Assembly (NCBI RefSeq): GCF_029255185.1 | Contig: NZ_JAPUVO010000101.1 | Location: 1 to 57,663 of the forward strand | DNA from: Propionivibrio sp. | Lineage (GTDB): Bacteria; Pseudomonadota; Gammaproteobacteria; Burkholderiales; Rhodocyclaceae | Direction: 5' to 3' | DNA: 57,663 nt | In this document: piece after piece, positions 1-57,663 of the stretch | Numbering within the stretch: the first letter of the stretch is position 1 | How the letters are laid out: each line of letters opens with the position of its first letter | Program-made: the position numbers and the translations under genes | The notes under the pieces: model-generated | The model's input: the letters and a program-made list of their open reading frames with translations, nothing else | Told to the model about the DNA's origin: nothing | Database searches by the model: none

Positions 1-75
1 ATCCAATTCGACTCGCTCCACCGCCCACGGCAACGTCAGACCCAGCAATTGCCGATACAACTCCACGCTTTCCAT
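1..75 (-). CDS. ISL3-like transposase, N-terminal 25 residues only
   Basis: The reading frame opens with ATG at 75 behind a GGAGGG ribosome-binding site (82-87 on the plus strand as ccctcc) and is cut by the window edge. The visible protein starts MESVELYRQLLGLT and contains PWAVERVELD. This matches the usual start of ISL3 transposases, a short LY..LLG....W.V..VE segment before the zinc-binding region. Nothing of the DDE domain is visible. An identical start lies at 57595 on the plus strand. Confidence 0.7.
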   Translation of the reverse strand, partial: MESVELYRQLLGLTLPWAVERVELD

Positions 76-141
76 CGCACGCCCTCCTTGAAGACCATGC
101 GCGAAAGCGTACTACTGACCCACAGAAATGTCTGAAGGACC
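1..141 (-). mobile_element. ISL3-family-like insertion sequence, left copy (partial)
   Basis: This segment is the exact reverse complement of the right end of the window (57529-57663) over the shared length. The outer end of the element is at 141 and begins, on the minus strand, GGTCCTTCAGACATTTCTGT. It contains the transposase start (ATG at 75) and runs off the window. The eight bases just inside the junction (142-149, AAAATTTT) are AT-rich. That fits the AT-rich 8-bp targets of the ISL3 family, but the other junction is outside the window, so no duplication can be checked. The family call rests on the transposase N-terminus only. Confidence 0.8.
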
Positions 142-166
142 AAAATTTTGTGCTTCTCAATTACGG

Positions 167-1285
167 TTACTGTTTTGATGATGCTACTGTCCCAAAGGGT
201 AATGAATCAATAAACTCACTGTAGGCAGACCGATAATTGATCATCGAAACGTACTTTTTATTGATGTGATCAACATGGTTTTCATAGTCACTAAAAATTC
301 CGGCTATGGCCCCGGGAATGTCCTGTGGATGGCTGGACAATCCGAAACCGTTGTCCTCCAGAAACACCTTCATCGAAGGCAATTCATTTATGACAACTGG
401 TTTTCCGTAGGACAGAAACTTGTGCAGTTTTCCGGAAGACAAGCCGATCACCGCTACGTTAGGGTCATTGGAGTCATAAAAGACTAGTCCAAGATCTGAA
501 TTTTTCACCATATAGTTGAATTCGGCTCTATCTTTGATTCTTAAATCAAAGTGGATGTGATTCAAGCCGCTACACAACGCCACTGCATCTTGAGCCAGCC
601 CATCGTTAGACCATCCACTAAACAGAAAACCAACATTTTTCATATCCTTGATGCTTCTGAACAAATCCAGAGAAAGCGCCCAGCGCTCAATCGCACCTAC
701 GTACAAAACAAACCAACGCTTTTCAGCTCTCAACTCATCGAACCATCTTATTTTTTCCGATACTGGCTCAAGTTCAGGAAGGTAAGAGTTCGGCACATAA
801 TTGCACTTGATTTCATTGAGCGCAGGGAAATACTTGAGCAAAAGATCTTTTCTGACTACATCCTGAATAATCAGTCGATCAATCCTGAGATATCCTTGGT
901 AAAGGAAACGATGTGCCAAGGAGTTTAGAAGAGAGCCCCTCCACGATTCAGTCGGAATCTCAAGGCTGTGATGGGCAAGGCACTTCGTTTCGACCTTTCC
1001 CATCATTAAACGTGAAAGCTGATAAATCTCGACATCTCGTGGCTCGTACAAAATTACGAGATCAAAATCACCTTTCAGTCGAGCAAGCTGGTATGCGCGG
1101 CGCAGATACCCGCCGACAAAATCATGGCGGTCCTTGATGATGGACTCAAATCCATCAATCGTGCCGCCGGTAAAAATGTGGTTTTCCCATCCATGCTCGG
1201 ATAAAACCTGCATGGCGTTATAAACGCTTGGGTAGGTACCCAGCCCCCGCTCGCCATTAAGAACATGGAGAACGGACTGAATCAT
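167..1285 (-). CDS. GT-B (GT4-like) glycosyltransferase
   Basis: The 372-residue product probably transfers a sugar from a nucleotide donor onto the growing glycan at the inner membrane. The N-terminus (SVLHVLNGERGLGTYPSVYN) is a Rossmann start with a glycine-rich acceptor loop. The C-terminal part contains LSSGKLHKFLSYGKPVVIN, the S.K..EYL..GKPV donor-binding signature of GT4-like enzymes. No signal peptide or membrane segment is visible. The start overlaps the stop of the upstream methyltransferase gene as ATGA. It is the last complete gene of the locus in the window. The IS begins 25 bases after its stop, so the operon may have continued before the insertion. Donor and acceptor cannot be predicted. 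Confidence 0.75.
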   Translation of the reverse strand: MIQSVLHVLNGERGLGTYPSVYNAMQVLSEHGWENHIFTGGTIDGFESIIKDRHDFVGGYLRRAYQLARLKGDFDLVILYEPRDVEIYQLSRLMMGKVETKCLAHHSLEIPTESWRGSLLNSLAHRFLYQGYLRIDRLIIQDVVRKDLLLKYFPALNEIKCNYVPNSYLPELEPVSEKIRWFDELRAEKRWFVLYVGAIERWALSLDLFRSIKDMKNVGFLFSGWSNDGLAQDAVALCSGLNHIHFDLRIKDRAEFNYMVKNSDLGLVFYDSNDPNVAVIGLSSGKLHKFLSYGKPVVINELPSMKVFLEDNGFGLSSHPQDIPGAIAGIFSDYENHVDHINKKYVSMINYRSAYSEFIDSLPFGTVASSKQ

Positions 1286-2052
1286 TTTCTGGCGATCACG
1301 AAGCCGGCCCAGCTAGCCTCGTCCGGGGCTTGATTTCCCATCCATTGGTATTGGTCTAACACTTCAAAGCCAGCGTCTGACAGTAATTGATTCAGCTCCG
1401 GCAAAAACAGGTAGCGCATCCGATGCGTCTCCCTCACCTGTTCTACTCTCCCCGTCGCCTTCGCCTCGACAAATACCGTGTAATTCACATCCACCAGATT
1501 TTCATTCACGTGCATCACTGGCTCGGCGATCCGGGTTACCTTGATTTTCTCGTCTTCCAGCCGTTTGACTTTCACTTCCGGCTTTTGTGTTAACACTGCC
1601 GGCCCATACCAGAAATCGAAAAGGAAGAGCCCGCCGGGCGACAAATGCGCCGCTGCAGTTTCAAAAGCGGCAATGAGATCAGCATTTGTCGCCTGATAGC
1701 TCACGACATGAAAAAGCGAAATCACCGTGTCGTAGCGTTCTCCTGTACGCACAGAGCGGACATCTCCGATGCCAAAAGATAGCCTGGCAGCTACCTCGAC
1801 AGGCAAAGCTGCCTTGCGTGCATCAGCACGGGCAAGCATCTCTTCGCTCATATCAACACCATGAACTGTATAACCCATACGTGCCAAGTGTTCGGCATGG
1901 GAACCCGTGCCGCAACCCAGTTCTAAAATGCTTTTTGCTTGGGGCGCCTGTTTCCTAATATGCGAAGCGATATAGTCCGCTTCTGCGGCATAACACTTGT
2001 CGTGGTAAAGCAATTCGTAATAACGTGCATAAGCGTCAAAAACTTGGGTCAT
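1282..2052 (-). CDS. class I SAM methyltransferase, sugar N,N-dimethyltransferase-like
   Basis: The 256-residue protein has a SAM-binding motif I, ILELGCGTGSHAEHLA, at about residues 42-57. The acidic strand-2 end is HGVDMS, and motif post-I and the PGGLFLFDFW strand follow. The opening YYELLYHDKCYAAEADYIA resembles the TylM1/DesVI family, which N-methylates amino groups of nucleotide-linked amino sugars. The gene overlaps by four bases (ATGA) with a perosamine-synthase-like aminotransferase gene upstream. The amine made by that enzyme is therefore the most natural substrate; this is inference. An O-methyltransferase role on another sugar is possible. The C-terminal beta-rich part, about residues 160-215, is typical of the family's substrate lid. 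Confidence 0.72.
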   Translation of the reverse strand: MTQVFDAYARYYELLYHDKCYAAEADYIASHIRKQAPQAKSILELGCGTGSHAEHLARMGYTVHGVDMSEEMLARADARKAALPVEVAARLSFGIGDVRSVRTGERYDTVISLFHVVSYQATNADLIAAFETAAAHLSPGGLFLFDFWYGPAVLTQKPEVKVKRLEDEKIKVTRIAEPVMHVNENLVDVNYTVFVEAKATGRVEQVRETHRMRYLFLPELNQLLSDAGFEVLDQYQWMGNQAPDEASWAGFVIARK

Positions 2053-3164
2053 CGCAAGATTTCCATTACTGCGGCTGCCGAGCGTTGAATTTGATCGTCG
2101 CTAAGCGCCATTCCGCTAGGGATGTAAAATCCACGGCGAGCAATTCGTTCCGACACAGGATGACTTTCGTCGGCAAACAGATTCATCTTGCGAAACACGG
2201 GCTGCTCATGCATTGGCCAGAAAAATGGGCGTGTACCAACATCCAGTTTTCCCAGGCGGGCCATCGCCTCTTTGGCATCAAAGGGCACGTCATCATCCAG
2301 CACCATGCCATACACCCAGTAGATGTTGTCGGCGTAATCCGTGTGCGCCACAGGCAACTGGATTCCAGGGGCGTTGCTCAGCAACTCCATATAACGCGCG
2401 CCCATGCGACGCTTGATTTTCACAAACTCATCAAGCCGTTCGAGTTGCGCCACACCCAACGCCGCCTGCAAATTGCTCATGCGAAGATTCCAGCCCAACT
2501 CGTCGTGAATGAAACGCTGCTCGGGGATGAAACAAAGATTACGCAGGGAACGGCATTTTTCGGCAAGGACCGGATCATCCGTTACGATCATTCCGCCTTC
2601 ACCAGTGGTGATAAGCTTGTTGGGATAGAAGCTGAACGTGCTGATGTCGCCAAAGCTCCCACACGGCTTGTCTCTATAGGTCTGACCGTGCATCTCGGCA
2701 GCGTCTTCAATGACCTTCAGGCCATGCTTTCTGGCCAATTCCAGCAGTGGGTCCATGTCCACCGGCAAGCCAAAGATATGCACCACCATGATTGCTTTGG
2801 TTCGGGGCGTGATGCGCTCTTCGACCAGCGCAATATTCATGTTCCAGGTCGCAGGGTCGCAATCCACCACCACGGGCACCGCCCCGGCACGCACCACGGC
2901 CGCCGCACAGGAAATGATTGTAAACGTCGGCAGGATGACCTCGTCACCCGGACCAATATTCAGCGCCACCACAGCGGCATCGAGCGCCACCGATCCATTT
3001 GATACTGCCACTCCGTACTTACGCCCAACACGGGCAGCATATTGTTCCTCAAACTGCTTAATGAAAGGTCCTTCGGAGGAAATCCACCCTGTGCGGATAC
3101 ATTCGATGAGATATTTCTCTTCGTTGCCATTGAGAAGAGGTTCGTTAACCGGTACGAAGCTCAT
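2049..3164 (-). CDS. DegT/DnrJ/EryC1 aminotransferase, GDP-perosamine synthase-like
   Basis: This PLP-dependent sugar aminotransferase has about 371 residues. The protein shows TGWISSEGPFI, VSNGSVALD, the pyridine-binding VIEDAAE, and the Schiff-base lysine in FSFYPNKLITTGEGGM. These blocks match RfbE/Per, which aminate GDP-4-keto-6-deoxymannose to GDP-perosamine. GTRPFFWPMH near the C-terminus is also typical. The keto substrate would come from Gmd, encoded at the start of the same operon (33924-35009). I place the start at 3164 because that ATG overlaps the preceding stop as ATGA and gives the usual MSFVPVNEP start; a frame-extended start exists at 3191. Other 4-amino or 3-amino sugars cannot be excluded. 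Confidence 0.78.
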   Translation of the reverse strand: MSFVPVNEPLLNGNEEKYLIECIRTGWISSEGPFIKQFEEQYAARVGRKYGVAVSNGSVALDAAVVALNIGPGDEVILPTFTIISCAAAVVRAGAVPVVVDCDPATWNMNIALVEERITPRTKAIMVVHIFGLPVDMDPLLELARKHGLKVIEDAAEMHGQTYRDKPCGSFGDISTFSFYPNKLITTGEGGMIVTDDPVLAEKCRSLRNLCFIPEQRFIHDELGWNLRMSNLQAALGVAQLERLDEFVKIKRRMGARYMELLSNAPGIQLPVAHTDYADNIYWVYGMVLDDDVPFDAKEAMARLGKLDVGTRPFFWPMHEQPVFRKMNLFADESHPVSERIARRGFYIPSGMALSDDQIQRSAAAVMEILR

Positions 3165-4066
3165 TTGGTGATTTCGAGAATAAAGTGGCAATAAATGTTT
3201 TTTCCAAGATCAGCCTTGTTTCTCAATGCAAGTAGTTGATAGCGCATACCAAGCTGATCTATTTCATCCAAGACGCGTTGCTTAAGTGCGCTTCCATCAT
3301 AATATCTGGCCGACGGTATTCCCTCCCAATCAAGGCATGCATACTCTATCGCAACCGGATCAGAATGACCTTTCCCAAAATACTCCGGGGTTGAGAATGC
3401 ACAGTAGTGCGTATGCATGTAGAGAGGCAATATGATTACCTTCCCACCGGGCTTAAGAATCCGCGCAAACTCCTTGAGCAATTTAGAGTCATTGTCTCCG
3501 GCAAACATTTCGTAGGCACATTGCAGCGATGCGCCAGTGACGGACGCATCAGAAAAATTTGTCGCAGTTGCATTTTCTGTCCTGTAATACGGCAGATCTT
3601 TGTAGCGCTCACCGACTTCGTTGAGATCAATTGCAAAAGCCGAAATTCCTGCGTGTTGCCGCAATGCCATTGCCCATGGCGAACTTCCGGCTGCAATATC
3701 CACGTAAATATCTTCCGACTGATATGCGCGCAACCCCAACCGATCGGAAGCAACCCAATGCTCTAGCAACTTCTCTTCCCACACCGGAATAGGGCATCCA
3801 CCATGATAATCCGGAGGAAAAAATCCGGCAGACTGAAACTGAATGAAATCCTGAATGCTTGGGGAGTAATCCTTTACCTTGACACCAAGTTTCTTGAGGT
3901 TAATTTCTATGTTTACAAAATCTTCAGCAGTCGGATTATTGTACGTCGGTGCGTTACGAACCCTGTGCTTATTGTAAGCCCTACCCGCATTCCTGAAAAT
4001 CATGGAAAGGCCAAGTTTCGCTGAGCGTACCAATCCATGTTTTTTAATCTTTTTAATAATGCTCAT
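3161..4066 (-). CDS. SAM methyltransferase-like protein
   Basis: The 301-residue protein has a class I methyltransferase core after an N-terminal extension of about 115 residues. YVDIAAGSSPWAMALRQ stands where motif I is expected, but the usual GxGxG is replaced by AAGSSP. AFAIDLNEVG is the acidic loop and ILKPGGKVIILPLY the motif III strand. The basic N-terminus (MSIIKKIKKHGLVRSAKLG) could bind membrane phospholipid or be a short amphipathic helix. Both ends overlap neighbours by ATGA, so it is co-translated with the cupin and the aminotransferase. The substrate is unknown. With the degenerate motif I, catalytic activity is less certain than for the other methyltransferases of the locus. Confidence 0.6.
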   Translation of the reverse strand: MSIIKKIKKHGLVRSAKLGLSMIFRNAGRAYNKHRVRNAPTYNNPTAEDFVNIEINLKKLGVKVKDYSPSIQDFIQFQSAGFFPPDYHGGCPIPVWEEKLLEHWVASDRLGLRAYQSEDIYVDIAAGSSPWAMALRQHAGISAFAIDLNEVGERYKDLPYYRTENATATNFSDASVTGASLQCAYEMFAGDNDSKLLKEFARILKPGGKVIILPLYMHTHYCAFSTPEYFGKGHSDPVAIEYACLDWEGIPSARYYDGSALKQRVLDEIDQLGMRYQLLALRNKADLGKNIYCHFILEITK

Positions 4067-4494
4067 TGAACGATCCTAGCGGCCGCGCTTTCAATTCCAC
4101 AAAAGCGTGTCTTGTCCGCATCACCTGCGTAAGGCCCCTGTTTTACTTCGATAATTTCGCTGCTTTCCAGCATTTCGAAGCCATGGCCGCCAAAGGCCAG
4201 TAGCACGATATCGCCTTGGTATAAAATACGGCTTTCGAGATAGCTTTGATCATCATCGTAAAAATCTACTCGAACCTTGCCGGTCTTGATGATCAAGACC
4301 TCCTTGGTAAACTGAACCTCGCGCGCCACCGGATTATGCACATGCGGCGGTATCATGTAGCCCTGCGGTCTGTTCATATAGCCCAGCTGCTGGGAAAAAT
4401 GAGCTGGTGTAAAAAATTCAATGCCTTCCGAATAAAAATTGGCGCGGAGAATAACCGCAAGAACTTCATCAGCATGACGAATATACTCAATCAT
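4063..4494 (-). CDS. small single-domain cupin protein
   Basis: The 143-residue protein is one cupin barrel. Likely metal ligands are His51 and His53 (PPHVHNP), Glu65 (KEVLII) and His104 (FGGHGFEML), the 3-His/1-Glu set of metal-binding cupins. KTGKVRVDFYDD and the ..GDIVLLA.GGHG.. turn form the two conserved cupin motifs. Small cupins of this kind in polysaccharide loci include sugar epimerases/isomerases and proteins of unknown role such as WbuC. It overlaps both neighbours by ATGA. I cannot assign a reaction. Confidence 0.65.
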   Translation of the reverse strand: MIEYIRHADEVLAVILRANFYSEGIEFFTPAHFSQQLGYMNRPQGYMIPPHVHNPVAREVQFTKEVLIIKTGKVRVDFYDDDQSYLESRILYQGDIVLLAFGGHGFEMLESSEIIEVKQGPYAGDADKTRFCGIESAAARIVQ

Positions 4495-5576
4495 GTCGAT
4501 AATGCCGAAAAAATATTCTTCCTGATTGCCTCAAGGAAACCCCTGCCGAATTTTATATCGGGTTCCAGGTAATTTCCCTCAGCCCATTCATTCCAGGCTT
4601 CAACAAAAATAATTCTCTCATCTGGATCCCTGCGTTCAATTTTCTTTATCGCGTTCTTCAACATTAGATCGAATTTTTCCGGCGTAGAATTAGTAATGAC
4701 AGACCCCCGACTTCCACTTCTTGCCGTGTTATCCCAATTCGGGGTGATTACAGGAAATTCGTTTTCTTTTAGAGCGCGATTTTTCAAACATTCAACAACA
4801 TCATCGTAATCAACAATTCTTCTTGGGTAGCCAAAAAATCGTTGTTTAATCAGTGAGATTGCCTTGTTAAGTTTACTTTGCCCAGGCAGTTCGAAAGGAT
4901 CTATTCTTGCTGTTCCAGAAAAGTTTGGTAAGTCCTCGCTACCCCATAATGCCCCAACAAAAAATACGCCATCAAGACCTTCTTTCTGAGCCAATTTCTG
5001 CCACAAACGCATAAAATTTTGCACATCTGGATGATCCAATGGGGCATAAATAAAGAAAAGAGGCTTGTTGTTCACTCTCAAGTAGCGCGAATCCTTGAAA
5101 GCTTTCAACAGGAAGTAAAAATGCTCGGTATCTTCTTGCTCACCAAGGTATTTCTGTTCCAATAACATGTTGTTTTGCATGCCGTACCAGATTCCGGTCC
5201 AACTTGCATTTGCCCAGGCCAGACAAAAAGGGAAATCCGGCTCACCCGATTCGAGCACTTCGTTGAAAGGTCGCTCAAGAATTCGCTTCCCGGCGCCAAA
5301 CCAGTAGTGCCAGTAACAGAAGGCTTCTACGCCATACTCTCTGGCAAGATCGGCTTGAGCTTTACGCGTTTCTGGAACGCGTAAATCATAGAACCCCAAT
5401 TCTGAGGGAAGAATAGGCTGATAGTGCCCCTTAAACATCGGTTTGGCTTTTGTGACATTAGTCCATTCAGTAAAGCCTTTTCCATGCCACTCATCGTTCT
5501 CAGGAATTGGGAAATATTGCGGCAAATAAAATGCGATAACTCTCGCGTTTCTCATAGAATTTAATTCCAGACTCAC
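4491..5576 (-). CDS. WbsX-type GH99-like glycan protein
   Basis: The 361-residue protein begins with VIAFYLPQYFPIPENDEWHG and KGFTEWTNV, the hallmark of the WbsX family, which shares the fold of glycoside hydrolase family 99. CYWHYWFGAGKRILERP and FCLAWANASWTG follow, and the C-terminal VEAWNEWAEGNYLEPD contains the conserved acidic pair expected at the active site. Members are common in O-antigen and capsule loci and are often annotated as transferases, but their chemistry is not settled. There is no signal peptide, so it is probably cytoplasmic. The GTG start lies one base after the stop of the CDP-alcohol transferase gene; an ATG seven codons later (5555) is an alternative. Confidence 0.75.
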   Translation of the reverse strand: MSLELNSMRNARVIAFYLPQYFPIPENDEWHGKGFTEWTNVTKAKPMFKGHYQPILPSELGFYDLRVPETRKAQADLAREYGVEAFCYWHYWFGAGKRILERPFNEVLESGEPDFPFCLAWANASWTGIWYGMQNNMLLEQKYLGEQEDTEHFYFLLKAFKDSRYLRVNNKPLFFIYAPLDHPDVQNFMRLWQKLAQKEGLDGVFFVGALWGSEDLPNFSGTARIDPFELPGQSKLNKAISLIKQRFFGYPRRIVDYDDVVECLKNRALKENEFPVITPNWDNTARSGSRGSVITNSTPEKFDLMLKNAIKKIERRDPDERIIFVEAWNEWAEGNYLEPDIKFGRGFLEAIRKNIFSALST

Positions 5577-5577
5577 G

Positions 5578-6354
5578 TTATCGACTCATATGGCGTAGGG
5601 TATTGATACACCTTGATGCGTAAAAAATAGTTATAAATATCAAGTACAGAAGAGCGGTGGTGGTGACCCATCCACCAAACGGAAAAGTAAAAAAAACAAG
5701 TAGCGTATGCCCATTAAAGCCAATGATCATCGCGTATACGTTGCTGAGTATCTGTATCGTAAACGGAAAATTTATTTTCAACAGGCTCACGAGTCCAGAT
5801 TTCTCCTGAGTCTGCCCTTGCCTTAATGGTTGAATTTCTGGCCGACCAGAGGGGATTTTATTTCCAGTTCGTGCTAGGGCAGTGTTTAAATCGTGATCTA
5901 CCAGTTCAGAATAGGTATAACAAAAAATGAAGATACAGCACAACACCCAGTACAGCGTAACGTCGTTTCTTAATCCCACCCCAAAGACAGCCAGGTTGAT
6001 TTTGAAAATATCACTCATATGATCGTATCGGAATGCAGATTTCGATACCTTGTTTGTCATTCGAGCGACTGTGCCATCGCAAAAATCAAATAACACCGAT
6101 CCCGACCAGAATATTGCGAACAGCCTCCAGCCTTCATCAAAAACAAGCGACAAAAATGCAGCGATAGAAAACATGAGCGAGCACGATGTAATCTGGTTTG
6201 GGCTCAGGCGCAGCGTGTTCAGTAACACAGCAAAAGGATAGGCAAACCGGTACATCAGCAACAGCACAACGTTGCCGACTACAGCGCCGTGATTCACGTA
6301 TCTTTCAGAAAATATACGATCGATAATTTGTTTCATGTATCCCGTGGCCACCAT
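5578..6354 (-). CDS. CDP-alcohol phosphotransferase-family membrane protein
   Basis: This 258-residue integral membrane protein has about five to six hydrophobic segments. The family signature D..DG..AR(8)G...D...D is present at residues 90-115, with Asp90, Asp93, Gly94, Ala97, Arg98, Asp111 and Asp115 all in register. The second Gly is replaced by Ala107. Such enzymes move a phospho-alcohol from a CDP carrier to an acceptor hydroxyl and release CMP. Here the gene directly follows a cytidylyltransferase gene of the phosphoramidate type. It may therefore transfer phosphoramidate from a CDP donor to a glycan; this is inference from chemistry and position. A phospholipid or polyol-phosphate transferase is the alternative. 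An alternative start is Met7 (6336). Confidence 0.75.
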   Translation of the reverse strand: MVATGYMKQIIDRIFSERYVNHGAVVGNVVLLLMYRFAYPFAVLLNTLRLSPNQITSCSLMFSIAAFLSLVFDEGWRLFAIFWSGSVLFDFCDGTVARMTNKVSKSAFRYDHMSDIFKINLAVFGVGLRNDVTLYWVLCCIFIFCYTYSELVDHDLNTALARTGNKIPSGRPEIQPLRQGQTQEKSGLVSLLKINFPFTIQILSNVYAMIIGFNGHTLLVFFTFPFGGWVTTTALLYLIFITIFYASRCINTLRHMSR

Positions 6355-6361
6355 CCAATAT

Positions 6362-7141
6362 TCAGATCGACAACTCGATCTGAGCCAGGCGACTTTCGGT
6401 TACTGGGGAGAGTAAATCGTCCACTGTATCCACTTCGACCCATCCGCCATGCACAGGCACGGCATCGAGTCGGTAGCCCAGGTCGATCATCGCTTGCAGC
6501 AAGTCGGTCATATAGGCTTTCTCCGTTTTTTTGCCGCGTAGAACCCCTGCCGACTTGGCGTCATGAAACGTCTTTTTCAGCAGTTGCGTACCCTTGGCCG
6601 AGAACTTCATCAAGCCCATGTATTGCCCCTCAATTTCCGTGAGTGACTTTGGTTTCTGCCCGATCTCGAGGATCCGGCCATCGGCGGCCAGTTTGAGAGT
6701 TTCAGCATCATCCAGCGGATTCTCGTTGCGCGCGCGCCAGTAGGACTCCCAGTCGAGGTCAATGGTTACGGCAATGTCTGCCTTGGAATTCAGAAGCATT
6801 TGTAGAACTTCGCGTGAATAAACAATATCGCCGTAGCAAAGAAGCAGTTCGCCTTCAAGATCATCTTCAGCGCAAAACAGCGTCCACACCATATTGGTTT
6901 CGGCATATTGGGTATTTACCCGTAGCTCGATGCCAGGACGTTCAAGCATTTCAACGCGATACCCGCCTATCACTACGATGGGATGAATGGCTGCCGTTGC
7001 CAGCACGGCCAACTGGCGATCCAATAGGCTAAATCCATCGACTTCAACCAGACACTTTGGCCGATCCAGAGTGTAGGGGCGTAAGCGGGTACCTTCACCG
7101 GCCGCAAGAATAATTGCTTTCAACCCAACTTCATTGTCCAT
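6362..7141 (-). CDS. CTP:phosphoglutamine cytidylyltransferase-like (Cj1416-type)
   Basis: The 259-residue nucleotidyltransferase has the pyrophosphorylase signature AAGEGTRLRPYT at residues 13-24 and the conserved Lys29 in RPKCLVEVDG. LLCYGDIVYS is the metal-binding DxD-like region, and the C-terminal HGGWVEVDTVDDL is the second metal site. The family includes phosphocholine and sugar-phosphate nucleotidyltransferases. In C. jejuni the homologue Cj1416 joins L-glutamine phosphate to CTP in phosphoramidate synthesis. That assignment is made here because the Cj1417-, Cj1415- and Cj1418-like genes are all adjacent. It overlaps the Cj1417-like gene by 11 bases. Without this context, a phosphocholine or polyol-phosphate cytidylyltransferase would be an equal reading. 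Confidence 0.78.
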   Translation of the reverse strand: MDNEVGLKAIILAAGEGTRLRPYTLDRPKCLVEVDGFSLLDRQLAVLATAAIHPIVVIGGYRVEMLERPGIELRVNTQYAETNMVWTLFCAEDDLEGELLLCYGDIVYSREVLQMLLNSKADIAVTIDLDWESYWRARNENPLDDAETLKLAADGRILEIGQKPKSLTEIEGQYMGLMKFSAKGTQLLKKTFHDAKSAGVLRGKKTEKAYMTDLLQAMIDLGYRLDAVPVHGGWVEVDTVDDLLSPVTESRLAQIELSI

Positions 7142-7778
7142 TGAATAACCTTTTTAGCCGCTTGATATCTTGTAGAGAGAATGGCATCTCCCGCTCCGGA
7201 TGCCACATCCATCCTTCCCATGGCAATTGACTATGTTTTATTGCCTCTATTGAATTATCTTCTGCTTGCGCTGCAACCTCGAACCCCTTCGGACAAGACG
7301 CCAGGCCCCAGTTGTGGAAGCTGTTCACATTTGCAGGCCAGTCATCCTTTCGGGCAGGAATCACCAATTGATGCCGGCTTCCGACATGACCGCCCTTTTT
7401 GACAAGATTGGTACCAGCCCATACCGCCATCATTTGCAATCCCCGACAAACTCCAAGAACCGGGATCCACTTTGCTTCAGCCCACGAAAGAAGATAGCGT
7501 TCGGTTGCATCTCGCGTAGGATGCTCACCGATGTCATTGCCCCCGGAGAGAATCAATGCATTGGGTTGTATGGCTCGCACCCAGTCTTCAAGCGTTGGCT
7601 TATCGGCATCTTCGGTGACCGCAAGGGTATTAGGTACGGCAACTGGCAGAAACCCTGAGTGTAGCAGCCACTGGGCAAGCCTCTGATCGAGTGCGTCGCG
7701 GAGTTCCGTACGCCCTGGAACGCTGTCTATGCGCTGGGTAATGCCAACGACAATTTTGCAATTTGGACTAATGATCAA
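7131..7778 (-). CDS. gamma-glutamyl-CDP-amidate hydrolase-like class I amidotransferase (Cj1417-type)
   Basis: The 215-residue protein is a single class I glutamine-amidotransferase domain of the PuuD/peptidase C26 type. The nucleophile is Cys111 (LGVCRGLQ), and the His193/Glu195 pair is in MWHPERE. LSGGNDIG and VNSFHNWG are the oxyanion and substrate loops. Free-standing domains of this type hydrolyse gamma-glutamyl amides. In C. jejuni, Cj1417 releases glutamate from gamma-glutamyl-CDP-amidate to give CDP-phosphoramidate, and the flanking genes point to the same reaction. The start overlaps the preceding methyltransferase stop as ATGA. There is no partner synthetase domain, which fits a hydrolase rather than an ammonia donor. 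Confidence 0.8.
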   Translation of the reverse strand: MIISPNCKIVVGITQRIDSVPGRTELRDALDQRLAQWLLHSGFLPVAVPNTLAVTEDADKPTLEDWVRAIQPNALILSGGNDIGEHPTRDATERYLLSWAEAKWIPVLGVCRGLQMMAVWAGTNLVKKGGHVGSRHQLVIPARKDDWPANVNSFHNWGLASCPKGFEVAAQAEDNSIEAIKHSQLPWEGWMWHPEREMPFSLQDIKRLKRLFNGQ

Positions 7779-8566
7779 ATCTTCCGGGCAATGAGAACAT
7801 AGATATTACAGAACTGGTCCGGAAAATAATGCATCAGGAAATTTTGCAATTTCTGACCAAAGCACGATAGGCGATATCCCTCCATTCTCGCTTTGTTCTC
7901 ATCAAAATTTTTGTGGCCAGAAGAACGAAATATGGCGAATTTATAAAGGATGGGCATGTTCTCGACGGGACCGACAAAATCGATTGTAAAGCCCGATCGT
8001 GTAAACAATTGTTCGTATTCGCTCCGGGTCAGGTTCATTTTGTGGAAAGATCGTCCCTTGCCTTCGCCATTTTTGTTCTTTGCCTTCCTGTTAGCCAACC
8101 AGTCTGTAAGCCGGGTCTGAATGTTGTCGGCACGGAAAGAAGCGCAGACCAAGCCGTCCTTCTCCAGCACTCGATGCGTTTCTCGAATGGCTTTATCCAA
8201 CCCGTGTTCAAGGTTGTGGTACAGGCCAAACGCCAGCACATACTTGAACGACTGGTCGGAAAATCTCAGATTCGTTATATCACCGACCTCGGCCTGTAAG
8301 CTAGGATCGATTTCCTTGAGCTTGCTGATTGCGACATCGATAAAATCGATGCCGATGATGTCATAACCCCGGTCGTGGTAATAGCGCAAAATACGCCCGG
8401 CGCCACAGCCTGCCTCGAGGGTTTTCCCAATTTTGTCGGTTACCGTCATCTGGGCATATTTGAGTGGATACACCTCTGGATTCTCCATTGGGGCATCTGC
8501 TGGAATATCGTCCCAGCGCTTGGTCCAATAATCCTTATTGTTTGCATTTCGATAAGTAATTCTCAT
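7775..8566 (-). CDS. SAM methyltransferase, candidate phosphoramidate O-methyltransferase
   Basis: The 263-residue protein opens with NKDYWTKRWDDIP and has motif I in KTLEAGCGAGRILRYY (about residues 50-65). IIGIDFIDVAI, then LRFSDQSFKYVLAFGLYHNLE and RVLEKDGLVCASFRAD, complete the class I core. A C-terminal extension of about 90 residues, rich in basic and aromatic residues, follows. The gene is co-translated (ATGA) with the amidate hydrolase. Its placement matches the Cj1419/Cj1420 methyltransferases next to the phosphoramidate genes of C. jejuni, which supply the O-methyl group of MeOPN. Two such genes are present in C. jejuni and only one here, so the methylation step may differ. Other acceptors are possible. 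Confidence 0.68.
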   Translation of the reverse strand: MRITYRNANNKDYWTKRWDDIPADAPMENPEVYPLKYAQMTVTDKIGKTLEAGCGAGRILRYYHDRGYDIIGIDFIDVAISKLKEIDPSLQAEVGDITNLRFSDQSFKYVLAFGLYHNLEHGLDKAIRETHRVLEKDGLVCASFRADNIQTRLTDWLANRKAKNKNGEGKGRSFHKMNLTRSEYEQLFTRSGFTIDFVGPVENMPILYKFAIFRSSGHKNFDENKARMEGYRLSCFGQKLQNFLMHYFPDQFCNIYVLIARKI

Positions 8567-8582
8567 CTTATTCTTTACCTTT

Positions 8583-9800
8583 TCAATATTGCTGATTCGT
8601 ATTCGAGTCTAGCCAAGTCCTGATTTCTTCTGCAACTAGGCGGTTCCCATCAATCGATAGATGACCACCGTATTGATCGTTGATGTAGAGTTTTTCGTAT
8701 GCCTCATTCATGAATTTACCGGTAAGATCAAGCACGGGAATATTTTCATCTAACTCACTGAAATACCTTTGATAAGGCGCAAATTTATTTTTATTCAGTT
8801 TAAGATCAAGCAGCTGCGGGATTACGACTACCAATGGCAAATGCCCGCGCCGTCGAGCTTCTCCATTGAATCGCAGTAATATTTCACTTAAAAGTTTTGT
8901 CGCTTTACTGTCACTGTATAGTTTGTAAGCATCGCAGAGATTGTTTTTCATCACCAATGTGAATGGAATATTTTCTGTTCTATGGCTTGAAAGACCTAAA
9001 GCACGAAAGGCTCCGCGAACCGCCACTGCACAAATCAGCATGCCTTGCCGCAGCGGATTGCGCATCAGACTGACGATATAAGGAAAGCGAAACTGCTGAA
9101 AGCGGAATTTTGACTCATAGAAGCCATCGGCCTCGCGTATTGCGGAAAGTTTTTCCTGATAACCGGCAAAATCCTCTGCGCTGCGTACAAGATTTTCCAG
9201 AAGTACTAACTTCCCTTCCGGATCGAGTATGAAGCGTGGTTTGAATGCGAAGGTATTCCCAAATTCTAGGTAATGCTTCCAGTAAGACTGTACCCGGCAA
9301 ATCGTTTCCGGAACAAATCCCATAACAATAACCCGTACCGTATCCGGTAAAGTCATAGCCTCGTAACGCAGTAACGCCTGGTCCACGCCATAATTTCCAA
9401 CGCCAAAATTTAAAACCCCGAAACCTTCCTGCTGCGCAAGCTGAGCCTCCCATGTTTCATCATCTTCTACCTGTCTGCAAAATGCATAGGAATCGCCAAA
9501 AGCAGCGATGACCGGCGGTGATTTTTCAAAGGAATTGATTCGTGATCCTAGCGAATCAATGTGAAAGGTTATCGGACCTTTTTGGCCCTTCTCGATTCCA
9601 CTGGAGTTAGGTCTTCTTACCCAACCAAGATGTGGATCGAAACTTGAATCTATAAATTTTTTTAATGCGTGAGGGTCAAAGCTTGGCGACTCATCTTCCT
9701 CTGTAATTAACCACGGAAAGCATCGTCGCTGCCGATTTACTATTAAAAACAAGCTGACTTCGACACCTACTAAGATAGTAATTAACCCGAGAAAATTCAT
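8583..9800 (-). CDS. membrane-anchored SGNH/GDSL-like hydrolase
   Basis: The 405-residue protein has an N-terminal membrane segment (about residues 3-21). GDSY at residues 102-105 carries the putative nucleophile Ser104. NFGVGNYGVDQALLRYE is the SGNH block II/III region, and YGGHLSIDGNRLVAEEI at the C-terminus contains the catalytic His. The active site is predicted to face the periplasm. The gene lies inside the phosphoramidate module, overlapping the Cj1415-like kinase gene by ATGA. I know of no counterpart in the C. jejuni module. It could be an acyltransferase or esterase acting on the same glycan, or a replacement for a missing transfer step; the sequence does not decide. Confidence 0.65.
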   Translation of the reverse strand: MNFLGLITILVGVEVSLFLIVNRQRRCFPWLITEEDESPSFDPHALKKFIDSSFDPHLGWVRRPNSSGIEKGQKGPITFHIDSLGSRINSFEKSPPVIAAFGDSYAFCRQVEDDETWEAQLAQQEGFGVLNFGVGNYGVDQALLRYEAMTLPDTVRVIVMGFVPETICRVQSYWKHYLEFGNTFAFKPRFILDPEGKLVLLENLVRSAEDFAGYQEKLSAIREADGFYESKFRFQQFRFPYIVSLMRNPLRQGMLICAVAVRGAFRALGLSSHRTENIPFTLVMKNNLCDAYKLYSDSKATKLLSEILLRFNGEARRRGHLPLVVVIPQLLDLKLNKNKFAPYQRYFSELDENIPVLDLTGKFMNEAYEKLYINDQYGGHLSIDGNRLVAEEIRTWLDSNTNQQY

Positions 9801-10324
9801 GTACCCTGGAGTGCCTCTTGCACGACTTTAAGTCCCACAATTCTGTCTACTAATTCTTTGAAATCCAGACGATCAGAATCATTCTCAATTATTAAATCTG
9901 GATTCTCTGGTTCAGGGAATGGGATATCCACACCAACTACGTTCTGAATTTCTCCACGAGCCGCTCTGGCATACAAATTTTTTATGTCTCGTCTTAGCAA
10001 AGTTTGCATCGATGCTTTGATATATACCTCGGAATAATCACGAATATTCTTCCTATTCCAAAGACGCCATTCAGGAAAGATGGAAAGAACAGCAGCAACT
10101 ACGTGTATTCCTTGGTCGGCAAGGAATTTTGATAACACCGAGAGTCGTTCGGCATTTCGCCTCCGTCCTTCGATGGTGTGATCAACATCGTTACCGAAAA
10201 GTGTTCGTATCAAATCACCATCCAATAAAACAACCTTACCATCCAAATTTCGAATTCGCTCAGTCACTTGGGTGGCCAACGTTGTTTTTCCAGTACCCGA
10301 CAGGCCGATAATCCAAATAACCAT
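9797..10324 (-). CDS. APS kinase-like CDP-phosphoramidate kinase (Cj1415-type)
   Basis: The 175-residue P-loop kinase has Walker A GLSGTGKTT at residues 7-15. LLDGDLIRTLFG, RRRNAERL and YARAARGEIQNVVGVDIPFPEPENPD are the APS-kinase blocks. The CysC family phosphorylates the 3'-hydroxyl of adenosine 5'-phosphosulfate. The short C. jejuni homologue Cj1415 instead phosphorylates CDP-phosphoramidate at the 3'-hydroxyl of the ribose. No sulfate-assimilation or sulfotransferase gene lies nearby, while the other three phosphoramidate enzymes are adjacent, so the Cj1415 role is preferred. The gene begins 10 bases after the stop of the glutamine-kinase-like gene. Confidence 0.8.
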   Translation of the reverse strand: MVIWIIGLSGTGKTTLATQVTERIRNLDGKVVLLDGDLIRTLFGNDVDHTIEGRRRNAERLSVLSKFLADQGIHVVAAVLSIFPEWRLWNRKNIRDYSEVYIKASMQTLLRRDIKNLYARAARGEIQNVVGVDIPFPEPENPDLIIENDSDRLDFKELVDRIVGLKVVQEALQGT

Positions 10325-10334
10325 AAAATCCCTG

Positions 10335-12710
10335 TTAATGCAGAGGATTAATCAGTCCGGCTGCACAATCAAGAAGCAACTGATTCGCGCTGATAAACAT
10401 CTCGAAACGCTGCTCACCACAGCCGATCGCTGCAGGTATACCAAATTCTGCACAACGAATGGCCATGTGTGAATTTGCGCCACCGTATTTGGTAATGAGC
10501 CCACCAATTTGTTGAGAAAATATCCAGTCGAAGCCTGGGTCTGCATTTTCAATCAGTACGATTTTACCGGCAAGCGCGGGAAATGTTTGCCCCACGGGCA
10601 GGCCAACGCAGGCGGCGGTAATTTTCTTGTGCGTAATGAAGTTCGGGTGGCTCACCTGAAATGGAACGACATGCACACCCGCCACATCAAACAAAACCTG
10701 GGGAAGGCGTATCGCCACACTCAAGGCATGCCGCTCGACTTCATCTTCAGCGATCAGGCGAAGCCGTTCTTCGATACTGCCCTCACTGCTTCTAGTGACA
10801 ACATCGAGCAAATTACCAATCGAGACGTGCGACATTTCATCCCGGCTCAGACCATTGCGCTCGCCAAAGCACGCGATGAGTTCGAGCATTGAACTGATCG
10901 AGCGGGTGAACACAAATTTGCCATATTCCCGGCCCACTGTGGCAGATTCAACGTAAGCCAATAACTTGTCGGCGTCAAGTTCCGGGAAACCCTCGGCCCA
11001 CAGAAGCCGGTCAATCTCACGTTTCCGGCTTGTATCTAGCTCGAACTTGCTCTGTTCCTGCTCGGGGCGAACTTGCGAATCGTTCATACCCAGATCCGGC
11101 ATCTGATCGTAACGCGGTGACAGGATGTCATAAGTGCCTGGGCGCAGGTGCCCGTATTTAGCCATGAAATCGGTTCGCGACAGTTCGCCAAGTTGCAAGC
11201 GGCGCATATCGCTCACCAGCGAGCTGGCGACCGTTCGAACACTGGACTGCATGAGGTGGATATCTTCCATCGTCAAGATGCCACGCCGGTGGAGTGACAG
11301 AAGAATCGTCCGCGCAATGAAGCCATGACGGGCCAGAATCGAAAAAGGTACGGTCCCCAGACGAATACAGTCGTCGATTATGCCAAACAGTGCCGTGATA
11401 TCCCCGGTGCCTGGCGAAGACTCGACAAGCTGTTTTCCTGCCAGCGCTTCAACACGGGCCAATGCTTTGCGGATGCCGCCCTCGCCGCCATCCGCAAGCA
11501 GCGTACGCGTCTGTTGTCGCAGCGCTTCCTTGAATGCCGACTGCTCTTCCTGATCAAGCGTGGCACCGATCTGCACCTCGATTTTTTCCTCGATGTCGAA
11601 GCTGTAGGTCGTGATCGCTACGTCAAATTCAACCTTGTCATGCAGCTCCGGGTGAGCCTGCAGCCGTTTCACCCACGCGTCGACCAGTTTGTTGCCGATC
11701 TCCGGTGCTAGACCGGCGGGCAGGAAGGAGTGGAAACTCAAGCGGGTGTCGATAAAAGGTTGCCCGGCGAGTGAAACCATCAAAGGCTGTCCATCCGGAA
11801 CAGCGTAGCCCATCGCTTCCCTGGCGATGCGCCAAGCATGATCGGTGATCAAAGTCTTGTAGAGCGAAAAAGCCAAGGCACGAGGCGCCCGCCCTATCAT
11901 CTCGGCGGGGTTCCAGTCGGGCATCTGCCCAAGTACCGTGGTGCTTCCGTAGACGCCGGCCATGGGTTGCAGCCGTTCCCCGACAAATGCCTGAATCCCC
12001 TGTAATGCCGCATCTATGCGTTTGGCAACGGCCCGGTTCCAGTTGGGCTGAGTGGTGATCGCCCGTACTTGTAGCAGATAGGGGACAAAGTCTTCGCCAA
12101 TGGCGAACTCCACGTCCAGAAACTGGCTACCCATGACTCTTTCCAGTTCCTGTACCGCATGTATCAATCGTTGAAAGCGCTCCGAGCGAAGAGACTGTGA
12201 CGCCCCACGGTGAATAAAGAGTGTACGGTTTGCATATTCGCCACCGCCTGAGGTCACCGTATTGGTCAGCCCGGATACGTCGTCATAGTTGATGACGTAA
12301 TAGGGGGCGCCGGTATTCAGATCATGCGTAAATACAACGCCGCTCATGCTGGTGTTGAGCACCATTTCCTGAACAATGACTTCATCATTACCCCTGTGCG
12401 GCCTCTTGCGCTCGTAGCTGGCAATCACATCGGAGATTGCCCTGCGCAGCGCACCCGCGTCGGCCGAAGGGACGTCAAGAACGGAGTCGTACTCCCCGGC
12501 GCATGCATTATTTGCCCCGTCTTCATCAGTCGCAGACGAGCGGATCACTACGGAACGGCCGGAAAACGTGTTTTGTACCTGACGAATCACTTCGTCAGGA
12601 CAGGCTGTGAAAAAGGCCACGTCGAATATCTGTAGTTCAGGCACCCTGAACAAGGATACCTTGGACTCGACTCGCCTGAGCGTTTGGGCTTTTGAAGTAG
12701 ATTCAAACAT
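10335..12710 (-). CDS. L-glutamine kinase-like PEP-synthase-family protein (Cj1418-type)
   Basis: The 791-residue protein has an N-terminal PPDK-type ATP-grasp domain; VVIRSSATDEDGANNACAGE starts near residue 54 and IVQEMV...GVVFTHD follows. A long central, largely helical domain occupies about residues 240-680. The C-terminal phosphohistidine domain has GGANSHMAI with His748 as the predicted phospho-carrier. The order ATP-grasp, substrate domain, His domain is that of rifampin phosphotransferase and of Cj1418. Cj1418 phosphorylates the side-chain amide of L-glutamine, the first step of phosphoramidate synthesis, and its length is very close to this protein. No PEP carboxylase-like (beta/alpha)8 domain is present, so it is not a PEP synthase or PPDK. 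It is the first gene of the module on this strand. Confidence 0.82.
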   Translation of the reverse strand: MFESTSKAQTLRRVESKVSLFRVPELQIFDVAFFTACPDEVIRQVQNTFSGRSVVIRSSATDEDGANNACAGEYDSVLDVPSADAGALRRAISDVIASYERKRPHRGNDEVIVQEMVLNTSMSGVVFTHDLNTGAPYYVINYDDVSGLTNTVTSGGGEYANRTLFIHRGASQSLRSERFQRLIHAVQELERVMGSQFLDVEFAIGEDFVPYLLQVRAITTQPNWNRAVAKRIDAALQGIQAFVGERLQPMAGVYGSTTVLGQMPDWNPAEMIGRAPRALAFSLYKTLITDHAWRIAREAMGYAVPDGQPLMVSLAGQPFIDTRLSFHSFLPAGLAPEIGNKLVDAWVKRLQAHPELHDKVEFDVAITTYSFDIEEKIEVQIGATLDQEEQSAFKEALRQQTRTLLADGGEGGIRKALARVEALAGKQLVESSPGTGDITALFGIIDDCIRLGTVPFSILARHGFIARTILLSLHRRGILTMEDIHLMQSSVRTVASSLVSDMRRLQLGELSRTDFMAKYGHLRPGTYDILSPRYDQMPDLGMNDSQVRPEQEQSKFELDTSRKREIDRLLWAEGFPELDADKLLAYVESATVGREYGKFVFTRSISSMLELIACFGERNGLSRDEMSHVSIGNLLDVVTRSSEGSIEERLRLIAEDEVERHALSVAIRLPQVLFDVAGVHVVPFQVSHPNFITHKKITAACVGLPVGQTFPALAGKIVLIENADPGFDWIFSQQIGGLITKYGGANSHMAIRCAEFGIPAAIGCGEQRFEMFISANQLLLDCAAGLINPLH

Positions 12711-12744
12711 GAATTTGTTTTTAAATCACACGCCTACCCGCCTG

Positions 12745-13956
12745 TCAAGCTTGTCTCAGATAGGTTAGATTGCCCACATCAATAACAGGATCGTTGAAAA
12801 TAGGATTCCCAAGAATTGCAAGAAGCTTTGAATGTTCGGGATGGGACGGCAGATGTACCGCCTTCTGCTCATATTCTGTTTGCATGAAAGTGCCCCAATT
12901 GTACATGTAGGTGAAGCCAATCTTGTCCACCCCTATCCTTTTCCCCAGCTCGATCAACGGTATCATTTCCTGGTAGTTGTCAACCTGCACAATCATGTTC
13001 AGGTTAAGGCTGATACTAAAATCCTTCTTATCCGGCATGTTGGCAAGATATTCAATATTACTTATCAATTTCTCGAACTTTCCTCCCAATCTCAATTTTT
13101 CATAGGTATGAGCGGTAGCGCCATCGATGGAAATTCCGATGTATGAAATCTTGCTTTTCACGGAACGTGGCAAACCGCTCCACGTCCTGTCATGCAACGC
13201 TATTCCATTGGTCTGGATGCCAATTTTCAGGTTTGGATATTGATCCCAGTTCGTTTTCAACAAAATAGTGTGGTAAACCTTGCTTGAAAAAGGGTCACCA
13301 TCGCCAGAAATATGAATCATTTCCAATTGCGACCCAATTTCCCTTATGATCGAATTGAACTTGGCCAGTTGAAAACCTACCTCATCCTTACCGATTTTTC
13401 TCATGCCGGTGCGGCAGGAGGGGCATTCCAGATTACACGTATAATCCATGCCCAAACTGAGTGTCTTGACGTCGGAGTTCATGTTTATTTCTGAATTCCT
13501 AATGATGTTCTTCAATCGTTCATCTTCAACTTCAGTCTTTTTTACAAGATTTGCGTTGTAATACTGCATCGACCTGCATCGCGTCTTGTCGCAATACTTG
13601 AAGCTTCCGTTGAGCATGGACTTGCGTACCTGTTTTGCAAAATATGAATTCCAGGCTTTTCTGAACGAGCTTTTATATGCATTTCCGAAATTTTTTGGCA
13701 GGTAACAGCAGGCGCTGATTTCGCCATTGTTGGTTATTTCAGCATATTCAAAGGGTAACTTACAAACATAGTCCTGGAATTCGGTTCCATAATCAAATTT
13801 TTTATAATTTTTATAGAATCTGATTGAATGATAGACGCCGCGAAAGCGCTGGATGAACGCCGTTTTTTTTAGTCCTCTGATGAATTCTGAGTCTTTTAGC
13901 CGATTTACGAATCCTTTGTGCACCGGCACTTGCACCAACATAATTGTCTTTTTCAT
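12745..13956 (-). CDS. radical SAM protein with N-terminal cysteine cluster
   Basis: The 403-residue protein has a radical SAM motif C-x3-C-x2-C at Cys174, Cys178 and Cys181 (DYTCNLECPSC). It is followed by ISGDGDPF and by GIQTNGIAL and IGISIDGATAHTYEKLR strands of the half-barrel. Upstream of the core, NGEISACCYLPKNFGNAYKSSF...AWNS...CDKTRC (about residues 78-127) resembles a SPASM-type auxiliary-cluster region. SPASM is normally C-terminal, so the order looks swapped. Related SPASM-like proteins act on peptides or sugars. The gene sits between the phosphoramidate module and the acetylation pair. Its substrate is unknown. Confidence 0.72.
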   Translation of the reverse strand: MKKTIMLVQVPVHKGFVNRLKDSEFIRGLKKTAFIQRFRGVYHSIRFYKNYKKFDYGTEFQDYVCKLPFEYAEITNNGEISACCYLPKNFGNAYKSSFRKAWNSYFAKQVRKSMLNGSFKYCDKTRCRSMQYYNANLVKKTEVEDERLKNIIRNSEINMNSDVKTLSLGMDYTCNLECPSCRTGMRKIGKDEVGFQLAKFNSIIREIGSQLEMIHISGDGDPFSSKVYHTILLKTNWDQYPNLKIGIQTNGIALHDRTWSGLPRSVKSKISYIGISIDGATAHTYEKLRLGGKFEKLISNIEYLANMPDKKDFSISLNLNMIVQVDNYQEMIPLIELGKRIGVDKIGFTYMYNWGTFMQTEYEQKAVHLPSHPEHSKLLAILGNPIFNDPVIDVGNLTYLRQA

Positions 13957-14026
13957 AACTCCACCACTTCTTTAATCAGACTACCATTTGGCTGCTTTTT
14001 CAGTCGAAAGTTCAAAGCCGCCTTCA

Positions 14027-14878
14027 TCAGCAATCATTAGCAAAATAGAATTTCAGCTTCCTTATTACGCCATTCGCGTCATTAACATTCAGATGCAAGC
14101 CATCAGCGGGGTTTATTTCAATACCATCAGCCAACTCTTCGAAACCAATAAACTTGTTATCTGGAAAAGCGCTTCGGAAGGCTGTTCTGACCTGTATGAC
14201 TTGGTTTGTATTTTCCAGTTCCGGATGGACGGGCATTTCAAAGAACACGACCCTGACCCCGTTATTTTCCAGATTATTCACTTTGGCTCTGAATTCGGCG
14301 ATTTTTGTCGTCAAGAGAATAGTTGGCAAAGGCAGGTTGAAACTTTCACTCTGTAATGCGAGCTCTTTCTTGCGAGCTTCTTCCGTATCCGGTTTAACAT
14401 TACTGTTATTTTCTTCTTGAGGCTTGTCTTTTAAAATATGATAAAAACTGACAAGCATATTGCCGGCAAGGCTAATCGGCGATGTATAAGTGAATTCCGG
14501 AAAGTTTTTTGCAAGAAATCCGGATGCCTCATTAATCAGAATTTTATTGCTATCCCGTCCGGGGAAATTAACTTCAACAAAAACTACGCGCGGCTTGTGC
14601 AATGACTCTGTGATGATGTCGAGCCCGGTCAATGCCGATTCGCCAATTAATCCAAGGTTATAGACGCACTTATCGGCCTCTCTGAATTCAAGGGTCACCG
14701 TAAGCGAACTTCCCGTAAATACAACCGGTGCCTTGGTGTTCTGAAGATACATTGCAACCGTACTGCGGTTTTGTTTCCAATACCTTTGTAGTGGTGTGGC
14801 AGGTTCCATCTGGCGATATCCAAGAAGAGCTCCATAGGCTCCAATGAGGATTGACGCGACTGCCAGTGAAATCTTCAA
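14027..14878 (-). CDS. periplasmic SGNH-fold partner of MBOAT (AlgJ/DltD-like)
   Basis: The 283-residue protein has an N-terminal hydrophobic helix (about residues 3-20) as a membrane anchor or uncleaved signal. VVFTGSSLT (Ser57 or Ser58) is a putative SGNH nucleophile block, and DGLHLN near the C-terminus supplies the Asp-x-x-His pair. MBOAT acyl exporters work with such periplasmic proteins (AlgJ/AlgX in alginate, DltD in teichoic acid). The gene follows the MBOAT gene with a gap of two bases. It is therefore likely the second half of an O-acetylation system for this glycan. It is unrelated in length to the other SGNH protein of the locus (8583-9800). Confidence 0.65.
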   Translation of the reverse strand: MKISLAVASILIGAYGALLGYRQMEPATPLQRYWKQNRSTVAMYLQNTKAPVVFTGSSLTVTLEFREADKCVYNLGLIGESALTGLDIITESLHKPRVVFVEVNFPGRDSNKILINEASGFLAKNFPEFTYTSPISLAGNMLVSFYHILKDKPQEENNSNVKPDTEEARKKELALQSESFNLPLPTILLTTKIAEFRAKVNNLENNGVRVVFFEMPVHPELENTNQVIQVRTAFRSAFPDNKFIGFEELADGIEINPADGLHLNVNDANGVIRKLKFYFANDC

Positions 14879-14880
14879 AA

Positions 14881-16296
14881 TCAGAATTGAAAATAAATAA
14901 ACGGGGTTGAGGGCCCAGAGTTGGTAACTATTAGGAACAGCATTATTCCATAGAGGACACTCTGCAACTGAGGCGAAATTTTCCTGTTGTACGCACCAAA
15001 AAAATGATACGCAAAAACAATTGAGCTGAACGTTACAACCATGAACACTCTCAATAGTTCGCTACCACTGACCCCATTGTGCAACAGCGAGCCAAGATAC
15101 GCCCAGGCTTGTGAAAAATCCTGAAGCTTGAAGAATAACCATCCAAAACTTACAAAATTGAATACCAGGAAGACACGAAAGCCTCTTAGAAATGGGTGAT
15201 CGCTCGTCATGAACCAGCTTTTTTGCCAGGGCCTTTCCATGACCAGGCCGACACCGTGCCACAATCCCCAGAAAGCAAAACTCCAGGCCGCACCATGCCA
15301 CAAGCCTCCCAGAAACATCACCACAATCAAGTTGGCATAGGTACGTAGTACCCCGTATTTATTGCCGCCCAACGGAATATACAGATAGTCACGCAACCAG
15401 CTTGAGAGCGAAATATGCCAGCGCCGCCAGAATTCGGAAATCGAACTCGACAGATACGGAAAGTTAAAATTGTCAGGGAGACGGTACCCAAATAGTTTCG
15501 CGATTCCGATTGCGATCAGCGAGTACCCGGCAAAATCGGCAAATATTTGTGCAGAATATCCGTAAAGCAGCAGCAACAGTTCAAGCGAAGATTTCCGCTG
15601 GAAATGCGGATAGGCCATCCATGCCGTTTGTTCGCCAAGGTTATCGGCAACGACAGTCTTTAGAAAATAGCCGAGAACCAGGATGCGGAAACACGCCGCG
15701 AAATCAATTTCTTGAAGATACTTATGGCCGACTTGTGGAAAAAAGTCCTTCGCCTTGATGATCGGCCCGGCAATCAACTGGGGGAAAAAAACGAGATATA
15801 GCAGAGTGTTGGCAAGGTGCTTCATTACGCCATCCATGCCGGAATTCTCGATAGCAATTGCGCTATTTTTCCGATAGACATCAACCATCAAACTGATGCC
15901 ATGAAACGTGTAGAAGGAAATCCCGATGGGGAGAGGTGCGAGAACAAGCCAGTCTCCTAGTGAATGAGATCCCTTGGCTGCGATATCCGAAAAATCATGG
16001 ATCCATAAAACCTTATACTTGAAAAAACCCAGCAAGCCCAGGTTCATCAACACGCCGACAGTTGCGGAAAACTTCGCCTGCAGTGGGGTGTTGGCCGTAA
16101 GCACACCGTAACTTGACAAGCTGGTAATCAACCAGGCACAAAGAAATACCCCGAGCAGAGGTGGAGACTGCCATGCATAGAAGAAGAGTGAGGCAACTAC
16201 CAGGACAAGCAACTGCAATGTTGACGTGCGGACGAGATAGTAGCTTGGGAATACGGCTGCGATGAATAGAAAAAATGCGCTGTCCGAATAATTCAT
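14881..16296 (-). CDS. MBOAT-family membrane O-acyltransferase (AlgI-like)
   Basis: The 471-residue protein has about ten hydrophobic segments. LAPLPIGISFYTFHGISLMVDVYR and the later SEFWRRWHISLSSWLRDYLYIPLGGNK are the AlgI/DltB blocks. LGGLWHGAAWSFAFWGLWHG carries the catalytic His region. Such proteins move acetyl groups from cytoplasmic acetyl-CoA across the inner membrane onto glycans, together with a periplasmic SGNH partner, here the next gene. A methionine-start gene of usual AlgI length points to an intact protein. Confidence 0.88.
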   Translation of the reverse strand: MNYSDSAFFLFIAAVFPSYYLVRTSTLQLLVLVVASLFFYAWQSPPLLGVFLCAWLITSLSSYGVLTANTPLQAKFSATVGVLMNLGLLGFFKYKVLWIHDFSDIAAKGSHSLGDWLVLAPLPIGISFYTFHGISLMVDVYRKNSAIAIENSGMDGVMKHLANTLLYLVFFPQLIAGPIIKAKDFFPQVGHKYLQEIDFAACFRILVLGYFLKTVVADNLGEQTAWMAYPHFQRKSSLELLLLLYGYSAQIFADFAGYSLIAIGIAKLFGYRLPDNFNFPYLSSSISEFWRRWHISLSSWLRDYLYIPLGGNKYGVLRTYANLIVVMFLGGLWHGAAWSFAFWGLWHGVGLVMERPWQKSWFMTSDHPFLRGFRVFLVFNFVSFGWLFFKLQDFSQAWAYLGSLLHNGVSGSELLRVFMVVTFSSIVFAYHFFGAYNRKISPQLQSVLYGIMLFLIVTNSGPSTPFIYFQF

Positions 16297-16360
16297 TTTT
16301 AATGGCTTTGATCGGCCAATAGGAGCTCGCAGATCAATTTCAAGCTCCTTAGCTACATCC

Positions 16361-18181
16361 TCAGGAAGTTATTATTTTGTTCATCATGCTTAATGCCGAT
16401 TTTGCGCATAGAATTGCTTTTGTTAAAAACCGATTTTGTAAATTAGGTGGAGTCGCAATACCCTCTGGTAACAGGGACAAAAAATAATCCGTAGTTTTGC
16501 TTTCTGGTGCTAAAGAGTAATCAGTTAGTCTCTCAACTGGATGGCGAACGGCCTCACTAAACCACCAATCTTCCACATTGTCATAAATTGATGATAATTT
16601 GGCTATGGTAGACTGTGCTGAAGCATGAATGACACCACAATCGATCAGGTCATCAAATATCTCCTTCAATTCACCCGATAACGGGATGCAACTAATGTCG
16701 CAAACCAATATAAAAGGAACCTTCATTAATAATATTTCAGAAAACCCGGAGCTCATGTGGTCAATAATTACAATTTTTGATTTAATGATACTTTCGTTGA
16801 AACTGCCCCGATCAATTTTAATGTTAAGTTTTTCGAGTTCCAACAGGTGCTCTACATCCCAGAACCCATTTTCTTGTCTTGGCCTAAACAAGAAATGTTC
16901 AATCAATGCAGAAGGAAGTAATGTGATTATATCCGCGATAGTTTTTAACTCTCTGATAAAAGTTGAGTTGCTCGCACTGTATTCGTTGATTTCGACCCCA
17001 TAGATAAATTTTGTTCGGGTAATGAAAAGAATGCTCTTCTTTTTCGGGTCAAACTGGTACGGAATAACATCCCTACAGGCAAAACCTCCTTGGATGAGGT
17101 TCTTGATATTTCCTTTCCATCCAACTGACAGATAGATATCAGACGCTTCGTAGTCCATAAACTGCATGTAATTCTTGTAGTAGCAAGTGCCAGAACTATG
17201 CTCGTAGCAAATAAATTTTCTGTTGTCTTCCTTGGCCAAAGCGACGTAAATGGCGTCCTGGACGTTGCTTATCCAGCATTCTGAAACTATGTGAGTGAAT
17301 TTTCTGCACTTGATATCATTTTTAAAAACACTGTAGTACCCCATAAAATATTCCAAGAAATCCATGGGTAAACAATAATACAGCGACTGCATAAAATAAC
17401 TTTCAAAGCTGCGCTCGATAGTGCTTCGTGTTATAAATTTTCTTTTTGTGAAATCAGCATCAAGAGGAATTCTTTTGATTCTTGGCAATGAAAAACTGTT
17501 TACTCTCCCTTGTGACCGTTCTTCCAAAACTTTCCGGTTATTTTTTGACAAGACTACATTTAGAAGTGCAATCTGGGGTTCAACTTGCATCAAGGCAATT
17601 TTACGTCTTAACCCAAAGAGCATCGAACCATCATCTGTCGAACTGATACAGGATGTGTATTTCAGGCGTACGATCTCAAAATCTTTGGTCTTGTATAAAT
17701 GGTAGTACTGACTGACCAATTGTTGAACGCCAAAATCACCAGCAAAGCAAAATATGTAATCGACATGATTTTTTGGGATGTTAAAATCACTTTTGTTTAA
17801 TATTTTTATGCCAGTCGCGTCAATATCCAATGCGCTGAGATAGACATATTTCTCGTAGACAATGGAAATGTGCCGGAACAGCCAATAACCAAAAACCACT
17901 TCCCAAAATGATACCGGTAGTTCAAGATTGTGAATTGTATTTAACCTCCTAGCCAACTCAGGAAGAATTTTGTAATAGAAATTTTTGCAAACGTCATGGG
18001 CCTCTTGGATTTCCTCTTTGGTTGAAAAAAGGTCAGGATTAGTTGGTACTAAGTCATTTTCAATATATTTAAGAGTGCTAGTGTGTTTAGCCCCCTGCCA
18101 TAAATACAAAGAGTCTGAATACTCATCGGACCAGAATTCATTTAATGCGGTTGCCCTGATATTGATATTTGATATTTTCAT
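16361..18181 (-). CDS. LIC12162-type putative surface-glycan transferase
   Basis: The 606-residue protein starts with NIRATALNEFWSD, followed by LYLWQGAK. This agrees with the opening of the LIC12162/LA_1612 family, large putative transferases of O-antigen loci (ATTALEEFW...LFLGEWC). YEHSSGTCYYKN and the late KSKIVIIDHMSSGFSEILLMKVPFILV look like GT-B donor-side motifs seen in CDP-glycerol or Kdo-type transferases. There is no membrane segment. The gene is clearly AT-richer than gmd or the housekeeping genes, a sign of foreign origin for this sub-block. It starts directly after the stop of the GNAT gene (TGAATG). Confidence 0.6.
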   Translation of the reverse strand: MKISNINIRATALNEFWSDEYSDSLYLWQGAKHTSTLKYIENDLVPTNPDLFSTKEEIQEAHDVCKNFYYKILPELARRLNTIHNLELPVSFWEVVFGYWLFRHISIVYEKYVYLSALDIDATGIKILNKSDFNIPKNHVDYIFCFAGDFGVQQLVSQYYHLYKTKDFEIVRLKYTSCISSTDDGSMLFGLRRKIALMQVEPQIALLNVVLSKNNRKVLEERSQGRVNSFSLPRIKRIPLDADFTKRKFITRSTIERSFESYFMQSLYYCLPMDFLEYFMGYYSVFKNDIKCRKFTHIVSECWISNVQDAIYVALAKEDNRKFICYEHSSGTCYYKNYMQFMDYEASDIYLSVGWKGNIKNLIQGGFACRDVIPYQFDPKKKSILFITRTKFIYGVEINEYSASNSTFIRELKTIADIITLLPSALIEHFLFRPRQENGFWDVEHLLELEKLNIKIDRGSFNESIIKSKIVIIDHMSSGFSEILLMKVPFILVCDISCIPLSGELKEIFDDLIDCGVIHASAQSTIAKLSSIYDNVEDWWFSEAVRHPVERLTDYSLAPESKTTDYFLSLLPEGIATPPNLQNRFLTKAILCAKSALSMMNKIITS

Positions 18182-19144
18182 TCAGGCTGTATTGATTGAA
18201 GTTACAAAATAAGGTCTCAACTCCGAATTAAGGCTGATCTTAAAATCTCCACGGTTGGGTGAGTTAACTCCGACAAAATCAATCTCCTGAATCCCTTTTT
18301 CAAAGGCGTTTTTAATCATGTTCAGAAGCGTAAATGTTCCAGAAAAATTATGTCTCTTTGACGGGTCATTTGCACCAAACAAATAATACGCAGTTCTATC
18401 GTCATACAGAAACAGCACCGCCGAGATTGGCAAATCATCCAAAATGGCACAGGCCATTTCGCCATATCCGCCCAAGATCGCTTGCTTGGCTATGGATCTA
18501 ACCAGCGAAGATTCACGATCTGTGCGGATTATGTTCTGTCGCTCCAAAGTTTTGGCATGAAGATCGTCAAGTATTATTTCATCGCTACTTATTTTCAGGG
18601 TCAAAAGTTTAGATGATTTATTGAATTCTTGTTTTCTGACCGTTCTAATGGACGAAAAATAACTTTCAAAATCATGAAATTTTCTTATATCCAAAACACT
18701 ACTGTAGCGGAGGGATATGTCAAACATACCCATGCTCGGTTCGCTGTAGTTGTGCCATTGAAACGGACGGAGATCGTGCAGACGCCAGGATTGGCAGAAA
18801 CAGAAATTCGTATAGCGTTCGACCAGCTGGGCAATGAACTTCTCCATAACCCTGAATTCTCGCGTTGTTCGGCTATGCCCCAGTTGACTTGAGCTCTCAG
18901 CCAACAAAACTCCCTGGTACTGAGTAAACGGAAATGGTGCGCCAATAAGTTTTCCAGAATCCGAGTAAATCATTACCCCACCGGCAACAATTTTCTCTTT
19001 GTCGTAACAAGTTACCAAATCATAATTCACCAAGAGCGAATCAAGAAACCTGCTGTACACGAATACACTTCTTTGTGGAGATGTCGACACAAAGCTATCC
19101 CACACCTGTTTGTCCTCTTTGTAATTTATTTCATAGCTATGCAT
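18182..19144 (-). CDS. FemAB/GNAT-fold acyltransferase (BioF2-like)
   Basis: The 320-residue protein matches the double-GNAT layout of FemAB-like or Acetyltransf_6 proteins. It has a first domain with VAGGVMIYSDSGKLIGAPFPFTQYQG and a second with ACAILDDLPISAVLFLYDDRTAYYLFGAND. The block GTFTLLNMIKNAFEKGIQEIDFVGVN completes the second domain. Such proteins acylate or aminoacylate amino groups of surface glycans. The sugar amines made by the aminotransferases of this locus are candidate acceptors. It is AT-rich like its neighbours and is joined tightly to the genes on both sides (TAAATG upstream, TGAATG downstream). Confidence 0.62.
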   Translation of the reverse strand: MHSYEINYKEDKQVWDSFVSTSPQRSVFVYSRFLDSLLVNYDLVTCYDKEKIVAGGVMIYSDSGKLIGAPFPFTQYQGVLLAESSSQLGHSRTTREFRVMEKFIAQLVERYTNFCFCQSWRLHDLRPFQWHNYSEPSMGMFDISLRYSSVLDIRKFHDFESYFSSIRTVRKQEFNKSSKLLTLKISSDEIILDDLHAKTLERQNIIRTDRESSLVRSIAKQAILGGYGEMACAILDDLPISAVLFLYDDRTAYYLFGANDPSKRHNFSGTFTLLNMIKNAFEKGIQEIDFVGVNSPNRGDFKISLNSELRPYFVTSINTA

Positions 19145-19795
19145 TTACGTAATAATTTCTTTGACGGAATTCCAAGAGTCGTTTTTGAACGCGGTAACCG
19201 TATAGTTGTACGGCAAATTATGATGAGCCAGCGTGATTCGTTTAGAAATATTCTGAATGCAAAACGTGAGAATTTCGGCTGGATCAAGATAGAACATTCG
19301 CTCATTCGAGTGCGTAACATATGTCGATATCATATTAAAAGCCATAATGCCATTGCATAATGAAAATATTTTCCTCAAGAACTCATAAATCCATGCCTTG
19401 GATTGCCCGACGTTCAAATTAAAGAGACCGCTTAATACGACATAATCGAAATGTTGCGCTATCTCTTCACGCATGACGTCTTTGTTTTGAACATTGATTC
19501 CTGGAAATCGACTTCTGGCTTGATTAAGAAGTTTTTCATTGATGTCATATCCGATATATTGCCCTCTGAAACCCTGAAAATTTATGAATTTGTATAGTTC
19601 ACCATTCCCGCAGCCGATATCAAGAACAACTTTATTCTCGTCATTGAAATCCATAAATTTGGTTAACTCAGAGAACCTTAGGTACTGCGTCTGAGGATCG
19701 TCGAGCAGAACTGCTTTACTGCTAACTCCGTAGGTGTCTGCAACCTTGTTATATACATCAATTTGTCGAGCCGCTATGGTGTCATTTTCATCCAT
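19145..19795 (-). CDS. class I SAM methyltransferase
   Basis: The 216-residue protein has VVLDIGCGNGELYKFI (motif I, about residues 57-72), YIGYDINEKLL and NVQNKDVM, then FDYVVLSGLFNLN. This is a complete class I core without extra domains. The acceptor is unknown. Upstream lie 105 non-coding, AT-rich bases (19796-19900), the widest gap in the operon between the ops leader and the window's left part. A secondary promoter could be there, but I see no convincing pair of hexamers. Confidence 0.7.
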   Translation of the reverse strand: MDENDTIAARQIDVYNKVADTYGVSSKAVLLDDPQTQYLRFSELTKFMDFNDENKVVLDIGCGNGELYKFINFQGFRGQYIGYDINEKLLNQARSRFPGINVQNKDVMREEIAQHFDYVVLSGLFNLNVGQSKAWIYEFLRKIFSLCNGIMAFNMISTYVTHSNERMFYLDPAEILTFCIQNISKRITLAHHNLPYNYTVTAFKNDSWNSVKEIIT

Positions 19796-19900
19796 GATAC
19801 AAATTCCAATTTTCTATTACGTATATAAAAATAAAATTTCGCAAGCCAAACCGAGTAGATTATAAATGTCGCTTGTCACGAAGCTTGCAGTGAGCAAAAT

Positions 19901-20830
19901 TCAATTAAAAAATATTGAAGCGCTTAATTTTTGCTCTACTAATTCACGCAGGCGAACTATATTTTCCTGCGGAAGGCAACAGTCATGCCCCATCGGGGGA
20001 ATACAACTTACGACTTTTTTTCTCGCCAACAAACCCACCACCATTGCCATGCTCTGGCAACCAACGACAATATCGGACGCCACTATATCTTCGAGCAATG
20101 TTTTCTCGTTGCTTATTTTGACAATATCAGAATACTTCTCGACAGTTCGTTCATATTTATTCGGCGGATCAGATGGATGTGGGCGAATCACAACGCTTTT
20201 TATTCTCTCCCCAAGTGCGTTCATATTTTCTAAAAAATAATCTATTGCATCAAATTCATCATATTGTACATAACCATCGTCAAGATGCTTCAAGTGGGGA
20301 TGGCCCGAAATATTCTCGCTGACAAACAAGACTAATTTTCCGCTTATATCTAGTTTTCGATTCCCTCCTTCAAGGGCTTTTATTTCTTTTTTTATATCGA
20401 TAAAATAGGGATTGCGGACAAATCGGATGAGAATATTTGGAAAATGTATCTTCGCAAGTTTCTCCGCATCTTTATCACCTACCCAGATTTCATCTGGCAA
20501 ATGTTGAATGCCGTTTCGAGTAAAGCGCTCTGGGTAGTTCATCCAATGATCCAGAAATGATACAACTCGCATCCCTGTCTCCTTTGCTTTGGCAATTGCA
20601 AGCCATTCCAGATCTGCTTGCCCACTGGTTCCGCAAAGACACCATTCACTAGATGACAGAGCTTCCTGCAAAGCGCATGTTTGAACCAAACCAAAACGTC
20701 GCGAAAAGACACTAACCGCAGGCCCTTCAAGAACCAGTCGGCAAGTTAACTGGCTTTGATTGATATAGCTCGCCAGCAATTCTGCGCCTCCAGCATCGTG
20801 CGAGACCAAGGCGACTTTCTTACAATACAT
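19901..20830 (-). CDS. GT-B-like protein, possible glycosyl- or nonulosonate transferase
   Basis: I do not recognise a named family with certainty. The 309-residue protein starts with KKVALVSHDAGGAELLASYI and contains FLDHWMNYPERF and PDEIWVGD. VVIRPHPSDPPNKYE and a late DIVVGCQSMAMVVGLLARKKVVSCIP follow. The RPHPSD and S...E/M-A...GK-V pattern is that of donor domains in CDP-glycerol-type, Kdo-type and polysialyl-type GT-B transferases. It overlaps the aminotransferase gene by 11 bases. It lies close to the CMP-pseudaminic acid genes, so a nonulosonate transfer role is possible but unproven. Confidence 0.5.
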   Translation of the reverse strand: MYCKKVALVSHDAGGAELLASYINQSQLTCRLVLEGPAVSVFSRRFGLVQTCALQEALSSSEWCLCGTSGQADLEWLAIAKAKETGMRVVSFLDHWMNYPERFTRNGIQHLPDEIWVGDKDAEKLAKIHFPNILIRFVRNPYFIDIKKEIKALEGGNRKLDISGKLVLFVSENISGHPHLKHLDDGYVQYDEFDAIDYFLENMNALGERIKSVVIRPHPSDPPNKYERTVEKYSDIVKISNEKTLLEDIVASDIVVGCQSMAMVVGLLARKKVVSCIPPMGHDCCLPQENIVRLRELVEQKLSASIFFN

Positions 20831-22184
20831 TTTCGTTAATGGCCTTTACTGCATCGTACATGGTCTCTGTACCTGCGCTATCTGACCATTTTTTTAATTC
20901 ATGTATCCTTTCTATGACTTTCTCGATTGCATCAGCAAAATCTTTGATATCTTCAATACTCATGCCTTCCCGCACAAGCGGCGACAAAAGGAGTTCTTTT
21001 TCATAAAGACGTTCGGTCACTGGGCACAAACCCTTTGGATAATCATAGGTGACGCCACAATTGAAATTGAACGGAAATCCTTTTTTCCCGATTGCAATTT
21101 TCTTCTGATACAACGGATTGAGGTATAGCGGTCTTACATATCCCTCAGCGAATGGAGTAGTGTCCCAAAACCTTGGTTTCGGTAATTCAGCTGCTACCGC
21201 ACGTAAAAAAAGGCTTCGTGGTATTCCAACGATCTCCTCATTAAAACGTACCGGATACATGTAGTAGGAGTGAGTGCTTCCGCTTTCAATGTGTTGTATG
21301 CCTAGGCCAGGAATGCCGAGCAACCTCCGGTCGAGGTAGCGACCGAGATCAGCGCGATGAGACAGGAAGCCATTCAATTTCTTAAATTGTTCAATTCCAA
21401 TGGCTGCTTGAAGCTCTGTGAAACGATAATTGCTACCAATCATATTCGACAAATCTTCAACTCCGTATGCTTCGGTGGCGTTTTCGCCATGATTCCGAAT
21501 TAGTCTGCAGCGAAGAGCTATATCATCGTTATTCGTTACCAGAAGACCGCCCTCACCGGTATGAATGTGTTTGTGAAAATTCAAGCTGAATCCACCCACA
21601 TCACCAATCGTACCTACCGGTCTGCTTTTATAGTAAATACCAGGTGCCTGAGCCGCATCTTCGATAACTCTCAAACCGTGCTTGGCCGCAATCTCCATTA
21701 TCGGGTCCATATCCGCAGGATAGCCAAACAAATGCACCACGAGTATGGCTTTGGTTCTAGGGGTAATGCAGCGTTCAATTGACCTTGGATCCAGGGTAAA
21801 GCGATGGAGATCAAGGTCGGCGAATATCGGAATCCCGCCGTAGAACAAGACTGCAGTCGCACTTGCAGACATGCTGTAGGGTGAGCAAATCACCTCGTCC
21901 CCTGGCTCGATGCCGACCGCCCCGACCGCGACTTGTAGCCCAGTCGTCAAAGAGTTAACGCTGACTGCATTCTTGAACCCGTAGGTTTTGGCCCACAAGC
22001 CTTCAAACTCGACGACTTCTTTGCCGCCATTAAAAAATTTCCCGGCGGCTCCTATAAACCCTGAAAGCACATCCGAATCCAGTACGCGCAACACAGCTCT
22101 CTTCTCCTCCAATCCCATCGAAATTCTGTTTGGGAATTCTTTCTGCCTTACGGGAGCACCACCCAATATCGCTAGTTTGCTCAT
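20820..22184 (-). CDS. DegT/DnrJ/EryC1-type PLP aminotransferase
   Basis: The 454-residue protein is longer than PseC or Per (about 370-390). It has SVNSLTTGLQVAVGAVGIEPGDEVI, VIEDAAQAPGIYY and the lysine block GFSLNFHKHIHTGEGGLL, where the PLP Lys lies between two His. A C-terminal extension of about 60 residues is present. The subfamily with FHKHIHTGEGG is often found next to a Gfo/Idh/MocA oxidoreductase, as here (22189-23130). The pair would oxidise and then aminate a nucleotide sugar. Substrate and product are not evident. This is the third sugar aminotransferase of the locus. Confidence 0.78.
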   Translation of the reverse strand: MSKLAILGGAPVRQKEFPNRISMGLEEKRAVLRVLDSDVLSGFIGAAGKFFNGGKEVVEFEGLWAKTYGFKNAVSVNSLTTGLQVAVGAVGIEPGDEVICSPYSMSASATAVLFYGGIPIFADLDLHRFTLDPRSIERCITPRTKAILVVHLFGYPADMDPIMEIAAKHGLRVIEDAAQAPGIYYKSRPVGTIGDVGGFSLNFHKHIHTGEGGLLVTNNDDIALRCRLIRNHGENATEAYGVEDLSNMIGSNYRFTELQAAIGIEQFKKLNGFLSHRADLGRYLDRRLLGIPGLGIQHIESGSTHSYYMYPVRFNEEIVGIPRSLFLRAVAAELPKPRFWDTTPFAEGYVRPLYLNPLYQKKIAIGKKGFPFNFNCGVTYDYPKGLCPVTERLYEKELLLSPLVREGMSIEDIKDFADAIEKVIERIHELKKWSDSAGTETMYDAVKAINENVL

Positions 22185-22188
22185 AATA

Positions 22189-23130
22189 TCAATGTCTTTG
22201 CAGTATCAATATACGCTCCGAAATACTCACACTTTCTAGGAAGTTATCGTTAACCTTTCTTTCTAGCATGCTCTTTGCATTAGAGATAACATTTACCATG
22301 TAGTTATCAAGCACCGCAGTTTGCCTACTCTGGAGACAAAGCTTAGGATAAAAGCTACCGCGTTTGCCTAGCGTTGATAGAATTTCAACCTCATTTCCGC
22401 AATCCTTCATTAACACTGCTTTTGTTTCGAAATAAAGGGCTATTTCGAAATGTGTAAATTCAACACATCCGAGTCCGATCATTTGCAGGCTTGCACCATT
22501 CCAGACACATGACACAGATAGTGTGGGATCCGTATCGAACTCATCGTTAACGCTTTGATTAATTTTAGCCTTTGTAAAATCGATCACCGAACAAAAGAGA
22601 AACTCAAGTAAGTCAATTGCATGACTAGCATTGTTGTGAAATCCGCGTTGATACGTCAGGACGATGTTCGTGCATCGCTCCTCGCGCAAAATATTTCCGA
22701 TCCTCTCTCTTAACTGAATCATGCCAGGCTGAAAGCGACGGAAGAAGTTAACCATCACCTTGGTGTCCGTTTTCTGATAAAGCGTGAGCAGCCGCTCCAG
22801 TCGAGTACGATCAACATCCACCGGCTTCTCACAGATCACCAGCTTGGGTCCATTTTCGAGCATGAGAGAAAGATATTCGTAATGGGTCTCAGTTGATGAG
22901 CTTATTACCACCATGTCGTAACCTTTGAAAACCAAAGGACTCAACTCATTCAAACACCGAACGCCATAGCGTTCTGCAACCTTGAGCGAAAATTTTTGTT
23001 CAAGATCATAAACTTCGAACTCAATTTCGGGATCAAGGTGAAACGCCTTCGCATAGGTTGATATCGACTCTGTTTCGAAGTCATACATCGCGCCAATATT
23101 TCCACACCCAATGATAAGTGCCTTATACAT
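22189..23130 (-). CDS. Gfo/Idh/MocA-family oxidoreductase
   Basis: The 313-residue NAD(P)-dependent protein has KALIIGCGNIGAMYD as its nucleotide-binding loop. MVVISSSTETHYEYL and VICEKPVDVDRTRLE, with the catalytic Lys of the EKP motif, follow. HNNASHAIDLLEFLF holds the conserved His region. It lies four bases upstream of the long DegT gene and six bases after pseI. It probably prepares a keto-sugar for that aminotransferase or modifies the nonulosonate precursor. Confidence 0.72.
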   Translation of the reverse strand: MYKALIIGCGNIGAMYDFETESISTYAKAFHLDPEIEFEVYDLEQKFSLKVAERYGVRCLNELSPLVFKGYDMVVISSSTETHYEYLSLMLENGPKLVICEKPVDVDRTRLERLLTLYQKTDTKVMVNFFRRFQPGMIQLRERIGNILREERCTNIVLTYQRGFHNNASHAIDLLEFLFCSVIDFTKAKINQSVNDEFDTDPTLSVSCVWNGASLQMIGLGCVEFTHFEIALYFETKAVLMKDCGNEVEILSTLGKRGSFYPKLCLQSRQTAVLDNYMVNVISNAKSMLERKVNDNFLESVSISERILILQRH

Positions 23131-23136
23131 ATCGCA

Positions 23137-24183
23137 TCATTTTAAGAGGCGCCAACCCAGAGCCGTTCCACGCGTGACGTCTTGCTTCACTTTCATTCCC
23201 AATACTTGTTCTAGATACTTCATGGGCAAACCAAGCCCAGGTCTGATTGCGCGCAGATTCTCACGCGTTAGAGCGTCCCCGGCTTTCAAGTCCTGAACTA
23301 TGTATAGGGAGCGGCGAAATTGGAGGGATTTCATTTCGGCCTCCGTCGGCCCATAGCTAACTTGCCCAAGCGCACGCCAGGCTCGCTCGGTTTCTGCTAC
23401 CAGTTGCACCATCTCGGCAGGTTCCATTGAAAAAGCGCTGTCAACCCCTCCATCGGCCCGGTTCAATGTGAAGTGTTTTTCGATAACGCTTGCACCCAAG
23501 GCCACGCTTGCTACCGACACGCCAACTCCTAAGGTATGGTCAGATAAGCCAACCTCACACCCGAACAACTCCCGCAGATGTGGAATAGTTAGGATGTTGG
23601 TGTTTTCTGCGGTCGCAGGGTAGGTGCTGGTGCACTTGAGAAGAATCAGATCGTTACAACCAGCACTCCGAGCGGCGCGCACGGTCTCGTCCAATTCAGC
23701 GATTGTGGCCATGCCCGTGGAGATAATCATCGGTTTGCCGGTAGCGGCGATACGCCGAATTAGCGGTAAATCGGTGTTTTCGAACGAAGATATCTTGTAA
23801 CACGGGGCATCGAGACTTTCCAGAAAATCCACTGCGGTGACATCAAATGGCGTACTAAAAGCAATCATGCCGAGTTCGCGTGCCCTATCGAAAATCGGCA
23901 TGTGCCAGTCCCACGGCGTATAGGCTTGTGCATACAGCTGATACAGAGAGCTTCCCACCCACAAACTCTTGGCGTCACTGATATGGAACTCACGTTCATC
24001 CAGATCAATAGTCATGGTATCGGGCGTGTATGTTTGGATCTTTAGTGCGTGTGCTCCTGCCTTGGCCGCGGCCTCGACAATTTTCAGCGCTCGTTCGAGC
24101 GACTGGTTATGATTCCCCGATATCTCGGCGATGATAAGAGGTGCCCTCCCCAACCCTACTGATCGCTCCCCTATTTTCAACAC
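23137..24183 (-). CDS. pseI: pseudaminic acid synthase
   Basis: The 348-residue enzyme condenses phosphoenolpyruvate with 2,4-diacetamido-2,4,6-trideoxy-altrose to give pseudaminic acid. The NeuB-type barrel shows IAEISGNHNQSLERA and HALKIQTYTPDTMT, then CYKISSFENTDLPLI. ILLKCTSTYPA, VGLSDHTLG and VIEKHFTLNRADGGVDSAFS complete the barrel. A C-terminal antifreeze-like SAF domain starts near residue 290 (RSLYIVQDLKAGDALTRENL). SSFENTDLPLI and GGVDSAFSM favour PseI over sialic or legionaminic acid synthases. It is one base downstream of the pseG-pseH stop. Confidence 0.9.
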   Translation of the reverse strand: MLKIGERSVGLGRAPLIIAEISGNHNQSLERALKIVEAAAKAGAHALKIQTYTPDTMTIDLDEREFHISDAKSLWVGSSLYQLYAQAYTPWDWHMPIFDRARELGMIAFSTPFDVTAVDFLESLDAPCYKISSFENTDLPLIRRIAATGKPMIISTGMATIAELDETVRAARSAGCNDLILLKCTSTYPATAENTNILTIPHLRELFGCEVGLSDHTLGVGVSVASVALGASVIEKHFTLNRADGGVDSAFSMEPAEMVQLVAETERAWRALGQVSYGPTEAEMKSLQFRRSLYIVQDLKAGDALTRENLRAIRPGLGLPMKYLEQVLGMKVKQDVTRGTALGWRLLK

Positions 24184-24184
24184 T

Positions 24185-25690
24185 TCAGAACCTCTTTAAG
24201 TAGGACGTCGATTCGACAGAGTATCCGGACTCCGTGAACAAACGATGCGAGCGCTTGTTCGTCCCAAGAACATCGGCGCGAAAAATATTGATGTCGTGAT
24301 GATCACGCAAGAACCAGGATTCCGCACCCCGCAACAGATTACGGCCAAGGCCCAGACCTCTGACCGCCGGATTGAGATAGATGGAAACCTCTGCCTCATC
24401 GTATTGCACGTCAAATCGAACAACGCCAATAGGTAACCCATTTTGCTCGCCGATGAGTAGCTGCCTGCTCGGATCACTCAGCACCGACGAAAACCATTTC
24501 TGGTGATCTATAAAACTGATTAGGTCTGAGCTACGTGAGGCCATCCTAATATCAGGGTTATTGCGCCACTCGAACAGTTTTTCTGAGTCATCTGGTATCG
24601 CTGTTCGAATCAGAATATCGCTGCACCCTAACGCGCCAACGACGTGGAGTACGCCGTTCCCATCCACGGCCTGCATTCCGCAGCGGGAAATGGCCATTCT
24701 AAGATGGCTATTTTCCATGAGGGCGACCACATGCCGCCTAATCGCATGAACCAGTTTGCCGTTCAGATTCGGTGCATATAGCAAGCATTCCGAGGCCGCA
24801 TCGGCAAGCTGTCGTGATTGATTGTCAGCTGCACAAATACTCAACGAGGGCAAACCCAGACAGCATCGCTCCCAGATTGCCGAGCCGCCAGCGCCAATTG
24901 CGAGATCAGCTGCTACCATCAACTCAGCCATTTGGTTTGTTTGCACATGTAAAACAAATCCGTGTTTATTGCATGCCTCTTCAATTTGTTCGCGATGCGG
25001 ATGCTGCGCCCCGATTACTACGTCCACGTGCCAGTCATGAATGCCGATTCCTGCGAGGGCATCGATAACGGCTATGGTGTAGTTAGCGGCATCCACTCCG
25101 CCGAATGAAACCAGGACGCGCCTTACCGGCCCAACGCGAGGCTTGACCTGCTTTCTCAGCTGCCGGAACTCGTCCCGCAGTAATGCATAGCGCGGACCGA
25201 GCAATAGCTGACAGTCGACCGGAATTTTTCCGACATAACGAGTACCCATATTCGCGTACAGATTAAGGTCAAGGAGCACATCGCAGTCGTGATGGCGGTC
25301 AGCGAGATCGTCAATGACCAAGATTTTTCGGGCAATTGGACGTAATTCTTTCTCCCAACGGCTATCAAGTGCGTAGTGATCTACGATAAGCCAGTCCCAG
25401 TATTGATCAGTGAGGCTGTTGACGGTGTCGGTTGCATCCTTAGTCTGGCTGACGCCGAGCCAGTGTGAATGAGGAAGTCCGTCCAAGGCGTCTCCGCCTT
25501 TATATTCGATGAATTGCCTAAATTCATGGTCACGTGTGAACAACATGCTGCGGAGATGATCTGAGATGTAACGGCTCACAAAGCGAGTCCGGGCCCCGTG
25601 CTTTTTAAAAGCATCGGCAAGAGTCAAACATCGCATGAAGTGACCGATGCCAATCTGGGTTGATGCATCTACTCGAAAGGCAATATTCAT
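24185..25690 (-). CDS. PseG-PseH fusion: UDP-sugar hydrolase plus N-acetyltransferase
   Basis: The protein has about 501 residues when started at the ATG at 25690 (MNIAFRVDASTQIGIGHFMR); a frame-open start at 25756 would overlap pseF and is less likely. Residues 1 to about 330 are PseG, with the catalytic His17 in GIGH, LIVDHYALD and AIGAGGSAIWERCCLGLPS. Residues about 355-501 are a GNAT domain (FEWRNNPDIRMASR, SIYLNPAVRGLGLGRNLLR) of the PseH type, which acetylates the 4-amino group before hydrolysis. The two enzymes are separate in C. jejuni and Helicobacter. Their fusion covers two consecutive steps between PseC and PseI. It is four bases downstream of the pseF stop. Confidence 0.87.
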   Translation of the reverse strand: MNIAFRVDASTQIGIGHFMRCLTLADAFKKHGARTRFVSRYISDHLRSMLFTRDHEFRQFIEYKGGDALDGLPHSHWLGVSQTKDATDTVNSLTDQYWDWLIVDHYALDSRWEKELRPIARKILVIDDLADRHHDCDVLLDLNLYANMGTRYVGKIPVDCQLLLGPRYALLRDEFRQLRKQVKPRVGPVRRVLVSFGGVDAANYTIAVIDALAGIGIHDWHVDVVIGAQHPHREQIEEACNKHGFVLHVQTNQMAELMVAADLAIGAGGSAIWERCCLGLPSLSICAADNQSRQLADAASECLLYAPNLNGKLVHAIRRHVVALMENSHLRMAISRCGMQAVDGNGVLHVVGALGCSDILIRTAIPDDSEKLFEWRNNPDIRMASRSSDLISFIDHQKWFSSVLSDPSRQLLIGEQNGLPIGVVRFDVQYDEAEVSIYLNPAVRGLGLGRNLLRGAESWFLRDHHDINIFRADVLGTNKRSHRLFTESGYSVESTSYLKRF

Positions 25691-25694
25691 TACA

Positions 25695-26390
25695 TTACGA
25701 ATCTGTCTTGCTGAGGAAGCAAGCCGTTGCCATCTCAAAATCCTCGACATCATCAATATCCATGGCGGACATCCAGCTCAACGTATGAAAAATGTGACCT
25801 GGCACATAATAAGTACGGGCGGATTTCAAGGTCGGAGCACGGGCAATCCATATCGCGCCACTTGGACAATATAAGGCTGGCAAGTCCTGAGAGCGCGCGA
25901 CTCGAGCTTCAGGAAACAGGTAGTCAGGAGAACCATTCTCATCCAATCTGACCGCCCACCAAGGATTCATCCAGCCAAACCGAAAACAGCTAATCTGCGA
26001 CTCGGCACCCTGTTCAATAAAATTCCTAACCGCAGCTTGTATGTCTATAGCATTGCGCATCGGGCAATTTGCCATAAGTTGTGACACGACATCAAACCTC
26101 TCGCCCCAATGCTGCTCTGCCTGCCCTAGTGCGGTGAGGGTTGCTTCACTTGATGGCGTAATATCATCGGCTGCTGAATCACGGAGAAACGGCACCGCGG
26201 CACCATAAGATCGTGCCACATCCGCGATCTCTGGATCATCCGTTGACACAAGCACTTGATCGAATTGACCAGATTGCAGTGCAGCCTCAACGCTCCATGC
26301 CAGCATGGGCTTGCCGTGCAGTTCAAGGATATTCTTGCGCGGTAAGCGCTTCGAACCACCACGGGCCAAAATGATCGCAATGTGTTTCAT
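25695..26390 (-). CDS. pseF: pseudaminic acid cytidylyltransferase
   Basis: The roughly 231-residue enzyme activates pseudaminic acid with CTP to CMP-Pse. The start is placed at 26390, where ATG shares one base with the preceding stop (TAATG) and gives MKHIAIILARGGSKRLPRKN, the standard nucleotide-binding start. VLVSTDDPEIADVA, then QLMANCPMRN and IDDVEDFEMA, carry the conserved acidic and substrate residues. The family also holds CMP-Neu5Ac and CMP-Leg synthetases; the neighbouring PseB/C/G/H/I genes decide for Pse. Confidence 0.87.
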   Translation of the reverse strand: MKHIAIILARGGSKRLPRKNILELHGKPMLAWSVEAALQSGQFDQVLVSTDDPEIADVARSYGAAVPFLRDSAADDITPSSEATLTALGQAEQHWGERFDVVSQLMANCPMRNAIDIQAAVRNFIEQGAESQISCFRFGWMNPWWAVRLDENGSPDYLFPEARVARSQDLPALYCPSGAIWIARAPTLKSARTYYVPGHIFHTLSWMSAMDIDDVEDFEMATACFLSKTDS

Positions 26391-27151
26391 TACCAAAGAC
26401 TCCAGCCACCGTCGACAGCGAGCGTATGCCCCGTCACTCCTGAGCATTTTTCCGATAAAAGAAAATCCACCGGGCCGGTCACTTCATCATCTCTTAGCAT
26501 GCGTCCCATTGGGCAGAGTTTTGCGTAGCGTTGTTTGAACTCTTCATCTGCTCGCCCTTCAACGCCGCCGAACGCAACACAATTCACTTGCACACCTTTG
26601 CTCACAAGCCGTACTGCTAGTTCTTTGGTTAAATGCGCGAGCGCTGCTTTGGCGACGCCGTAGTGCAAGGGAGATTGCGTGACCGGATCTTCATAGAGGT
26701 ATGGATTTGCAGCAACTGCTCCATACATTGAGCCCATATTCACGACTCTGCACAAACGGCTATTTTTCTGCATTACCATTGCCATGGTCAATTCGTAAGG
26801 CACGATGACATCCAGCAAATACTCGTTGGCAAAGCTGTCTCTACTTACGAGACCGTTCTCTTCAACTTTCAGATAATCGACACTCCGTGCATTATTAATT
26901 AGACAGTCAGGCTGAATGTTCCGTACGTCAAGTTGCTCCAATAAGAGTTTTGTCGAACAAGATTCCGTAAGGTCTGCCTGGATTCCCACTAACTTCTCAG
27001 CGCAACTCGTGTGCTCCGACATTAGCTTCATTCCTGATTCAGACTGCCGAAAAATACCCACAACCTGATCCCCAATCGCCAGAAAATGACTGACTAGAAC
27101 GCTGCCAAGTTTTCCGCTTGCACCCGAGATCAATACCGTTCTTGATTTCAC
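26390..27151 (-). CDS. SDR-family oxidoreductase
   Basis: The 253-residue classical short-chain dehydrogenase has VLISGASGKLGSVLV (NAD(P) loop) and NNARSVDYL (NNAG-like). VNMGSMYG carries the catalytic Ser, YGVAKAALAHL has the YxxxK pair, and HTLAVDGGWSLW ends the protein. SDR genes next to a nonulosonate cytidylyltransferase are known from legionaminic and pseudaminic clusters (for example PtmA), where their role is not fully settled. It is linked to the Gfo/Idh gene upstream by ATGA and to pseF downstream by TAATG. Confidence 0.75.
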   Translation of the reverse strand: MKSRTVLISGASGKLGSVLVSHFLAIGDQVVGIFRQSESGMKLMSEHTSCAEKLVGIQADLTESCSTKLLLEQLDVRNIQPDCLINNARSVDYLKVEENGLVSRDSFANEYLLDVIVPYELTMAMVMQKNSRLCRVVNMGSMYGAVAANPYLYEDPVTQSPLHYGVAKAALAHLTKELAVRLVSKGVQVNCVAFGGVEGRADEEFKQRYAKLCPMGRMLRDDEVTGPVDFLLSEKCSGVTGHTLAVDGGWSLW

Positions 27152-28044
27152 AATTTCCGCCCGCGCTCAATCAAACCGATAACCTCCAGGATGAAGGTGG
27201 AACTTGTTCGTTCATCACGATGAATTATCCCCTGCACAAACTGGTGCAGAGCACTCTTGAAGGCGGCATAGGTATCCTCGAAAAACAGGTCTATCCAGCC
27301 GGATTCGCCTAGGACTCTCAGAGCGAGTGGCGCATACGTTGATCCAAGCGTGCTGATGAGCGCATCGAACCCTCCTCTGTATTTAACGGCCAATGTAGTT
27401 GTCTCATCAGAATGCCAGCATTGAGTTCGCTCCACTGCCCCCCGGTCGTGTGCTATCAGGAGCAGCGGTTCGATGACATGGATGGCATATTTTCCCCAAT
27501 CTTTCGGGACGGTTGCATGGATTTGTCGTAAACGGCCTATCTGTTCCGACTGAATTTCAGACAGTTGAAACTCTTTCGCATACCGCAAGGCCGAGCAAGA
27601 AAATATCTGCCCTGGATAGCGCTGCATTGCGAATATCTGCTTCGCTTCGGCAACCGTCAAGGCGAGAGGCTTATCGATATAAACCGGGATTCCGGCTTCA
27701 AGAAACGGTGCCGCGAACTTAAGATGAGTCTCGGCATCGTCACGCGCCAACAAGACTCCATCCACTTCTCCAATCATGTCGGTGAATGATGCAACGACAT
27801 TCGGAACTAGTGCCGCTCTAGCCACATGGGCAGCAATACTCTCGCTTTGTGCCCAAACATGAGTGACCTTCGCTTCCGCAATCGTATCTTCAGGAAAGTG
27901 CTGTTTTTCCAGGTAGCGTGGGATGACGGGAAAACCACAATTCTCCATATAGACAGGGTCGTAGCCATTGAATATGGCGGACCATGAATAGGGGTGGCCG
28001 TTCCCGGGAGACAGGCCAATTACGCCTAGACTCAAAGGATTCAC
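27148..28044 (-). CDS. Gfo/Idh/MocA-family oxidoreductase
   Basis: About 299 residues when started at the GTG at 28044, which overlaps the aldo/keto reductase stop as GTGA. The frame stays open to 28140, but that would overlap the upstream gene by 100 bases. The start NPLSLGVIGLSPGNGHPYSW is a modified Rossmann loop. DGVLLARDDAETHL and VYIDKPLALTVAEAK (with the Lys of the DKP variant) are the family blocks. It stands with an AKR and an SDR between pseC and pseF, a trio not required for plain CMP-pseudaminic acid. Confidence 0.72.
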   Translation of the reverse strand: MNPLSLGVIGLSPGNGHPYSWSAIFNGYDPVYMENCGFPVIPRYLEKQHFPEDTIAEAKVTHVWAQSESIAAHVARAALVPNVVASFTDMIGEVDGVLLARDDAETHLKFAAPFLEAGIPVYIDKPLALTVAEAKQIFAMQRYPGQIFSCSALRYAKEFQLSEIQSEQIGRLRQIHATVPKDWGKYAIHVIEPLLLIAHDRGAVERTQCWHSDETTTLAVKYRGGFDALISTLGSTYAPLALRVLGESGWIDLFFEDTYAAFKSALHQFVQGIIHRDERTSSTFILEVIGLIERGRKL

Positions 28045-28925
28045 GATAGATTCCAGAGTGCGGGATTTACGAATTCTGGAGCATGACAGGACAATCCTGC
28101 CGCATTGAAAGTTCGCTCGCCGAAAAAGTCGGAAAGACAAGCCCGAAACTGCTCCAGACTCTCGACGCCCACGAGAACAGTATCGACAAGGACTATGTCA
28201 CGCACATAACTTAGGGCCGCTTGGGCCAGTGTCATGCCCTGCACCTCCGCTGCAGAGTGCCACATTGAGAGCAGTGGGCGAATCGGGTCGAAATACGCTG
28301 GTACCTGACGCAAGGGCATCAACAAAAGCCCTTGCAGAAATACCGACCTGGCATGGATTTCGACACCCTCACTCTTCAACATGTCCAGGCGGCCATTGGT
28401 CAATAGTCTTTGGTCCAAGACGCTGATTGGAAGCTGCACGATATCAGGAGTAAACACCTTTAACACAGCATCGATCTGCTCTGCGTCGTACACTGAAACG
28501 CCGATTTTTTCGACAGCCCCTTTTTCTTTTAAAGCCATCATTGCGGCGAGAAGTTTTGTACCACCCGGAACGAGCAGGTCATTTGCATGATGTAGGAGCA
28601 AACCATAGATATTTTTTGTCGAGAGTTTTTCAAGAGACTGTGAAAAAGCCTTCGTAATCCGAGATGCATCATCATCCGTTATGACGCTGGTCGCGAATCT
28701 CGGTGTTTTTGTTACTACGTCAAATTCGTCAAGGCAGTTCGATCCCAAGACTCGCTCTGACTCTCCATACAGTACCGCTGTATCCAGCACCCTAATCTTT
28801 ACTCTCTGTGCTTCGGTGAGAATTGCTGCGACAGTTTGAGGAGGGGTGATTTCTTTCTCACCAGAAATACCATAGGGGAGCCCCCATTGCACGGTGCCCA
28901 ATCCAAGCTTATCGCCTTGGCTCAT
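28041..28925 (-). CDS. aldo/keto reductase
   Basis: The roughly 294-residue protein has an NAD(P)H-dependent (beta/alpha)8 barrel. The start LGLGTVQWGLPYGISGE and the catalytic set Asp/Tyr in LDTAVLYGESE, Lys in VVTKTP and His in LLLHH are all present. The ATG at 28925 overlaps the pseC stop as ATGA; an ATG two codons earlier (28931) is possible. With the adjacent Gfo/Idh and SDR genes it forms a reductase trio inserted in the pse genes. Confidence 0.77.
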   Translation of the reverse strand: MSQGDKLGLGTVQWGLPYGISGEKEITPPQTVAAILTEAQRVKIRVLDTAVLYGESERVLGSNCLDEFDVVTKTPRFATSVITDDDASRITKAFSQSLEKLSTKNIYGLLLHHANDLLVPGGTKLLAAMMALKEKGAVEKIGVSVYDAEQIDAVLKVFTPDIVQLPISVLDQRLLTNGRLDMLKSEGVEIHARSVFLQGLLLMPLRQVPAYFDPIRPLLSMWHSAAEVQGMTLAQAALSYVRDIVLVDTVLVGVESLEQFRACLSDFFGERTFNAAGLSCHAPEFVNPALWNLS

Positions 28926-30091
28926 AGCCATAGCGCGTCACGCAAGGCACTGATGACATAATCTTGTTCCTTTACTGACAAGCCCGGATACATTGGCATA
29001 CTGATGGCATCAATGTGGTAACGTTCTGCCTGAGGGCAGTACCCTGGCTTAAATCCCATCTGTTCATAATATGGCTGGCGATAAACAGGGATGTAGTGCA
29101 AGTTTACTTGTATGCTGGTCGCCCGCAGTGCTTCATATACGTGTCGGTGTGTTTTATCGATATCGCCAAGTTTCAGGCGAATAACGTAGAGGTGAAACCC
29201 GGAATAGCAGTCAGGGTTTTGCCATGGTGTTATGACTGGAAGATTGGACAATCCGCTACCGTATCGTTCTGCGATAGCGTGCCGCTTAGTCACAAATTCC
29301 TCTAAACGCCGCATCTGGCTAACGCCTAGTGCCGCATGTATATCCGTCATGCGATAGTTGAATCCGAGCGCTGTCTGTTGGTAATTCCAGAGCTCTTCAG
29401 CCGGCCTGGATTGCATATCTTCTAAATTGCTGGTAAGGCCATGGCTACGTAGAAGGCGCAATCTCTTGGCGCTCTGGGCGTCGTTGGTCAATACCATGCC
29501 CCCCTCACCCGCCGTAATAATTTTGACCGGGTGGAAACTGAAAACGGTCATGTCACTGTATCGACAATTCCCGACGGGCTCCCCTTTGTAGCGACCTCCA
29601 ATGGCGTGTGAAGCATCCTCGATGATCCGGAAACCATATCGCCTGCTTAGAGCATGAATGCCAGCCATATCACATGGTTGTCCGCACAGATGTACCGGGA
29701 TAACAAGCTTTGGCAAGTTCCCGGTTCGGTCCGCTTGCTCCAGCTTTTCTGCTAAACACTTTACGCTTAGGTTGTATGTTTTAGGATCAATATCCACGAA
29801 GTCGACTGTTGCGCCACAGTACAAGGCGCAGTTGGCGCTAGCGACAAAGGTGATTGGCGTTGTCCAGACCACGTCACCTTTACCAATACCCAACGCTAGG
29901 CACGCGATGTGTAATGCACTGGTGGCGCTGTTGACGGCAACGGCGTGTTGCGAGCCGCAGTAGTCCGCGACGACCTGTTCAAATTTCGGAACTACCGGGC
30001 CTTGGGTTAAAAAGTCTGAGCGCAGGACTTCAATGACTGCATCGATATCGTCTTGGTTGATATCCTGTCGCCCATACGGAATGGTTACCAT
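28922..30091 (-). CDS. pseC: UDP-4-amino-4,6-dideoxy-AltNAc aminotransferase
   Basis: The roughly 389-residue PLP enzyme aminates C4 of the PseB product. VTIPYGRQDINQDDIDAVIE is the typical PseC start. LTQGP, AVNSATSALHIACLALG, WTTPITFVASANCALYCGA and IIEDASHAIGG follow. The PLP lysine is in FSFHPVKIITAGEGGM. The WTTPITFVASAN block separates PseC from the DegT proteins elsewhere in this locus. The start is the ATG at 30091, sharing one base with the pseB stop (TGATG). Confidence 0.9.
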   Translation of the reverse strand: MVTIPYGRQDINQDDIDAVIEVLRSDFLTQGPVVPKFEQVVADYCGSQHAVAVNSATSALHIACLALGIGKGDVVWTTPITFVASANCALYCGATVDFVDIDPKTYNLSVKCLAEKLEQADRTGNLPKLVIPVHLCGQPCDMAGIHALSRRYGFRIIEDASHAIGGRYKGEPVGNCRYSDMTVFSFHPVKIITAGEGGMVLTNDAQSAKRLRLLRSHGLTSNLEDMQSRPAEELWNYQQTALGFNYRMTDIHAALGVSQMRRLEEFVTKRHAIAERYGSGLSNLPVITPWQNPDCYSGFHLYVIRLKLGDIDKTHRHVYEALRATSIQVNLHYIPVYRQPYYEQMGFKPGYCPQAERYHIDAISMPMYPGLSVKEQDYVISALRDALWL

Positions 30092-31089
30092 CAAATGCTA
30101 CCAATCTTCTCTCGGTTCTGCTCGACCCATTCACGCAAGGTATTGATGCTCATCCAGTCGGTGTTGTTGTCCGAACAATAGGTAAAACCACTACTTACCG
30201 CTTTGCCGTCACTTATACGCTCGGGATCCAGGCTCCAGTTATGGATCGCTGGCAGTATCTTGTAGTGATTGGCATATTCGTAGGTGTGCGGCGCGTCTTC
30301 TGGACCTATCATTTGTTCGTGGAGTTTTTCACCTGGGCGGATTCCGACTACTTGTTGAGGCGCATTTGGCGAAATTGCTCGTGCGATATCTATGATTCGC
30401 ATGGAGGGGATTTTCTTCACATAAATTTCACCTCCGACCATATCTTCAAAGGCATGCCAGACGAGGTCTACGCCTTGTTCTAGTGTGATCATGAAGCGAG
30501 TCATGCGATCGTCCGTAATTGGCAATGCTCCCTGGTCATCAAGCGAGAGAAAAAAAGGGATCACCGAGCCGCGCGATCCCATGACGTTGCCGTAACGAAC
30601 AACGGAGAATCGGGTATCGCCGCTTCCTGAGTATGAGTTTCCAGCGATAAACAGCTTATCCGAGGTCAGTTTGGTGGCGCCATACAGATTCGCCGGGCTA
30701 CTCGCCTTGTCGGTCGAGAGCGCCACCACGCGTTTTACCCCTTGGTCGATGCAGGCATCGATTAGATTCATGGCACCGATTACGTTGGTCTTCACACACT
30801 CGAATGGGTTGTATTCCGCTGTCGGCACGATCTTGGTGGCGGCTGCATGAACTACATGATCGATACCGTTGAGTGCGCGTGCGAGACGATCCTTGTCGCG
30901 CACATCACCGATGAAAAAACGAACACGCTCATCATTGCCATAAAGTTTAGCCATTTCCCATTGTTTCATCTCATCACGTGAAAAGATGACTAGGCGACGA
31001 GGGTTGTATTTGGCCAACGTCATAGGCACAAAGGTATGGCCGAAAGAGCCTGTGCCGCCAGTGATTAGGATTGATGAATTACTAAGCAT
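30091..31089 (-). CDS. pseB: UDP-GlcNAc 4,6-dehydratase (5-inverting)
   Basis: The 332-residue FlaA1-type SDR is the first step of pseudaminic acid synthesis. Its NADP loop is ILITGGTGSFGHTF. RDEMKQWEM, FIGDVRDKDRL, ALSTDKASSPANLYGATK (catalytic triad region with YxxxK) and VRYGNVMGSRGSVIPFF follow. It is about the usual length of the soluble inverting enzymes (about 330) and lacks the membrane domain of WbpM-type dehydratases. A gap of 32 bases separates it from the flippase gene. Confidence 0.92.
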   Translation of the reverse strand: MLSNSSILITGGTGSFGHTFVPMTLAKYNPRRLVIFSRDEMKQWEMAKLYGNDERVRFFIGDVRDKDRLARALNGIDHVVHAAATKIVPTAEYNPFECVKTNVIGAMNLIDACIDQGVKRVVALSTDKASSPANLYGATKLTSDKLFIAGNSYSGSGDTRFSVVRYGNVMGSRGSVIPFFLSLDDQGALPITDDRMTRFMITLEQGVDLVWHAFEDMVGGEIYVKKIPSMRIIDIARAISPNAPQQVVGIRPGEKLHEQMIGPEDAPHTYEYANHYKILPAIHNWSLDPERISDGKAVSSGFTYCSDNNTDWMSINTLREWVEQNREKIGSI

Positions 31090-31121
31090 TGGATTACTTC
31101 CCTGACTCTATTGAAGCCACA

Positions 31122-32918
31122 TTATGCTGCCTGACTTACGATGTCCTGATAGCTACCGATTCGCTTGATTCCGCCATCGCCCAGTTCCACTATTTGCGTA
31201 CAGTTTTTCAAGGTGGTAAGGCGGTGAGCGATGATGAGCACGGTCAGATCCTCGCTGAGGCATTCGATAGCCTGCATGACGGCCTCTTCTGTTTCGTTGT
31301 CTAGCGCGCTGGTGGCTTCGTCGAAAATAATGACGTCGGCTTGTTTGTAAAGCGCCCGGGCGATGCCGATGCGTTGGCGTTGACCACCGGACAAACGAAC
31401 GCCACGCTCGCCCACGACGGTTTGATATTGTCTATTCCAAGTCTCGATGGTATCGGCAATCTGTGCCTGGTGAGCGGCCTGACGCACCCGCTCGGGGTCA
31501 ATCTGGTTCTTAGGCACGCCAAAGGCAATATTTTCTTCGATCGTGCTGTCGGCAAGGAAGATGGCTTGCGGGACGTGCGCGATATGCGCTTGCCAGGCGC
31601 GATGATTGTGAACGGTGATGGGCTGACCATCGATCTCGAGCGTACCTTCATTCGGTTGCAAGAGGCCCATGACAATATCGAGCAGCGTGCTCTTGCCGCT
31701 ACCCGTGGTGCCGACAAAGCCGATTCGGCAGCCTTTGGCAATGGTGAGATCGAGCATGTTGAGCACCCATGGGGTTTGCGGGCTATACCGAAATGAGAGC
31801 TGTTTTAGACTGATCTGATGCTGGAAAGACAAGGGGGTGATAGTAGGCCAAGCTGCATGGCTGGGTAGTGGCTGATCGAGCAACTCCAGCGTGTCCTGCA
31901 AAGAAGCTTGCCCACTCTGAATGCCAGACCACGACGCATATGCCTGCTGCAATACAGGAAGCAAGCGTTGTGCGCCGAGCGCGAAGGCGCCAAGAACGGG
32001 GATGGCCCTGGCAATACCGTCCGTTTGTTGTGCCAAGGTATAGGCCAGTGTAGCGATTAGCAGCATACCCAAGGCTTCCATCCCGTAACGTGGGCTAAGA
32101 CTGATAAAGATACTATTGCCCTGCGCGCGGCGCAGAGGTAGATCGGCGTCGCGATAGACTTGGCAATAGGTTGATTGGCTGCCGTCAATCAAAACATCAC
32201 GTATGCCGCCTAGCCCCTCCTGCAGGGATTTGATCACATGAATGGACTCGCGGGCGATGCATTGGCTATCGATCAAAAGTCGGTTACGGGTAAGTCGAAT
32301 GATAAAAGCATAGATCAGGCCAAAACCACCAAAAGCCGCTAGAGCAATGACCGGGTCTACTGACAACAAGGCAAGCAGGATCGTGCACAGCATGATGCTG
32401 GCACTGATCAGGGTCAGGGCTGGCACGATAATGCTGTAGATGACGCTGTTGGCTTTGCCTGCAATGCCACTGATCACTTCACTGCTGTTACGGGCAACAT
32501 GGACGGCATAGGGTTGATAGAGTGTGCGGCGGTAGATACTGATACTCAGGTCAGCGCCGGTTGCAAAGGATAGCCGTGTGCTGGCCCAGAGCAGCAGCAG
32601 GCGCATCACACCCGTCATGAGAGCGGCCAGCCCAAAGATAATGCTCAGTGGCAACAGGAGTTGCTCAGGCCTGGTCAGGCCCAGAGTTTGAATTAATGGC
32701 TGTGCTGCCGGATGTTCAAAAACATGTCCTGGGGCTGTCAGCACGCCAAGGAAGGGCAGCACGGATCCGATACTTAGAATTTCCGCGAAAGAAGCAAGAA
32801 TCATCAAAGCGAGTAGAAGTCCGAACTGCCTCCTCCGCCGAGGGTTGATGTGGTGCCAAAGGCGGCTCAGGAGCTGAAGGATGGGTTGGGAGTGTTGCAC
32901 TGGGTTTATGTCTGGCAT
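31122..32918 (-). CDS. ABC-type lipid-linked oligosaccharide flippase (PglK/WlaB-like)
   Basis: The 598-residue half-transporter has an N-terminal six-helix domain (first helix [20 protein letters not shown] near residue 40) and a C-terminal ATPase. Walker A is [13 protein letters not shown], the signature [15 protein letters not shown], Walker [14 protein letters not shown]. The helix-1 text [13 protein letters not shown] is characteristic of PglK-like proteins, which flip undecaprenyl-linked oligosaccharides to the periplasm. This suggests that a complete repeat or short glycan is exported, without Wzx. A related lipid exporter (MsbA-type) is less likely. The start overlaps the end of fcl by 13 bases. 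Confidence 0.82.
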
Positions 32919-33910
32919 TCAGGATTCGTGACCGCACTCACGGGTTGTGTCCTTGCCCGAAAATCGGCATAGGCTTTGGCAAGCCCTTCTTTCAGACCGA
33001 CTTTGGCCTCCCAGCCTAGCGCGTTGATGCGCTGACTGTTCATCAGTTTGCGCGGCGGGCCGTCAGGTTGTCCGGGGTCGAAGGCGATCTGGCCCTGGTA
33101 GTCGATGACTTTGCCAATCGTGCGTGCGAGTTCGTTGATGGTGATGTCGTACCCGCAGCCGACATTGATCAGGCTGTTCATGGGCTGGGTGTGGGCATCG
33201 TAGGTCGCCTTGTCGAGGTTCATGATGTGCACACTTGCATCGGCCATGTCATCAACGTAGAGGAATTCACGGCGCGGTGTACCACTGCCCCATATGGTGA
33301 CCACAGGCGCATTGGCGATCTTGGCTTCGTGAAAACGACGGATGAGCGCGGGGATGACGTGGCTGTTTTCCGGATGATAGTTGTCGCCAGGGCCGTAGAG
33401 GTTGGTGGGCATGACGCTGCGATAGTCGACGCCGTGGCTTTCACCGTATTGGCGGTTGTAGCTTTCGCAGAGTTTGATGCCGGCGATCTTGGCGACGGCG
33501 TAGGGTTCGTTGGTGGCTTCCAGGGGGCCGGTGAGTAGTGCATTTTCACTCAGAGGCTGGGGAGCAAGCTTGGGGTAGATGCAACTGGAGCCAAGAAAGA
33601 GCAACTTTTGCACACCCATGCGCCAGGCCTCGTGAATGACATTGGCTTCGACCATCAGATTTTCGTAAATGAATTCAGCCGGGTAGGTGTTGTTGGCGTG
33701 GATGCCGCCAACTTTGGCTGCCGCAAGGTAAACCTGGTCGGGTTTTTCCGATGTAAAGAAGTCATGGACAGCGGCCTGATTGGTCAGATCAAGTTCGGTA
33801 CGGGTACGCACCAGGAGATTGGTGAAACCCTTCTCCTGCAGCTTGCGCACAATCGCAGAACCCACCAGGCCAAGGTGTCCGGCCACATAGATTTTGACGT
33901 GCTTGTCCAT
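32906..33910 (-). CDS. fcl: GDP-L-fucose synthase
   Basis: The roughly 334-residue 3,5-epimerase/4-reductase turns GDP-4-keto-6-deoxymannose into GDP-L-fucose. The start [20 protein letters not shown] at 33910 lies 13 bases after the gmd stop; a frame-open extension reaches 33955. [12 protein letters not shown], the catalytic Ser/Cys region [18 protein letters not shown], and [20 protein letters not shown] (YxxxK) are all present. It competes with the perosamine-synthase-like enzyme for the Gmd product. Confidence 0.92.
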
Positions 33911-33923
33911 ATTTTCTTGCCGC

Positions 33924-35009
33924 TTACTCGTGGTAATCAAAGGTGGCGTAGCCATGCTTTTTCACGAGCTCGTCGCGTTCGGCGCTCTTCAGGTCTTCGC
34001 GGACCATTTCCGAAACAAGTTCTGCGAAGCCAGTCTTTGGGGTCCAGCCGAGCTTCTCCCTGGCCTTGGTCGGATCGCCGAGCAGGGTTTCGACTTCGGT
34101 TGGGCGGAAATAACGGTGGTCGACCTTGACGATGACTTTGCCGTTCTGGTCGGTGCCCGTTTCTTCGATCCCCTGACCTTGCCAGGTGATGGTGATGCCA
34201 AGTTCCTTGGCGGCAACATTAACGAAGTCGCGAACGCTGTATTGCACGCCGCTGGCGATGACAAAGTCTTCCGGCTGGTCATGCTGTAGCATCAGCCACT
34301 GCGCCTCCACGTAGTCGCGGGCATGGCCCCAGTCGCGCAATGAGTCCATATTGCCCAGGTAGAGGCAGTCCTGCAGGTTGAGCTTGATGCGCGCCAGGGC
34401 ACGGGTGATCTTGCGCGTAACAAAGGTCTCGCCGCGCAGCGGACTTTCGTGGTTGAAGAGGATTCCATTACAGGCGAAGAGTCCGTAGGCTTCGCGGTAA
34501 TTAACGGTGATCCAGTAGCTGTAGAGCTTGGCCACGGCATAGGGGCTGCGCGGGTAGAAGGGGGTACTTTCCTTCTGCGGGGTTTCCTGTACCAGGCCGT
34601 AGAGTTCAGAGGTGCTGGCCTGATAGAAACGGGTTTTCTTCTCAAGGCCGAGGATGCGGATGGCTTCGAGAAGACGCAGGGTGCCGATGCCGTCAGCATT
34701 GGCTGTATATTCAGGCGTTTCAAAACTTACCGCCACATGGCTCATGGCGGCAAGGTTGTAGATCTCGTCGGGCTGTACCAGTTGAATGATGCGGATCAGA
34801 TTGGTCGAGTCGGTCAGGTCGCCGTGATGCAGGATGAATTTACGGTTATCGACATGCGGATCCTGATAGAGATGGTCGATGCGGTCAGTATTGAAGAGCG
34901 AGCTACGACGTTTGAGGCCGTGCACGATATAGCCCTTCTTGAGCAGGAATTCGGCCAGATAGGCGCCGTCCTGGCCGGTTATTCCCGTAATAAGTGCAGT
35001 TTTATTCAT
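33924..35009 (-). CDS. gmd: GDP-mannose 4,6-dehydratase
   Basis: The 361-residue SDR makes GDP-4-keto-6-deoxymannose. The start [20 protein letters not shown] and [16 protein letters not shown] are typical. Also present are [40 protein letters not shown] and [17 protein letters not shown]. It is the first structural gene behind the ops-containing leader and should be expressed first in the long operon. GDP-mannose supply genes (manA/manC/manB) are not in the window. Confidence 0.95.
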
Positions 35010-35067
35010 TTTTCATCTTTCATCTTCCGTGAAATTGTGCAAACGGTTAGCGACGTTCAATGCCCAG

Positions 35068-35085
35068 GCACGCTACCGCCCTTGG
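35068..35085 (-). promoter_or_regulatory. ops element (JUMPstart) for RfaH recruitment
   Basis: On the minus strand this reads CCAAGGGCGGTAGCGTGC. Positions 35080-35068 (GGCGGTAGCGTGC) match the enterobacterial ops sequence at every position I can recall, and the preceding CCAAG also matches the JUMPstart context. It lies in the untranslated leader 58 bases before the gmd start and directly downstream of the RfaH-like gene. Known role: RNA polymerase pauses at ops, the exposed non-template strand binds RfaH, and the complex then reads through the long operon. RfaH control of this locus is inference from that. Confidence 0.88.
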
Positions 35086-35128
35086 ATTGAGCGTCATTCC
35101 AAAAAACGCGATTCTCCGATTATCTCGA

Positions 35129-35158
35129 CAGCATGTCTGGCTGACGCCCGACATGCTG
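35129..35158 (-). terminator. hairpin between rfaH-like gene and ops, possible attenuator
   Basis: CAGCATGTC at 35129-35137 pairs with GACATGCTG at 35150-35158, a perfect 9-bp stem around a 12-base loop. On the minus strand it follows the rfaH-like stop by a few bases. A run of six T (35106-35101) comes only 23 bases later, so it is not a standard intrinsic terminator. It could reduce read-through from the regulator genes into gmd until RfaH is bound at ops. Confidence 0.35.
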
Positions 35159-35164
35159 CGGCTT

Positions 35165-35695
35165 CTAGGCCGCCTTGCGCACCGCGCAGGCTGGCAAACC
35201 AATCTGCTGCGGCCTTGCCAGAATATCCATCAGCAGCATTACTCTCGCTTCGCCATCCGCAGTTTCATACAGGCGGAGCAACTCCGCCTCAATCCCGGCA
35301 AAAGGACCGTCAACCACTTTCAGCCGTTCGCCCACTTTAAACAGCGCTTTCTTCTGAGCGGGTTGTTCAGCCAGCACGACAATTAGTGCTGATGGTATGC
35401 GCGCAGCTACACCACCGAACTCGACCAAGCGGGCAACCCCGCGTGTGCTGCGGATTGCCGACCAGTTGCTGCGACCGGCTTCAAGGTAAACAAAAAGATA
35501 GCGTGGAAACAAAGCTTCCGGTAGCGTGACCCGATGCCCTGCGCGCAAGCGCTCGGTCATGAGCGTTGGCAGGAAGCAATCGAAACCCTGATTGCGTAGA
35601 TTTTCCAAAGCGCGCGCTTCCTGGCGCGGCCTGGTATAAACGACATACCAGCCCGATTCATCCGCCTGCGCTTCGCCCGTCGCGGCCGGAATCAA
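35165..35695 (-). CDS. rfaH: RfaH-like transcription antiterminator (NusG paralogue)
   Basis: The 176-residue protein has a NusG-type N-terminal domain (GWYVVYTRPRQEARALENL, LFPRYLFVYLE, IRSTRGVARLVEFGG, IPSALI). A C-terminal KOW domain follows (KVGERLKVVDGPFAGIEAELL, DGEARVMLLMDIL). DGEAR-MLL and RGV--LV-FGG agree with RfaH rather than NusG. The predicted TTG start at 35695 overlaps the stop of the MarR gene (TTGA) behind a GGAGAGG ribosome-binding site. No ATG lies in frame before the conserved domain, so this start is likely. Its target is probably the ops site 85-97 bases downstream of its stop. Confidence 0.88.
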   Translation of the reverse strand: MIPAATGEAQADESGWYVVYTRPRQEARALENLRNQGFDCFLPTLMTERLRAGHRVTLPEALFPRYLFVYLEAGRSNWSAIRSTRGVARLVEFGGVAARIPSALIVVLAEQPAQKKALFKVGERLKVVDGPFAGIEAELLRLYETADGEARVMLLMDILARPQQIGLPACAVRKAA

Positions 35696-36072
35696 TGGAC
35701 CTCTCCGATAGTCAGGTGCTGAGTTTGAGGCTTAGAAGCCAACACTTCGCGTCGCAAGGCGGCAATCTCTTCTTGTAATTCGCCATACTCGCGCATTTTG
35801 TTCTGGAGAAAGCTGACCGTAACCAGCGCCTTTTCTTCAATGCCGCTAGGTGTCAGCAAATAGGCATAGGCGAGCTTATTGTCCGCCTTGCGGAAATTGT
35901 TGATCTTGACCAGTCCCTTCTCAACCAAAGCACTCATGCAGTAATTGGCTTTGCCAACGCTGATGCCCAGGCGAGACGCCAGATCACGCTGACTGATTTG
36001 CGGCTCATCGGCGAGAAGTTTCAATAGTTTGTAACGAAGCGCTTCACTGAGCACGACAGGCATCCAGAACAT
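35692..36072 (-). CDS. EPS-associated MarR-family transcriptional regulator
   Basis: The roughly 126-residue protein has a winged helix (EALRYKLLKLLADEPQISQRDLASRLGISVGKANYCMSALVEKG). LVKINNFRKADNKLAYAYLLTPSGIEEKA follows, then a C-terminal coiled coil (about 35 residues, MREYGELQEEIAALRREVLA). This is the MarR_EPS family found at the head of exopolysaccharide loci. The start could be the ATG at 36072 or 36063; the frame also stays open to a TTG at 36099. The two ATG starts put a palindrome just upstream of the coding region. It is translationally coupled to the rfaH-like gene. Confidence 0.85.
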   Translation of the reverse strand: MFWMPVVLSEALRYKLLKLLADEPQISQRDLASRLGISVGKANYCMSALVEKGLVKINNFRKADNKLAYAYLLTPSGIEEKALVTVSFLQNKMREYGELQEEIAALRREVLASKPQTQHLTIGEVH

Positions 36073-36117
36073 GTTCAACAGTTGAACGCATTGTACCAAA
36101 GAACCTCAATATTCAAT
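36073..36117 (-). promoter_or_regulatory. promoter with palindromic operator for the marR-rfaH-gmd locus
   Basis: On the minus strand TACAAT (36095-36090) is a good -10 box, with a TATTGA/ATTGAA-like -35 about 16-17 bases upstream. Transcription would start near 36083. A perfect 15-base palindrome, GTTCAACAGTTGAAC (36073-36087, 7-bp arms, one central base), covers that start point. A MarR dimer bound there would block the promoter, so autoregulation is likely. This is a reading of sequence only. Confidence 0.5.
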
Positions 36118-36126
36118 ACCGCAGTG

Positions 36127-36147
36127 CACTGGCTGGTCGAGCCAGTG
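36127..36147. repeat. perfect inverted repeat in the marR/aroK divergent promoter region
   Basis: CACTGGCT (36127-36134) and AGCCAGTG (36140-36147) are perfect 8-bp arms around GGTCG. The element lies between the promoter of the EPS regulator and the aroK start. It may be a second operator or a hairpin in the aroK upstream region. A TAGAAT -10-like box for aroK follows at 36173-36178. Confidence 0.4.
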
Positions 36148-36184
36148 TCATTTTGTTACGCAAGCTCTGCGGTAGAATGACGGC

Positions 36185-36721
36185 GTGGATAAACAATACG
36201 GTACAAAAAACGTCTATCTGGTTGGCCTGATGGGAGCTGGCAAGACGACTATCGGGCGGGCACTGGCAAAACGTTTGAACCTCGATTTTGTTGATTCAGA
36301 CCATGAAATCGAGGTGCGTACCGGCGTTAGTATTCCAACGGTATTTGAAATCGAAGGCGAGGAAGGCTTTCGCAGACGCGAAGCTCAGGTAATCGCAGAT
36401 CTGTCACGACTGAGCGGGCAGGTTGTGGCGACTGGCGGCGGGGTCATATTGCGCCAAGAGAATCGCATCAACCTGCGGGCAAGTGGCTTCGTTGTCTATC
36501 TCAACGTACCGCCACACACCCTTTGGGAACGTACGCGCAATGATAGAAACCGGCCGCTGTTACAAATTGCCGATCCTTTGCTCAAACTCAAGGAGCTCTT
36601 CTCGCAGCGCGATCCCTTCTATCGCGAAGTGGCTGATCTGGTGGTTGATGCAAGCCGGAGCAATGCACAGGCTGTTCTGCAATTGTTAGTCAAGGAGGTT
36701 GGAGAGCGATGGAAACTGTAG
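36185..36721 (+). CDS. aroK: shikimate kinase
   Basis: The 178-residue P-loop kinase phosphorylates shikimate in the chorismate pathway. Walker A is [15 protein letters not shown]. Shikimate-binding [16 protein letters not shown] and ATGGGVILR, and the lid NRPLL, are all present. GTG start at 36185. It overlaps aroB by 13 bases, the usual aroK-aroB coupling. Core housekeeping gene, marking the edge of the accessory polysaccharide region. Confidence 0.95.
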
Positions 36722-37797
36722 CGATTGCCTTGCCGGGACGAGCCTATCCGATCCATGTCGGCCAGGGAATTCTTGACCGCTGCGAATTGCTTCTCCCCTA
36801 TTTACGCCAAGCCAAGGTTGCCATTGTCACCAACACAACGGTTGCACCACTTTACCTACAGCACTTGGCGCAACCATTGCGTGATGCAGGCATTGATGTT
36901 GTCGAGATTATTTTGCCCGATGGCGAGCGCTTCAAAAATTGGCAGACGCTTAATACCATTTTCGATGTGCTGCTTGCGCGCTGTTGCGAGCGTTCAACCA
37001 CAATGATCGCCTTGGGGGGCGGCGTTGTCGGTGACATGGCCGGATTTGCGGCCGCCTGTTACCAGCGCGGCATGCCCTTCATTCAAATGCCGACAACCCT
37101 GCTCGCGCAGGTCGATTCGTCAATCGGTGGCAAGACAGCAATCAACCACCCGCTTGGCAAGAATATGATTGGTGCTTTTTATCAGCCGAGCTTGGTGCTG
37201 GCCGATATCGATGTCTTGAATACCTTGCCTGATCGCGAGTTACGGGCGGGCCTTGCCGAGGTCATAAAAAACGGATTGATCCGGGATTTGCCTTTTCTCG
37301 ATTGGCTTGAAACGAATCTGGAGCGCTTGCTGGTGCGTGAGCCACAGGCGCTTGAATATGCCATTTGCCGCTCGTGTGAGAACAAGGCCGAAGTTGTTGT
37401 TGCAGACGAACATGAAAACGGCGAAAGAGCATTGCTCAACCTTGGTCACACCTTTGGGCACGCGATTGAAACCGGCATGGGATACGGCGAATGGTTGCAT
37501 GGTGAAGCTGTGGCGGCAGGCACCATGATGGCCGCAGAACTGTCCCGTCAACTCGGCTGGATCAGCGCTGGTGACGTCGAGCGTGTGGAAAATCTGTTCC
37601 TTCGGGCCGGTTTGCCGGTCTTTGGTCCGGCCATGGAAGTGAGTCGTTATCTTGAACTGATGCAGCACGACAAGAAAGTGCAAAGCGGCAAGTTGCGTCT
37701 CGTGCTGTTCAAGCAGATTGGTCAGGCGGTAGTAAGCGATTGCGCAGCACAGACTGAAATTGCCAAAGCGATTGCTGCACGCTCACCCCATGTTTGA
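36709..37797 (+). CDS. aroB: 3-dehydroquinate synthase
   Basis: The 362-residue NAD- and metal-dependent enzyme makes 3-dehydroquinate from [35 protein letters not shown], the [20 protein letters not shown] block, [11 protein letters not shown] and LHGEAVAAG (metal-binding His residues) are in the expected order. The ATG lies inside the end of aroK; dgt follows with a small overlap. Confidence 0.96.
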
Positions 37798-38905
37798 GCT
37801 CGCTCCTTATGCCGTGTCAATGGTCAACTCGCGGGGCCGTCGCCACGCCGACAAGTCGCCATCGCATCGCAGTGAGTTTCAGCGCGATCGTGATCGCATC
37901 GTGCATTCGACTGCGTTCAGGCGCCTCGAGTACAAGACGCAAGTTTTTGTTAACCACGAGGGCGACCTTTTTCGAACACGCTTGACGCATACGCTCGAAG
38001 TCGCGCAGATCGCCAGAGGCATAGCACGCGCGCTGCACCTTAACGAAGATTTGGCGGAGGCCATTTCGCTCGCCCATGACCTGGGACATACCCCGTTCGG
38101 CCATGCCGGACAGGATGCGCTCAATGAGTGCATGCGTGGCCAGGGAGGCTTTGAACACAATTTGCAAAGTCTGCGTATTGTTGATTTGCTTGAAGAGCGC
38201 TACGCCGCATTTGACGGACTCAATCTGTGTTTCGAGACGCGCGAAGGTATCGTCAAGCATTGCTCACTAGAAAATGCTCGCCAATTGGGCGAACTTGGCG
38301 AGCGTTTTATAAACCGCACACAGCCTTCGCTGGAGGCGCAAATCTGCAATTTTGCTGATGAAATTGCTTACAACAATCATGACGTCGATGATGGATTGCG
38401 CTCTGGCCTGATTTCGCTTGAGCAACTGGAAGAAGTCACTTTATTTGCATGCCATAGTGCTGATGTGAGGGCAGCCTATCCGGGCCTTGGCGGGAGACGC
38501 TTGGTGCATGAAACGATTCGTCGCATAATCAATGTCCTGGTGTGCGATATGATCGAAACGACGGCGGGCAATATTGCACGACAGCGACCCAAAGATCTGG
38601 CTGAAACCCGGCTGGGCAGGCCGTTGGTTGCCTTCTCGGATGAGCTGCGTGAAGCGCAGCGAGAAATGAAACGTTTCCTGCACAAGAATCTCTACCAGCA
38701 TTTTCAGGTCTTGCGCATGACCAGCAAAGCGGGGCGTATCGTCAGCGACCTTTTTTCGGCATTCGTCAGTGACCCGCGCATGCTGCCTCCCCAGTATCAG
38801 GAGGCTGGCGACCAATCACGCAGGATAGCTGACTACATTGCCGGGATGACCGATCGCTATGCGATCAAGGAACACCGCCGAATGTTTTCGGTAGGCGAAA
38901 TTTGA
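37790..38905 (+). CDS. dgt: dGTP triphosphohydrolase-like HD protein
   Basis: The roughly 371-residue protein hydrolyses dNTPs to nucleosides and triphosphate. The HD site is visible as [29 protein letters not shown] and a later [40 protein letters not shown] is the conserved start of the family. ATG at 37790 is chosen; a TTG start at 37760 would lie deep in aroB. The 3' end converges on pntB with 54 bases between. Confidence 0.9.
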
Positions 38906-38946
38906 CGAACTGCAAACAACGCAGAATCTTTGACCTCCATATTGCC

Positions 38947-38964
38947 TCCTGAAAAATGATCAGG
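38947..38964. terminator. short hairpin at convergent dgt/pntB ends
   Basis: TCCTGA and TCAGGA form a 6-bp stem around TCATTTT (minus-strand reading), covering the pntB stop codon. It is short and lacks a clear T tract, so it is only a weak terminator candidate. Confidence 0.25.
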
Positions 38965-40378
38965 ATTTCAAAGCAAGAAGAACTTCGTCCAGCATTTTCT
39001 TGGCATCGCCAAAGAGCATACGGTTGTTCTCCTTGTAGAAAAGCGGATTATCAACACCGGCATAGCCTGAGGCCATGCTGCGTTTCATGACGATTGAAGT
39101 CTTGGCCTTCCAGACTTCGAGTACCGGCATGCCGGCGATCGGGCTGCTCGGATCATCCTGTGCGGCCGGATTGACGATGTCGTTGGCGCCGATGACCATG
39201 GTCACGTCGGTTTGCGGAAAGTCATCGTTGAGTTCATCCATTTCAAACACAACGTCATACGGCACCTTGGCTTCGGCAAGAAGAACATTCATGTGACCGG
39301 GCATGCGACCGGCAACCGGATGAATACCAAAGCGGACATTGATGCCCTTTTCGCGCAGGAACTGGGTGATTTCATAGACCGTGTGTTGGGCCTGCGCCAC
39401 CGCCATGCCATAGCCAGGAACGATGATCACGTTCTTGGCTTCGCGCAAGAGTTCTGCCGTCTCGGCGGCAAGGATCGGAGAAACTTCACCCGCTGGTTGC
39501 ACATTACCCCCAGCAGACATCGGCGCTCCACCGTCAGTGCCGAAACCACCGGCAATCACGCTGATGAAGTGGCGATTCATGGCCGAACACATGATGTAGG
39601 AAAGAATCGCACCGCTCGAACCAACCAGGGCGCCGGTAACGATCAGAAGATCGTTGGAGAGCATAAAACCGGTGGCTGCTGCGGCCCAGCCCGAATAGCT
39701 GTTGAGCATCGAAACCACGACCGGCATGTCAGCGCCGCCGATGGCCATCACCATGTGAATACCGAAGAGCAGCGAAACGATGGTCATGACGATCATCGGC
39801 GTCATTCCTTCAGCAACGGTTGTCGCGTGCAGGAATTCACGACCGAAGTAGATGACGAGCAGCAGTCCAGCCAGGTTCAGCCAGTGACGGCCAGGTAGCA
39901 GGAGCGGTTTGCCGCCGATCTTGCCCGACAGCTTGCCGAAGGCAATGACAGAACCGGAGAAGGTGATCGCGCCGATCAGGATGCCGACGTACATTTCCAT
40001 CTCATGAATTGCTTTTTCAGCACCAGCCAATCCGGCAGAAGCAGATGGATCAATGTAGGTAGCGTAGCCTACCAGCATCGCGGCAAGGCCGACCATGCTG
40101 TGCATCAAGGCAACGAGTTCCGGCATCTGCGTCATCTGTACGACGCGGGCGGCATAAATGCCGATGCCGCTGCCAACGACCATGGCCGCGATGATCCACG
40201 GCAGGCCGGCGGCGGTAACTTGCGGACCAAATACGGTTGCCAGAACGGCTATGGCCATGCCGATCATGCCGTAGAGATTTCCGCGCCGCGCAGTTTCCTG
40301 GTTGGAAAGGCCGCCAAGACACAAGATGAAGAGGATGGTTGCCCCGATATAGGAGACTGTTGCCAGATTTCCAGACAT
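38960..40378 (-). CDS. pntB: NAD(P) transhydrogenase subunit beta
   Basis: The 472-residue protein has an N-terminal membrane domain of eight to nine helices. After a linker near residue 290 comes the soluble NADP(H)-binding domain III ([68 protein letters not shown]). With PntA it couples proton entry to NADPH formation in the inner membrane. It lies 11 bases downstream of pntA. Confidence 0.95.
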
Positions 40379-40389
40379 ATTTCTTTTCC

Positions 40390-41970
40390 TTACTTACGGA
40401 ACATGGCCAGCATGCGCTGGGTGACGGCAAATCCGCCGAACATATTTATGGTGGCGAGGACGATGCCGCCGATAGCCAGCGAGCGTATCCATACGGGGGC
40501 AAGATCTCCCGAAGGCGCAATCTGAACCAGCGCGCCAATGGCGATAATGCTGCTAATAGCATTGGTTACGCTCATCAGTGGCGTATGCAGTGCCGGCTTG
40601 ACGTTCCAGACCACCATGTAACCGACGAAGCAGGCCAGCACAAAAACCGTGAAATGCCCGAGGAATTTTTCGGGAGCAGAAGACCCGATGAGCCAGAACA
40701 GGACAGCAGCCACACCGAACAGTATCGCCAGCTTGTTGCCAGGCAACGGCTCGCTGCTACTACCGTGGCCGTGGCCTTTTTTGGCGGCGGGCGCGGCGGT
40801 GGCGGGCTTCGCTGCGGCGGGCGGTGCCGCAGACAGTTTCGGCGCCGGGGGTGGCCAGGTGACCTTGCCTTCTTTGATTACAGTCAGGCCGCGAATGGCT
40901 TCGTCTTCCATGTTGACGTCGATGATGCCGTCCTTGGTTTTGCACAGTTCCTCGGCGAGGCGAAACAGGTTGGTGCTGTACAGCGTCGACGACTGTCGCG
41001 CCAGGCGGCTGACCAGATCGGTGTAGCCGATGATAGTGACGCCGTACTTCACCACGGCCTGGCCAGGCTCGGTCAGCTCGCAGTTGCCACCCTGCTCGGC
41101 CGCCATGTCGACGATCACGCTGCCGGGCTTCATGCTCTTGACCATCTCGGCGGTGATTAGCTTGGGCGCGGGCTTGCCAGGAATCAACGCGGTGGTGATG
41201 ATGATGTCCACTTCCTTGGATTGCTTGGCGTACATGTCGCGCTGGGCTTTCTGAAAGCCCTCGCTCATCACCTTCGCGTAACCGCCGCCGCCGGAACCTT
41301 CTTCCTCGTAATCAACCTTGACGAATTCACCGCCCAGCGACACAACCTGATCGGCTACTTCGGCGCGCGTGTCGTTGGCGCGAACGATGGCGCCGAGGTT
41401 GGCGGCAGTACCGATCGCCGACAAGCCCGCCACGCCAGCACCGGCAATGAAGACCTTGGCCGGCGGAACCTTACCGGCCGCTGTGATCTGGCCGTTGAAG
41501 AAGCGGCCGAAGGCGTTGGCGGCCTCGATGACGGCGCGGTAGCCCGCGACGCCAGCCTGGGAGGTCAACGCGTCCATTTTCTGGGCGCGGGAGAGCGTGC
41601 GCGGCAGCGAGTCGATGGCCAGCACGGTCGCCTTCTTAGCGGCGAGCTTCTGGAGCAGCTCCGGATTTTGTGCCGGCCAGATGAAGGAAAGCAGCGTGCC
41701 GCCTTCGCGCAATAGGCCGACTTCATCAGTGCTCGGGCCGCGAACCTTGAAAACGATGTCGGACGTAGCCCACAGCGTGGCGGCGTCGCCAATGATTTCT
41801 GCACCAGCAGTGCGGTAGACGTCGTCACCGAAGTTTGCAGCATCGCCAGCACCTGATTCGACAGCGACCTTGAAACCCAGTTTGATCAGTTTCTCAACGA
41901 CATCGGGAACAGTTGCGACGCGCTTTTCACCCGCAAAAACTTCCCGCGGTACTCCGATAGTCAGTGCCAT
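40390..41970 (-). CDS. pntA: NAD(P) transhydrogenase subunit alpha (fused alpha1-alpha2)
   Basis: The 526-residue protein has NAD-binding domain I ([19 protein letters not shown] at the start; [38 protein letters not shown]). An Ala/Pro-rich linker with GHGHGSSS lies at about residues 380-410, followed by four membrane helices. This is the E. coli-like single-chain alpha subunit; many alphaproteobacteria split it in two. Start behind GGAGATCTGA ribosome-binding sequence. The 259 bases upstream (41971-42229) hold no gene I can support and probably contain its promoter. Confidence 0.95.
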
Positions 41971-42229
41971 TCAGATCTCCATAACCTCATGTTAAAACAA
42001 CTCGATAACCGAAGGAAACACCCCAGGGGTGCAGAGCCAGCAGTGCTTTTGTTGAGACTGACTACGTCGACAAGCGAGCGAAAAAAGTACTGTTACGTAC
42101 AGCATCAGTTGTCGAAAACTGCCCGGAACTTTTTATTATCGGGCATCGTGTTTCACGCCCGGACCAGTACTCTACCATGAGGGCTATGGCGAAAAAAGTC
42201 GTCATTCACTCTTTGAAATAGCTACAAAC

Positions 42230-43477
42230 CTACGGGCGAAACCCACCGCCTCCATCATCCTCGTTCCCGACTTCCAGCGCCGTCAGTCGTGCAACGTCGT
42301 CGAGAACTGCATCCAGGCCCGTATACAGGGCATTCACGACTTCGTGGGCGTGGAATACCCGATGCCGGCGTTGCGTATTCGCCGGCCGGAGGATGTCGAG
42401 ATCCACCAGTTCCGCGATTGCGTCATTGGCGGCGGGGAACGTGACATCAAGACGCTCGGCGACAGCATTCACCGTGACGACGGGCTGCCCGAGCAGCAAG
42501 TTTGTTACGCTCCAGATCGCCGCATGCCGGCGCTTCCCCTTTTCGGCAAGGATGCCTTGCCACCGCCCCTGAATGTCTCGCAGGTTCGCGAAAACCTGCA
42601 CGGTATGGCGACACGAGGCGACGACGCTCTCCAAGAACAGGCGCATCCAAGGTGTCCAGTTCAAGCGCGTCTGCGCTTGCCAGAGTGTGTCGTAGTACTC
42701 CTGTTGCCGGACCTTCAAGAAGGTTGCCAGGTGGATCGGTGGCGCGCCCGCTGCCTTGAGCATCAGCGGCAGCAACAGACGACCGGTCCGCCCATTGCCA
42801 TCAAGGAACGGGTGGATAGCTTCGAATTGAGCATGCGCGATCCCCGCGCGCATCAGGATCGACACTTCAGCAACACCGTCCGGCTCGTACTGCAAGAGCT
42901 CGACCATGCCTCCCATGAGTCGTGGCACCTCGGCCGCTGGCGGCGGGATGTAGCGCGCGGTCTCCAACCGCATCCCGATATAGTTCTGAATCGTCCGCCA
43001 GCGGCCAGGATCGACTCGGTCCTGGCCTTCGAGCAGCTTCGCGTGCAAGCTCTGGATCAAGTCAAGATCCAGCGCCGCTTGCCCCCGGCGATCGACCTCC
43101 CGACTTCCGAACATAAACGCGCGAACATACCCCAAGGTCTCGTCGGCGTCCTGGTCTGGGCGCGCGTCTTCGGTACCGGCCTCGATCTCATGGATCAAGA
43201 GTCCATCGAACCCGGTATGCGTCCCCTCGATCTGACTGCTGTCGACAGCCTCCCGCCGATTCAACATGTGAAAGACCAGATCCGCGAAGGCTTTGTTGCG
43301 GTCAATAACTTCGCCAAGCGCCTCCAGTTCCCGGCGCGCGAGCACGAACAACCCGTGGCTGGCCGGCACATCGATGGACGTCGGTACCGGCGGCGGAACC
43401 ACGGCATAACATCCCGATCGATTCGGAATCGGGATGCAGGATGCCTGCAGGCTGGGGTGAAGGTCGGATTTGCGCAT
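42230..43477 (-). CDS. Fic-domain protein (probable AMP transferase)
   Basis: The 415-residue protein has the complete Fic motif HPFLDGNGRTGR at residues 222-233 (catalytic His222). The inhibitory-helix motif SSQIEG at 80-85, N-terminal to the core, supplies the Glu that keeps class II Fic proteins off. A C-terminal winged-helix-like region (VVTVNAVAERLDVTFPAANDAIAELVDLDIL) follows. This layout, Fic with a C-terminal HTH, is common for chromosomal Fic proteins that may modify their own or nearby targets. It stands alone with no antitoxin gene beside it, as expected for a class II protein. The target is unknown. Confidence 0.88.
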   Translation of the reverse strand: MRKSDLHPSLQASCIPIPNRSGCYAVVPPPVPTSIDVPASHGLFVLARRELEALGEVIDRNKAFADLVFHMLNRREAVDSSQIEGTHTGFDGLLIHEIEAGTEDARPDQDADETLGYVRAFMFGSREVDRRGQAALDLDLIQSLHAKLLEGQDRVDPGRWRTIQNYIGMRLETARYIPPPAAEVPRLMGGMVELLQYEPDGVAEVSILMRAGIAHAQFEAIHPFLDGNGRTGRLLLPLMLKAAGAPPIHLATFLKVRQQEYYDTLWQAQTRLNWTPWMRLFLESVVASCRHTVQVFANLRDIQGRWQGILAEKGKRRHAAIWSVTNLLLGQPVVTVNAVAERLDVTFPAANDAIAELVDLDILRPANTQRRHRVFHAHEVVNALYTGLDAVLDDVARLTALEVGNEDDGGGGFRP

Positions 43478-43484
43478 GTGAAAG

Positions 43485-43511
43485 ATTAAATGCCGACGCA
43501 GTTATTAAATG
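43485..43511. promoter_or_regulatory. direct repeats upstream of the Fic gene
   Basis: ATTAAATG occurs at 43485-43492 and again at 43504-43511, a 19-base period, just before the Fic start codon. A second pair, TTTATCC, follows at 43512-43518 and about 20 bases later. Such helically spaced repeats could be an operator, perhaps for the C-terminal HTH of the Fic protein itself. Short and unproven. Confidence 0.25.
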
Positions 43512-43610
43512 TTTATCCATTCTATCTTTAATTTATCCGCCGAGAAAAGCAGCTATCCGAAGCTGGCGCTAAACGCTAAACTCGCACCGACAACCTGAGC
43601 TGCGGAATCC

Positions 43611-44456
43611 ATGCAATCCATGCAAAATGAATACACTCCGCTCGACGCCGACGAGTTGATGAACCTGGCGGAGCGCATTGAGCACCTGCCTACCGCTGAT
43701 GCCGAATGGGTAGGCCGCCTGTACCAGGAATGCCTGCGCGCGCGAATGCACGAGGCCGAATTGCTTTCGGGGCCGGTTGGCGCTGAAGGCGGGGGCGAAG
43801 ACAGTGAGTTTGAAGCGCAGTTGGAACAAGTGGCGCTCGATGCCGCAGAGTGGTTGCGAACGTTGTGGGACGTTGGTTACATGGGCGCCGGCAGCTTCCC
43901 CTCGCAACCACGTTCGGCCTTTCCCCTGGTCGACCTGGAAGACGTGCACAAGTCATCGCTCTTCGCCCGCATCCGGGAAGGTAAGCGGCCACTGCCCTTC
44001 CCGCCGCCGACACGACAAGGCTTGCCGTGGCACGATCTGGTCGAAAGCCAGGAAGAGACGCATCAGGTCGATGCCGAAATTGTTCGCAACGAATCAGAAC
44101 AAGCTGTTGCGGCAATCATCGCCGCCTGTCCCGATTGGGGCATTGTTGAAGAAGTCGTCAAGGACCGCGTTTACATCGTTCAGCATCGCGCCAAAGGGCC
44201 TTTGTTCAGGCTGCACCTTAACCATCCCGCTGCCACCTTGCGCCGTGAGCCACCCAGATGGACCCGACGAATTCGTTTGCAGGACCGCGGCGGTGTGCGC
44301 AGTTATACGCTCGAATGGACGCCGGCCGACGGCGGCGTGCAGCACGTTCCGCTGCGCGCCGCCACCTGGGAACGCGCCGAATCCGAAGCAGGCTACTGGA
44401 TCGCCAGCAAGCACCCGCAGATGTACGGGCAAGTGCGCTTCGAGCGCGTCGACTAG
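43611..44456 (+). CDS. uncharacterised acidic protein
   Basis: I do not recognise this 281-residue protein. It has no signal peptide and no membrane segment. The N-terminal third is helical and acidic (MNLAERIEHLPTADAEWVGR), with a Gly/Glu-rich loop (GAEGGGEDSEFEAQLEQ). The C-terminal half (about 180-275) is beta-rich and arginine-rich (RREPPRWTRRIRLQDRGGV, YTLEWTPADGG) with VRFERVD at the end. GC-rich, coding-like third positions support a real gene. Starts at 43611 (ATG) or at 43620 (second ATG). It is an orphan between Fic and murB. Confidence 0.6.
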   Translation: MQSMQNEYTPLDADELMNLAERIEHLPTADAEWVGRLYQECLRARMHEAELLSGPVGAEGGGEDSEFEAQLEQVALDAAEWLRTLWDVGYMGAGSFPSQPRSAFPLVDLEDVHKSSLFARIREGKRPLPFPPPTRQGLPWHDLVESQEETHQVDAEIVRNESEQAVAAIIAACPDWGIVEEVVKDRVYIVQHRAKGPLFRLHLNHPAATLRREPPRWTRRIRLQDRGGVRSYTLEWTPADGGVQHVPLRAATWERAESEAGYWIASKHPQMYGQVRFERVD

Positions 44457-44473
44457 CCAACGAGAAACAGCAA

Positions 44474-44575
44474 ACCACCAAGTCACCAAGATTCACCAAG
44501 CAAAACAACTTGGTATTTCTTGGTGCCCCCTTGGTGTCCCCCAAGGGGATTTCCTGCGGGGCATCTTGGTGGTGG
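44474..44575. repeat. CACCAAG-type palindromic intergenic repeat
   Basis: Three CACCAAG/CCACCAAG units (ending at 44482, 44490 and 44500) are followed by three CTTGGT(G) units (about 44509, 44519 and 44530) and a further CTTGGTGGTGG at 44565-44575. The set folds into a long imperfect hairpin between the convergent ends of the unknown gene and murB. Such CACCAAG tracts recur in intergenic DNA of several proteobacteria, as I recall; a non-autonomous element or a terminator role is possible. Confidence 0.6.
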
Positions 44576-44597
44576 ATTTTTTTCCACCTCTTGCTGC

Positions 44598-45626
44598 TCA
44601 GAGCAGGATCGGCTCGGGCTTAAGTTCGACGCCAAACTTCGCACGCACATCGCGCTGAACGGCCTGCATCAGCGCCATGACGTCACTGCCCGTCGCTCCG
44701 CCGCGATTGACCAGAACCAGCGCCTGCTTTTCGTACATGCCGACCGGGCCGAGGTCCCGGCCTTTCCAGCCGGCCTGCTCGACCAGCCAGCCGGCAGCCA
44801 GTTTGCTGCGACCGTCGGCCTGCGGGTAGTGCGGCAAACCGGGGTGGCAGGCCAGCAAGCGGTCCGCCGCTGCCGCATCGACCACCGGATTCTGGAAAAA
44901 GCTCCCGGCGTTGGCCAGCTGCGCCGGATCGGGCAGCTTGCGCCGGCGGATGGCAATGATGGCATGAGCGATCTGCTGGGCGCTTGCGGTGACGATGCCC
45001 TGCGCCTCAAGCTCGGCAGCGACATCGGCGTAGCGGGTAAGCGGCTGCCAGACCTTGGGCAGACGAAAAGTCACGTCGGTGATCGCCAGACGGCCGTCCA
45101 GATGCCAGCCCTGCTGCTTGAAGACACTGTCACGATAGGCGAAGCGGCAGGCGCTGTGGTCAAGACGCACGGTCTGGCCAGTAAGCATGTCGCAGGCATT
45201 GAGGCAATGGAAGCGATCAGCGACTTCCAGCCCGTAGGCGCCGATGTTCTGGATCGGTGCGGCGCCGACCGTTCCGGGAATCAAGGACAGATTTTCCAGC
45301 CCCGGCCAACCCTGCGCCAGCGTCCAGCCGACAAAGTCGTGCCAGTTCTCGCCGGCGCCGGCGCGCACGTACCAGGCATCGGCATCTTCAGCGGCCAGTT
45401 CGCGGCCTCCGATGGCCATATGCAGAACGAGACCATTAAAATCGCCAGTCAGAACGAGATTGCTGCCGTCGCCGAGAATGAAGCAGCGTGAAGGGACTTT
45501 GCCGGCAAGCAGGGTGAGCTGATCGGCCGAATGGATCTTGGCGTAAAGCGCCGCATGTGCAGGCAGCGCCAGCGTATTGCGTGCGACCAGATTGGCCTCG
45601 CGTTCGACGAAATCGGGAAGATTCAC
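44598..45626 (-). CDS. murB: UDP-N-acetylenolpyruvoylglucosamine reductase
   Basis: The 342-residue flavoenzyme of peptidoglycan synthesis is of the E. coli type I form. [55 protein letters not shown] and the end [12 protein letters not shown]-like stretch carry FAD- and substrate-binding residues. It lies 20 bases downstream of metH, which is not its usual partner. Confidence 0.95.
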
Positions 45627-45646
45627 CCCAGACCTCAGCGCACAGA

Positions 45647-48600
45647 TCAGAGCAGCGGCGCCAACCAGCGTTCGGCTTGCGCAACACTCAAACCGGTGCG
45701 TTGCGCCCAGTCTTCGAGCTGATCACGGCCGATTTTGCTGATCGCAAAATAGCGTGCCTGCGGGTGCGCCAGGAAAAACCCCGAAACAGCCGCCGCCGGT
45801 GTCATGGCAAAGGATTCGGTCAGCCCCATATCAGCGTTGACCGTAGCGTCGAGTAGCGCGAACAGCGGCCCCTTGACGGTATGATCCGGGCATGCCGGAT
45901 AGCCGGGTGCGGGACGGATGCCCTGATATGCCTCGCCAATCAGCGCATCGCTGCTCAAGGTTTCACCTGATGCATAGCCCCAGTAGTCGCGCCGCACCTG
46001 CGCGTGCAGCCACTCGGCACAAGCCTCGGCGAGGCGGTCGGCGAGCGATTTGAGCATGATCGCGCGGTAATCGTCGTGTGCCGCTTCAAACTGCGCGAGT
46101 TTTTTCTCGATTCCCAGACCGGCGCTGACGGCGAAGACACCGATCCAGTCAGGCGTACCTTGACCCGCGACAAAATCGGCGAGGCAGTAATGTGGCTTGC
46201 CCGCCGGGCGTTCGTGTTGCTGGCGCAGGTTGTGCCAGACCATCAGTTTTTCGCTGCGCGATTCATCGGCATAAAGTTCGATATCATCATCAACGGCATT
46301 GGCCGGATATAAGCCAAAAACCGCGTTGGCGGTGATCCACTGTTCAGCGACCATGGCGTTGAGCATGGCCTGGCCGTCGGCAAAAACCGAGCGTGCCGTT
46401 TCGCCAACCACCGCATCGTCGAGGATCTTCGGAAACGCACCCGCCAGATCCCAGGTTTGAAAGAAGGGCCCCCAGTCGATATAGGCGGCAAGCGTGGCCA
46501 GATCGACATTGCGCAGCACGTGCAGGCCGGGCTTTAGCGGAGCGGGCGGCCGATAGGCGGGATCGGCATTCCAAATAAAACGATTGCTGCGCGCAGCGGC
46601 CAGTGTGACGAGCTGGACGCCTTTCTTGTTGGCATGCTGCACACGAACCTTCTCGTAGTCGGCAGCAATTTCGGCCTTGAAACCGGCGGCATTGTCGATC
46701 GACAGCAGCTTGGTGACGACGCCCACAGCGCGCGAGGCATCGGGCACATAGACCACCGGGCCGGAGTAGTGCGGCGCGATCTTGATTGCCGTATGCGCGC
46801 GGCTGGTCGTAGCGCCTCCGATCAGCAGCGGGATGGCTTCACCCTGGCCGCCGTCAGCAAAGCCCAGACGCTGCATTTCAGCGGCGACGTGGCCCATTTC
46901 CTCAAGCGACGGGGTGATCAGTCCTGACAGGCCAATCGCCTGCGCGCCGTGCTCCTTCGCGGCGTGCAAAATCCGGTCGCAAGACACCATGACACCCAGA
47001 TCAATAACATCGTAGCCGTTGCAGCCGAGCACGACGCCGACGATGTTCTTGCCGATATCATGGACATCCCCCTTGACCGTGGCGATAACGATCCGGCCCT
47101 TGCTCGTCGCGCCAGTGCGCAGCTTTTCGGCTTCGACAAAGGGGATCAGATGTGCCACCGCCTGCTTCATGACCCGTGCCGATTTGACGACCTGCGGCAG
47201 GAACATCTTGCCGGCGCCGAAGAGATCGCCAACGACGTTCATGCCATTCATCAGCGGGCCTTCAATGACCGACAGTGGCGGCTGGCCGGCGGCTTCGAGT
47301 GCGGCGCGGCACTCCTCGGTATCAGCGACGACGAAGTCGGTAATTCCCTTGACCAACGCGTGCGAGAGGCGGGCCTCAACATCCAGCTCGCGCCACGCAA
47401 GGTCGGGGCCCGTGTCTTTCGCCTTGCCTTCCTTCACCGTCAGGGCAAACTCAACCAGTGCTTCGCCGGATCCCGGGTTGCGGTTGAGCACCACCGCCTC
47501 GACTTTCTCGCGCAGTTCTGCATCAAGATCGTCATAAACGCCAAGCATGCCGGCATTGACGATGCCCATCGACAGCCCGGCCTTGACCGCATGATAAAGG
47601 AATACGGTGTGGATCGCTTCGCGCACCGGGTCGTTGCCGCGGAATGAAAAGGAAACGTTGGAGACGCCACCGGAGACCTGCGCGTGCGGCAGCCTGGCGC
47701 GAATCCAGCGGCAGGCTTCGATGAAGTCAACGGCGTAGTTGTCGTGTTCCTCAATGCCGGTGGCGATGGCGAAGATGTTCGGATCGAAAATGATGTCCTC
47801 GGGCGGAAAACCGATACCGAGCAGCAGATCGTAGGCGCGTTTGCAGATTTCGGTTTTGCGCGCATAGGTATCAGCCTGCCCGGCCTCGTCAAAGGCCATT
47901 ACCACGACCGCTGCGCCGTAGCGGCGAGCGAGCCTAGCATGATGCAGGAAGGCGGCTTCGCCCTCCTTCATCGAGATCGAGTTGACGATGCCCTTGCCCT
48001 GGATGCACTTGAGGCCGGCCTCGATAATCTCCCATTTGGACGAGTCGATCATGATCGGCACGCGCGAGATGTCAGGCTCGGTGGCGATCAGCTTGAGAAA
48101 GCGGTCCATCGCCGCTTTCGAGTCCAGCATCGCCTCGTCCATATTGATGTCGATCACCTGCGCACCATTCTCGACCTGCTGGCGAGCGACGGCCAGCGCA
48201 TCGTCAAGGCGGCCTTCAAGGATCATGCGCGAAAAAGCTTTCGATCCGGTCACGTTAGTGCGTTCGCCGACGTTCACGAAAAGTGAATCCTTGCCGACGT
48301 TAAAGGGTTCGAGTCCCGACAGGCGCAGTTTCTTTTCAATTTGCGGAACCGCGCGCGGCGCGCTGCCGGCAACGCCTTGGGCAATTGCCGCAATATGCGC
48401 CGGCGAGGTACCGCAGCAGCCGCCGACGATGTTGACGAAACCCTGTTTCGCCCAGTCGACGATTTCCACGGCCAGTTGCTCGGGCGTCTCATCGTAGCCG
48501 GTCGGCGACAGCGGGTTGGGCAAGCCGGCGTTCGGGTGCGCCGAGATAAAACAGTCGCAGATGCGCGACAGTTCCTCGACGTACTGGCGTAGTTCCGCAG

Positions 48601-49354
48601 CGCCGAGCGCGCAGTTCAGACCAAAGGACAGCGGGCGAATGTGGCTGAGCGAATTCCAGAAGGCTTCGGCGGTCTGCCCGGAAAGCGTGCGCCCGGAAGC
48701 ATCGGTGATCGTCCCCGAAATCATCACCGGCCAGCGCCGCCCGACCTTCTCGAAATGCTGCTCGATCGAGAACAGCGCCGCCTTGGCGTTGAGCGTGTCG
48801 AAAATCGTCTCAACCAGCAGGATATCGGCGCCACCGTCGCACAGGCCGCGGATCGCTTCGCCATAGGTGTCAACCAGTTGGTCGAAGCTGGTATTGCGAT
48901 AGCCCGGATCATTGACGTCCGGCGAAATCGACGCCGTGCGCGAGGTCGGGCCGAGAACGCCGGCGACGAAACGCGGCTTGGCCTGATCCTTGGCGGTGTA
49001 CTCGTCGCAGGCCGCACGGGCGAGTTGCGCACCGGCGAAGTTCAGTTCATAAACGATGGCCTCCAGTTGGTAGTCGGCCTGCGACACGGCCGTGGCGTTG
49101 AAGGTATTAGTCTCCAGAATGTCGGCGCCAGCGGCCAGATACTCGGCATGAATGCCGCGTATCACTTCCGGGCGGGTGAGCAGCAACAGATCGTTGTTAC
49201 CCTTCAGGTCGTGCCCATGGCCGGCAAAGCGCTCGCCGCGATAATCGGCTTCATGCAGCCGGTGGCGCTGGATCATGGTGCCCATGGCGCCGTCAAGAAC
49301 GAGGATGCGTTGCTGGAGCAGGGTTTTGAGTTCGGCTGTGCGGTCGGGCTGCAT
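45647..49354 (-). CDS. metH: cobalamin-dependent methionine synthase
   Basis: The roughly 1235-residue, four-module enzyme has a homocysteine domain with zinc-binding Cys pair ([12 protein letters not shown] near residue 310). A methyltetrahydrofolate domain follows ([32 protein letters not shown]). The cobalamin domain has [19 protein letters not shown], where the His binds cobalt. The AdoMet activation domain (PALKPG-like to the end) contains the [13 protein letters not shown] block. Length equals E. coli MetH. The ATG at 49354 is chosen; a frame-open TTG at 49387 would give eleven extra residues without similarity. Confidence 0.96.
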
Positions 49355-49387
49355 GATATCTACCTTGGTGCGTGATGTGTAAAGCAA

Positions 49388-49417
49388 ACAACCCGCCGGC
49401 GAAAAGCGCGACGGGTT
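49388..49417 (-). terminator. hairpin in the metH upstream region
   Basis: CAACCCG (49388-49394) pairs with CGGGTTG (49411-49417), with two further pairs inside. On the minus strand it is followed by TTTGCTTT and lies 33 bases before the metH start, where it could attenuate or protect the metH leader. I see no cobalamin or SAH riboswitch core around it. Confidence 0.35.
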
Positions 49418-49492
49418 GTCATGGGCGGAATTTACGTACCCAGCCCCGGCTTGTCAAATACTGTCGCCGCAATCCGAGCAGGAGATCAAGGT

Positions 49493-49498
49493 TATAAT
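49493..49498 (+). promoter_or_regulatory. -10 box of rnpB
   Basis: A perfect TATAAT lies seven bases before the predicted 5' end of RNase P RNA at 49505. The -35 region is poor (CAATCC at 49470-49475 with 17-base spacing). Confidence 0.6.
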
Positions 49499-49504
49499 CG
49501 CCGC

Positions 49505-49908
49505 GGGAAGTCGGCCAGGCAACCGCTGGGCGAAAGGCGCAAGTCTTAGCCGAGAGGAAAGTCCGGGCTTCGCAGAGCAAGATGCCGGTTAACGACCGGG
49601 CACCGTGAGGTGACGGAAAGTGCAACAGAGAATAGACCGCCTAAGCACGGGGAAACCCGGGCCGGTAAGGGTGAAACGGCGCCCTGGCGAAAGCCGGGGC
49701 GGTCGGGCGAGAGTCCGGCCGAGGTAAGAGCTCACCGCGGACGTGGTAACACGGACGGCACGGCAAACCCCATCTGAAGCAAGGCCAAATAGGGAAGCGC
49801 ATGGCGTGGCTCGCGCCGCTTCCGGGTAGGCTGCTTGAGCGTGCTGGCAACAGTACGCCTAGAGGAATGGTTGTCCACGACAGAACCCGGCTTAACGACC
49901 GGCTTCCC
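49505..49908 (+). ncRNA. rnpB: RNase P RNA, bacterial class A
   Basis: The 5' GGGAAGTCGG (49505-49514) pairs with the 3' CCGGCTTCCC (49899-49908) to form helix P1. The conserved core is present in order: GAGAGGAAAGTCCGGGCT, ACAGAGAATAGACCGCC, GGTAAGGGTGAAACGG, the AGAGCTCACCGCG region and AGAGGAATGGTTGTCC near the 3' end. Length of about 404 nucleotides fits betaproteobacterial class A RNAs. The RNA is the catalytic part of RNase P, which matures tRNA 5' ends. ORFs that can be read through it are spurious. Confidence 0.95.
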
Positions 49909-49929
49909 ACCTCTTTTGATCCGTATGAA

Positions 49930-49953
49930 CCGCCTGCGCTTCAGGCAAGCGCG
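49930..49953. repeat. 24-base hairpin repeat, copy 1
   Basis: CCGCCTGCGCTTCAGGCAAGCGCG, the same as 50709-50732 except for one base. It holds a 6-bp stem GCGCTT/AAGCGC around a 5-base loop. The stretch 49909-50045 around it contains no gene that I can support. Confidence 0.5.
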
Positions 49954-50045
49954 TCGCTGATCATGCCGATCGCTTCCCCGGCCGATCCGAATGCCTTGGC
50001 GTTGATGGAGCGTGGGCATTTCAACGGTATTAACCAATCAACCAG

Positions 50046-50366
50046 TCACCTGCTCAACAACCGTTTCGCTAGAATCGTGGGGTAGTCCTGCCTATGCCCG
50101 GCAATGAGGTACAAATAGGTATCGCTGCCGATCTGTCGGTAGACCAATTTGTGATGCGAGGTATAGACGTTCTGGTAGTCCAAGATGCCCACTGATGCCA
50201 GTTCTTGGACAGGCGTTCCATTGAAAACTCCAGAGTCAACTTTCTCCAACTTGTCAAAAATCTCGTCCTCAGCTTTCAGCCATGCGACTTCGCCCCACTT
50301 GTCGAGCATGTAGTCCTGAAGCGAAAGCAAGTCCGTCTGGGCATCGGGAAGAATGATGACCGCCAT
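50046..50366 (-). CDS. RelE/ParE-family toxin
   Basis: The 106-residue protein starts AVIILPDAQTDLLSLQDYM, with EIFDKLEKVDSGVFNG, LVYRQIGSDTYLYLIAGHRQDY and AKRLLSR at the end. This is the RelE/ParE fold (helix hairpin, then a beta sheet with Arg/His-rich last strands). It probably acts on ribosome-bound mRNA or on gyrase; the sequence does not decide. Its ATG shares one base with the antitoxin stop (TAATG), the usual coupling of such pairs. Confidence 0.8.
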   Translation of the reverse strand: MAVIILPDAQTDLLSLQDYMLDKWGEVAWLKAEDEIFDKLEKVDSGVFNGTPVQELASVGILDYQNVYTSHHKLVYRQIGSDTYLYLIAGHRQDYPTILAKRLLSR

Positions 50367-50644
50367 TATTTTCGGCTTTGACGAGCAGCCAGCAGTTGCG
50401 CCCTTGAGTCCGCAGCGGAAATGCCTTTCCCGTATATGCGGTCCTTCTCGCCCAAGGCGATGATTTTCAAAGCCGCAATGAGCGCTTCCTTTTCCTGAAA
50501 CTGCTTGACGCCCTCTATCACCATACTGGCCTCACCATTTTGGGTGATAACAAACGGATTCCCATTCATTTCCAGATCTTCGGAAATCTTGGCCGCATGG
50601 CTCTTCAGGTACGAAATGGACTTGATGTTGGCGATGGACTGCAT
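50366..50644 (-). CDS. Phd/YefM-family antitoxin
   Basis: The 92-residue protein has an N-terminal Phd/YefM DNA-binding fold (NIKSISYLKSHAAKISEDL, NPFVITQNGEASMVIEGVKQFQ). A flexible C-terminal tail (ISAADSRAQLLAARQSRK) would bind the toxin. It is the first gene of the pair, so it probably represses its own promoter in 50645-50703, where the TGAATTTAGTACCGAATTTAG repeat region may serve as operator. Confidence 0.83.
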   Translation of the reverse strand: MQSIANIKSISYLKSHAAKISEDLEMNGNPFVITQNGEASMVIEGVKQFQEKEALIAALKIIALGEKDRIYGKGISAADSRAQLLAARQSRK

Positions 50645-50665
50645 GTTGCCTCCCAGAATTCGACA

Positions 50666-50692
50666 GGTCTGAATTTAGTACCGAATTTAGTT
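50666..50692. promoter_or_regulatory. repeat in the toxin-antitoxin promoter region
   Basis: GAATTTAGT occurs twice in short succession upstream of the antitoxin start (around 50671-50692). The repeats lie where the antitoxin would bind to control the pair. Position of the promoter itself is not certain. Confidence 0.3.
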
Positions 50693-50703
50693 GGTGTCAA
50701 TAC

Positions 50704-52074
50704 TTACCCCGCCTGCGCTTCAAGCAAGCGCGGCCCCAACAGGCCATTGAGCGCTGACAGATCGTCCTCGCTTAACACGCCGGCCGCAGCTTTGAGTTTG
50801 AGCCCCTGAAACAGGGTCTCGTAACGCGCCTTGCTCAGATCACGCTGCGTCGTATAGAGCTGCTGTTCCGCGTTCAGGACATCGATGTTAATGCGGATGC
50901 CGAGCGTATAACCAACCTGATTCCCCTTGACCGCGCTTTCTCCCGAGAGCACCGCCGAATCGAGCGCTTCGATCTGGGCCAGGCCGTTGGTGATTCCCGC
51001 GTAGGCCTGCCGGGCGTCGCTGGCTGCCTGCCGCCTTGCCGCTTCGAGATCGGCGCGGGTTTTATGGCGGTTGGATACAGCTTCGGCGACCCGTGCATTC
51101 GTCGCGCCGCCCGAAAAGATCGGGATGTTCAACTGCACACCAAGCGCCTTCGACCTGGCCTGGGTTGAGTAATCCACCGGGGTTGTCAGGCTGCCCGAAG
51201 CATAATTGCCACCGTAAGACGCCGTAAAGTCCACGGTCGGCAGATGTTCCGAACGGAACTTTTTCACTGCCGATTCCGCCGCCATCAGCGCGGCCTGTTG
51301 TGCGCGCACCAGTGGATTATTGTCTTTGGCCTGGCTGATCCAGGCCTCGGGATCGTCTGGCGCAGGCCTTGGCGCAACGACCGATGGACGCAATACCGCA
51401 AGCCGGGTGGGTAACTGGCCCACCACCTTCTCAAGTTCTGAACGCTTGGTCTCCAGCTCGTTCAGGGCGGCGACCCGTTGCGCGCGGGCGAGGTCGATGC
51501 GTGACTGGGCTTCATGCACATCGGTGACGGTTGTTGTCCCGGCCTGAAAACCCCGTTTGGCAATTGCCAGTTGTTCGCCCATGGCCCTAAGTTGGGCATC
51601 GGCCACGGCGATGCCATCTTCGGCCACCACCACATCGAAATAAACCCGCGCCACGCGCAGGACAAGCTCCTGTTCGGCCTGGGCAAACTGCGCCGTGGCC
51701 TGCTCGACAATCGATTCGGATTCACTGTAAGCGTAGAGATTCTGGATTCGGATCACCGGCTGGGTCAGTTGCAGCGTCCAGTTCCAGGTATTGACATCGC
51801 GTTGCAGGGCCGGGGCAGTGCTGAAGGCCGTGTTGGCCTGTGTGCGGCCATCGTTGCCAGTGGCCGCCACAACCGGCAAAAGCCCGGCGCGCGCCAGCGG
51901 GATTTTTTGTTGAGCCGCCGCAAGCGTGTAACGCGCCGCCTCGAAGCCCGGATCGTTAAGCTGCGCCAGTCGATAGACATCGAGCAAATCGGCAGCGCAG
52001 GCCAATCCCAACGGCATGATCGCCGACAGACCGGCACAAACTGTCCGGTACATCAGACGCTTCAGGCGCTTCAT
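50704..52074 (-). CDS. TolC-family outer membrane channel of type I secretion
   Basis: The 456-residue protein has a signal peptide (LMYRTVCAGLSAIMPLGLACAA, cut near residue 28). DLLDVYRLAQLNDPGFEAARY and the repeated helical/strand halves of TolC follow, for example ALLRYE-type strands, VQLNIPIFSGGATNARVAEA, and GYTLGIRINIDVLNAEQQLYTTQRDL. It forms the outer membrane exit duct for the RTX exporter. It is the last gene of the operon and overlaps the adaptor gene by ATGA. Confidence 0.92.
   Translation of the reverse strand: MKRLKRLMYRTVCAGLSAIMPLGLACAADLLDVYRLAQLNDPGFEAARYTLAAAQQKIPLARAGLLPVVAATGNDGRTQANTAFSTAPALQRDVNTWNWTLQLTQPVIRIQNLYAYSESESIVEQATAQFAQAEQELVLRVARVYFDVVVAEDGIAVADAQLRAMGEQLAIAKRGFQAGTTTVTDVHEAQSRIDLARAQRVAALNELETKRSELEKVVGQLPTRLAVLRPSVVAPRPAPDDPEAWISQAKDNNPLVRAQQAALMAAESAVKKFRSEHLPTVDFTASYGGNYASGSLTTPVDYSTQARSKALGVQLNIPIFSGGATNARVAEAVSNRHKTRADLEAARRQAASDARQAYAGITNGLAQIEALDSAVLSGESAVKGNQVGYTLGIRINIDVLNAEQQLYTTQRDLSKARYETLFQGLKLKAAAGVLSEDDLSALNGLLGPRLLEAQAG
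50709..50732. repeat. 24-base hairpin repeat, copy 2
   Basis: This copy lies in the last codons of the tolC-type gene and differs by one base from the copy at 49930-49953. The two copies bracket the toxin-antitoxin pair in direct orientation. Confidence 0.5.
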
Positions 52075-53435
52075 CGTTCGCGCCCACTGTCGTACAGCGT
52101 TTTCTGGATCGGCGAGAGCAGATATTCCATGACCGTGCGTTGCCCCTGGTTGATCTCGGCAACCGCCTGCATACCCGGAACCAGCTTGAAAGTCTGCCCC
52201 TGGGCTTCCAGCACCTGGGTCTTGAGCGCGATCAGCGCCTTGTACGTGAGCTGGGCCGGCACCTTTTCTTTTGCCGGGTCTTTGGACGACGGGCTGGCGC
52301 CTTCACTCGCATCCGGGCCGACATGAATCACCTCACCGTCGAGCATGCCGTATTTCTGGAAGGGATAGGCCGCCAGCTTGACCTTGACCTGCTGCTGCGG
52401 ATAGACAAAGCCGACATCGTCGTTCTTGACCATGACCTCGACCACCAGGGGCTCGTTCTCAGGCACCAGCGAAAGCACGACGGTGCCGGGCGAAACCACC
52501 GTGCCAATGGTATGGGTGGCAAGATCCTTGATGATGCCGGCCTGCGAAGCCTTGAGTTCGAGCAGGCCGGACTTGTGTTCCTGTTTGAGTTGCTCCTGTT
52601 GCAATTTGCGGTAATTCCCTTCGGTCTCGACCCGCTCGTTTTGCAGTTCACTGCGATACTTTGACGTAATCTGACTCAATTGCTTGCCGGCCTGAGCCAT
52701 GGCCGCTGCCAGGCTGGCGACGGTTTCCTCCTGGGCGCGCAGGTCACGGGCTTTTTCGAGGTATTCGCGCTGCTTATCGCGCACGGTAACCTGGGCGACA
52801 TACCCTTCCTTGCCCATATCGCTGAAGGAATCCGACTGCGCTTTGAGGATCGGCGTGACCTCGCGCAACTTGGCCAGCACCTCCTTGCCGGAGTCATAAT
52901 CGCGCTGGGTTTTTCTCAAGGCGTCCTGAGCCTGACCCAGAGCGTCCTGGTAGGACTGACGGCGATCGCGGTACTGCGCCTCAACCGAACGGAATAAATC
53001 ATCCGGATCAGTCACCGTGCGCTTGAGCGGCTGACCGGCGAGTTCGGCGTCGATGCGCCGCAGTTGCAGGGAACGCAAGGTCAACTCGGTGGCTATCGTT
53101 TGCTCGTCGGCCTTGGCGATTTGGGTATCCATGCGGATCAAAACCTGACCGGCGCGCACCGCTTGACCTTCCTGAACCAGAATCTCCTGGACAATGCCGG
53201 CATCGGCGGGCTGGACGATTTTGACATAGGTCTGCGGCACCAGCCGCCCTTCAGCGCTGGCAATGATATCCAGCTTGCCGAAAATCGCCCACAGCAGAAG
53301 AATGACAAAAAGCGTGCTGACCACATACAGCACCGTGCGCGGCAGCCTGGCCGGCGGACTCTCCTGAATGGACAGCAACCCCGGAGCAAAATCAAGCGCC
53401 TCGGGCGAAAGCGTTTTGGTCACCGGCAGGTTCAT
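52071..53435 (-). CDS. HlyD-family type I secretion periplasmic adaptor
   Basis: The roughly 454-residue protein has one membrane helix (TVLYVVSTLFVILLLWAIFG at about residues 35-54) after a cytoplasmic N-terminus. A lipoyl-like half motif (GRLVPQTYVKIVQPADAGIV), a long coiled coil (about 120-290) and the second half (ELKASQAGIIKDLATHTIGT) follow. The conserved C-terminus LTYKALIALKTQVL...LVPGMQAVAEINQGQRTVMEYLLSPI fits HlyD. The ATG at 53435 shares a base with the hlyC-like stop (TGATG); the frame is open to 53468. It links the inner membrane exporter to the TolC-type channel. Confidence 0.92.
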   Translation of the reverse strand: MNLPVTKTLSPEALDFAPGLLSIQESPPARLPRTVLYVVSTLFVILLLWAIFGKLDIIASAEGRLVPQTYVKIVQPADAGIVQEILVQEGQAVRAGQVLIRMDTQIAKADEQTIATELTLRSLQLRRIDAELAGQPLKRTVTDPDDLFRSVEAQYRDRRQSYQDALGQAQDALRKTQRDYDSGKEVLAKLREVTPILKAQSDSFSDMGKEGYVAQVTVRDKQREYLEKARDLRAQEETVASLAAAMAQAGKQLSQITSKYRSELQNERVETEGNYRKLQQEQLKQEHKSGLLELKASQAGIIKDLATHTIGTVVSPGTVVLSLVPENEPLVVEVMVKNDDVGFVYPQQQVKVKLAAYPFQKYGMLDGEVIHVGPDASEGASPSSKDPAKEKVPAQLTYKALIALKTQVLEAQGQTFKLVPGMQAVAEINQGQRTVMEYLLSPIQKTLYDSGRER

Positions 53436-53920
53436 CAGTGCGTCGTCGGCACGGGTGTTGGCGGCCACTCGTGCACCGTCATCGCGCCCTGTTTGGCGGC
53501 ATCGGGAAGCATCGCACAGACCTGGCGACCGCGGAAGATCGTCTCGCGCAAGTCCTTGAGTGTTTCCTCCAACTGGCCAAAGGGCGCCACGGCGTCAATG
53601 ATCCATACCGCCTCGCCGCTTTTCCATTCGTGCGGGGCGATTTTTGGTTGGGCGGAGCGCAAACGATCCGCCACGGCTTCATTCACCAAAGCCCAGGTCA
53701 CGAAGGCATAGGGCAGACCATTCTTGGTATAAAGCCGGCATTGGTCGAGTACGACGGGCGGCAATACCGCCCAGTCCAGATCGCCGACGAACATGAATTT
53801 CTTGATCGGATCACGAGCGTAAAGCCACAAGGCCGGCCCGAGGATAGGCAGTTTCGACAAGCCGTCTTTGGCTTGCTCAAGCGCTGCCAGAGCAGCGGCA
53901 TGCGCGTTGTTTTCAGACAT
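53435..53920 (-). CDS. HlyC-like toxin-activating acyltransferase, catalytic His replaced
   Basis: The 161-residue protein (ATG at 53920 behind GGAG; frame open to 53959) resembles HlyC, which transfers fatty acyl groups to lysines of RTX toxins. LGPALWLYARDPIKKF aligns without gaps with the HlyC stretch LGHVSWLWASSPLHRN. YAFVTWA and WIIDAVAPFG match YCSWA and WFIDWIAPFG, so Asp109 equals the catalytic Asp92. At the place of His23 there is Lys40; the spacing to the Asp is 69 in both proteins. No other His is near. It may be inactive, use another residue or have a different role. It lies between the RTX gene and hlyD. Confidence 0.78.
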   Translation of the reverse strand: MSENNAHAAALAALEQAKDGLSKLPILGPALWLYARDPIKKFMFVGDLDWAVLPPVVLDQCRLYTKNGLPYAFVTWALVNEAVADRLRSAQPKIAPHEWKSGEAVWIIDAVAPFGQLEETLKDLRETIFRGRQVCAMLPDAAKQGAMTVHEWPPTPVPTTH

Positions 53921-54025
53921 TTCATTTCTCCAAAATTGGCGCTGTGCCAAAGGCGGCACAGCGCGTCGGCGATGACCGCCAATGATAACTCTGCAAAACT
54001 CAGTTATCCTTAAAAACCCAGTTGT

Positions 54026-54182
54026 TCACCGCAAAGACGCGAAGGACGCAGAGTGCCGCAAAAAACATCAACAGCTTAGCTCTTGTTATTTCTGCCCACA
54101 GCCCTCATCCAAATGGCGAATGGGGAAATCCATGCAATCCCTTGTTTTCTTTGTGATCTTCGCGTCTTCGCGCCTTTGCGGT
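54026..54182. repeat. inverted GCAAAGACGCGAAGG-type repeat
   Basis: Left arm ACCGCAAAGACGCGAAGGAC (54028-54047, continuing GCAGAG) and right arm CTTCGCGTCTTCGCGCCTTTGCGGT (54158-54182 region) are imperfect inverted copies that bound about 155 bases. The unit lies between the RTX gene stop and the hlyC-like gene. Very similar intergenic repeats occur widely in environmental proteobacteria, as I recall; a MITE-like or REP-like element is likely. A promoter for hlyC-hlyD-tolC could be in or after it. Confidence 0.6.
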
Positions 54183-54195
54183 AAGGATTTTAGAA

Positions 54196-57100
54196 TCAAA
54201 GCCGAACCACCCCCTCCTGCAACTGCGCCGTAGTCTTCAGCGTCTGCGCCCCAGTACCCAGGTGCGGGTCGCCGATGAGTTGCTGCGCAGCAATGAGTCC
54301 AACACCCCCAAGCGACCCGGTGTTACCGTACTGGTAGGCCAGATCGCCGCCCAGCGCGGCGCTGTTCGAAGCGGCCAGATGCTTGTCCAGGAGCGCATGC
54401 ATCGCCGTCCAGCTGGACATGTTTGAATCCGCCGCCCGTGCGGCATCGAAGGCCGCGACCAGGCCGGTGAAGTCGAAAGTCTCGACCTTGTGGTTAAGGA
54501 GCGGATCAGCGCCGCCCTCGGCGTAGCCGGCCAGCGCCTCGGCAACGATTTGCAGGGTGACGATCGGCCGCGACGGCAGTGCGGCATACCAGCCATTGAA
54601 GGTCAGCTTGTCGTCAGCGCTGACCTTGAGGACCAGGTCGTTGCTCGCCTTGCTGAAGGTCAGGTCGTTGTAGGCAAAGTTGCCGCCAAGCGACAGCGTG
54701 TCGCTGCCGGTGCCGCCAGCCAGCACGGTGTCCTGCCCGTCCCCCTTGTTGAAGAGAATGACGTCGTTGCCCGCGCCGGTGTTGAGCGTGTCATTACCCA
54801 GGCCACCGAGGAAGACTTCGGCGCCGGCACCGCCGGTCAGGGTATCGGCACCAGCACCGCCGTCAAAGAGCGCATTGCCCGCCGTGTCGATTAGCGCGTC
54901 ATTACCAACGCCGCCTTCGAGGATATCGGCCCCGGCGCCCCCATTTAAGGCGTCATTACCGGCACCGCCGATGAGCATATTGGCCGCACTATTGCCGGTG
55001 AGCATGTTGTTCAGGGCGTTACCGGTGGCGTTGATCGCGGTGGCGCCAGTCAAGGTCAGGTTCTCGACATTGTCGGTCAGCGCGTAGCTGACGCTAGCCT
55101 GGACGAGGTCGGTGCCGGCGTTGAGCGCCTCAATAACGACATCGCCGGCGCCGACTACATAAGTGTCATTACCTAGGCCGCCGGCGAGTGTATTGGCCGC
55201 GCTGTTGCCGGTGAGCACGTTGTTGAGCGCATTGCCGACGCCGTCAATCGCTGCTGCGCCAGTCAGCGTCAGGTTCTCGACGTTGTCGGTCAGCGTATAG
55301 CTGATGCTAGCCTGGACGAGGTCGGTGCCGGCGTTGAGCGCCTCGATGACGACATCGCCAGCGTCGACCACATAAATGTCATTACCCAAACCGCCGGTCA
55401 GCGTGTTGGCCGCGCTGTTGCCGGTGAGCACGTTGTTCAAGGCGTTGCCGGTGGCGTTGATCGCGGTGGCGCCGGTCAGCGTCAGGTTCTCGACGTTGTC
55501 GGTCAGCGTGTAGCTGATACTTGACTGAACAAGGTCGGTGCCGGCGTTAAGATTCTCGCTAACGACATCGCCGGTGTTATCGACAACGTAGCTATCGTTA
55601 CCCGCACCCCCAAGCATCGAATCGGCGCCGCTACCGCCATCAAGACTATTGGCCGCACTATTGCCGGCCAGAATGTTGTTCTGCGTGTTGCCCGTACCAT
55701 TGATGGCGCTCGTTCCGGTCAAGGTCAGGTTCTCGACGTTGTCGGTCAGCGTATAGCTGACGCTAGCCTGAACGAGGTCAGTGCCGGCGTTGAGCGCCTC
55801 GATGACGACATCGCCAGCGCCGACCACATAGGTGTCGCTCCCCAGACCGCCGGCGAGTATATTGGCCGCACTATTGCCGGTGAGTACGTTATCGAGCGCG
55901 TTACCGGTGGCGTTAATGGCCGCCGTCCCAGTCAGCGTCAGGTTCTCGACGTTGTCGGCGAGCGTGTAGCTGATGCTTGACTGGACAAGGTCGGTGCCTT
56001 CGTTGAGCGCCTCGATGACGACATCGCCAGCGCCAATCACATAAGTGTCATTACCCAGGCCGCCGGTCAGCGTATTGGCCGCGCTATTGCCGGTGAGCAC
56101 ATTGTTCAGGGTGTTGCCGGTGGCATTGATAGCCGCCGTTCCGGTCAGCGTCAGGTTCTCGACGTTAGCGGCGAGCGTGTAGCTGATGCTCGCCTGGACG
56201 AGGTCAGTCCCCTCGTTGAGCGCTTCACTGACGATATCGCCAGCGTTATCGACGACAAAGGTGTCGTTGCCCAGACCACCGCGCAGGGTGTCAGCCCCGG
56301 CGCCGCCAGAGAGGGTATTGGCCGCGCTGTTGCCAGTGAGCACGTTGTCGAGTGCGTTGCCCGTGCCATTGATGGCCGCCGTGCCCGTCAGCGTCAGGTT
56401 CTCAACGTTGGCCGCGAGGGTGTAGCTCACGCTAGCCCGGACAAGATCGACCCCTTCGCCGAGCGCCTCGACAACGATATCACCGGTGTTGTCGACCACG
56501 TAGGTGTCATTACCCAAGCCCCCCCGCAAGGTGTTGACCGCGCTATTGCCGGTGAGCACGTTGTCGAGTGCGTTGCCGGTGCCGTTGATAGCCGCCGTTC
56601 CGGTCAGCGTCAGGTTCTCGACGTTAGCCGCGAGGGTGTAGCTCACGCTGGTCTGGACGAGATCGACTCCTTCGCCGGCCGCCTCGACAACGATATCGCC
56701 GGCGTTGTCGACGACATAGCTGTCATTACCGGCCGCGCCGGTCAGCACGTTGGCCGCGCTATTGCCAGTGAGCACGTTGTCAAGTGCGTTGCCGGTGCCA
56801 TTGATGGCCGCTGTGCCGGTCAAGGTCAGGTTCTCGACGTTGGCCGCGAGGGTGTAGCTCACGCTAGCCCGGACAAGATCGACCCCTTCGCCGGCCGCTT
56901 CGACAACGACATCGCCGGCAATGTCGATGGCATAGCTGTCGTCGCCCTGGCCGCCGCTCAGCGTACTGATGCTCGCACCAGCGATGATCGTGTCATTGCC
57001 GCCCCGGCCCTGGGCAGAGGTGGCGTCGGCCCACATCTCGATGATATCCGCCGCGTCCGATCCGATCATCGAACGATTGGTCAGCTCTGCCGCTGTCCAT

Positions 57101-57528
57101 ATCGTGCCGTCGGCAAACTGCAGCTGTTCAACGCGCTGCCTGTTGTCAATCCAGGCATTGATCGTGATCTGGTCCCCGGCATTGGCAAACTTGAGCACCA
57201 GATTGTTGCCCGAGCGGCTGACCGTCACGTCCGCCGGGGCGATTCCCGCACCCAGCACGATACGGTCGGTCCCCGTGTCCAGGGCGCGTTGATTGGCGTA
57301 GGCCACCTCGTTGATGGTGTCCGCACCGTCGCCCAGCTTATAGCGGTAGGTGTCCGAGCCGCCGCTGCCCCAGAGTTGGTCCGTCCCGGTGCCGCCTTCG
57401 AGGATGTTGGCTGTTCCCGTTTCCGTATAGCCCATGCCGGCGTGGTAATAGGTAGTGTAGTCGCCGGCCAGAAGCACGTCGTTGCCGGCACCGCCCAGCA
57501 CGGTGTCACTGCCGCCGCTACCAATTAA
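54196..57528 (-). pseudogene. RTX calcium-binding repeat protein, 5' end cut by IS
   Basis: At least 1100 residues of a secreted RTX protein remain. The frame is open to the IS edge (GSGGSDTVLGGAGND upstream of the GTG at 57501), and a TGA lies in frame just inside the IS, so the true start is lost. Nine VENLTLTG units of about 71-80 residues alternate with GGxGxDxxx calcium-binding nonapeptides such as GGLGNDTYVV. The end, about 140 residues with GWYAALPSRPIVTLQIVAEALAG, is the likely secretion signal region. The downstream genes encode the secretion parts. Whether the missing 5' part lies across the IS cannot be seen. A new internal start such as the GTG would lack the normal N-terminus. 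Confidence 0.85.
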
Positions 57529-57663
57529 GGTCCTTCAGACATTTCTGTGGGTCAGTAGTACGCTTTCGCGCATGGTCTTCAAGGAGGGCGTGCGATGGAA
57601 AGCGTGGAGTTGTATCGGCAATTGCTGGGTCTGACGTTGCCGTGGGCGGTGGAGCGAGTCGAA
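57529..57663 (+). mobile_element. ISL3-family-like insertion sequence, right copy (partial)
   Basis: The sequence begins GGTCCTTCAGACATTTCTGT and is the exact inverted copy of the left window end. The eight bases before it (57521-57528, CCAATTAA) are the candidate target duplication. It enters the RTX repeat gene. Only the first end and the transposase start are inside the window. Confidence 0.85.
57595..57663 (+). CDS. ISL3-like transposase, N-terminal 23 residues only
   Basis: ATG at 57595 follows GGAGGG (57583-57588). The visible residues (MESVELYRQLLGLT, then PWAVERVE) equal those of the copy at the left edge. The rest is outside the window. Confidence 0.7.
   Translation, partial: MESVELYRQLLGLTLPWAVERVE

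What the first reader, a model, noticed from the sequence alone, without database searches (positions are those of the whole stretch)
5578..12710. CDP-phosphoramidate (MeOPN-like) module in a betaproteobacterial polysaccharide operon
Four genes encode the set of folds that makes CDP-phosphoramidate in C. jejuni. They are a 791-residue ATP-grasp/phosphohistidine kinase without PEP-binding barrel (Cj1418-like, His748), a cytidylyltransferase (Cj1416-like), a free class I amidotransferase domain with Cys111/His193/Glu195 (Cj1417-like) and a short APS-kinase homologue (Cj1415-like). A methyltransferase lies among them. Each alone would be annotated blandly (PEP synthase, NTP transferase, peptidase C26, adenylylsulfate kinase); together they point to a P-N bond decoration of a surface glycan. 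The gene order and the added membrane CDP transferase and SGNH genes differ from Campylobacter.
Basis: partly seen in the sequence, partly recalled or inferred. Interest (0 to 1): 0.93.

Follow-up and report, generated by a model that had tools for sequence, protein, structure and literature searches.

The report
Phosphoramidate-making gene set for surface sugars
A row of neighbouring genes in this bacterium looks able to make the rare phosphorus-nitrogen group known from the capsule of Campylobacter, and relatives of the set turn up in many other bacteria and a few archaea with exchangeable finishing genes, which hints that this odd surface chemistry is more widespread and more varied than usually described.

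Summary
5578-12710 (- strand) is one tight gene row: glutamine-kinase-like K (P0001), APS-kinase-like P (P0002), SGNH-like S (P0003), methyltransferase M (P0004), amidotransferase A (P0005), cytidylyltransferase N (P0006), CDP-alcohol phosphotransferase C (P0007).

The reading is largely supported. K passes NCBIfam NF004508. A is matched best by gamma-glutamyl-CDP-amidate hydrolase but misses that model's cut-off. P lies outside the clade of 29 reference APS kinases. In 398 Pseudomonadota genomes, all 14 with an A-like gene are among the 15 with K. Near K in 82 fetched loci: A in 70, N in 70, P in 65. K-A and K-N fusions exist.

K-A-N form a core, while P evolves with alternative finishing cassettes (S, a formyltransferase-like pair, or a UbiE-type methyltransferase). 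C is a plausible, unproven transferase.

Limits: no Campylobacter sequence could be fetched, nothing was assayed, the O-methyl group ("MeOPN") is not established, and N's specificity rests on linkage. Verdict: new variant of a known pathway.

The parts
10335..12710 (-). K: glutamine-kinase-like protein, 791 aa, phosphohistidine His748
   Evidence: NF004508 830 bits, cut-off 501; PPDK_N and PEP-utilizers; His748 83 of 83
9797..10324 (-). P: APS-kinase-family protein, proposed CDP-phosphoramidate 3'-kinase
   Evidence: NF004041 171 bits, cut-off 127; apsK TIGR00455 126 bits, cut-off 138.7 not met; outside the APS kinase clade
8583..9800 (-). S: SGNH-like protein with one N-terminal hydrophobic segment; part of the second-stage cassette, role unknown
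   Evidence: no Pfam or NCBIfam match; conserved GDS, GVGN, GHxS; hydrophobic segment 3-21
7775..8566 (-). M: SAM-dependent methyltransferase
   Evidence: Methyltransf_11 57.8 bits; close relatives in 11 of 83 K loci, window included
7131..7778 (-). A: class I amidotransferase fold, proposed gamma-glutamyl-CDP-amidate hydrolase
   Evidence: best NCBIfam NF045546 97 bits, cut-off 250 not met; Cys111, His193, Glu195
6362..7141 (-). N: NTP transferase, proposed phosphoglutamine cytidylyltransferase
   Evidence: NTP_transferase; closest solved sequence LicC 1jyk; near K in 70 of 82 loci
5578..6354 (-). C: membrane CDP-alcohol phosphotransferase, candidate transferase of the P-N group
   Evidence: PF01066 46.1 bits, cut-off 22; motif in 3 aligned members; directly after N in L024 and L026

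Best explanation
The operon encodes a CDP-phosphoramidate pathway that feeds a phosphoramidate decoration of a surface glycan built by the surrounding genes. Inferred by homology to the characterised C. [quoted passage not shown] N couples the product to CTP, giving gamma-glutamyl-CDP-amidate; A hydrolyses off glutamate, leaving CDP-NH2; P phosphorylates its ribose 3'-OH. Shown here: the families, their conserved catalytic residues and their tight linkage. Inferred here: P belongs to a second-stage cassette with its partner (S in this window), which finishes the group, and a CDP-dependent transferase, most simply the membrane protein C, moves the P-N group onto a sugar hydroxyl. Step by step: CDP-phosphoramidate pathway 0.85; 3'-phosphorylation by P 0.7; C as transferase 0.4; O-methylation of the P-N group by M 0.3.
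For: K over its curated cut-off. A and K hits coincide in 14 of 14 A-positive genomes out of 398, with 15 K-positive. Within 6 kb of K in 82 loci: A 70, N 70, P 65; in the 45 with 6 kb flanks on both sides 41, 42, 38. K-A fusion in L093 and L103; K with an N-type domain in L071, L085, L090, L094. Catalytic residues kept. P0002 outside the APS kinase clade. No LicD or choline kinase in the genome. Polysaccharide surroundings.
Against: A misses the equivalog cut-off. N has no dedicated model, and its nearest solved relative is a phosphocholine enzyme. Not every K has partners: of 46 well-flanked loci, window included, 4 lack A, 3 lack N and 7 lack P, and the K on the plasmid in L105 has no A, N or P match in 20 kb. 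Of 17 K-positive genomes, 6 have no match over the NF004041 cut-off, and those of G060, G389 and G411 fall with the APS kinases. No Cj sequence was aligned and nothing was assayed.
Confidence: 0.8

Rival explanations
1. Unrelated enzymes side by side: a phosphocholine-type cytidylyltransferase with a CDP-choline-like phosphotransferase (N, C), a PuuD-like hydrolase (A), a sulfate-activating APS kinase (P) and a PEP-synthase-like K of another role.
For: N's closest solved sequence is LicC; P is in the APS_kinase Pfam family; database labels found in a relative read 'phosphocholine cytidylyltransferase family protein' and 'gamma-glutamyl-gamma-aminobutyrate hydrolase family protein'.
Against: K, A and N travel together across phyla and are fused in places; no LicD or choline kinase; P outside the APS kinase clade.
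Confidence: 0.06
2. The pathway is real, but its product is a small P-N metabolite or a substituted amidate made from a substrate other than glutamine, not a glycan decoration.
For: No transferase is shared by all loci; some K genes lie outside polysaccharide surroundings (L105).
Against: The window module is inside a polysaccharide region; A matches the gamma-glutamyl-type hydrolase model best, as expected for a glutamine-derived intermediate.
Confidence: 0.1
3. C is not the phosphoramidate transferase but places another CDP-activated alcohol or lipid; the P-N group is moved by a glycosyltransferase-like protein of the cluster.
For: C is absent from 80 of 83 loci. Other families lie near K instead: a Glyphos_transf-like cluster in 12 loci and sulfotransferase-like clusters in 13 loci. 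The Campylobacter transferases Cj1421/Cj1422 could not be compared.
Against: C follows N directly and in the same direction in all 3 loci that have it and is otherwise hardly found: only the own genome among 369 class genomes and among 119 relatives, and no plasmid.
Confidence: 0.5

Closest known systems
C. jejuni CDP-phosphoramidate pathway Cj1415-Cj1418 (O-methyl phosphoramidate of the capsule)
   Same: Same four enzyme types, as far as family models show: K with NF004508, A nearest to NF045546, P with NF004041, an NTP transferase N, beside glycan genes. That Cj1418 and Cj1415 fall in NF004508 and NF004041 is recalled, not tested.
   Different: Gene order K-P-S-M-A-N-C; S and C are added; no identified counterpart of the transferases Cj1421/Cj1422 (not testable here); P paired with S, not with a UbiE-type methyltransferase.
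Phosphoramidate groups without O-methyl on LPS of Xanthomonas campestris and Shewanella
   Same: P-N group on a surface glycan outside Campylobacter (PMC3907429 passages; PMC8042644 passage)
   Different: Known as chemistry; no genes for them in the passages seen. Whether they use this module was not tested.
CDP-alcohol phosphotransferases (PF01066)
   Same: C has the motif and hydrophobic segments; the known chemistry moves a phospho-group from a CDP donor to a hydroxyl
   Different: Proposed donor is CDP-phosphoramidate or its 3'-phosphate; one Gly of the (recalled) motif is Ala

Membership tests
Glutamine kinase type K (NF004508/PRK05849) | Curated score cut-off | tested here: met
   829.8 bits, cut-off 501
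Glutamine kinase type K (NF004508/PRK05849) | Phosphohistidine in the mobile domain, no PEP-binding barrel | tested here: met
   His748 83 of 83; only PPDK_N and PEP-utilizers matched
Glutamine kinase type K (NF004508/PRK05849) | ATP-dependent phosphorylation of glutamine amide N | not testable with these tools
   needs an assay
gamma-Glutamyl-CDP-amidate hydrolase (NF045546) | Equivalog score cut-off | tested here: not met
   97.2 bits of 250; 0 of 398 Pseudomonadota genomes reach it. So A is filed as 'nearest to', not as a strict equivalog
gamma-Glutamyl-CDP-amidate hydrolase (NF045546) | Cys-His-Glu triad | tested here: met
   Cys111 48 of 49 (one X), His193 49 of 49, Glu195 49 of 49
CDP-phosphoramidate kinase type P (NF004041/PRK05541) | Subfamily score cut-off | tested here: met
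   171.4 bits, cut-off 127; the model itself is named adenylyl-sulfate kinase, its link to Cj1415 is recalled
Adenylyl-sulfate kinase (TIGR00455) | Equivalog cut-off and place in the APS kinase clade | tested here: not met
   126 bits of 138.7; 29 of 29 references form a clade with 2 of 66 K-near homologues, P0002 outside, support 0.89
Phosphoglutamine cytidylyltransferase (Cj1416 type) | Specific relation to Cj1416 rather than LicC | tested here: inconclusive
   no dedicated model matched; nearest solved sequence LicC; linkage to K and A strong
Campylobacter MeOPN locus | Alignment with Cj1415-Cj1418, Cj1421 and Cj1422 | not tested
   no Campylobacter locus among the 80 kept; none in the plasmid or phage hits for K
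CDP-alcohol phosphotransferase (PF01066) | Pfam cut-off and D-x2-D-G-x2-A-R-x8-G-x3-D-x3-D motif (motif recalled) | tested here: met
   46.1 bits, cut-off 22; motif present with the third Gly position read as Ala

The most novel reading that the evidence does not exclude
Activated phosphoramidate is a widespread, two-stage, modular surface chemistry of bacteria and archaea. A conserved core (K-A-N) makes CDP-NH2. The 3'-kinase P belongs to an exchangeable second cassette whose alternatives (SGNH-like S, a formyltransferase-like pair, or a UbiE-type methyltransferase) finish it as chemically different P-N groups, for example N-formyl phosphoramidate; unrelated CDP- or PAPS-type transferase families, among them the CDP-alcohol phosphotransferase C, then attach them. 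Most of these products have not been seen.
Probability: 0.35. Interest if true: 0.85.

Novelty: new variant of a known kind. Interest (0 to 1): 0.66.

Why it matters
P-N bonds are rare in biology, and in the passages I read this modification is tied to Campylobacter: a 2019 review says it has so far been identified only there (PMC6429109, passages), and a 2022 review calls the glutamine kinase 'C. jejuni-specific' (PMC9561416, passages). Phosphoramidate on Xanthomonas and Shewanella LPS is on record, without genes in the passages seen. The survey gives gene handles in many other organisms, some of them named isolates such as Methyloversatilis universalis and Pseudomonas chlororaphis, and a testable split between a core and exchangeable finishing cassettes. 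In C. jejuni the group is recognised by phages (PMC9561416, passages), so a wider presence bears on phage-host biology. It would also correct bland labels such as PEP-utilizing enzyme, adenylyl-sulfate kinase and PuuD-like hydrolase.

Tried and rejected
Viral carriage: one scan of viral contigs with a 32-row kinase alignment gave 20 pattern matches, none a relative. The phage collection gave 1 of 50,697 records, an unverified faecal scaffold. Plasmids: 14 of 72,556 records carry a K relative at E up to 1e-30.

APS kinase reading of P: rejected for P0002 by the tree, with the caveat that the 29 references were themselves picked with the apsK model, and that at least one of 50 P rows scores better with apsK (best E 1.5e-62) than the best row does with NF004041 (4e-55). 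Phosphocholine reading of N: made unlikely, not excluded.

The 606-aa protein at 16361-18181 was first suspected, from its size, to be the P-N transferase. It passes the LIC12162 family model (229.8 bits, cut-off 225) and lies within 6 kb of K in 3 of 82 loci, so no claim is made. A residue signature separating module P from APS kinases: only 2 columns passed an 80/80% filter.

Literature: seven searches of an open-licence library; in the listings shown (capped) I saw no paper on this module outside Campylobacter. The 2017 discovery paper is not held, so earlier notice there cannot be excluded.
Full report
OBSERVATION. In transcription order I call them K, P, S, M, A, N, C. The window is one whole contig, C101, of an unnamed 3.26 Mb genome. 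Its left part is a polysaccharide region: G+C is 48% in 1-35009 and 59% in 35165-57663, with the module at 49%. That region holds a NeuB, a CTP_transf_3, DegT aminotransferases, a Polysacc_synt_2 protein and other sugar genes, which I read as a nonulosonic-acid-type pathway, and an ABC transporter.

WHAT THE FOUR ENZYMES ARE. K scores 830 bits to NCBIfam NF004508 (cut-off 501), and its only Pfam domains are PPDK_N and the mobile PEP-utilizers domain. In 83 aligned members the residues G743, G744, S747, His748, M749 and R752, and DWNP, HDKxEF and G-L-R motifs in the long middle region, are kept in 83 of 83. A is matched best by gamma-glutamyl-CDP-amidate hydrolase (NF045546, 97 bits; next GMP synthase 52, PuuD-type 38), but the cut-off of 250 is not met. 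Of 49 A rows, 49 match NF045546 at 1e-6, more than for any other family and with the best top E-value (7.8e-39). The triad is intact. P passes NF004041 (171, cut-off 127) and misses the apsK cut-off (126 of 138.7). In a FastTree with 29 reference APS kinases, all 29 lie in one clade (support 0.89) with 2 of 66 P homologues found near K; P0002 is outside.

CONTROLS ON P. Of 17 K-positive genomes searched with NF004041, 11 have a match over cut-off. It lies beside K in 7 (G000, G030, G111, G170, G237, G317, G427), beside A with K on another contig in 2 (G099, G159), 20 kb from K in G226, and on another contig in G115. Nine of the 11 also have a weaker match elsewhere. In 3 of the 17 (G060, G389, G411) the only match falls with the APS kinases, which speaks against P being indispensable. 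The own genome has one full APS-kinase-family gene, P0002, plus one weak partial match. N has no dedicated model and its nearest solved sequence is LicC, so its assignment rests on linkage; the genome shows no LicD and no choline kinase.

LINKAGE. The same 398 Pseudomonadota genomes were searched with two external models. For NF045546, 14 genomes reach 82 bits or more and the next genome 61. For NF004508, 15 are over cut-off and include all 14; the fifteenth is G211 (Fisher P 6.6e-25). In 2 of the 14 (G099, G159) the two matches are on different contigs. Within 6 kb of K, A is found in 70, N in 70, P in 65; in the 45 with 6 kb on both sides in 41, 42 and 38. These counts take any match at 1e-5, so a few are weak. 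Fusions: K-A in L093 and L103; K with an N-type domain in L071, L085, L090, L094. Carriers by record title include Beta-, Gamma- and Alphaproteobacteria, Pelagibacter, Desulfovibrio, Acidobacteria, Verrucomicrobia, Omnitrophota, Cohnella and three archaea (L071, L090, L098). Many are metagenome bins whose names may be wrong; the nearest full set, L023, is labelled Chlorobiaceae. Among 59 relatives, own genome included, 3 have K over cut-off, so the module is accessory.

MODULARITY (new here). ORFs near K were grouped by BLAST. One group, in 33 loci, is a small protein of no Pfam family plus a formyltransferase-like protein (PF00551), for example directly after P in L024, L045 and L054, where the window has S. 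S (7 loci, counted to 10 kb; in L055 it is part of a larger protein on the other strand, in L071 and L090 it is 6 kb or more away) and this pair never occur together: 0 of 46 well-flanked loci with 7 and 22 carriers (hypergeometric P 0.006). A third group, a UbiE-type methyltransferase (16 loci), overlaps neither in those 46. L028 differs from the window in just this way: K, M, A and N are 76-84% identical while P is 48% and the pair stands in place of S. Conversely L086 shares P, S and M at 82%, 73% and 85% but K, A and N at only 38%, 51% and 44%. On trees of 48 labelled loci the cassette label changes 5 times on the P tree against 9 (K), 10 (A) and 8 (N); shuffled means are about 17. With unlabelled loci included (59) the counts are 8 against 15, 16 and 13. 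So P appears to evolve with the finishing cassette and K-A-N form a separate core. The labels come from one survey and one clustering, and I computed no confidence interval on the difference.

TRANSFER. C carries the CDP-alcohol phosphotransferase motif with one Gly read as Ala (motif recalled). Its chemistry, moving the phospho-group of a CDP compound to a hydroxyl, fits CDP-phosphoramidate. It follows N directly in the window, L024 and L026 and was otherwise found only in the own genome among 369 class genomes and 119 relatives, and in no plasmid. The two other members were found inside K loci, so ascertainment is biased, and two K-positive relatives (G012, G030) lack it. Elsewhere a Glyphos_transf-like group (12 loci) or sulfotransferase-like groups (13 loci in all) lie near K. 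Their usual donors, CDP-polyols and 3'-phospho-nucleotides, resemble CDP-phosphoramidate and its 3'-phosphate; this is suggestive only.

LITERATURE. [quoted passage not shown] A 2014 survey looked for cj1416-cj1418 among Campylobacter taxa and mentions phosphoramidate without O-methyl in Xanthomonas campestris and Shewanella LPS (PMC3907429, passages). Seven searches showed no description of the module outside Campylobacter in their listings; the discovery paper is not held.

VERDICT. A genuine CDP-phosphoramidate-type operon and a new variant of a known pathway. Limits: no assay, no alignment with the Cj proteins, the strict model cut-off for A not met, N's specificity untested, and the final group and the transferase inferred.

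Noticed in passing
1-35009 against 35165-57663: The polysaccharide region is 48% G+C and the rest of the contig 59% (another contig stretch, L002, also 59%), as expected of an acquired glycan island.
   Followed up: partly
12745-16296: Directly upstream of the module lie a radical SAM/SPASM protein and an MBOAT (DltB-like) acyltransferase gene with a small unassigned protein (14027-14878) between them.
   Followed up: no
L103 619-3684; L093 1973-5188: Kinase and amidotransferase are fused in one ORF in a human faecal scaffold and in a Candidatus Adiutrix bin.
   Followed up: partly
L071, L085, L090, L094 (kinase ORFs): The kinase ORF carries an extra N-type domain; two of these loci are haloarchaeal, and none of the four has P within 7 kb.
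   Followed up: no
L105 8968-11310: A Cupriavidus taiwanensis conjugative plasmid carries a K relative near nifK with no A, N or P match in 20 kb: an orphan kinase.
   Followed up: no
L104 5472-14009: On a Vibrio alfacsensis plasmid K-A-N lies between cysN/cysD and a gene labelled CDP-glycerol glycerophosphotransferase family.
   Followed up: no
50704-57501: An outer membrane efflux protein (OEP) and a 1101-aa protein with RTX calcium-binding repeats lie near the right end of the window.
   Followed up: no
42230-43477: A Fic-domain protein with Fic_N lies between housekeeping genes (transhydrogenase, B12-dependent methionine synthase).
   Followed up: no
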